A stretch of DNA of 35,807 nt. Source: Desulfurococcales archaeon (lineage in GTDB: Archaea; Thermoproteota; Thermoprotei_A; Sulfolobales; NBVN01). The stretch lies in NCBI GenBank assembly GCA_015521325.1, contig WAOK01000077.1, positions 1 through 35,807 on the forward strand, in the 5' to 3' direction. Below the pieces are notes generated by a model. That model searched no databases. It worked only from the letters and a program-made list of their open reading frames with translations, and was not told the DNA's origin. The position numbers and the translations under genes are program-made. Positions 1 through 35,807 of this stretch are shown here, piece by piece. Position 1 is the stretch's first letter, and each line of letters opens with the position of its first letter.

Positions 1-2
1 AT

Positions 3-428
3 ATTGAGTGGTTGGCGGAGGGTGCGGGGGCGTTGAGGAGGGTCTACGAGTTCGTTAGGGTGAGCCCGTGGTTCCTTGAGGGGCTGCTGGGGGGCGGGGA
101 CCCGAGGAAGTATGTGGAGCACCTGAGGAAGCGGGTCTCCTACCTAGAGGTGCCCGACGAGTTCAGGGAGGTGGCGGAGAAGGCCGCTGAGTCCCTCATA
201 AGAGAGGCCCTAACCAAGAAGGCCGGGGCAGCAGAGACCCAGAACCTCCTAGACGACCTACTGAGGAAAGCCGGGGCAAGGGCCGACTACTGGGCAAGAA
301 TTGAGAGCGAACTAAGAAAACACGCTGAAGAGAAGGAACTCAAACCACACAGAATCGCGGAGACCCTAGCAGAGCTGGCCCCAGGCGCATGGAACAAAGC
401 AATAGAGAAGAAAATCACCATAAAGTAG
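3..428 (+). CDS. hypothetical protein, 5'-truncated by window edge (C-terminal part)
   Basis: Open frame runs back through TTG 12 to the window edge (IEWLAEGAGALRR...); C-terminus RIAETLAELAPGAWNKAIEKK resembles the C-terminus of the 1753-2439 ORF. Confidence 0.55.
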   Translation: MEWLAEGAGALRRVYEFVRVSPWFLEGLLGGGDPRKYVEHLRKRVSYLEVPDEFREVAEKAAESLIREALTKKAGAAETQNLLDDLLRKAGARADYWARIESELRKHAEEKELKPHRIAETLAELAPGAWNKAIEKKITIK

Positions 429-429
429 G

Positions 430-1119
430 CCTAAGGAGCCGTCCATACTGACCGAAGAGCAGGTTCAGGAGGCAGTACAGCAAGAAACGCAGGGATGAGC
501 TCACTAATGATTCCAGCAAGCAGTGTTTAAGCCAGCACACTATTAAGCGGCCATGAATACGAAGCGATCAAATCGTACCACAACATAACCAATGAACCTC
601 TCGAAGCATCAAGGTAACCAGATAGCAGAAATTTCAAAGAAGGACTCCAGGCATCGAAGAGCTCCCAACCAGCCGGGCCCGCGTAACCCACCCTAAGAAG
701 TACAATAATCGGGGGAAAGCGAGAAAGACTTGAACCGGGAGCAGATCACGCATTCCAAGCACTCTTCGAGGAAGCATGGAGACATAACCGCCGACAACCT
801 CACCGAGATCATAAAGAGCAGATGATGTTAAAGCAGAGGACTCAATAGAATAAAGGGGTGCACAGAAAACTGGTATCAAAAACATAGAGGGGGCTAGCAA
901 CCTAAGTGAGAAAGATACAGACATCACTATGAGAAAGAGCTTTAAACAGCGCACTACCAACACCGCAAAAAGCAGACTTGAAGACCATTCAAAAAGATCT
1001 ACCCAATACACAAGACAGCCCCAAAACAATCAAGAACCGGAGAAGAACCCCCAAGACAAAACCGCTGAGAAATCACCACACCCCACAGCCACAAGCGCGG
1101 AGGCGCCCGGGATGGCCAC
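430..1119. pseudogene. non-coding or decayed sequence; no convincing intact ORF
   Basis: Short protein-like stretches in several frames (e.g. PSILTEEQVQEAVQQETQG; GADHAFQALFEEAWRHNRRQ) interrupted by stops; strongly A-rich and T-poor on + strand, unlike the flanks. Confidence 0.4.
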
Positions 1120-1174
1120 ATGATCCTGTTCTATCTCTGGAGGTCCTATGACGACAGTCGCAAACGTATCCCGG

Positions 1175-1186
1175 TATATATTAATA
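1175..1186 (+). promoter_or_regulatory. archaeal TATA-box-like element (TATATATTAATA)
   Basis: About 34 nt upstream of ATG 1213, compatible with a near-leaderless transcript. Confidence 0.45.
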
Positions 1187-1212
1187 GGCTATTCGGATTC
1201 AGGGAGTCTGCC

Positions 1213-1680
1213 ATGTCGCCAGGCCAACATGGGGAGATCGTGGGTGCACCGGAGGATAAACGGGAGTTCCTGCTAAACTATATGAAGGCAAGCATTCTAG
1301 GGCACATAATAAGCTGGTGGCACGTGAAGGCATGCGGAGGCGAGCCCAGAGAGCTACCCATACGTTACATAGACCTGCGGGACGAAAAGTACAAGGAGCA
1401 GCTGTATAGGGCAACGCGTGCGGTAGGCGCATCGGAAGCGGACATGCAGATGTTTGAAGAGGCGTACAAGGACATTGAGTGGTTTGCAAGCGAGGTGCTG
1501 AAACCTATCCTAAAGCTCCTGCCCGACGAGGTGATAGATAAGACGCTGCGCGGTGAAATGGACTATAGGTCATTAAAATACTTTCTGGAAGAGAACGTTC
1601 CCGAATTAAAAGAGGTAATAAAGAAGATGGTCACGCATCCGGCCACGGTAAAAATATACTGGTGGTTCGGCAAGTACTAG
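1213..1680 (+). CDS. hypothetical protein, N-terminal part of an apparently amber-interrupted gene (ORF track start 1120; 1213 preferred)
   Basis: ORF 1120-1680 ends in TAG 1678-1680; reading continues in the same frame as a coherent peptide into ORF 1753-2439. Confidence 0.5.
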   Translation: MSPGQHGEIVGAPEDKREFLLNYMKASILGHIISWWHVKACGGEPRELPIRYIDLRDEKYKEQLYRATRAVGASEADMQMFEEAYKDIEWFASEVLKPILKLLPDEVIDKTLRGEMDYRSLKYFLEENVPELKEVIKKMVTHPATVKIYWWFGKY

Positions 1681-2439
1681 GATAAACACAGACCCCTGTT
1701 TGAAAGTGTAAAGTCGCTGCTCGAGGCGCGGGGAATAGATGTTGAGAAATATATGCGCAGGCCTTCACCTCCGCCTCCGGCGGCGGAGCTCATCGGGGCG
1801 GGGGAGAGGAAGCTGCCCGAGGAGATATCCGTTCCTAAGATTGAGAAAGTAGAGAGTCTTAGGATCCTCCTTGAGGGGTACAGGAAACACTTGGAGGAAG
1901 GTGGGTTCGTGGTTTCGGCGGGTGTTGTGGGGGCTGTGTTGGGGGCTCTTGATGCGGTGCCTGGGGAGGTTTCGGCTGTTCCGTGGAGTGCGGTGAGGGT
2001 TGTGCAGGTGCGTGTCGTGGTCGGTGCCTTTGTTTATAGGGTGCTTAGGGATGTTGGCTGGTACCGTAAGCTGTTGGGTCTGGCTGAGAGGGTGGTGAAC
2101 GGGGATAGGGCGGGTGCTGACCTCCTTAGAGAGAGGATCGGGAATCTTTTCCCTGTGCCGGAGGAGGTGTTCCCGGAGGCGCCTGATGAGGCGGTTAGGG
2201 CCCTTGAGGAAATCGCGGGCACTGTGTCCGAACCCGGCGCCGTCACGGCGCTGGCCGCGAGGGGCCTATACGAGTACATGAGGTACCTGGCGGAGAGGGA
2301 GCAAAGGTTCTTGGAGGCCGCGTCGCGAATCGATAGGGTTAGGGGGCAGAGGCTCGTCCCGGTGGGCGAGGTCGCGAGGATCGCTGCTGCGCTGGCGCCG
2401 GATGTGTGGAGGCGCACCCTACAGTCAGCGATGAAGTGA
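1681..2439 (+). CDS. hypothetical protein, C-terminal part of the interrupted gene (first ATG at 1753)
   Basis: Same frame as the preceding ORF; 1681-1752 encodes DKHRPLFESVKSLLEARGIDVEKY without ATG/GTG/TTG; Pro-rich linker RRPSPPPPAAEL follows. Confidence 0.5.
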   Translation, partial: DKHRPLFESVKSLLEARGIDVEKYMRRPSPPPPAAELIGAGERKLPEEISVPKIEKVESLRILLEGYRKHLEEGGFVVSAGVVGAVLGALDAVPGEVSAVPWSAVRVVQVRVVVGAFVYRVLRDVGWYRKLLGLAERVVNGDRAGADLLRERIGNLFPVPEEVFPEAPDEAVRALEEIAGTVSEPGAVTALAARGLYEYMRYLAEREQRFLEAASRIDRVRGQRLVPVGEVARIAAALAPDVWRRTLQSAMK

Positions 2440-2508
2440 GTTCCCAGGCGCTGCTGGGCGGTGGCCCAGGGGATAAGTTGGTTTAGGCGCCGCGCACACT
2501 CTTAACCG

Positions 2509-3126
2509 GTGCCGGGGATGCTCGGAGAGCTTCTCGGGTACTACGTTCAGCTGCTGGCCATCATGAACCCCTTCTCCGCCCTCCCAACATTCTTGAGCCT
2601 CACCGAGGGCTTGGGGGAGGTCGAGAAGAGGGACATCGTCAGTAAGGCCTTGCTCGCCTCCCTCGTTCTTGTGGCTGTATTCACTCTGATCGGTAATTAT
2701 ATACTGATGGCCTTCAACATCTCCTTACCCGCCCTAAGGATCGGTGGCGGGGTCATACTGATGGCCATAGCCATCGATATGCTCGGTGGTATGCCGAGGA
2801 CTAAGAGGGTTGAGGCCCAGGACATAGCGGTCGTGCCCCTAGCGACCCCAATGGTTATTGGGCCCGGCACTATCACGACGATCCTCCTCCTAACGAGTAA
2901 GGACCCCTCACCCGCTGGCACCGCCGCCGTCCTCGTTGCGGGCCTCGCCGCGGCCGCCACGACCTTCGTCCTCCTCAGGTACTCCGAGCCGATAATCAGG
3001 GTGCTGAGGCAGTCGACGGTTAGGGCGATAGGTAGGTTCATGTCCCTAATAATAGCGAGCATAGCGGCAGAGATGATTGCCTACGGCGTCATCGCTTACT
3101 ACTACCAGATCGCCCCGCAAGCCTGA
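2509..3126 (+). CDS. MarC/UPF0056 family integral membrane protein
   Basis: Hydrophobic ~205 aa with NPFSALPTFLSLTEG and PLATPMVIGPGTITTILLL motifs typical of the MarC family; GTG start. Confidence 0.85.
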   Translation: MPGMLGELLGYYVQLLAIMNPFSALPTFLSLTEGLGEVEKRDIVSKALLASLVLVAVFTLIGNYILMAFNISLPALRIGGGVILMAIAIDMLGGMPRTKRVEAQDIAVVPLATPMVIGPGTITTILLLTSKDPSPAGTAAVLVAGLAAAATTFVLLRYSEPIIRVLRQSTVRAIGRFMSLIIASIAAEMIAYGVIAYYYQIAPQA

Positions 3127-5245
3127 CGATGGAGAGGGTAACGAGGTACGCCAATGACACCGAGCCAGCCCAGGCTACGTAGGGCGGGGGCCCCGGCGCG
3201 CTCCTAGCCCATGCCATGAGGGCACCCCGAGGACACCCCACCGCCGTGCCGACACCGCCGGACGAGATGAAGTACCCTATAGTTAATGGGTCAGGGCATG
3301 AGGGGGCCTCAGCCAGCACCCTCGCCCTGCCCATGGCCGAGGCCGCCACGATTGCCACTGAGCCGTCCCTAACCTCAACACCTAGGGCCCCGCCCTCGAC
3401 GGGGGCGACGGGCGTCATGGTCGGGCCCCACATGAGTTCCTCACCCCAACCCGTTCCGGGCCTGATCACATAAGCCACCGGAGATGTCCTGGGCACCGTG
3501 ATCAGTAGGAGGGTGTCGTCGAGCGGGTTGTACGCAGTACTCAGGACCCTCCTAACGCTTAGTGAGTGGGCCGTGATCAGCCCTCCCTCCCCCACAGCAA
3601 CGACCTCAAGGCTGGGCCCCCTGGCTATGACTGCGTAAGCCGTTCCCGGCACGGGTGAGGCGGCTGACACGCCCTCGCTCAGGGCCCTCGGCACAGCCGA
3701 TGAACCCGCGACCTCATAGGCTATGATGCCGCCCCTGCCGTAGGAGACCCACTCCCTGGGCGCCAGTGCCTGTACACCAAGTACCTCATCAGCCCCGACC
3801 TCGAGGACCGTCATCGCCTCCCCTGACGACGCGTCGATCACGTACCACTGCCTTAGGGCGGGGTAGGAGGGCGGCCTGACCAGTGCGCCAGCTATGACCA
3901 CGCCGGCTCCGGGCACTGGGGATGCCTGCGTGGCGAGGTCGTCTATGACGTATGCCCTGCCGGCGCCGCCCTCCCCGACCTCTATAACCGTGTTGTATAG
4001 GGAGCCGTTGTAGTGTATGTGCGTGGTGTACACCGCCTCCCACCACCCCAAGGACGGGTCGAAGTAGGCGCTCACCCAGGAGTGGATGCTGCCGGGGGCG
4101 AGCCCCACTAAGCCAACGAGGACTAACTGGCCCGACACCTCCGCAGGCGCGGCGGCGCTCACCAGCTCCCCCAGGCCCCTGTAGGCGAGGCTGTAGAGGC
4201 CTAGGTAGTCGTCCCTGCCGGGCACGCATGGCTCGAGGGTGAAGACCTTGCTCGAGGCGGCGGCTAGCCTTAGGACAGAGCCCCTCATGAACAGGCCCTT
4301 AACGAGCCCGTCCCCGACGTCATAGATAGCGACCCACTCCACGTCATACGCCTCCCTGAAAGTCACGGCGACGAGGTCAGTGGGCCCATAGAACACTGCG
4401 TCACCGAAGAACCAGGGCAGGTCAAGCGAGGCCCTCACACGACCGTCGCCCCCGATTATGAGTAGGCTGCGGTTCACGACCGCCAGGACCTCCCCACCAG
4501 CAACGTCCCTCACCCCCACGAGGTACCAGTCCGAGGACGCCTCAACGCCGTAGAGGAGGTGCGGCGCCGCTGCCTCACCCGATAACTCGCCGAGCCCGAG
4601 GTAGTAGATGCCGTGGACGTATGCCCCAGCCGACCTGGATATGCCGGAGAAGTAGACCCGCCCCTCAACCTTGTCGACCAGGGGCCCCCTACCGAGTACT
4701 GGGTTCCCCGCAGAGACGAGCCCGACCAAACTGACCGTGCGGGAGCCGCCACTAACGTTCAGCACCACCAGCGCGGGGCCGGACACACCGTCGCAGAGGA
4801 TGAGTGCGGTATCACCGTACCCACCGGCACCGACCGCCCTCAACCCCTCCCCGGGACTGGTCAGGCCATCAACCCGGAGCTCGCCACCACTAAACCCGAT
4901 AACGGCGGCTGCGCAGGAAGCATTAACGGCCACTAACCTTCCGCCTGCCCATGCAATCGAGACCGTCCTCCCCCACCCAGCCCGGCTGAGGTTCACTACC
5001 CCGACGAGCTCATCAGTGAGAGCGTTGACCACGGCCACCGAGGGCCCCACAGCCGCGGCCACGTACTCACCCCCGGGGCTGGGCTCGAGGACGCCCTCCT
5101 CCCCATGGAACATCATTATGAAGCGCTCCGAGGGAACGCCCTCGATCAGGACTAGCTCCTGGGCACCGCCCCCAACAACGGTGGGAGCGAGAACGGCCAC
5201 AACCGCCAGCGAGAGGGCAAGAGCCGCCATACCCCTCAACAACAC
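3089..5245 (-). CDS. secreted/membrane-anchored beta-propeller-like protein with C-terminal TM and basic tail
   Basis: 718 aa; N-terminal signal-like segment (MAALALSLAVVAVLAPTVVGG), repeated beta-rich blades, C-terminal PGPPPYVAWAGSVSLAYLVTLSIVRLAGRSGSSKR. TTG start or ATG at 5230. Confidence 0.75.
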   Translation of the reverse strand: MLLRGMAALALSLAVVAVLAPTVVGGGAQELVLIEGVPSERFIMMFHGEEGVLEPSPGGEYVAAAVGPSVAVVNALTDELVGVVNLSRAGWGRTVSIAWAGGRLVAVNASCAAAVIGFSGGELRVDGLTSPGEGLRAVGAGGYGDTALILCDGVSGPALVVLNVSGGSRTVSLVGLVSAGNPVLGRGPLVDKVEGRVYFSGISRSAGAYVHGIYYLGLGELSGEAAAPHLLYGVEASSDWYLVGVRDVAGGEVLAVVNRSLLIIGGDGRVRASLDLPWFFGDAVFYGPTDLVAVTFREAYDVEWVAIYDVGDGLVKGLFMRGSVLRLAAASSKVFTLEPCVPGRDDYLGLYSLAYRGLGELVSAAAPAEVSGQLVLVGLVGLAPGSIHSWVSAYFDPSLGWWEAVYTTHIHYNGSLYNTVIEVGEGGAGRAYVIDDLATQASPVPGAGVVIAGALVRPPSYPALRQWYVIDASSGEAMTVLEVGADEVLGVQALAPREWVSYGRGGIIAYEVAGSSAVPRALSEGVSAASPVPGTAYAVIARGPSLEVVAVGEGGLITAHSLSVRRVLSTAYNPLDDTLLLITVPRTSPVAYVIRPGTGWGEELMWGPTMTPVAPVEGGALGVEVRDGSVAIVAASAMGRARVLAEAPSCPDPLTIGYFISSGGVGTAVGCPRGALMAWARSAPGPPPYVAWAGSVSLAYLVTLSIVRLAGRSGSSKR

Positions 5246-5333
5246 CGACCGCGAGGGATAGGTGTTTCAAGGAAAAAGCGTTGATGAACGAACTTGTTAA
5301 TCCGTATCCGCTAGGGTTAGTAGGTCGGTCGGG

Positions 5334-6278
5334 TTGAGGCCAGTACCCGTTGAGGAGTACCTACGCTTCATAGAGCGGAACAACGCCGTAGAGGTCGGTG
5401 GCGAGAGGATAAGGCTGGAGCCGATTAAGGTGAGGAGACTCGAGCCCGTTGAGGAGGAGCTGACCGACGTGAGCACGACCGTCTGGTCCTTCCCGAAGAG
5501 GGGGTCGTGGGGCACCCACAGAGGTGACTACAGGGGGAACTGGCCTCCCCAGATGGCAAGGGCCGTCATCCTGATGCTGACGAGGCCCGGGGACACCGTG
5601 ATCGACCCGATGGCCGGGTCGGGGACCACGTGCATCGAGGCGAAGCTCCTCGGGAGGAACTGCGTCGCCGTGGACATAGACTACGGTGCCGTGATGCTGA
5701 CCCACCACAGGCTCTACTGGCTGGAGAGGGCGATCGAGGAGATGGGGCCCCCGACCCCGCCCGACGCCTTACCGGAGGACGTTGTCCGTGCTAAGGTCGA
5801 GGTCTACCACGGTGACGCCAGGGACCTTGACCTCATAGGGGGCTCGTCAGCTGACCTGGTGGCGACACACCCGCCGTATTTCAACATAATTAGGTACGGG
5901 TCAAGGCTCGATAGGGCGAACCTAGCCAGGGCGAGGAAGCTTAGCGAGTACCTCAGCATGCTGAGGGACGTGGTTAGGGAGGCTTACCGCGTCCTGAAGC
6001 CCGGGGCGCACCTAGCGATTCTCGTCGGGGACACGAGGCGCAGGAGGCACTACGTGCCCATAACCCACCACGCCCTCCGGGTCATGCTCGAGGAGGGTTT
6101 CATACTGAGGGAGGAGGTCATCAAGATACAGCACAAGATGAAGACGACGAGGGAGGTGTGGAGGAAGGCTAGGAGGGACTTCCTCCTAATATACCACGAG
6201 AAGCTCTACATACTCCGCAAGCCCCTGGACGAGGGGGATCTGCGCAAGCACTCGCTCAGCACCGCCTCCCCTCCATGA
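5334..6278 (+). CDS. DNA methyltransferase (N4-cytosine/N6-adenine type, SAM-dependent)
   Basis: VIDPMAGSGTTCIEAKLLGRNCVAVDID SAM-binding region and DLVATHPPYFNIIRYG catalytic-like motif. Confidence 0.75.
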   Translation: MRPVPVEEYLRFIERNNAVEVGGERIRLEPIKVRRLEPVEEELTDVSTTVWSFPKRGSWGTHRGDYRGNWPPQMARAVILMLTRPGDTVIDPMAGSGTTCIEAKLLGRNCVAVDIDYGAVMLTHHRLYWLERAIEEMGPPTPPDALPEDVVRAKVEVYHGDARDLDLIGGSSADLVATHPPYFNIIRYGSRLDRANLARARKLSEYLSMLRDVVREAYRVLKPGAHLAILVGDTRRRRHYVPITHHALRVMLEEGFILREEVIKIQHKMKTTREVWRKARRDFLLIYHEKLYILRKPLDEGDLRKHSLSTASPP

Positions 6279-6283
6279 GGGCC

Positions 6284-6865
6284 TCAGGCGTAGGGGGCTC
6301 TCCCGGCTATCTCCTCAGCGACCCTTATCAGGCACTGCTCGTCCTCGGACAGGTTGCACAGGAAGAACCTCACCTCCCCGACATAGGACGCTATGTCAGC
6401 CGCGTGTATACTCCTGTCATCGACGTAGACCACGGCTCCCGGGCTGAGGGAGGCCCCCGTCTCGGACTCAATGAGGGCGAGGAGCTCCTTCAGGCACTTA
6501 TGCTTCGTTGGCAGCGGGTGTATGCAGTGGTAGTGGAACCTGTCGTATATGCCGAACGCCTTAAGGGCCTCCGAAGCGATCTCGGGGTTGTTCCAGCTCA
6601 GGGTCGAGATGACGTAACCAGCCGACTCAGCCGCCGCGAGCACGGCCTCAACGCCGTGGTTGAGGGTCACGACGACGCCGGAGTCATCCACCACCCTCCT
6701 CCGACCGAGCCGCCTGAAAGGGGGCCTCAGCCTGGATATGTCCTCGTTATCCCAGACCGTGCCGTCCAGGTCGAGGGCGAGGACACCCCTCGGCATAGGG
6801 AGCGGTTTCCCGGTGCGGACGCAGCAACCCAACCCATTCCCCATGAGTAACCCCTCCCGTCCCAA
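6284..6865 (-). CDS. magnesium-dependent phosphatase-1 family HAD protein
   Basis: LALDLDGTVWDNEDI, STLSWNNPEIASEALKAFGI, VVYVDDRSIHAADI; MDP-1-like HAD motifs. Confidence 0.8.
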   Translation of the reverse strand: MGREGLLMGNGLGCCVRTGKPLPMPRGVLALDLDGTVWDNEDISRLRPPFRRLGRRRVVDDSGVVVTLNHGVEAVLAAAESAGYVISTLSWNNPEIASEALKAFGIYDRFHYHCIHPLPTKHKCLKELLALIESETGASLSPGAVVYVDDRSIHAADIASYVGEVRFFLCNLSEDEQCLIRVAEEIAGRAPYA

Positions 6866-6882
6866 GCCTTAAGGCGTCCCCC

Positions 6883-8202
6883 TCATCGGGTCAGGCGCTC
6901 CGCCAGCCTCGCGTACACCCTCGCTAGCCTCTCGAGGGAGGCTATGTCAACCCACTCGTTCGGGCCGTGGACGTTCCCGCCGATGGGCCCAATATCTATG
7001 GCCTCCTCAACGAGGCCCGTGAAGTACCTGCTATCGCTCGCGCCCGCACCCTCGACCGGCTCCGGCGAGAAGCCCTCCTCCTCGAGGGCCCGCAGGGCCT
7101 CCCCAACAAGCCTCGCTGTCGGCGGAGTGTTGAGGTACCTCCCCGGCCCCGTCCTCACCTCTAGCTCTGCCTCAGGGAGGGCGGCGTCCAGAACACCCCT
7201 AAGTGCTTCCTCCACAGCCTCCTCAGAGCTCATGGCCCTTATGTCGAGAGCCAGCTCGTGGACCCTGCCGTCGAACGAGTACATGTTGGGCGTTATTGAG
7301 ACACCGTACTCGCTGAAGGCCTCAGTCCTCACAGGAGCCCTAACGAGGGGGTAGACAGCACGCAGTAGCCTGGTGAGACCGGCGTCAGCGACGGCCTCGC
7401 CCTCCCCGCCGCTAACGTACTCCAGCACAGCCCTCGGCGGGACGACGTTCCCCTTTATGAAGTCCCCATGCAGGGATACCGCCATCACCCTCCTCTCCCT
7501 AACGAAGGCCGACGCCCATATGACCGGGTGGGTATCGACGCCCGGGAGGAAGTAGGCTGCGTGAGAGTGCTGACTAAGCGGGTACAGGGCCCGGAACTCG
7601 GCCCTCTCAACAGAGCCCTTAACCACCACCTCCTCACGCCCAACCCTGATAATCGCCCGGAACCCCTTCCTCCTCCTTATGATGGGTGAGGCCCCGACAC
7701 CATCGGCATTGATGAGGTACCTCGGCACCCGCCCCTCACGCCTCAGGGCCTCAGCTATTACATAGGCCCCGTTCCTCCCACCGATCTCCTCATCGCCAGT
7801 AAAAGCGAAGAGCACACCACAACCAAGTTCCTTGCGTGAAGCCTCCCTAGCTGCCAACATAAGGGCGGCCACGTTCCCCTTATCATCCGCCACACCCCTT
7901 CCGTAGGCCCTCCCACCCTTAACGACGAGGGTGAAGGGGTCGGTAACCCACCCAGGGCCTGGGGGGACAACGTCGTAATGGGCCATGAACATCACGCACG
8001 GCTCCCCGCCAGCGGATGCGAGGACACTGTAGTACCCGCTAGACTCGATGACCTCCGCCTTGAGGCCTGCGTTGGCGAGCCACTCCCTTATGAAGTCCGC
8101 GGCCTCCCCGCCGGGCCTCACACCCCTTGCCGGGTCGTTGACGGTGTTCATGGATACGAGTCTTGAGAGAAGGTCGAGTAACTCATCCCGCAAATCTTGC
8201 AC
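6883..8202 (-). CDS. M20 family metallopeptidase (ArgE/DapE/ACY1-like)
   Basis: MAHYDVVPPGPGWVTDPF, GRGVADDKGNVAAL, FTGDEEIGGRNGA, IGGNVHGPNEWVDI motifs. Confidence 0.9.
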   Translation of the reverse strand: MQDLRDELLDLLSRLVSMNTVNDPARGVRPGGEAADFIREWLANAGLKAEVIESSGYYSVLASAGGEPCVMFMAHYDVVPPGPGWVTDPFTLVVKGGRAYGRGVADDKGNVAALMLAAREASRKELGCGVLFAFTGDEEIGGRNGAYVIAEALRREGRVPRYLINADGVGASPIIRRRKGFRAIIRVGREEVVVKGSVERAEFRALYPLSQHSHAAYFLPGVDTHPVIWASAFVRERRVMAVSLHGDFIKGNVVPPRAVLEYVSGGEGEAVADAGLTRLLRAVYPLVRAPVRTEAFSEYGVSITPNMYSFDGRVHELALDIRAMSSEEAVEEALRGVLDAALPEAELEVRTGPGRYLNTPPTARLVGEALRALEEEGFSPEPVEGAGASDSRYFTGLVEEAIDIGPIGGNVHGPNEWVDIASLERLARVYARLAERLTR

Positions 8203-8232
8203 CGCGATCGGTGTGTCACGGGAGAAAAAGGG

Positions 8233-9525
8233 CTAATGCTTGAGTGATTCGGGCCTTGCCCTAATTATCATCTCCCTTATTTCCTCCTTAACCTCCGAGA
8301 GCGGTGCCCTCCTCCTAGCGAGTCCCTCGGCGTAGGCCGCCTCCGCAACCGCCCACGCCTCCTTGACGTAGGCCTCGGCATCGTCCATGCTGGGTATTAT
8401 GTAGTCCCTCCTCAGGCCCCTCTCCTCAGCGTGCTTCGCCAGCGCCTCCGCCGCTGCCACGCACATACCGTCGCTTATTTTCCTGGCCCACGAGCTTAGA
8501 GCGCCCCTGAAAACCGCTGGGAAGCCGAGGGAATTGTTTACCTGGTTCGGGTAGTCTGACCGCCCAGTAGCAACTACGTAGGCACCCGCCTCCAGTGCCT
8601 TCTCAGGGGCTATCTCAGGAACTGGATTGGCTAGGGCGAATACTATGGGCTTGTCAGCCATGAACCTGACCCACTCCGGCCTTATGGTGCCCGGGCCCGG
8701 TCTGCTGGCCGCTATGACTGCGTCAGCCCCCCGGAAGGCCTCCTCCGGCCCTCCCTCCAAGCCGTCCCTATTGGTTATGAGGGATGCCTCGTACCAGTGG
8801 GGCGCTCTCCTCCTAAACTCCTCGAGCCTTGGATGATTTGGGCCGAGGACGCCGATCCCAGGCCTCTCGACCACGACGATGTTCCCTGTGTCGACGCCGT
8901 AGGCCCTCAGGTATCTGAGGACGGAGTAGTTGGCTGCACCGAGGCCGAAGAGCACTATTCTAGCCCTCCTCATGTCCTTCCCGACGAGCTTGAACGCGTT
9001 GATGAGCGCGGCGAGCACCACAAGGGCTGTGCCCTGCTGGTCATCGTGCCAGACCGGTATGTCGAGCTCCTCCCTCAGCCTCTCAAGCAGGGTGAAGCAC
9101 TTAGGGGACTCTATGTCCTCAAGGTTCACGCCCCCGAACGAGGGCTCGAGGGCCTTGACGAAGGAGACGAGCTCGTCGAGACTCCTCAGGTTCGTGACTA
9201 TGGGCACGGCGTCGACGCCGCCCAGTACCTTGAAGAGGAGGGCCTTCCCCTCCATGACGGGGAGGGCGGCGTAGGGGCCCACGTCACCGAGGCCGAGGAC
9301 CCTCGTCCCGTCGCTCACCACCGCGACCGTGTTCCACCTCCAGGTGAGCTCGTTAGCCCTCTCGGGGCCTTCCTTGGCGATCGCCCACGCCGGCCCGGCC
9401 ACGCCCGGCGTGTACCAGATGCTGAAGTCCTCCCTCCCCCTCACCGGGACCTTCGGCACCACCTCTAGCTTCCCCCTGGCCTCGGCATGCCTCCTTATCG
9501 ATTCCTGCCCCCAGTCCTTCGGCAA
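8233..9525 (-). CDS. malic enzyme (malate dehydrogenase, oxaloacetate-decarboxylating)
   Basis: SIWYTPGVAGPAWAI, VSDGTRVLGLGDVGPYAALPVMEGKALLFK, VWHDDQQGTALV, IVLFGLGAANYSVLRYL, FALANPVPEI, ATGRSDYPNQVNNSLGFPA. Confidence 0.93.
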   Translation of the reverse strand: MPKDWGQESIRRHAEARGKLEVVPKVPVRGREDFSIWYTPGVAGPAWAIAKEGPERANELTWRWNTVAVVSDGTRVLGLGDVGPYAALPVMEGKALLFKVLGGVDAVPIVTNLRSLDELVSFVKALEPSFGGVNLEDIESPKCFTLLERLREELDIPVWHDDQQGTALVVLAALINAFKLVGKDMRRARIVLFGLGAANYSVLRYLRAYGVDTGNIVVVERPGIGVLGPNHPRLEEFRRRAPHWYEASLITNRDGLEGGPEEAFRGADAVIAASRPGPGTIRPEWVRFMADKPIVFALANPVPEIAPEKALEAGAYVVATGRSDYPNQVNNSLGFPAVFRGALSSWARKISDGMCVAAAEALAKHAEERGLRRDYIIPSMDDAEAYVKEAWAVAEAAYAEGLARRRAPLSEVKEEIREMIIRARPESLKH

Positions 9526-9531
9526 GGCCCA

Positions 9532-10449
9532 TCACTCCATGCCGAGGTGCTGGAGGGCCCTCCGGTATGTCTCGTGGATCGCCCACGCAGCCTCCTCTAT
9601 CCTGCTGACCTCATGCCTCGGCAGCTTATCGAGTATGTCGGGGCCGAGCTCCCAGTTAACGACCGTCGGGACGCTGACACAGACCTCTGTGGGGAGGTCG
9701 GCTATCCTCCGCGGCGCGGCGATGGATAGAAGCCTGCCCTCGTTCCTCACCATCGAGGAGACTATCTCGGCGAAGGCCGCCGCGGGGCCGTACCTCGTCG
9801 CACCCGCACCCTCAATGATCTCCTCCGAGACCGTCTTCATGTAGTCCTCGACCTCCCTTCTAAGCCCCTCCGGAACCTCCTTACCACCTGCCCGCACCGT
9901 TGACCACAGGATCGTTGCCGCCTTCCCGTGCTCCCCCGCGGCGAAGCCCCTCACTTCAGATCTCCTAACACCCATGACCTCGGCGACCTTCGCCCTCATC
10001 CTGAGCGTCTCCAGGTGTGTCCCGGTGCTTATCACGAACCCCGCCCTCGATAGGTGCTTGAAGAGGGTCGCCATCGCATCGACCGGGTTCGTGACGACGA
10101 CGTACTTCGCGCCGGGGTTCCTCGGGGGAAGTACCTCAGCCAGGAGGGCTATTATCTCGGCGTTCTTCCCGGCGAGGTCCCTCCTACTTATCCTCTGACC
10201 CGGTAGCCTGGGGTAGCCGGCCGAGATTATTATGAGGTCCGCCCCACTGAGGTCATCGTCCTTATCGAACCAGTTGATCTCTGTCTCCAGCCTCAGTCCG
10301 GCGGCCGCGTGCTTGAACTCCTCAGCGACAGCTTTCGCTAGGCCAGGCTTTATGTCCACGAGCGAGAGCTCGTCGGCGAGGCCTCGGGTGAGTATGTGGA
10401 AGGCGGTCGCCCTCCCCACGTTACCCGTGCCGACGACCGCTATATGCAA
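9532..10449 (-). CDS. mdh: malate dehydrogenase (LDH/MDH superfamily)
   Basis: VVGTGNVGRATAFHIL, IIISAGYPRLPGQ..RDLAGKNAEI, VVTNPVDAM, GTHLETLRMR, GEHGKAATILWS; TTG start. Confidence 0.88.
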   Translation of the reverse strand: MHIAVVGTGNVGRATAFHILTRGLADELSLVDIKPGLAKAVAEEFKHAAAGLRLETEINWFDKDDDLSGADLIIISAGYPRLPGQRISRRDLAGKNAEIIALLAEVLPPRNPGAKYVVVTNPVDAMATLFKHLSRAGFVISTGTHLETLRMRAKVAEVMGVRRSEVRGFAAGEHGKAATILWSTVRAGGKEVPEGLRREVEDYMKTVSEEIIEGAGATRYGPAAAFAEIVSSMVRNEGRLLSIAAPRRIADLPTEVCVSVPTVVNWELGPDILDKLPRHEVSRIEEAAWAIHETYRRALQHLGME

Positions 10450-10497
10450 TTACTCCCACCGAGATAATGGCGCCCGCACCCTAATACGCGATCCCGC

Positions 10498-11292
10498 CTA
10501 GCCGAGGTAATCCTTGAGCTCCTCAGCGAACCGCCTCAGTTCCTCGAACTCCCTCAGCAACCTCGGCACCCACCTCCCCTCCCTCTGCCTTACTACCTCA
10601 ACAATTCTCTCCGCCTTACGGAGGTAGTGGTCCCTACGATCGGCGATGCCTGGGTCGAGGTGGGCCCTCCCTATGCTGGCCTTGGACTGGAGCCACAGGA
10701 GCGCTGTACCTGGGTTGAGGGCTTCGGCGTAGCCGTCCTCCCCGAACACCATCAGAACCTCACGGAGGAAGGTATAGGCAACGACCCTCTCGAGGTACTC
10801 GCTGACCCTACTCCTAACCTCCTCAATACCCTCAGAAAGTGAGGCGAGTAACCTCCTGGAATCCTCAGCACCCATGAACCGCACCCTTATCGAGGCACGC
10901 GCGAACGAGCTCCTCAGAGCCGCCTCTAAGGCGTTCCCGCTTAGGTACTCGAGGGTCATCAGGTATGAACTATATATGAAGGACCTAGCGAACCTCTCGA
11001 CAGCCTCCCCACTGTTTTGGGGCACATACGCCACCAAACTCCCCCAGTCGTCCCTTAGGACAGCGGCCACGAACTCGGGCTCTAGGGGATCGACGGCCAC
11101 CAGCTCTCCGCCGACCTCCAGCGCAGGTACTGAGGGGATGAGCGTGTCCACCAGCATGCCGTGCCCGGGGTCAAGCGCTATGATCCTTACATTACTCAGT
11201 AGCCCCTCGTCCTTAAGCCTGTAGAACACCGCCGCGCTTGAGGAGCACGTAGGGTGCAGGTACAGTGTATACATCGAACCACCTACATACAT
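10498..11292 (-). CDS. thioredoxin-fold N-terminal domain protein with helical C-terminal domain
   Basis: YTLYLHPTCSSSAAVFYRL...SVPALEVGGELVAVDPLEPEFVAAVL, thioredoxin/glutaredoxin-like with cis-Pro-like VPAL. Confidence 0.55.
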   Translation of the reverse strand: MYVGGSMYTLYLHPTCSSSAAVFYRLKDEGLLSNVRIIALDPGHGMLVDTLIPSVPALEVGGELVAVDPLEPEFVAAVLRDDWGSLVAYVPQNSGEAVERFARSFIYSSYLMTLEYLSGNALEAALRSSFARASIRVRFMGAEDSRRLLASLSEGIEEVRSRVSEYLERVVAYTFLREVLMVFGEDGYAEALNPGTALLWLQSKASIGRAHLDPGIADRRDHYLRKAERIVEVVRQREGRWVPRLLREFEELRRFAEELKDYLG

Positions 11293-11317
11293 ACAGCCGT
11301 CCTTGAGCGTTAAGTAG

Positions 11318-11680
11318 TCAGTCCTCGCAGACTGAGGAATCTATTTTAACGCCATTAGATCCGAGGACCTCAATTAGGGGCCGGCACCCCCACATGGAGG
11401 CCCTATAGAGCTCCTCCTCAAGGTCCGGGTTACCAGCGAGTAGGGCCAGCGGTTTAAGGAAGAGCGACCTAAATATGAAGACGGCCTCCATATCATCGCC
11501 GTAGAAGTTCCGGAGCACCTCAAGCAACTGCCTCGGCTTCTTGATAACCGCCTCAGCTGGGTCGGTGCCGAGCTCCTTCATGATCACCCTGCCTAGGAGA
11601 ATGTACATGCCGGGAGATCTGGACATTATGTATTTCCTTACGTACTCGCGTATCTCGTTACTTATTCCGGGCACCAGCAC
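11318..11680 (-). CDS. small helical hypothetical protein, translationally coupled to upstream KaiC-like ATPase
   Basis: 120 aa; its start overlaps the end of ORF 11658-13079 by 23 nt on the same strand. Confidence 0.65.
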   Translation of the reverse strand: MLVPGISNEIREYVRKYIMSRSPGMYILLGRVIMKELGTDPAEAVIKKPRQLLEVLRNFYGDDMEAVFIFRSLFLKPLALLAGNPDLEEELYRASMWGCRPLIEVLGSNGVKIDSSVCED

Positions 11681-13079
11681 TCACCTCACATATTGTTTTT
11701 CTTATCTCGTCCGTGCAGAGCTCCACATCATCGTAGTCCAGTACAGCGGGGTCGTTACCGATTCCCCAGATGTAGAGGTGCCTCCTCAGCCTCCTGGAAC
11801 TACCGCCTCTCCGGTAATAGTACTTAACGACGACATCGGCTAAGCCAGCGTTGATGTTGTAGCTCTCCGTATCTATGAAGGCGCCGAGGCGGAAGGTGAG
11901 TATGCCCTTCTTCCTGAAGAAGAGGAGCTGGTTTTTGAGCAGGTCGATGTAGGTGTCTGAGGTGGGGAAGCTCATGTCCGTACCAACGAATATGACGACG
12001 TCCGGCGACCTATCATATATTATTCTCAGCTCCCTCGCGTAGAGCTCCTCAACGCTTAGGGCCGCTGGGTTAAACCCTATTATGTCCATGGTGTATCTCT
12101 CGAACAGATCCATTGCTTCTCTGCCGCACTCAAGCTTCTCAAGATACTCCCTAAGTAACTGGTGGAAGTGCTCAGGCGATAACCTGTAGGTGAATACGAG
12201 TGTCCTTGCCTTATTCATGCCCATGAAGGCGAGGAAGAACGGAAATATCTGGTGCGGCCTGGCGTCGGGCGGGTATGTTATGTAGACCACCATCCCGCCG
12301 TAGAGCCTCCCCACAACGTCTCTTAGGAGGGAGCAGGGCAGTTCGTAGACCTTCTCCGTTAGCCTGCCGGGGATCTCCTCGAGTGGTGGCGGGGCCCACA
12401 CCCTCAGCCCGACACCTCTCTCTATCGAGAACGGTACCCTCGCCATCGTTATGGGCGAGCCCCTAGCCTTCCGTATTTCTACCTCCCTAACGAGGCGGTT
12501 CCTCTGGATACTGTGTTTTAGGAAGAGTATGACGTCCGCAACGAATTCTATGTCACCTATCCCCATCGAGCCGTCGAGGAGCGGTATCTCTGATAGGAGA
12601 ACCATGAGGCCTCCCGTCCTCCTCAGCACCTCCGAGAAGTACTCCTGCAGTACGGACCTGGCCTTCAGATCGTCTCCGAAGGCCTTCAGAATGGGCGTTA
12701 TGGAGTCCACTACAACTATGTCCGGGCTGAATTCCTCTATTTGATGGTTTATGAAGTTCCCGGCCTCGAACCCGCCCTCCTGCCCGGCCATCTGGGGTAG
12801 CTTCACGTACCTGAAGTTCCCGCTGCCCTCGAGGTCCCTAAGCCTGATGCCGAGGAGGTCCATGTACATCATGAACTTATCTCTAGGCTCCTGAACAGAC
12901 ACGTAGAGGCATCTCTTGCCCCTCACAGCGTTGGCGTAGCACATCGTCGCAGCAAGGGTGGTCTTACCGGAGCCGGGGTGACCAGCTATCACAACAAGAG
13001 TCCCTGGTAGGAGGGCTCCCTTGAGCAATACGTCCAGTCCGTCGACGCCGAAGATGAAGTCTTTTCTTTCATACATCAT
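11658..13079 (-). CDS. KaiC/RAD55-like ATPase with second, degenerate RecA-like domain
   Basis: FGVDGLDVLLKGALLPGTLVVIAGHPGSGKTTLAATMCYANA (Walker A), DIVVVDSITPIL (Walker B); C-terminal half repeats the layout but lacks a P-loop (VYITYPPDARPHQI; DVVIFVGTDMSF). Confidence 0.85.
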   Translation of the reverse strand: MMYERKDFIFGVDGLDVLLKGALLPGTLVVIAGHPGSGKTTLAATMCYANAVRGKRCLYVSVQEPRDKFMMYMDLLGIRLRDLEGSGNFRYVKLPQMAGQEGGFEAGNFINHQIEEFSPDIVVVDSITPILKAFGDDLKARSVLQEYFSEVLRRTGGLMVLLSEIPLLDGSMGIGDIEFVADVILFLKHSIQRNRLVREVEIRKARGSPITMARVPFSIERGVGLRVWAPPPLEEIPGRLTEKVYELPCSLLRDVVGRLYGGMVVYITYPPDARPHQIFPFFLAFMGMNKARTLVFTYRLSPEHFHQLLREYLEKLECGREAMDLFERYTMDIIGFNPAALSVEELYARELRIIYDRSPDVVIFVGTDMSFPTSDTYIDLLKNQLLFFRKKGILTFRLGAFIDTESYNINAGLADVVVKYYYRRGGSSRRLRRHLYIWGIGNDPAVLDYDDVELCTDEIRKTICEVSAGARNK

Positions 13080-13161
13080 GCGAACACCCTATGGAATCAC
13101 CCAAATCGTTAGTCCTAAGGTTAAGTATTATTAACGGGACTCATAAAACCATTCCCTCCGA

Positions 13162-13974
13162 TCACACAAAGACGTAATACATGACCAATGCAACAAGAGC
13201 TGACATGACTGCGAGGAGCATCATATTATACCTATGGGATCCGCTCAGGACGCTGAGCACTACACCAGCACCAACGCCCTGCACGTAGAGCGTGTACGCA
13301 CCCAGCGCCTCCACCACAGACTTCACCTGCTCCACGCCCCCAGTGAGTATGTTCTCCGTACCCGCTAGCTCAACAAGGAAGAGGCGAATGACCAGTACTA
13401 GCACGAGCACATACACACCCAGTATCGTTATGAATGTTGCTGCCGCCTGCCTCGCCTGCGCGCGGAGGGCCGACTTAAACTCCGTAAGCTTCTCGAACAC
13501 CTTCCTCATCTCACCGACCGAGGAGTACAGCTGCTCACCGCCGAGGGCGAGTAGCTTTATGTACTCCCTAAAGACCCGGAGGTAGCTAGTGTCCCCAGGA
13601 ACGAGCCTATCCACCACTACGGCGAAGTCTTCCCCCGCCGCCACATACCTGAGCACCCTCTTCATTATGGGGCCGAAGGTCTTCACGTGCTCCGCCCCTT
13701 TCTCGTAGGCAGTGAATATGCTGAGCCCGGCTATCAGGCTCGCCTCAACCGCTGAGAGGAACGTCGGTATCTCGTACTCTATCCTCGTGATTAACCTGTC
13801 CCTCAGGTACTCAGCCACCCCGAAGGGTATGGTCGCTATGAGGAGGGATGCCGTGACCAGCACAGGGCCGGGCCAACCAATCAATGAGGAGAACCCCTTC
13901 TCCATGATCATGTATGTTGCTAGAGCGGTCCCCACGACCGCCGGCAACAGAGCGAGTAAGGCCCTCCTCATCAC
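13162..13974 (-). CDS. type II secretion F-domain membrane protein (TadC/FlaJ half-like)
   Basis: YEIPTFLSAVEASLIAGLSIFTAYEKGAE and multiple TM segments; adjacent to T4P ATPase. Confidence 0.75.
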   Translation of the reverse strand: MMRRALLALLPAVVGTALATYMIMEKGFSSLIGWPGPVLVTASLLIATIPFGVAEYLRDRLITRIEYEIPTFLSAVEASLIAGLSIFTAYEKGAEHVKTFGPIMKRVLRYVAAGEDFAVVVDRLVPGDTSYLRVFREYIKLLALGGEQLYSSVGEMRKVFEKLTEFKSALRAQARQAAATFITILGVYVLVLVLVIRLFLVELAGTENILTGGVEQVKSVVEALGAYTLYVQGVGAGVVLSVLSGSHRYNMMLLAVMSALVALVMYYVFV

Positions 13975-14702
13975 ACCCTCACCCGGTCAATCACTGTCTT
14001 CGCAAGCAGTGCCACAGCACTCATGGCCCCGATACTCATGAGCATGACGAGCACCGCCATGAGGGACGGGTCTATCCCCCCGGACCCGAAGACGAAGAGG
14101 GCTGCGAGGGCAGCAATCGCTGTTAGGGGCGCGAAGACGCCCGCAACGGTGTATATTTCCGTTATCATCGAGAGCTGTTGGGTGACTTTCTCTATCTCCT
14201 TCTCCTTCTCTATAAGGAGGTGAGATAACGTGTCCCTTATGAACGAAACCCCGCCTGTGCCAAACAGCGATGACCTTAGGAGGTTCTCTATGTATGTCCT
14301 GGCCATGCCCTTGAACCCGTCGAAGACCTTCTCCACGGCTTCCTCATGCCCGTACCCAGCCACTAGGTGCCTGTGAAGGAGTAGGAGTACCTTATCATCG
14401 AGCATCTCCGCAGCTCTCCCTAGCGCGTCGCTGGCTGAGAGCCCCGCGGTGAGGTACATGTCCATGAAGAGGTAGAGATACGGTATCTTAGGGGCTAGTT
14501 CCCGGTACGGCTCAACTTGCTTTATCCTGTATACGGCCAGAGACAGTGCCCCGACGGCCAGTAGGGGGAGGCCTATAGTGAACGACAGCACCTCGTTTAG
14601 GAGGCCCAAGAAGCCCGTGATGAGGAAGGCCGCGCCTGTAGAGACTAGGGCGGTGGACGTTATCACCGCCTGCCTAAAGCTCTGTGCTGCTGGGTGTGAC
14701 AC
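13971..14702 (-). CDS. type II secretion F-domain membrane protein (TadB/FlaJ half-like)
   Basis: PYLYLFMDMYLTAGLSASDALGRAAEM..., multiple TM; 4-nt overlap with the next T2SSF-like gene. Confidence 0.75.
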   Translation of the reverse strand: MSHPAAQSFRQAVITSTALVSTGAAFLITGFLGLLNEVLSFTIGLPLLAVGALSLAVYRIKQVEPYRELAPKIPYLYLFMDMYLTAGLSASDALGRAAEMLDDKVLLLLHRHLVAGYGHEEAVEKVFDGFKGMARTYIENLLRSSLFGTGGVSFIRDTLSHLLIEKEKEIEKVTQQLSMITEIYTVAGVFAPLTAIAALAALFVFGSGGIDPSLMAVLVMLMSIGAMSAVALLAKTVIDRVRV

Positions 14703-16143
14703 CGAGCCACCACCTCGTTATCTCCCTTATGAACTCCTCGTAGCTCAGGCCCTTAGCGACCGCCTTCTTTAGGAACTCGGTCTTCTTCTTTATCCCGTTA
14801 AGGAGGTACTCCACGGGTATGCCTTTCTGCTCCGATATCCTTTTGAGGGCGTGTGACGCCTCGGGTCTGTAAGACCTTTTGACGCCTTCCTCAGTTATCC
14901 TCATGCTGTAGACGGTCGTGAACTCGGGTTCGAGCCTCTCGTCGTCGATATCGATCAGGTCAGCTACCTCGACCACGTACCTGTTCACGAGGCCCCCTAT
15001 CCTAACCTTGGCCGCGTGGACTATGGTGTGGAGCTCCCTAATCATGTAGGGCGGTATCTCGAGGGGCTTCATCATGAGTCTCTTCACGAGGGATCTCGGG
15101 CTGTCCGCGTGGACGGTGCTGAGGCCGCCGTGCCCGAGGGATATTGCTTGGAAGAGGGCGTAGGCCTCCTCACCCCTGATCTCCCCGACGATGATGTAGT
15201 CAGGCCTCTGCCTCATCGCCGCCTTCACGAGGTCGAAGAGCGTGACCTTACCGACTGAGTCCAGGGCCTCCTTCGTTACGAGGTAGGACACGTTTGGGTG
15301 GGGTAGGTTTAGCTCCCTGACCTCCTCAACGACCACTATCTTCATGTTGTAGGGGATGAACGAAGCTATAGCGTTTAAGAGGGTGGTCTTCCCCGCCGCT
15401 GTCTCGCCTATGATGAGGATTGATGCCTTATTCTCCACCAGGGTCCACAGGTAAGCGAAGACCTCCGGAGGGGCCATGCCCGACGTTATGAGGTCAAGGA
15501 CGGAGAGCGGTACCTTCCTATGCTTCCGGATAACTACCTGCGCCCCCGTCGGCGAGACTGCCTCATGGACTATGTGCACCCTCAGCCCTCCAGGCATTGT
15601 GGCGTCCACGATCGGCCTGGTGTATGAGACCTGCTTGCCGCTCACGAACATTATCTTCTGGAGGTGTCTCCTAAGCTCTGACTCGTCCTCGAAGACTACG
15701 TTAGTTGGGAGGAGGTCGTACTTCGTGTACCAGACGAAGACCGGTTTCCCCACGCCGGAAACGTGTATGTCCTCTATGTTCGGGTCCCTAATGAGGGGGT
15801 CGAGCTTGCCGAACCCTATCAGGTCCCTCTCGAGGTAGTATAGGATGTAGTTGACCCTCTCCTCGGGGGGTTTCTTTGTCCTCATTATTTTCTTGTAGTA
15901 CTTCACTATGAGGGGCCTCACCCTCTCCCTGAACCCCTCCCTGTCAGTGAGGTCTATGTTGAGGTTGTACAGTATCTCGTCCTTGACAGCCCTGTAGACC
16001 TCCCATTCTTTCTCAGTGAGCTCCGGCTCAATCACCTCGTACATCATCCCCCTGTCGGGGTCGAAGACAAGCCTTGCCCGGGTGTAGGGACCCAGCTCGT
16101 ACTCAGTCACCACTGTCCTTGCGGTGTCCTCACTCACGGCCAC
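14674..16143 (-). CDS. type IV filament assembly ATPase (TadA/FlaI/VirB11 family)
   Basis: ILIIGETAAGKTTLLNAIASFIP (Walker A), IVVVEEVRELNLPH, DYIIVGEIRGEEAYALFQAISLGHGGLSTVHADS. Confidence 0.92.
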   Translation of the reverse strand: MAVSEDTARTVVTEYELGPYTRARLVFDPDRGMMYEVIEPELTEKEWEVYRAVKDEILYNLNIDLTDREGFRERVRPLIVKYYKKIMRTKKPPEERVNYILYYLERDLIGFGKLDPLIRDPNIEDIHVSGVGKPVFVWYTKYDLLPTNVVFEDESELRRHLQKIMFVSGKQVSYTRPIVDATMPGGLRVHIVHEAVSPTGAQVVIRKHRKVPLSVLDLITSGMAPPEVFAYLWTLVENKASILIIGETAAGKTTLLNAIASFIPYNMKIVVVEEVRELNLPHPNVSYLVTKEALDSVGKVTLFDLVKAAMRQRPDYIIVGEIRGEEAYALFQAISLGHGGLSTVHADSPRSLVKRLMMKPLEIPPYMIRELHTIVHAAKVRIGGLVNRYVVEVADLIDIDDERLEPEFTTVYSMRITEEGVKRSYRPEASHALKRISEQKGIPVEYLLNGIKKKTEFLKKAVAKGLSYEEFIREITRWWLGVTPSSTEL

Positions 16144-16163
16144 GGCTCAACCACCTCCGCTGC

Positions 16164-18869
16164 TTACGAGACAGCAATTACCCACACCTCACTCGTTCCA
16201 TCCTCCCTTACGTGGTAAAGGTAAGCTGTACCGGAAACAACGAGATAGGCTAGCCTGTCGCCCTCGCTCATAGGGTAGTACGGGAGCTGTGCCGCGGCCG
16301 CTGCCACCGACCCGGTCAAGGGGTCTATGTAGTGTATGCCGCCTCCCCTACCAATGACCCATAGGTAACCCCCGCCGTAGTCCATGCCAACAGGGAAAGC
16401 TGTGGGGGGTGCTGGGCTCATGGTTAACTGCGTCAGTGTCCTGGCGAACGGGTCGATCACGAGCAAATCACCGGACCCGCCTACGTAGATGTAGGCCTTC
16501 CTGGTGCTTTGGTCGTCCGCCGAACAGCTGTATTCGCCGATCGGTGACGGGGACGTTAGCCTCGTCACCAATGTCCCGTCGTAGGCCTTTAGGATGTAGA
16601 CATCCCTCGATCCCCCACCAGGCGCGTATATGAGGTACTGGTCGATCACCGCGGCCTGAGCGGAGTCGCTTGCGGGGGCCGGCAGCGATATCCCTGCAGC
16701 GACCGCCCCGGTGAAGGGGTCGTAAGTTAAGGTTGAGGAGTGGTTGACTATCACGAAAACCGCCCTGCCGTAGTCGAACGCTATCGCCGGGTTCACGAGC
16801 CTCCCAGGCAAGGACACTGAGGACCAGTTACCTGAGGCTATATCTAGCACGTATAGGGTGCTTGACAGGTTCGTTACCACAGCGAGTAGTGGGGTGCTGA
16901 GCGTCCTCAGGGTTATGACAGCGTCCCTGTACTCGGTGCTGAACTGGTCGCTGGAGGATACGTTAATCATCAGAGCCACTGGGTCGTTCGGGAAGTATGT
17001 GTTGGGCGTTCCCTCAACCACGAACAGGCCCGCGCCCGTGACCGACCTGTTGATCAGTATCCACGCACCGCTGACCCCCGCCTGAACGGTTACTGTGTAG
17101 GTTGTTGCTGGTCCGTCGATGTATAGGGTTATTGAGTAATTCACTACAGTCGTCGGCGCGTACCCCCTCCAGTAGAGTATCAGGCTCGATACATACGCCT
17201 GGACGGCGTTGCTGTACCCGCTGATCCCCGCCGGGTAAATCGCGACCGACGGCTCCACCGTAGCTTTCTTCCTCGGCCACAGCATCACGCTATTGTGGTT
17301 GTCCCAGTTGCTCGGGTTTTCGTTGTCACTCGTGACGAGGAGTGTGTAGTGGGTGCCGTCACCGTAGCTCACGCCTATGACTGGGGTGTCGTCGGTGCTG
17401 CTCGTCCCGTATATGGTGCCGTAGTCGAAGCGTATAAGGCCGTTACTGTAGAGCACCACATCGAAGTTCTGGGCGCCCCTGTTGTAGTAGAACTTAGTGG
17501 CCCACCTTATGAGGACACCCTGCCCGTACTCGTCGGAGTATGAGTCGTTTAGGTAGATGCCGGTGCCCGCTAGGTTAGTCATGAGGTCAGCCCAGAACGG
17601 GGCTATCATGCCCCTCGACTCCAGTTCCGCTATCGTGCTTGAGTAGTCCGCGCCAGCGTATGTCGTCCCTAAGAACCCGTTGCTGCAGACATAAACCGAG
17701 GAGTAGGTGGCTGAGTAGTATGGGAAGGTGAACGGCAGGGTGTAGGACCAGTACCCGTCATCAGCGCTCCACGCGCTTTGGTAGACCCCCTGGTTGAGGT
17801 CGAAGTAGTTGGCCCCCATGTCCCAGGGCTCGTAGTAGATCACGTAGTTGCCCCCGTCACTTGCCGGAAGCGGCTCCATCACCTTGAGGAGGCCGTGATG
17901 GGTTGCGTCGAAGGTGGCTGCGGGGTTCCCGTAGAGCATGTATATGGTGGTGTTCTCGCCTCCCCGGAGGAGAGGTACCTTAACCCATATTATGGCCTGC
18001 TCGGCCACGGGATCCCAGTACTGTATCCAGTAGTTGAGGAGAGTTACCCTGTCAGGGCCCAGGAACCTTATGTCGGAGCCGTCGGGGTTTGCCTGGGTGA
18101 AGTCGAAGTTCGTGCTGTTGAGCACTATCCTGACGGTGTAATTCGTGAGGTCCGTCCCTGTGTTCTCGGTTATGTTGATGACTTTGTAGTACGCCCAGTC
18201 AGCGTAGTTTGGGAATTCGTAGACCGTGCGTAACTCGGCACTCACTGTGGGGGGTGAGGTAGCTGTTAGTGTGCCGGAGGCGACTGAGTAATCGTTGTAC
18301 CTGACGGGGTTGGAGAGGCTGGAGTTGAATCCCTTGGCTGCGACAGTGTATGTGCTGAGTATTGATGGGGCGTAGAGGATGCTATACCCGCCCCCAGCTA
18401 TCACACCAGGGGTTGTTGGGAGGGGGTACCTGAACCTGTACACCCCGCCGTCCCTGCTTATGAGGACTATGAGGTATGAGGCGGACGAGTTGAAGCTCCC
18501 GGGTATGCTCACAGTTGCGGCTCCTCCGGCCGGCACGAGCTCGGATAGGGTACCCTCCCATCTCCTATTTGTTCCGTACTCTCTCACATAGTAGCTCGAA
18601 AGGATGACGTCGCTGGAGCCCTGGTTCACTAGGTTTAGTGTCATGCTCGAGGAAGTAACCGTTATTGATGTCGCGGTAAGGATCACCCTCCCAGCCCTGT
18701 TAATAGCGGCTAGCTGCGCAGTCACGGACGAGACCGCGTCGCTGAGGCTCTGGAAGGTTGCGTAGAGGAAGCCTGTCACAGCAAGCACTATCGCTATGAG
18801 GAACACCGCCGCGACAATGTTCGACACGCCCTTACGCGACAAGCGACGCCTCATAGACCGCTCCCCCAT
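16164..18869 (-). CDS. giant pilin-like protein: class III signal/pilin N-terminus + DUF2341 + beta-sandwich + C-terminal propeller-like region
   Basis: MRRRLSRKGVSNIVAAVFLIAIVLAVTGFLYATF; NYWIQYWDPVAEQAIIWVKVPLLRGGENTTIYMLYGNPAA (DUF2341); LPFTFPYYSATYSSVYVCSNGFLGT...IAPFWADL; repeated propeller-like blades at C-terminus. Confidence 0.85.
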   Translation of the reverse strand: MGERSMRRRLSRKGVSNIVAAVFLIAIVLAVTGFLYATFQSLSDAVSSVTAQLAAINRAGRVILTATSITVTSSSMTLNLVNQGSSDVILSSYYVREYGTNRRWEGTLSELVPAGGAATVSIPGSFNSSASYLIVLISRDGGVYRFRYPLPTTPGVIAGGGYSILYAPSILSTYTVAAKGFNSSLSNPVRYNDYSVASGTLTATSPPTVSAELRTVYEFPNYADWAYYKVINITENTGTDLTNYTVRIVLNSTNFDFTQANPDGSDIRFLGPDRVTLLNYWIQYWDPVAEQAIIWVKVPLLRGGENTTIYMLYGNPAATFDATHHGLLKVMEPLPASDGGNYVIYYEPWDMGANYFDLNQGVYQSAWSADDGYWSYTLPFTFPYYSATYSSVYVCSNGFLGTTYAGADYSSTIAELESRGMIAPFWADLMTNLAGTGIYLNDSYSDEYGQGVLIRWATKFYYNRGAQNFDVVLYSNGLIRFDYGTIYGTSSTDDTPVIGVSYGDGTHYTLLVTSDNENPSNWDNHNSVMLWPRKKATVEPSVAIYPAGISGYSNAVQAYVSSLILYWRGYAPTTVVNYSITLYIDGPATTYTVTVQAGVSGAWILINRSVTGAGLFVVEGTPNTYFPNDPVALMINVSSSDQFSTEYRDAVITLRTLSTPLLAVVTNLSSTLYVLDIASGNWSSVSLPGRLVNPAIAFDYGRAVFVIVNHSSTLTYDPFTGAVAAGISLPAPASDSAQAAVIDQYLIYAPGGGSRDVYILKAYDGTLVTRLTSPSPIGEYSCSADDQSTRKAYIYVGGSGDLLVIDPFARTLTQLTMSPAPPTAFPVGMDYGGGYLWVIGRGGGIHYIDPLTGSVAAAAAQLPYYPMSEGDRLAYLVVSGTAYLYHVREDGTSEVWVIAVS

Positions 18870-19248
18870 CAGTCACTATTGTCAGGTGATGCACCCCCGG
18901 CGCGAGACTCACAACAAACCTAATGCAGTTAATCTCCTCCGGGATGAGCGGGTAGTTGAAGCCCGAGATGTAATTACCCGGATCTACGGGAACATTATCC
19001 ACGTAGACCCTCACTACGCTGACCCTGACCTCCTCGCGTAGGTAGAGGCAGACCACCACCGTGTTATTGGAGTCTATGTAAAACGCGTCCACGACTTCGA
19101 GTCCCGCGGACTCCTGAACTATTCTCTCGATCTCCGCCACAGTGGCGTGGACCCTGGTTGAGAGGGAGAAGGCGAATGAAGCGTATACCGCCGACATTAT
19201 TGACGCGACGATAAGCACTAGAATTACCTCTGAGATAAGGGGCGACAC
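18832..19248 (-). CDS. FlaF/FlaG-like (archaellum stator-like) or pilin-like protein
   Basis: MSPLISEVILVLIVASIMSAVYASFAF N-terminal TM followed by beta-domain ending LAPGVHHLTIVTDGGAVYEASLV, FlaG-like layout; GTG start. Confidence 0.6.
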   Translation of the reverse strand: MSPLISEVILVLIVASIMSAVYASFAFSLSTRVHATVAEIERIVQESAGLEVVDAFYIDSNNTVVVCLYLREEVRVSVVRVYVDNVPVDPGNYISGFNYPLIPEEINCIRFVVSLAPGVHHLTIVTDGGAVYEASLVA

Positions 19249-19266
19249 ACCTAGGGCGTATCTATG

Positions 19267-19275
19267 TATAAAAAA
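19267..19275 (-). promoter_or_regulatory. TATA-box-like element (minus: TTTTTTATA)
   Basis: Centre ~22 nt upstream of GTG start at 19248; suggests a leaderless transcript. Confidence 0.4.
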
Positions 19276-19313
19276 GGGGTTCTAGAGGTTCCCAATCCTC
19301 CGCCACCCCCAGA

Positions 19314-19754
19314 TCACACCTTGACGGTTACGGTGACGGAGGAACCGTCGTCAGCGACGAGCTTTATTGTCCAGACCCCTGTAGTCACGGTTATTCCGGT
19401 GGTCGGCACCTTAACCAGCACGGTGCTCCCCGGCGCCACTGTGTAACCGCCGGAGCTAATGTCCTTGAAGTAGACGGTGCCGTCGGGAGCCGTTATGTAG
19501 GCCCTAACAACTTGCACGTTGCCGACGCCGTCGTTCCTTACGTAGATATAGAAGTTCGCGTCTGTGCTGTTGTAGTACGCCTCCTCAGCCGAAAGCACAC
19601 CAACAGGCCCGGCGAGGCTCCCCGTCCTGGAACCTATCCATCCACTGAAGTAAGCGTAGAGCAGGGTCCCCAGCGCCACGGCTACCAGCGTCATCAGGAC
19701 GACGGTTATTAGGTATGAGACACCCGAGCGCCTCTTCATAGAGTGATCACCCAT
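19314..19754 (-). CDS. class III signal peptide prepilin / archaellin-like protein
   Basis: MKRRSGVSYLITVVLMTLVAVALGTLLYAYFSGWIGSRTGS N-terminus, 146 aa, beta-rich remainder. Confidence 0.85.
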   Translation of the reverse strand: MGDHSMKRRSGVSYLITVVLMTLVAVALGTLLYAYFSGWIGSRTGSLAGPVGVLSAEEAYYNSTDANFYIYVRNDGVGNVQVVRAYITAPDGTVYFKDISSGGYTVAPGSTVLVKVPTTGITVTTGVWTIKLVADDGSSVTVTVKV

Positions 19755-19775
19755 TATATAATAACTATACGATGC

Positions 19776-19783
19776 GATATAAG
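19776..19783 (-). promoter_or_regulatory. TATA-box-like element (minus: CTTATATC) for the prepilin gene
   Basis: Centre ~26 nt upstream of ATG at 19754. Confidence 0.5.
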
Positions 19784-19822
19784 TTTGCTTTAAGTAAGTA
19801 ACGTCGACCGATGAACAACTAG

Positions 19823-19830
19823 TTTTTTAT
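19823..19830 (+). promoter_or_regulatory. TATA-box-like element (TTTTTTAT) for the ABC permease gene
   Basis: Centre ~28 nt upstream of ATG 19855. Confidence 0.4.
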
Positions 19831-19861
19831 GTTATGCAAAAAGTCAGTGTGGTGATGCGGG

Positions 19862-22810
19862 CTGAAAATACTCCTTAAGACACCTTACTCAGTTGTTTCA
19901 GTATCCATAGCTCTCTTCATATCCGCCCTAATACTTGTCTCATTCGCTTACTCGGTACACGCGGTATATGCACAAATGGAGGCGATCGCTGAGAGGATCG
20001 ATTATGAGGTCATACTGTTTACCCAGAACCGGACGAGCTACTACATATTCAATGACACGATTAACGCGCAGAACATCGAATCCGTAGCGCTGGAGAAGGC
20101 GAGGGCTCTTAAACAGTCCTACGAGAGCGTGGTCAGTGATGACAGGGTAGACGAAGCCTACGCCGTACTCTATGCTTGGCCGATGCCTGGCCCCAACATC
20201 CCGCCGGAGGCAGGGGACTATCTGAGAGGTTCGGGCGGGGGTGTCCTACTCGTCATATCGCCCAAGGTTAGTGGCTCATGCGTTAACCCGCCCCCAGGCG
20301 CTGACGAGAGATACCTACGCATAATCGAGAGGGTTGGTGAGGAGGCAGGGGTGGGCTCCCTCTGCGGCAGGGAGGTGCTGGAGGTTGTTGACGACTACGT
20401 TTCGAGACTGGCATACATCACGGTCTCCACCGTAACCGCGACCCCGTTCGGGGCATCTGAGTCCATAACAACGATGGATACCGGCTTGCCCGGAACTGTT
20501 GACGCCATACCGATAATAGTCACAAATGACGAGGTCTTCGGTAGGGCCGTTGCCGCCCTGGCTAGGGAGCTGAACGCGAGCGGCGTAGCGCTGGGGCCGG
20601 CAGCGATAGCTGTCTCCATCAAGCCGGAGGCGTACGTCAACCCCGCATCAGCTCAGGCAACACTCGATAGGCTTCACAGAATCGCTGCCGAACTCGAGGA
20701 GAAGGCTGGGGCAGTTATGGTAAGCACGTACAACGCGGACAGCGAGATCCGTGACTATCAAGCCTTTGAGAGTGTCGGCAGGCTCTTCATGGTCTTCGGC
20801 CTAGTACCCTCAATACTCGTGGTCTTGATCGCTGCTAACCCGATAGCTGAGTCCGTCATCCTGAGCATGAGGAAGCAGGTTGGCCTACTGAGGCTCAGGG
20901 GGGCTGGCCCGGGCATGCTCCGGAGTGAGTTCGCGGCCACCACACTACTCACGGGGGTGGCTGGCTTCGTGGCTGGGGCCGGGCTCACGTACGCGATCGT
21001 GTCCATAGTCTTCGGCGGGTCAGGCCCCGGAATAGCTAGGATAACCCTCACTGACCCTGTCATACTCGGGATCACGGCATTCCTCATGGGCGTGGTGCTC
21101 GCCTATACTGCCAGGAGGGCGAGGAAAGTTATTGCTGAGCTCCCGCCATCTGAGGCTATAAAGACAACCTTAACCCCGGAGGAGCTCCTTAAACCACTCC
21201 GCGTGGGCGGCCTGGGGTGGTTCTCCATAATCACGGGCCTCTATTTCGTGGTGACCGGGTACCTTGGGTGGTCAGCGGCGACGGCCATGCTTAATTACAT
21301 GGTCAGCACCTCAGGCCCGCCGAACATAGGTCTCTTCATAGTGCTGGTTATCCTGGCTATGTTCGAGGGATTCCTCAAGCCATTCGCCCCCATACTTCTC
21401 GCTTATGGGATAGCGAAGTACGTGGCAGTCAACTACGATAAGATAATGGAGAGGGTGGCGAGGAGCGGTGTCCTCGGCGAGCTCACGTTCGTGGGGAAGG
21501 GCCTCATAGGCGTTATGAGGCGCAGGGTCACGGCGATACTTGTCCTAACTATATTCACGGTAAGCGTCCTCGCCCAGACATACATATCGACGACCGCTGG
21601 CGAGACCCTCTTCAACTCAGCCATCGTCTCCTCCCTAGGCAATGAATACGGTGCCTTCCTCGACCTGAGGATGAACTCCTCTACCGGCGTAGGGGAGCTG
21701 AGCGACTACCTCGCGGGCACTGGGTGCGGGGCCACCATAGGGATACAGACGCTAGCGAACCTGGGCGGAGGCACTGCATCCGCTGTACTGGTCATAGTCC
21801 CGAACCCGGAGTCCCTCCTAAGCAATAGTGTGTGGTACCCTTCATGGTCGTGGCCCGACCCATTCGATAAGGCGCTTAAGGGGCTGGGGAGCACCAACGT
21901 AATGCTCCTCGCGGGCACTGCGCCCTTCATAGGCGTGGGCCCCAAGGGCGTGGGTGTGGGGAACGTAACATCTATCGAATCCTGGGTAACCAATGTCAGC
22001 ATCAGTGTGAGCATAGCAGAGGAAACGAAGGGGTTCCCAGGGTACGGGTTGCTCAGCGCCTCACCAACGCAGGGATTGATCGAGGTAGGGCCTGGGGCAT
22101 TGGTGACCCCACTCATAATAGCGGGGCCATCCATGGCATCTGTGCTGGACGACTCACTGTTCCTCGCCCCGGGATCGCGGCTGAGGGTGGTTGTGGTGGG
22201 CGATGATAACTCGACCGTGTCTTCATGCATCGAAGGCCTGAAGAGCGCTGTGAAGGGGTTTGGGATGGAGCCCGTGGGCGAGGGCTACGTCTACGTCGGT
22301 GACTTAGAGGTTGCTGAGGCAATGCCTGGGTCGGCGATGTTCCTTAGTCAGGCCTCTGTATCAATAACCCAGGCAGTAATACTGATAGGGTTGGCCGTCG
22401 CCTTCTCAGTCATCCTATCGTGGAGTGTCACGAAGGAAGTGATCAGGGTTTATTTGCTACTGAGGGTCAGGGGAGCGTCGGCCAGGGACATAGCGAGGAT
22501 AGGGGCCGTGAAATGGGGGCTACTCGCCGCAGTTGCTGTAGCGCTCGGGCTCTTCGTCGGCGGTGCCCTGGGGAGGGGGACGGTGTCCACGTCGATGACC
22601 GGGCTATCCCTGCTCTCAGTATCCGCTGTTGCCAGTAACGGGGTAACCATGCCGGTGAACCTAGAGCAGGGGGTGATGACGCCCTACATACCTCTCGAGG
22701 GGTGGGCGATAGTCGCGGCTACGGCGGCCGCACTGACCGCGTTCCCCCTAGTCATCACGCTCCGCGTGTTCCGCGGCGCCGTCAGGGAGAGGTTTATTGA
22801 GGTGAGGTAA
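19862..22810 (+). CDS. FtsX/MacB-type ABC transporter permease (ORF track start 19976 is too short)
   Basis: Two FtsX-like multi-TM regions; in-frame upstream extension encodes the missing first TM (LKILLKTPYSVVSVSIALFISALILVSFAYSVHAVYAQ); immediately followed by cognate ATPase. Confidence 0.85.
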   Translation: MKILLKTPYSVVSVSIALFISALILVSFAYSVHAVYAQMEAIAERIDYEVILFTQNRTSYYIFNDTINAQNIESVALEKARALKQSYESVVSDDRVDEAYAVLYAWPMPGPNIPPEAGDYLRGSGGGVLLVISPKVSGSCVNPPPGADERYLRIIERVGEEAGVGSLCGREVLEVVDDYVSRLAYITVSTVTATPFGASESITTMDTGLPGTVDAIPIIVTNDEVFGRAVAALARELNASGVALGPAAIAVSIKPEAYVNPASAQATLDRLHRIAAELEEKAGAVMVSTYNADSEIRDYQAFESVGRLFMVFGLVPSILVVLIAANPIAESVILSMRKQVGLLRLRGAGPGMLRSEFAATTLLTGVAGFVAGAGLTYAIVSIVFGGSGPGIARITLTDPVILGITAFLMGVVLAYTARRARKVIAELPPSEAIKTTLTPEELLKPLRVGGLGWFSIITGLYFVVTGYLGWSAATAMLNYMVSTSGPPNIGLFIVLVILAMFEGFLKPFAPILLAYGIAKYVAVNYDKIMERVARSGVLGELTFVGKGLIGVMRRRVTAILVLTIFTVSVLAQTYISTTAGETLFNSAIVSSLGNEYGAFLDLRMNSSTGVGELSDYLAGTGCGATIGIQTLANLGGGTASAVLVIVPNPESLLSNSVWYPSWSWPDPFDKALKGLGSTNVMLLAGTAPFIGVGPKGVGVGNVTSIESWVTNVSISVSIAEETKGFPGYGLLSASPTQGLIEVGPGALVTPLIIAGPSMASVLDDSLFLAPGSRLRVVVVGDDNSTVSSCIEGLKSAVKGFGMEPVGEGYVYVGDLEVAEAMPGSAMFLSQASVSITQAVILIGLAVAFSVILSWSVTKEVIRVYLLLRVRGASARDIARIGAVKWGLLAAVAVALGLFVGGALGRGTVSTSMTGLSLLSVSAVASNGVTMPVNLEQGVMTPYIPLEGWAIVAATAAALTAFPLVITLRVFRGAVRERFIEVR

Positions 22811-22811
22811 G

Positions 22812-23753
22812 GTGTTCGGGAGGAGAGGCCTCAAGGTAGAGGTGAGGGACCTCGTCAAGATCTACAAGTACAAAGGTGGCGAGGTCCAGGCACTGAGGGG
22901 CGTCACCGCCACGTTCATGCCCGGCAAGATGACCTGCATAATGGGGCCCTCAGGCTCCGGTAAGACGACACTCCTGAACCTAGTGGGCGGGATAGATAAG
23001 CCCACGGGAGGGTCTATATTGGTTAGCGGAGAGGGCGTTGAGGTAAGGGTTCATGACCTAAGCTTTAGGGCACTTGATAAGTACAGGCTTCAGTACGTGG
23101 GCTTCGTGTTCCAGGCCCTCAACCTCATACCCACCCTAACCGCTGAGGAGAACGTGGAGCTCCCGATGATGCTCGCCGGGATGAGTAAGAGGGAGAGAAA
23201 AGAGAGGGCCCTAAAGCTCCTCGAGCTCGTTGGACTGAAAGAGAAGGCGGGGAGGTACCCGGAGGAGCTGAGCGGTGGGGAGCAGCAGAGGGTCGCTATA
23301 GCCGTCGCCTTAGCGAACGACCCGCCGATAATACTGGCGGACGAGCCCACGGCCGAGCTGGACTCTGAGAACGCTAGGGCTGTCACGAACGTCCTTAGGA
23401 GGCTCGTGGAGGAGTTCGGTAAGACGGTGATACTGTCGACTCACGACCCCAGGGTGGCGATCAAGACCGACAGGATACTGAGGCTGGAAGACGGTAGGCT
23501 CGTCGGCGAGTACAGGCCAATAGACCTAGAGAAGAGTGCCGGCGCTGAGGCAGCCAAGGAGGGCGTTGCCCAGGTCACTCTGGCCGAGCTCATTAAGATG
23601 AGGCTCGCGTCAATAGATGAAGACATTGCGAGGCTGGAGGAGGAGTTCCGTAAGGGCCTCATAGGGAGGGATGAGTTCTACTCCAAGGTCTCGAGGCTCG
23701 AGAGGCTTAGGGAGGCCCTGCAAGAGCTACTAACCTCGATAGGGTCATCGTAA
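22812..23753 (+). CDS. ABC transporter ATP-binding protein (LolD/MacB-like)
   Basis: GPSGSGKTTLLNLVGGIDKPTGG, LSGGEQQRVAIAVALANDPPIILADEPTAELD, STHDPRVA. Confidence 0.95.
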   Translation: MFGRRGLKVEVRDLVKIYKYKGGEVQALRGVTATFMPGKMTCIMGPSGSGKTTLLNLVGGIDKPTGGSILVSGEGVEVRVHDLSFRALDKYRLQYVGFVFQALNLIPTLTAEENVELPMMLAGMSKRERKERALKLLELVGLKEKAGRYPEELSGGEQQRVAIAVALANDPPIILADEPTAELDSENARAVTNVLRRLVEEFGKTVILSTHDPRVAIKTDRILRLEDGRLVGEYRPIDLEKSAGAEAAKEGVAQVTLAELIKMRLASIDEDIARLEEEFRKGLIGRDEFYSKVSRLERLREALQELLTSIGSS

Positions 23754-23798
23754 CAACCTGATTAACCCGGCCTAACCCGTTTTTAGGGAAAGGATCGC

Positions 23799-25139
23799 TT
23801 GGGCAGGATCGCTGAGGAACTTAGGTCGTACCTAGCGGTGCTCCGGGAGTCGTGGCCCCTGATCATAGCCGAGAGCATAAGTAGCATAGCGTGGCTCGTT
23901 GACACGTTCTTCGTGAGCCTCCTCGGCGACGTAGCTGTTGCCGGGGTGGGCGCCGGGGGCTATGGCTCCTGGTTGCTTGGGGCCTTCAACACGCCTTTCT
24001 ACGTGGGTGTGATGGTTCTTGCTTCCCAAGCGATAGGTGCCAGGTCCCCGGATAAGGCATCGAGGGTGACGGGTGAGTCGCTGACGGCCGCATCACTCCT
24101 CAGCGCGGCGGTTGCGGGGATTGCCTACTTAATAGCGGATGACTTCATGCTTCTCCTCACATCAGACCCGGTAACGGCGGCAACGGCCTCCACATACCTG
24201 AAGGCCCGGGTATGGGGTCTCCCTGGACTAACCGCTTTCCTCGTTCTCGACGCCGCTTACCGGGCGGCCAAGAGGAATAGGGACATACTCTATGCCTCAC
24301 TCATATCCGCTGCGGCCAACGCTGTGCTCGACCCCATACTCATATTCTATGCGGAGCTGGGCGTGGCAGGTGCCGGCATAGCCACAGCCTCCTCGTTCTA
24401 TATGGGCGCCACCGTCCTCATGATTTACCCCAGAAAAAGGCTGGGCTTCAGTCCCTGGCCGAGGGTACCGCGGGGTCATGCACTCCGCTCCCTGGCCTTG
24501 GGGCTCCCGACATTCGCTGAGAGGATACTCATGAATTCAGCCCACGGCTTCTACATAGGGGCCATATCCAGGTGCGGGAGCGAGGCATTAGCGGCCCAGA
24601 CAATAGGCGTGAGGATAGAGTCAATAGCTTTCATGCCTGGCTTCGCCCTAAACACCTATGCCTCGAGCGCCGTCGGCCAGCTGGTTGGTGCCGGGAGGCT
24701 TGAGGAGGCTAAGGAGGAGGGCTGGAGGATCGCTAAGGTGGCCTTCCTCATGATGGCCCTAGCCGGGGCAGCATTAGTGGCTGTCTCCCTGTACGTCCCG
24801 TACCTGTTTGGTGTGAGTGAGGAGGTAGCTCATCTCTCCATGATATATCTCTTGATGGCGGCCGCTTCTGAGCCCTTTCTTGGCCTCGTCTTCGCCTTGA
24901 CCGGAGGCATTAGGGGAGCGGGCAACACGCTGGTGCCGACAGCAATAAACGCCGCGGGAATATACCTCTTCCGCGTCACCCCCTCAGTCCTGGTGGCTGC
25001 CCTCCACCCGTTCAGTGGGGTGGCCTGCCCCGTAGCTATATGGGCGTCGATGGACGCCGACGTTATCGCCAGGTCACTCATTCTGACATTCGTTTACAGG
25101 AGATGGTTAGAGCGCCTAGCTAGGCGATGGGTTTCCTGA
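23799..25139 (+). CDS. MATE family efflux transporter
   Basis: ~446 aa, 12 TM-like segments; WLVDTFFVSLLGDVAVAGVGAGG, AANAVLDPILIF..LGVAGAGIATASS. Confidence 0.88.
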   Translation: MGRIAEELRSYLAVLRESWPLIIAESISSIAWLVDTFFVSLLGDVAVAGVGAGGYGSWLLGAFNTPFYVGVMVLASQAIGARSPDKASRVTGESLTAASLLSAAVAGIAYLIADDFMLLLTSDPVTAATASTYLKARVWGLPGLTAFLVLDAAYRAAKRNRDILYASLISAAANAVLDPILIFYAELGVAGAGIATASSFYMGATVLMIYPRKRLGFSPWPRVPRGHALRSLALGLPTFAERILMNSAHGFYIGAISRCGSEALAAQTIGVRIESIAFMPGFALNTYASSAVGQLVGAGRLEEAKEEGWRIAKVAFLMMALAGAALVAVSLYVPYLFGVSEEVAHLSMIYLLMAAASEPFLGLVFALTGGIRGAGNTLVPTAINAAGIYLFRVTPSVLVAALHPFSGVACPVAIWASMDADVIARSLILTFVYRRWLERLARRWVS

Positions 25140-25626
25140 TTAAGGACCACTTCCTATACGCCGCGGCTAGCCCGATTAGAGTGACGTACACCATGGTCGT
25201 CACAGCCGAGGACACAACGTTAATGCCTGCAGGCGTTAGGTTAAGGACGAGGCCCGTCAGGGAGGTCACGGCGAATGATGAAACGACGGACAGCCCCAGC
25301 CTCTCGAGGTCGTTCAAGGAGTTTTCGCGAGGGAAGAATAACTCCACCGTGACGTAGCCGGGTAGGAAGAACATAATGAACGCGCCGAGGACGAGCCTCA
25401 AGGGTATCGCCCAGGGGAGGAGGAACACTGTCGCCACAGCAAATAAGCCTGTCAATACTGATGCCCAGAACCATAGCGAGTAATCGGGCCTGAGAACGTA
25501 TTCGAGGAAGTCCCTCGGCGGTGACGGATCCTTTATCACTAACTCGCCCGACGCGTACATTCTGTAAGCCCTGAGAACACCGCCTTCACCAAGCCTCCTA
25601 ACGTACTCTTCCAGCGACTCACTCAC
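25120..25626 (-). CDS. DUF1616-like membrane protein
   Basis: RLVLGAFIMFFLPGYVTVELFFPRENSLNDLERLGLSVVSSFAVTSLTGLVLNLTPAGIN matches the DUF1616 pattern. Confidence 0.8.
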   Translation of the reverse strand: MSESLEEYVRRLGEGGVLRAYRMYASGELVIKDPSPPRDFLEYVLRPDYSLWFWASVLTGLFAVATVFLLPWAIPLRLVLGAFIMFFLPGYVTVELFFPRENSLNDLERLGLSVVSSFAVTSLTGLVLNLTPAGINVVSSAVTTMVYVTLIGLAAAYRKWSLIRKPIA

Positions 25627-26189
25627 GGCAGCGGCACCTCCCTAACCTCGACAGCCAGCGATGCGTACCTCCCGCTATACACCCAGGAACCATCGCTCAA
25701 GTACCACAACTCGAAGACAAGCGCAGCGCGCTGTCCCCCGCTCACGTTACCCGGTATCATGGCGATGACGCGTACCGAGTCATTAGACCAGGAATCAACG
25801 GCATCATATACTGTGCTTATTACTGGGGCACTCGATGGCCTTTCCTCATCCGGCATTGTTGAGTTCCCATAGACGAACCTGTACCTAATCATTAGCATGG
25901 AGGGCTCCCTCCTCCCATTCACTACGATGATGCATAAGGTGAGGTTCTCTCCCGGGAATACCACCTCAGGGTAGTCGCCTAAGACGCACCTCTCGTTAAG
26001 AAGGGCTATGCCGAGGTACTCCTCTGGGCTGTTATATACTTGCCTGATCCCCGAAAACGATGGGACACCGCCCTCAACCGAGTAAATCACTAGGTAGTCC
26101 GTCCTGTAAATCTCTACGGCCGCCACAAGTGAGGCAACAGTCGCTAACGCTACCAGGAACGCCAGAACCTCACCGCTACCTATCTTCAT
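25623..26189 (-). CDS. membrane-anchored extracytoplasmic protein (resembles the extracytoplasmic half of DUF1616 proteins)
   Basis: Single N-terminal TM, beta-rich ectodomain with NxS/T sites; 4-nt overlap with DUF1616 gene. Confidence 0.6.
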   Translation of the reverse strand: MKIGSGEVLAFLVALATVASLVAAVEIYRTDYLVIYSVEGGVPSFSGIRQVYNSPEEYLGIALLNERCVLGDYPEVVFPGENLTLCIIVVNGRREPSMLMIRYRFVYGNSTMPDEERPSSAPVISTVYDAVDSWSNDSVRVIAMIPGNVSGGQRAALVFELWYLSDGSWVYSGRYASLAVEVREVPLP

Positions 26190-26595
26190 AGTCTACCACC
26201 CACCTCTTCCTAGAAAGGTACCAGGCCCAGGCACAGACCCGCGGAAGAGCGAAATATGTGATGAGCGGTGTCGCCAAGGTCGAGGCAAGGAGGCCGTACT
26301 TAATCAGTGCAGAAACCGATGCCGCCTCCCCGGATACGTTGCGGAGCTGACTTATCTTAGACTCTAGGCTGTTAAGCACGTTGAGGAGATCCGCATCACT
26401 GATCTCCCCTTTACTCCACGCCGCTAGCGACTTCCCGAGCTCCCTCACGAGGTTCGAAACATCTACCCCAGCCGCGCGAAGTTCGGAAAGTTCCCTGTAG
26501 ATTTTCTCAGCCTTGCCTAGGAGGCCTTCATCCGATAACGCGTGGACGGCGGTGATCATGATCACGGCCAGCAACAGGATCGCCGCAACCCTCAT
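26176..26595 (-). CDS. small secreted/membrane helical protein of unknown function
   Basis: Signal-like N-terminus, coiled helices, TM near C-terminus; 14-nt overlap with the next gene. Confidence 0.65.
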   Translation of the reverse strand: MRVAAILLLAVIMITAVHALSDEGLLGKAEKIYRELSELRAAGVDVSNLVRELGKSLAAWSKGEISDADLLNVLNSLESKISQLRNVSGEAASVSALIKYGLLASTLATPLITYFALPRVCAWAWYLSRKRWVVDYEDR

Positions 26596-26643
26596 GCAGT
26601 TACCTACCTCATCTACAGAGCTACCGCTACGTGAACATAAAAC

Positions 26644-29139
26644 TCATTCCCCGCCAACGAGCTCGGCCGGCGATGCAATGACGTACCCGCTTGCCTCCAG
26701 TGCCCTAATCAGGAAGTAGCTCCTTAGCTCCGCTGCCTTAGGCCAGAAGATCACGACAGGTCTGGCTGGGTATGCCCCCGCCCTAATGAGCTCCCTCACA
26801 ACCCTCGTCGCCCGTCTTTTCATGATATGCTTAATGACGGCGAGCGGACCCCTGCCGCTGAAGAACTCCAGTCTTCTAGCCGCTTCCAGAGGGTAGTTCC
26901 GTATTACGGGATCGTACCCAAAGCGTAGTTCAGGCATAACCCTGTTGAGTGCCTCGCTTAAGGCTGCGAGGATGCCTGCAACTGGGCCACTGAGTACCAT
27001 GGCCTCTGAGGGCGTTGTGAGAACTAAGTAGGTCGTCAGTCCAACGTCCTTCTGGGCGAGCCTAGTGAGGGTCTCCAGCAGCTTCACCACTACCCTATCG
27101 AGCTCGGTGACGGAGGATGCGCCGATGTCCGCTATGAGCACCGGGCTGGGCCTCGCCGCCGGTGCGGAGCTGCTCCTAAGTTCCGCCTCGTAAGTCTCCT
27201 CATATTCCTTAACGACCAGCCTCCTGTGGGTTAAGGTCTTCTTCCAGTGGATCATCCTCAGGCTGTCGCCGGGGGAGAAGAACCTCACACCCTTGTATGT
27301 GCCGTGCCTTGCCTTGATCCCCGAAAGGATCTCTTCCATGACACGCAACAATGCCTCAGCAAACCCCCTCACCCCGGGCCCAGGAGCATGCCTACCTCTT
27401 CTCTCTTCCCCTGCACGGAACCCTCTCTCAGCGAGCATAGCCTCTGCGGTTGATGCCAGTATAACGCCCCTCTCGGCGGCTAGTGCCACAACCTCAGCCG
27501 CCACGTTCTTGATGAGTCTTACGCCTTCCCTGCCGAGGCCGTACCTCCTCATCGCTTCCCTAGCTGTGACGAGGAACCTCGGTATGGAGGTGAAGGGCAC
27601 TACGTAGGCGCCTAGACTGCGCATCGCCAAACCCCTCGGGCCGAGCGCCACAACCTCGACTGCGACCCTCTGCTTACCTATGTACTTGACTCTCCCACCT
27701 ATCCTTAACCTACCTGTTCTCCCCGATAATGAAATACATGTTGTGGGAGCCTCCTCAGCATAGGCGCAGAACCTCGTGCCTGGCCTGCCCTCAACATCTA
27801 TTATGGCGTCCCATTCCTCACCCAAGTAAGCAAGCCTGGTCCAGTCAGCGAGCTCTGCCGACGCATGCCTAAGTCCCCTCCACTCAGCGATGGATAAGAG
27901 AAGAGAGAAGACTGAGGCTGAGGCCGCTACAGCCAAAGCCCTCTCACTGAAGAAGGCCGCTAACGATGCTGAGATGCCCATGAGAACCGCTGTCCTACCT
28001 GACGGCCCCAGAAAGCCTCCCTCAACCCTTACGGGCTCATAGCTCACCGAGAGCAGGGGGAGGAGCGACGCCGCGACTACGGGAAGGACGAGGGGAGACG
28101 AATGCCAGACAGAAGCGGCTGCTAGGGAGGCGAGGTACGCTGGCCCTACCCACCTAGCAAGCCGTGAAGAAAGGAGTGTTAGGACAGGGGCAGAGGACAT
28201 GATTATAGGTAGGGGATTTTCTGATGTGATGGATGCCACAACCCCAATTAAGAACGAAGCTACTGAAGCGGTCAGTGCGGGCGTTCGTCCCGGACGACCT
28301 TCACCCTTGACTGCTAGGGCCGTTACGGTCGAGACCAGGAGGAATACAATGACAGAGACTACCCTGTCACTAAGCCCGGCTATGAAGGTGAGCAGAGAAA
28401 GCCTAGCGTACTCGAGAGGGTCTATGCTGAGGCCGCCAACATAAACAACCCCTCCTCCTAACCACTCAAGGAATTCGGCGTTATCAGCTGCACCGATTAA
28501 CTCGTTCGTGAATACGCTTGGGGATGAGATGAGGATCAGTGTCCCGTTACTGACTTTCCATCCGAGAATAACGGAGAAAGGCCCCCTACGTTCACCGACA
28601 TTGTAGTATCCATCGCCGCTGGTGTCTGCGTATGAATATGGGGATGTCTCTCCGGTGATGTCCGCCTTCCCGCTATAAACGATGGGGTGGGGTTCCTTAA
28701 CGGCTACTTGGAATGACATATTGCCCACAGCAACTACGACGAGTGGGTACCACCTCATCCCGTACTTCATGACCTCGTCCAGTATGGGCGAGGAATTGTC
28801 GACGTATGCATCGATGCCAAAAGTCGTCAGCAGTTTGAGTGAGTAGGAACTATCATCAAGCACCACTACCGTGGAGCCGCAGGTAAGTAACGAGGTCAGG
28901 CTGGCTGCGTCCCTGGCACTCATCTCATGGGTAAGGGGTACCAGAACGGTCTCTCCGCACCCAACGCCCCGGAGTGTTAGCGTAGACCTGAGGCCGTAGG
29001 CTGTGATGAGGGATGAGTACCCATTCGATAACCTATTCATAGGTGAGTAAGGGACTGAGGAGGGTACGTTCAACACCATCGCCAACACGGACACGAATAT
29101 TGTTAAAGCAATCATGAGGGCGGCCCTACCCCGTACCAT
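26644..29139 (-). CDS. DUF4350-like/DUF58 fusion membrane protein
   Basis: N-terminal SSLITAYGLRSTLTLRGVGCGETVLVPLTHEMSARDAASLTSLL (DUF4350-like), TM bundle, then KGVRFFSPGDSLRMIHWKKTLTHRRLVVKEYEE (DUF58 signature). Confidence 0.82.
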   Translation of the reverse strand: MVRGRAALMIALTIFVSVLAMVLNVPSSVPYSPMNRLSNGYSSLITAYGLRSTLTLRGVGCGETVLVPLTHEMSARDAASLTSLLTCGSTVVVLDDSSYSLKLLTTFGIDAYVDNSSPILDEVMKYGMRWYPLVVVAVGNMSFQVAVKEPHPIVYSGKADITGETSPYSYADTSGDGYYNVGERRGPFSVILGWKVSNGTLILISSPSVFTNELIGAADNAEFLEWLGGGVVYVGGLSIDPLEYARLSLLTFIAGLSDRVVSVIVFLLVSTVTALAVKGEGRPGRTPALTASVASFLIGVVASITSENPLPIIMSSAPVLTLLSSRLARWVGPAYLASLAAASVWHSSPLVLPVVAASLLPLLSVSYEPVRVEGGFLGPSGRTAVLMGISASLAAFFSERALAVAASASVFSLLLSIAEWRGLRHASAELADWTRLAYLGEEWDAIIDVEGRPGTRFCAYAEEAPTTCISLSGRTGRLRIGGRVKYIGKQRVAVEVVALGPRGLAMRSLGAYVVPFTSIPRFLVTAREAMRRYGLGREGVRLIKNVAAEVVALAAERGVILASTAEAMLAERGFRAGEERRGRHAPGPGVRGFAEALLRVMEEILSGIKARHGTYKGVRFFSPGDSLRMIHWKKTLTHRRLVVKEYEETYEAELRSSSAPAARPSPVLIADIGASSVTELDRVVVKLLETLTRLAQKDVGLTTYLVLTTPSEAMVLSGPVAGILAALSEALNRVMPELRFGYDPVIRNYPLEAARRLEFFSGRGPLAVIKHIMKRRATRVVRELIRAGAYPARPVVIFWPKAAELRSYFLIRALEASGYVIASPAELVGGE

Positions 29140-29152
29140 TTCAGAGCACCTC

Positions 29153-29407
29153 CTAGGTGATCACCCCTAGGACCTGCGCCACTTTGTAAGCTATGGCTAA
29201 CGAGAATACCGCCGCGAGGATAGTGTCCGCATACCTCATCTCCGCTCTCTCACGCATCTCGCTCCCCGACGACGTCACAAGGAAGTACTCGAGGACAGCT
29301 ACGGCGACGTAGAACACAACATCCCTCACACCGGCGAGCACCAAGGCTGAATTGAGCACGGTATTGGTGAGGGCCAGCGCCAGAAGCTCTTTCTCATACC
29401 TCCTCAA
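29153..29407 (-). CDS. small membrane protein of unknown function
   Basis: 84 aa, about three hydrophobic segments; ATGA-type 4-nt overlap with upstream gene. Confidence 0.65.
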   Translation of the reverse strand: MRRYEKELLALALTNTVLNSALVLAGVRDVVFYVAVAVLEYFLVTSSGSEMRERAEMRYADTILAAVFSLAIAYKVAQVLGVIT

Positions 29408-30075
29408 CCCATCCTCACCACCGCAACGTAGGTATCGCCAGTTAGATCCTCCCTAACCAGCACCACCCTACTACCTACGGCCGACGCTGCGTGGGCTAGG
29501 GTAAGGACCCTCATCATCCCGAACGGATAGCGGAGAGAGTCCGCTGCCTCCCTGCGAACTCCGAGGAACTCTATAGTTGCCTCCTCACCCCTAACCTTGA
29601 CAATGACCCTCGAGCTGAGTGAGAGGTGGTTCATGGCAGAGAGGAGCCTCTCAACGACACCGCCAGCGGCCTTCGGCACAACGGTATGGACCACCATCCC
29701 TATGTACGGACCGCTCGATGATAGGCCCACCCCCGGCACTACCTCACTGCAGTCGATCGGGGCCCCCGACACAACGTATAGGGCCTTACCCTCGCTCACT
29801 AGACACGCGGTGGCGACCCACTCAGGCACGAGCCCCATATCCTCAGCCAGCCTCGTCAAGGTTACCTCGGCCGAGGACCGGTACTCCCTTAATGCCTCTG
29901 TAAGGGGTTCCTTGAACGTTGCCCCGAAGACGAGTATGACCAGACCAAGTATCAATGTAGATGCGGATACACCGAGCACGGAAGGGGATCCGAAGAATAT
30001 CGCCCCTAAAGCGAAGAGCTCTGATATAATCACTATGTTAGCGCCGAGCAGCACGTACTTCTCCTTCATGGGCAC
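29404..30075 (-). CDS. membrane protein of unknown function (two TM plus soluble domain)
   Basis: 223 aa; two N-terminal TM segments; directly abuts MoxR gene. Confidence 0.65.
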   Translation of the reverse strand: MPMKEKYVLLGANIVIISELFALGAIFFGSPSVLGVSASTLILGLVILVFGATFKEPLTEALREYRSSAEVTLTRLAEDMGLVPEWVATACLVSEGKALYVVSGAPIDCSEVVPGVGLSSSGPYIGMVVHTVVPKAAGGVVERLLSAMNHLSLSSRVIVKVRGEEATIEFLGVRREAADSLRYPFGMMRVLTLAHAASAVGSRVVLVREDLTGDTYVAVVRMG

Positions 30076-31074
30076 TCACTCCTTGGGCACGGGAACCCTT
30101 CCGAGAACATCGCGGACTATGTCAGCGGGCGATAAACCCTCGACCTCCCTCTCCTGCTTGAGGATTATTCTATGCGAGAGGACAGGAACAGCCAGTGCCT
30201 TCACGTCGTCTGGTATGACGTAATCCCTCCCCCTTAGGAGGGCTAGCGCCTTAGCCACCCTATAGAGGTATATTGTTCCTCTGTGGCTTGGCCCCATCCT
30301 TACTTCGGGCGCCGCCCTCAAGGCCCTGGCTATGTCAACCAGGTACTTAACGACCCGAGTATCTACGTAGATACCCTTCCCTAGGAAGGTCTGGATAGTG
30401 CTGAACTCCTCCGCCGTCGTGACCTGCTCGACAGAGTCGACGCTGACGGTATATAGCTCGTCAGCCCTCTCAACGATCCTCAACTCGTCGTCAGTGCCTA
30501 CGTACTCCACCCCTATGCTGGCCCAGAACCTGTCCCTCAGGGCTAGGGAAAGCGGGTAAACACCGCCCACCTCCTCCTCGGCAGGTATCTCCGTGGCTAT
30601 CACCCAGAACGGTCTGGGTAGCCTATGCGATACACCATCAACGCTAACCGCCCCCTCAGCCATCGCCTCAAGTAGTGCCGACTGCACCCTAGTAGGGGTT
30701 CTGTTCAGCTCATCAACCATGAGGACGTTGCTGAAGACGGGGCCTTTAATGAAGCGCTTGCTGCCGTCTAGCCCATATATATAGTAGCCGGTGAGGTCAG
30801 TGGGCAGGAGATCCGGGTTCCCTTGAACCCTCCTAAACTCCCCTCCCACAGCCTTGGCGAAGGCCTTAGCCATTAGGGTCTTTGCCGAGCCAGGGGGTCC
30901 CTCAAGCAGTACGTGGCCGCCTGCGGCGAAGACCAGCGCTATAAGCTCTACGGCCGTCCTTACCCCTATCACAACCTTCTCCACGGACCCGATGACCTCC
31001 TTAAGGATGGACCTCGCCTCGTCAAAGTCCATTAGGCCTCTAGTCGTCAACGCATAACCCCTCCACGCACTCAC
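30076..31074 (-). CDS. MoxR family AAA+ ATPase
   Basis: GGHVLLEGPPGSAKTLMAKAFAKAVGGEFRRVQGNPDLLPTDLTGYY, VLMVDELNRTPTRVQSALLEAMAEG, PFWVIATEIPAEEEGVYPL-like region. Confidence 0.94.
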   Translation of the reverse strand: MSAWRGYALTTRGLMDFDEARSILKEVIGSVEKVVIGVRTAVELIALVFAAGGHVLLEGPPGSAKTLMAKAFAKAVGGEFRRVQGNPDLLPTDLTGYYIYGLDGSKRFIKGPVFSNVLMVDELNRTPTRVQSALLEAMAEGAVSVDGVSHRLPRPFWVIATEIPAEEEVGGVYPLSLALRDRFWASIGVEYVGTDDELRIVERADELYTVSVDSVEQVTTAEEFSTIQTFLGKGIYVDTRVVKYLVDIARALRAAPEVRMGPSHRGTIYLYRVAKALALLRGRDYVIPDDVKALAVPVLSHRIILKQEREVEGLSPADIVRDVLGRVPVPKE

Positions 31075-31091
31075 TGCTTTGATTTAGGTTC

Positions 31092-32726
31092 TCACCCGCT
31101 TTTATTTTTGCTAGTGAAGCGCAGAACCATCCTCAATTTCCCCATACCCGCTCTCGACAAGGCGTTTACTGCTATGAAGGCGGCCGATGCCGCCAGCGAG
31201 GTATTGAGCAGTGTTGCTAGGGTCGATACGTACAGCCTCGGCTCAGTTGGGGAGCCTATTGTGGTGGCGAGCTCGTTTAGGAAGTCCGTTATCTTAGCCG
31301 CTATTGAGAGAGCGTTGCTCCTGGCCGTCATCGCCATGAGGGACACTCTTACGTATGTCTGGGATGTCCTGCCCTCCGCCGTCGTCTCGAGCTTGTAGAC
31401 AGCGTAACCGAGCACGAGGGTCTTGGTGCCCCTAGCAGCAACTATTATGTTCACGGTAGCGTTCCTCGTCTCCACCCAGCTCTCAATTATGGAATACCCC
31501 TGCGCTGTGAGGCAGACCTGCCACCCATGGAACCTGGACGGCGTCTCCGCGATCTCTAGGTAGCCGCTGAACCTCTTACCCGCGTAGCTCACAACGATGC
31601 TCCTGACCGAGAGAGCACCAATCATCTCCCCAACTATGGGGTGAGGGACATCATACAGCACGCTAGCGTTCGTTAGGTTAAGCACTATGGAGGCGGGTGA
31701 CTGCAGGAGCCTCTCGAGAGACACCGTAGGGGTCGTCTCTGCCGTTATCGAGTTAGCCACGTACTCCGCTGTGAAGGGGTAGGCGATCGAGGCGATTAGC
31801 ACGAGAGCGACTGAGAGAACACTGACACCCCTCCTCACAATATTCATGAGCCTCCTCGGTCTGGGTAGCTTAAGGACTATCATCACAGCCGCTGCCGCGG
31901 CGATGGATGCGTAGAGGATTGATGGAAGGCTGTGGAATAAGTCAAGAGCTAGGGAGTAACTGACGTACCGCGTGACTAGGACAACCGACATGAGTCTGAG
32001 CAGGTTCCCGGCGAGAACTATGGTGAGGCCGACTGTGAGCGCCTTAGCTAGGGTAATCAGCTTCCTCTTCCTCACACTGACGGAGCTCATCGCGTGGTAG
32101 ATCAGGAACGGGGTGAGGGAGAGTATGGATAGGATGCTGACTATCCCTGCGCACGTCGGTGCGACATAGAACGTCCTAACCACGCCACCTGCATCGCTTA
32201 TCTTTAGGAGGAGGTACGCCCTAGTCTCTATTAATTCGGCCCCAGTAACGAACGCCGTGAGCTTCGTCGAGAGCACTGTGAGCGGTACGGACATCGAGTA
32301 AACGAACTCTGAAGGAAGGGGGGTGAGGGCGGCTAGCAATAGAAGGGATGAGATACTCGCCAAGAAGGTCTTGAATCTGAAGAGGAGCGACATCATGGCC
32401 CAGCCGAATGCTGCGAGAGATAGGATACCGAGCTGGAGAGCGTAGGGCGGGGACAGCCTGGCTAGGGCGTATAGTGAGAGGGACAGCACCAGGCTTAATG
32501 CCGCCGAGACTGCTGAGTAGGCATTAGGCGAGGATGGCTCCGCATGCTTTAGGATCAGAACAATGAGGAGCCAGAAAACAACGGGGACCAGGACAACGAG
32601 GTATGCATAGTCCTCAGTATTCACTAAGGCGACATAGTCGTAGATGTAGTTTGGGTAGAGCGTGGACGCGACTGAGAGGAGGACAGCGACCAGAACGATT
32701 ACGTGGAGGGGTGACGCCTTCTCCAT
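31092..32726 (-). CDS. archaeosortase/exosortase family transmembrane transpeptidase with C-terminal EpsI-like domain
   Basis: Multi-TM N-half with VAPTCAGIVSI (Cys192), NLLRLMSVV (Arg244), LFHSLPSI (His265); C-terminal ectodomain RFHGWQVCLTAQGYSIIESWV resembling the EpsI/DUF3485 H..VCL..GW motif. Confidence 0.8.
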   Translation of the reverse strand: MEKASPLHVIVLVAVLLSVASTLYPNYIYDYVALVNTEDYAYLVVLVPVVFWLLIVLILKHAEPSSPNAYSAVSAALSLVLSLSLYALARLSPPYALQLGILSLAAFGWAMMSLLFRFKTFLASISSLLLLAALTPLPSEFVYSMSVPLTVLSTKLTAFVTGAELIETRAYLLLKISDAGGVVRTFYVAPTCAGIVSILSILSLTPFLIYHAMSSVSVRKRKLITLAKALTVGLTIVLAGNLLRLMSVVLVTRYVSYSLALDLFHSLPSILYASIAAAAAVMIVLKLPRPRRLMNIVRRGVSVLSVALVLIASIAYPFTAEYVANSITAETTPTVSLERLLQSPASIVLNLTNASVLYDVPHPIVGEMIGALSVRSIVVSYAGKRFSGYLEIAETPSRFHGWQVCLTAQGYSIIESWVETRNATVNIIVAARGTKTLVLGYAVYKLETTAEGRTSQTYVRVSLMAMTARSNALSIAAKITDFLNELATTIGSPTEPRLYVSTLATLLNTSLAASAAFIAVNALSRAGMGKLRMVLRFTSKNKSG

Positions 32727-32758
32727 GGTCGCATCATCTCTCTGTAAGCTAGGGGAAA

Positions 32759-32767
32759 CATAAAAGG
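32759..32767 (-). promoter_or_regulatory. TATA-box-like element (minus: CCTTTTATG) for the archaeosortase operon
   Basis: ~36 nt upstream of ATG 32726. Confidence 0.35.
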
Positions 32768-32782
32768 ATGGGGTCGAGAACG

Positions 32783-32789
32783 CTATAAC
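32783..32789 (+). promoter_or_regulatory. TATA-box-like element (CTATAAC) for the divergent 211-aa gene
   Basis: ~25 nt upstream of ATG 32811. Confidence 0.4.
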
Positions 32790-32810
32790 AGCACGCGAGG
32801 GTAGACCACT

Positions 32811-33446
32811 ATGAAGGCTAGGCTGGCGTCGGACGCTATAGCGCTGTCTGCCGTGGTTATCAATTACGTCATCTCCTCTGAACCTCTGGCGGGGCTCACC
32901 CTACTCCTCGTAGCCCTCGTTCTCTCCCTTAACATAGCCTTCATAGGGGGAGCTTTCCTCGGCCTCTGGGCCCTGGCAGCGGCCGCCGCCGCGAGGTATG
33001 TCGCAGGTTTTGTTACCGGGCCCCCGATCGCTGTTATGACCCTCTACTTAGTTCTTCTATCTGTGCTGCACAGGTTCGTGGAACTTCCCGAAGACGCCGA
33101 GAATAGAGTCGTGTTGGTGCTAAGTGCTCTAGGAGCTGGCGGTGCCGCTGCGTTGATCACTAATCCAGCCCTCGTAGCCTGGGTGGTGATGGGCCCAATA
33201 GTAGACAACGCCGTCGAGGAACTGATTAATGACGCATACCACCTGGGCGGGAGGGCCGCTACGGCCTCAGCCATTATAGCCAGAGCCTCCGTAGCATTAG
33301 CTGCAGGTGTCCACCCGGTTCTCGCTGCCGCCGCAGCAGCAACACCACCAGCAAGGGCAGCTATAGGCAGAGGGTACCTCTTCATTATCCTTGATACTGC
33401 GGTTAGGGCGGTAGGCACCTACTTACTGGGGGTGCAGACACCTTGA
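32811..33446 (+). CDS. polytopic membrane protein of unknown function
   Basis: 211 aa, mostly hydrophobic; divergent from archaeosortase and overlapping the DUF4129 gene start. Confidence 0.7.
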   Translation: MKARLASDAIALSAVVINYVISSEPLAGLTLLLVALVLSLNIAFIGGAFLGLWALAAAAAARYVAGFVTGPPIAVMTLYLVLLSVLHRFVELPEDAENRVVLVLSALGAGGAAALITNPALVAWVVMGPIVDNAVEELINDAYHLGGRAATASAIIARASVALAAGVHPVLAAAAAATPPARAAIGRGYLFIILDTAVRAVGTYLLGVQTP

Positions 33447-35167
33447 GGGCAGCGGCAGCGGTCGCCTTGGTCGTGATACTGATCGCAATACATGCACTGG
33501 CCCAGGAGAGGCCGCCGTATGACCCGGCTCCGCCAGCCCTCCTCCTAAGGGATGCGCTCCTCGCGATAACGTCGGAGGACTACGCCAGAGCATCTGAGCT
33601 CATCGGGCTCGGCCTGAACATGAGCATTGAGGGAAAGCTTGGCAGGGTTCATGAGGAGACGTTCTTGGCCCTCAAGGACACGGTCGCCCTCATCGAGGAT
33701 TCCCTTTCTAACCCGTCTAGGGAGAAGGCATACGAGCTGTTCCGTGCGAGGGAGCAGGTCGGCGCCCTGGTGGAGAGATATGCCAGCATAGTCCGTGATG
33801 AGTGCCCCGACCCAGCCACCGGCTACCGACTCTACAATGACCTTATGTCCGCAAGAACCCTATTCCTCAACCACCTGGACGACCTGATAGAGAGAGTATA
33901 CGTGTTCTCCGGCCCTAGAAATATTGAGGTAGCGATTAAGCACCCTCCAGTAGTTGTGGGGGGAGAGTTCGTTAACGTGACCGTCTCTGTGGGTGAGGCT
34001 GACAGTATCGACTGCCTCAACGTGACCGTTAAGGCCGTTGCCGCCTCCTACAAGGAGATAGCGAGGATATCGTGCGCAACACCCGGCAACTCCTACACGG
34101 TGACGCTCAAGGCCCCGGGTGCTGAGGACGTCCCCCCAGATACTAGGTACGTCGCCTTCACAGCCCTAGTGATCGGGTCGAGCGAGGGGAGAGAGTACAC
34201 GGGCTATAACATCAGTAAGGCACAGCTCTATTTCGAAAAACCCCTCCTCCTCTTCAACATACCGTCATCCGCCACCCCAGGAGACAACCTAACCATTGGT
34301 GTGAGAGCTAGGATAGACTACAGCCTCAACGCATCAGTGTATTTCGGGAGGATAAGCCCAGACTCGCTAATAGAGAACATAACGATTAGGCCCGGATACA
34401 GCACCTACCCGGTACCCTTAAGCAACAAGTCCGGAGTGATCATAGTGTATGTCGTTGTCTGGCCCCACGGAAAGTACCTCGGCTACGTCTACTCAAAGGC
34501 CGTGGCCGTGTTCGGCGAGATAGTCATCGCTGATGTGAGGGCTCCGGCCATAGTCTTCTCCCCACCCTTCTCCACGATCCTTAACGTGAAGGTAGGGAAC
34601 ATAACCGGGAGGGTAAGGGTTTATGTCGGGGGTACCCTAGCGAAGGAGTTTGACGTCAGCGGCTCATCAAGCGCTGTCATACCCCTTCCCCCGACGCTGA
34701 CTGCATGGAGTTACCCGGTGACGGTGGAGGTGGTGCCGAATGAGAGCAAGTACGCCCCCTACACCTACAGGAGCAGCATAATAGTTGTCAACATATACGG
34801 GACAGTCGCCATCTCAATGACCCTCATAGCGATCCTCACCAGCAGAAGGGTGAGGGAATTCATAAAGCACCCTCTAGAGCGTGGCGGCATCCCCGGAGGC
34901 ATTGGTAGGGTGAGGGCACTCAGTGTAAAGAGGGCCAAGCTCGCAAGACTGTATAAAGCAGTGGTCGAGCACATCAGCAACGAGGTAGACCCTCCTAGGC
35001 CGTGGGAGACCCTCCGCGAGTTCGGTGCGAGGGCTGCGAAGAGGCTTAAGAGAAGAGTCGCTGACCTACTGACCTACTTCCTCGCTCTCTACGAGGAGGA
35101 TCTGTACAGCGATCACATAGTTAATGAGGATGAGGCAGAGAAGCTTGTTGAGGAGATCCTTAGGTGA
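33443..35167 (+). CDS. secreted/membrane protein with ectodomain, one TM and C-terminal DUF4129-like cytoplasmic domain
   Basis: N-terminal signal, Ig-like beta ectodomain, TM IYGTVAISMTLIAIL, then YKAVVEHISNEVDPPRPWETLREFGARAAKRL...LTYFLALYEEDLYSDHIVNEDEAEKLVEEIL (DUF4129-like). TTG start. Confidence 0.75.
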   Translation: MRAAAAVALVVILIAIHALAQERPPYDPAPPALLLRDALLAITSEDYARASELIGLGLNMSIEGKLGRVHEETFLALKDTVALIEDSLSNPSREKAYELFRAREQVGALVERYASIVRDECPDPATGYRLYNDLMSARTLFLNHLDDLIERVYVFSGPRNIEVAIKHPPVVVGGEFVNVTVSVGEADSIDCLNVTVKAVAASYKEIARISCATPGNSYTVTLKAPGAEDVPPDTRYVAFTALVIGSSEGREYTGYNISKAQLYFEKPLLLFNIPSSATPGDNLTIGVRARIDYSLNASVYFGRISPDSLIENITIRPGYSTYPVPLSNKSGVIIVYVVVWPHGKYLGYVYSKAVAVFGEIVIADVRAPAIVFSPPFSTILNVKVGNITGRVRVYVGGTLAKEFDVSGSSSAVIPLPPTLTAWSYPVTVEVVPNESKYAPYTYRSSIIVVNIYGTVAISMTLIAILTSRRVREFIKHPLERGGIPGGIGRVRALSVKRAKLARLYKAVVEHISNEVDPPRPWETLREFGARAAKRLKRRVADLLTYFLALYEEDLYSDHIVNEDEAEKLVEEILR

Positions 35168-35212
35168 GCCGATCTTATTAGTTCTCTGGTGGGGAAACTA
35201 ACGAGCGAGCCT

Positions 35213-35807
35213 ATGCCTGGCAGGCTTAGGATAGATCCGAGGCTGTGCGCCGTCTGTAGGGGGAGGGGTTTCTGCGGCTTGAGTTACTGCCCTGTCTTCG
35301 CCAGGGCAGAATCCATTAAGCGCCTGGCTAGGGTGAGGGGGAATAGGGAGGTATTCGGCGCGTCCCCTCCCTCAGTCTTCATTGGGAGGATCGGTTACCC
35401 AGTGGTGAGGGCAGGCCCAGCCTCCCCGCCCGAGAGGGGTGACACAAGCGTCTACGACCTCCCCGAGCAGTGGGTGGGCCTGAGGCTTGACGACATCATC
35501 GCGATGAGGTACTCCCTCATCATAGGCTATGAGAGAGTCGGAGTAAGGGACGTGTACGACCCCTACGTCATGGCGATGCAGGAGATAGCCCTCTCACAGA
35601 GACCCGTGGATGTGGAGATGATATTGGCAAAAGCGCCCGCAATTAGGGTCACTTTCAGCGAGTACGAGCCCCCCATGGGGCCAAGGGCTCCCGTCGAGAG
35701 GGTGAGGGTGGTGCAGAACCCGGCCATACCGAGGCCTGTTGAGAAGGTCTACTACGACACCGACATGAGGGCCTTGGAGGCCGTGACCTACCTCTATAGA
35801 TCGGGGG
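35213..35807 (+). CDS. nreA: Nre family archaeal DNA repair protein, truncated by window end
   Basis: MPGRLRIDPRLCAVCRGRGFCGLSYCPVFARAESIKRL...PSVFIGRIGYPVVRAGP, Nre-type Cys-rich N-terminus; open to window edge. In-frame GTG at 35189 is an alternative start. Confidence 0.85.
   Translation, partial: MPGRLRIDPRLCAVCRGRGFCGLSYCPVFARAESIKRLARVRGNREVFGASPPSVFIGRIGYPVVRAGPASPPERGDTSVYDLPEQWVGLRLDDIIAMRYSLIIGYERVGVRDVYDPYVMAMQEIALSQRPVDVEMILAKAPAIRVTFSEYEPPMGPRAPVERVRVVQNPAIPRPVEKVYYDTDMRALEAVTYLYRSG

Follow-up and report, generated by a model that had tools for sequence, protein, structure and literature searches.

A single chain of 544 residues, encoded in the window (the whole 35,807-nucleotide stretch of Desulfurococcales DNA analysed here), joins a membrane domain of the exosortase/archaeosortase superfamily to an ectodomain that profile-profile comparison shows to be homologous to bacterial EpsI. 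Across its family, the ectodomain cysteine Cys405 tends to be lost together with the Cys/Arg/His triad of the membrane domain, which suggests that both serve one reaction. Exosortase-type membrane enzymes trim and anchor surface proteins, and the host of this one is a heat-loving archaeon. The features of the locus are collected in Table 1.

Table 1. Coordinates of the fusion gene, its named residues and its neighbours in the window
Feature	Position	Strand	Basis or remark
Exosortase-EpsI-like fusion, 544 aa	31092..32726	-	Exosortase domain first, then EpsI-like ectodomain, then C-terminal TM segment with basic tail
Exosortase transmembrane domain, residues 27-274	31905..32648	-	PF09721; TIGR04178 at residues 186-287
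Cys192 codon, C-x-G motif, putative nucleophile	32151..32153	-	Translation, alignment
Arg244 codon, N-x-x-R motif	31995..31997	-	Translation, alignment
His265 codon, F-H-x-x-P-S motif	31932..31934	-	Translation, alignment
EpsI-like ectodomain, residues 328-496, flanked by TM segments	31239..31745	-	AlphaFold2; hhalign to bacterial EpsI
His400 codon, H-x4-C motif	31527..31529	-	Alignment
Cys405 codon, H-x4-C motif	31512..31514	-	Alignment
MoxR-type AAA+ ATPase, operon partner	30076..31074	-	PF07726, E 1.5e-42; conserved neighbour
223-aa membrane protein (p223), operon partner, without Pfam family	29404..30075	-	Conserved neighbour
84-aa TM protein, operon partner	29153..29407	-	Conserved neighbour
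DUF4350 + TM + DUF58-like fusion, 831 aa	26644..29139	-	PF14258, E 1.4e-11; DUF58 weak, E 0.16
p139, 139 aa: signal, helical ectodomain, TM	26176..26595	-	Conserved PR-x-Y-(x3)-W-(x3)-R-x2-W
p188, 188-aa ectodomain protein, resembling DUF1616 C-terminal part	25623..26189	-	Weak: PF07760 178-224, E 0.085
DUF1616 N-terminal membrane part	25120..25626	-	PF07760, E 6.8e-19
211-aa multi-TM protein, divergent gene	32811..33446	+	Weak homologue between MoxR and p223 in L097
DUF4129 protein (ectodomain, TM, DUF4129)	33443..35167	+	PF13559, E 1.1e-7

Domain architecture and homology of the two halves

The open reading frame translates without internal stops, and the protein contains only two cysteines, Cys192 and Cys405. 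Translation confirmed the codon positions that the sequence-only reading had assigned to Cys192, Arg244 and His265 as well as its placement of His400 and Cys405. In an alignment of eight members, the invariant residues of the N-terminal half are G181, C192, G194, G240, N241, R244, F264, H265, P268 and S269, and those of the ectodomain are H400, W402, C405, Q409, G410 and W417.

By its profile matches, the N-terminal half is a member of the exosortase/archaeosortase superfamily. It matches PF09721 with an E value of 3e-10 (40.4 bits against a cut-off of 25.7), which is the single match to this model in the genome, and the exosortase/archaeosortase signature model TIGR04178 with 26.9 bits against a cut-off of 23. 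A profile of the archaeal N-terminal halves aligns with the corresponding bacterial XrtD profile at P 1.6e-7. The earlier designation of the protein as an archaeosortase therefore holds for the superfamily but not for any named subfamily: none of the exosortase/archaeosortase subfamily models (ArtA-F, Xrt*) reaches its cut-off, and neither the Art models nor TIGR02602, the model of classical bacterial EpsH, gives a match at E 1. Classical EpsH is defined by the motifs C-x-G, N-x-x-R and H-x-x-x-G with six invariant residues (PMC1569441). The first two of these motifs are present in the archaeal family, and the third takes the form H-x-x-P-S, lacking the glycine at +4. Cys192, Arg244 and His265 are placed on three consecutive predicted helices, in a model that is weak at residues 190-193 (pLDDT <50).

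AlphaFold2 predicted the ectodomain with good confidence (pLDDT 81.7, pTM 0.78) as mainly strands, with a helix at the C-terminal end. Structures in the PDB superpose poorly on the prediction, the best TM-score being about 0.39; fold searches returned only Bet v1/PYL-like and MTC28 matches with TM-scores <=0.39, on which we base no fold assignment. Because hydrophobic segments at about 293-318 and 502-520 bracket the domain and the tail is basic, the ectodomain is predicted to be extracellular.

Curated models do not reach this domain. PF11984 has no match among 26 relatives even at E 1, and TIGR02914 matches neither the fusion protein nor anything else in its genome; in other genomes of the order its matches stay below threshold, at 13.6 bits or less. 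For comparison, bacterial EpsI and EpsI-fused XrtD sequences were taken from annotated plasmids; a written bacterial EpsI consensus served only as bait, and the matches that it retrieved are annotated records. A shallow first hhalign comparison (score 27.1, P 0.002, shuffles <=17.8) was superseded by deeper profiles, in which the ectodomains of 33 archaeal members with an intact triad align with 10-11 bacterial EpsI/XrtD domains at scores of 44.7-46.1 (P 1.6e-6 to 3.6e-6). When long archaeal forms are added, the combined profile aligns with bacterial EpsI over 144 columns at a score of 49.1 (P 6.5e-7). The hhalign Prob values are 87-92%, 150 column shuffles score <=18.2 and 12 unrelated real profiles <=17.9, and the H-x4-C motifs of the two sides fall in register unprompted. 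A bridge is provided by the long exosortases of Thermoproteota (L077-L087), whose ectodomains carry LHxWExCL and align with those of the fusion family at P about 1e-8 in profile-profile comparison; one of them aligns with positions 4-428 of the 486 in the XrtD model and thus reaches its EpsI part.

These scores, the register of H-x4-C and the bridge show that the ectodomain shares ancestry with bacterial EpsI over its whole length, although it lies beyond the reach of the curated models and is not a model-defined member. The EpsI-like domain of the sequence-only reading is thus upheld by profile comparison although PF11984 and TIGR02914 miss it, and its motif H-x-V-C-L-x-G-W is present but better written as H-x4-C-[LY]-x3-G-[WFY]. 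That H-x4-C is convergent in an ectodomain unrelated to EpsI, as the two unmatched models and the poor PDB superposition might suggest, is very improbable given profile-profile scores of 44-49 against at most 18 for controls, a collinear full-domain alignment, the long-exosortase bridge and the same location C-terminal to an exosortase domain. Scans of the viral_contigs set with bacterial EpsI, XrtD and P0001 gave no matches.

Relatives, operon and substrate search

Searches of 147 and then 214 genomes of the order located the fusion family in 43 of the 214. The relatives that bear names are Desulfurococcales MAGs, Thermosphaera and Thermogladius among them; most are 21-37% identical to the window protein, and PF09721 matches 22 of the 26 that were aligned. 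In a profile scan of genome contigs, a query built from the single protein recovered no relatives and one built from the alignment recovered ten Desulfurococcales loci.

A paralogue clade (L116, L117, L119 and L120, from genomes G107, G512, G494 and G140) has a IHVWEVCLPWQN-type ectodomain motif and an intact triad. No operon genes were seen in the stretches read near this clade or near a further copy in G502, and G140 holds three copies of the family. The long exosortases (for example L078:1468-3486, forward strand) have about 690 residues arranged as exosortase, CxxC-CxxC, TM, EpsI-like ectodomain, TM and extended C-terminus. The C-terminus of L087 is winged-helix-like (PF08461, E 4e-4, slightly below cut-off), and these proteins are possibly sortases that signal to the cytoplasm.

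In most relatives, the fusion gene lies in an operon with genes for MoxR, the 223-aa and 84-aa proteins, DUF4129, DUF4350, DUF58, p139, p188 and DUF1616. The DUF4129 gene, divergent in the window, is found within the operon in relatives, and DUF4350 and DUF58, fused in the window, are two adjacent genes in many of them. DUF1616 is apparently split (25120-26189, reverse strand) into an N-terminal membrane gene and a 188-aa ectodomain gene, as it is in most relatives, where the likeness of p188 to the DUF1616 C-terminal part is clearer. DUF1616 occurs in 38 of the 43 sortase-bearing genomes and in 34 of the 171 others (Fisher 6e-17, kinship not corrected for). Seven neighbourhoods of long exosortases were checked; three have a same-strand DUF1616 gene close by, and the MoxR/DUF58 operon was not found. 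The literature search returned no paper treating MoxR, DUF58 and DUF4129 jointly and none linking exosortases to the MoxR/DUF58/DUF4129 system and DUF1616; in the literature searched, DUF1616 appears only in work on Haloferax glycoproteins.

The short PGF-CTERM and CGP-CTERM models, used in a coarse first look, match nothing in the host's own genome and yielded no sorting signal or substrate there, and none of the genes next to the operon was recognised as S-layer-like. Two candidate substrates were rejected. In p139 the conserved motif does not precede the TM segment but falls inside it and beyond it. A secreted-looking 718-aa protein (3089-5245, reverse strand; no Pfam match) has a C-terminal TM segment and basic tail but no homologue in 210 other genomes of the order; contig C99 of this assembly carries a second copy of 519 aa, 93% identical. 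The window also contains a Tad/type IV pilus-like cluster (11658-19754, reverse strand), which adjoins a KaiC-like ATPase gene and encodes a T2SSE ATPase, two membrane proteins, pilin-like proteins and a 901-aa protein that combines a pilin-like N-terminus with DUF2341 and NIDO.

Covariation of Cys405 with the triad and proposed mechanism

Loss of the catalytic residues was followed in 43 members having both halves, of which 33 are triad-intact and ten triad-broken. Since 33 of 43 keep Cys/Arg/His and every one of these also keeps H400 and C405, the pattern is conserved and not a product of chance. Triad-broken members retain C405 in 3/10 cases (against 33/33, Fisher 3.7e-6) and H400 in 6/10. 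C405 is the conserved ectodomain column most often lost among them; H400 and Q409 are each lost in four, and L406 and W417 are kept in all ten. Branch lengths are ordinary in five triad-broken members (L010, L014, L017, L110 and L113), and these keep H400 in 5/5 and C405 in 2/5, namely in L014 and L110. The tree requires nine triad changes, four of them forced by well-supported branches. In four independent pairs on well-supported branches, C405 tracks the triad in 3.7 on average and the reverse direction never occurs; the phylogeny-corrected sign test gives p 0.125, four pairs being too few to give 0.05. An eleventh case, G049, has His-to-Gln on one contig and C405-to-Tyr on another, and the two pieces are probably one gene. 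The loss of C405 along with the triad suggests, as evidence and not proof, that its thiol serves the same reaction.

The reading that we favour, with some confidence, is that the fusion protein is a membrane cysteine sorting protease or transpeptidase with its own EpsI domain in one chain, that it works as one subunit of an envelope complex encoded by the operon, and that Cys405 takes part in the same reaction. By analogy with the superfamily and with ArtA, Cys192, together with Arg244 and His265, would attack the C-terminal signal of an exported protein at the outer face of the membrane. The EpsI-like domain would be held outside by the TM helices on either side, and His400 and Cys405 would share in the reaction; they might, for instance, take up the acyl intermediate or the acceptor or hold it in position, or else control the redox state of Cys192. 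The envelope complex would consist of the products of the MoxR/DUF58/DUF4129/DUF1616 genes. Lineages that no longer require the chemistry would lose the triad and Cys405 and keep the scaffold in the operon.

The triad-broken members themselves raise another reading, in which the present role of the protein, as a subunit of a MoxR/DUF58 membrane complex, is chiefly structural or regulatory and sorting catalysis is secondary or lost. All ten have open frames, half evolve at ordinary branch lengths, and eight adjoin operon genes (L097, L102, L113, L121, L125, L131, L136 and L137, in genomes G079, G503, G499, G086, G031, G386, G019 and G085). Their persistence in the operon implies that the protein can matter without catalysis and is evidence, though not proof, that the scaffold has a further role. 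For the family at large, this reading is nevertheless unlikely: catalytic and ectodomain residues are kept in very diverged sequences by 33 of 43 members, the window's included, which argues that catalysis is under selection there.

Two further proposals are somewhat less probable still. One makes Cys405 a second reactive cysteine, with acyl hand-off from Cys192 to Cys405 and on to the acceptor in an envelope complex assisted by the AAA+ protein MoxR; we regard it as a doubtful extension of the favoured reading, and if it were true, EpsI domains would be catalytic in general. The other, about equally doubtful, takes the protein for a conventional archaeosortase of the haloarchaeal type, which would cut a PGF-type signal of an S-layer glycoprotein before lipid attachment and use the ectodomain only as an accessory for substrate docking. 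It draws on the common superfamily, the shared Cys/Arg/His and the processing of the S-layer glycoprotein C-terminus by ArtA in haloarchaea (PMC5744192; PMC11980579), but sits poorly with the absence of any Art model match and with the outcome of the substrate search, in which the host genome gave neither PGF-CTERM nor CGP-CTERM matches at that coarse level and the operon showed no recognisable S-layer-like neighbour.

Comparison with known systems

EpsI is a companion of bacterial exosortases, for which a 2006 paper recorded no known function (PMC1569441). The archaeal variant makes this old question testable: the triad-broken series shows an EpsI residue tending to go with exosortase chemistry and so names the residue to mutate. 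The archaeal fusion, which has diverged too far for present models, extends the range of EpsI to Thermoproteota, and its operon connects exosortases both to DUF1616 and to the MoxR/DUF58/DUF4129 system, which is poorly understood. A literature search that did not cover the archaeosortase survey published by Haft et al. in 2012 returned no paper joining exosortase and DUF3485.

Bacterial EpsI (PF11984, DUF3485; TIGR02914), which adjoins or is fused to an exosortase, has the homologous domain with H-x4-C in register, but the fusion ectodomain falls under both model cut-offs and reads [FL]HxWxxCLxxQGY where EpsI reads HxPExC[LY]PxxG[WF]. The archaeosortases ArtA-ArtF belong to the same exosortase superfamily in archaea and have the C-x-G, N-x-x-R and H motifs; in contrast, the fusion protein is unmatched by their models and has, in addition, an ectodomain and a further TM segment at the C-terminus. 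The long Thermoproteota exosortases likewise combine an exosortase with an EpsI-like domain, but they have a zinc-ribbon-like CxxC-CxxC segment of their own between the domains, as well as the extended C-terminus. The VPLPA-CTERM-specific XrtD of Rhodobacterales (TIGR04152) is also one chain of about 530-545 aa, with an exosortase TM domain followed by EpsI with H-x4-C. Only this architecture is held in common, as TIGR04152, with its 400-bit cut-off, does not match the fusion protein. XrtD scores far over the EpsI models and has glycosyltransferase genes as neighbours, whereas the fusion protein has an EpsI domain diverged beyond the models, an archaeal host and a MoxR/DUF58/DUF4129/DUF1616 context.
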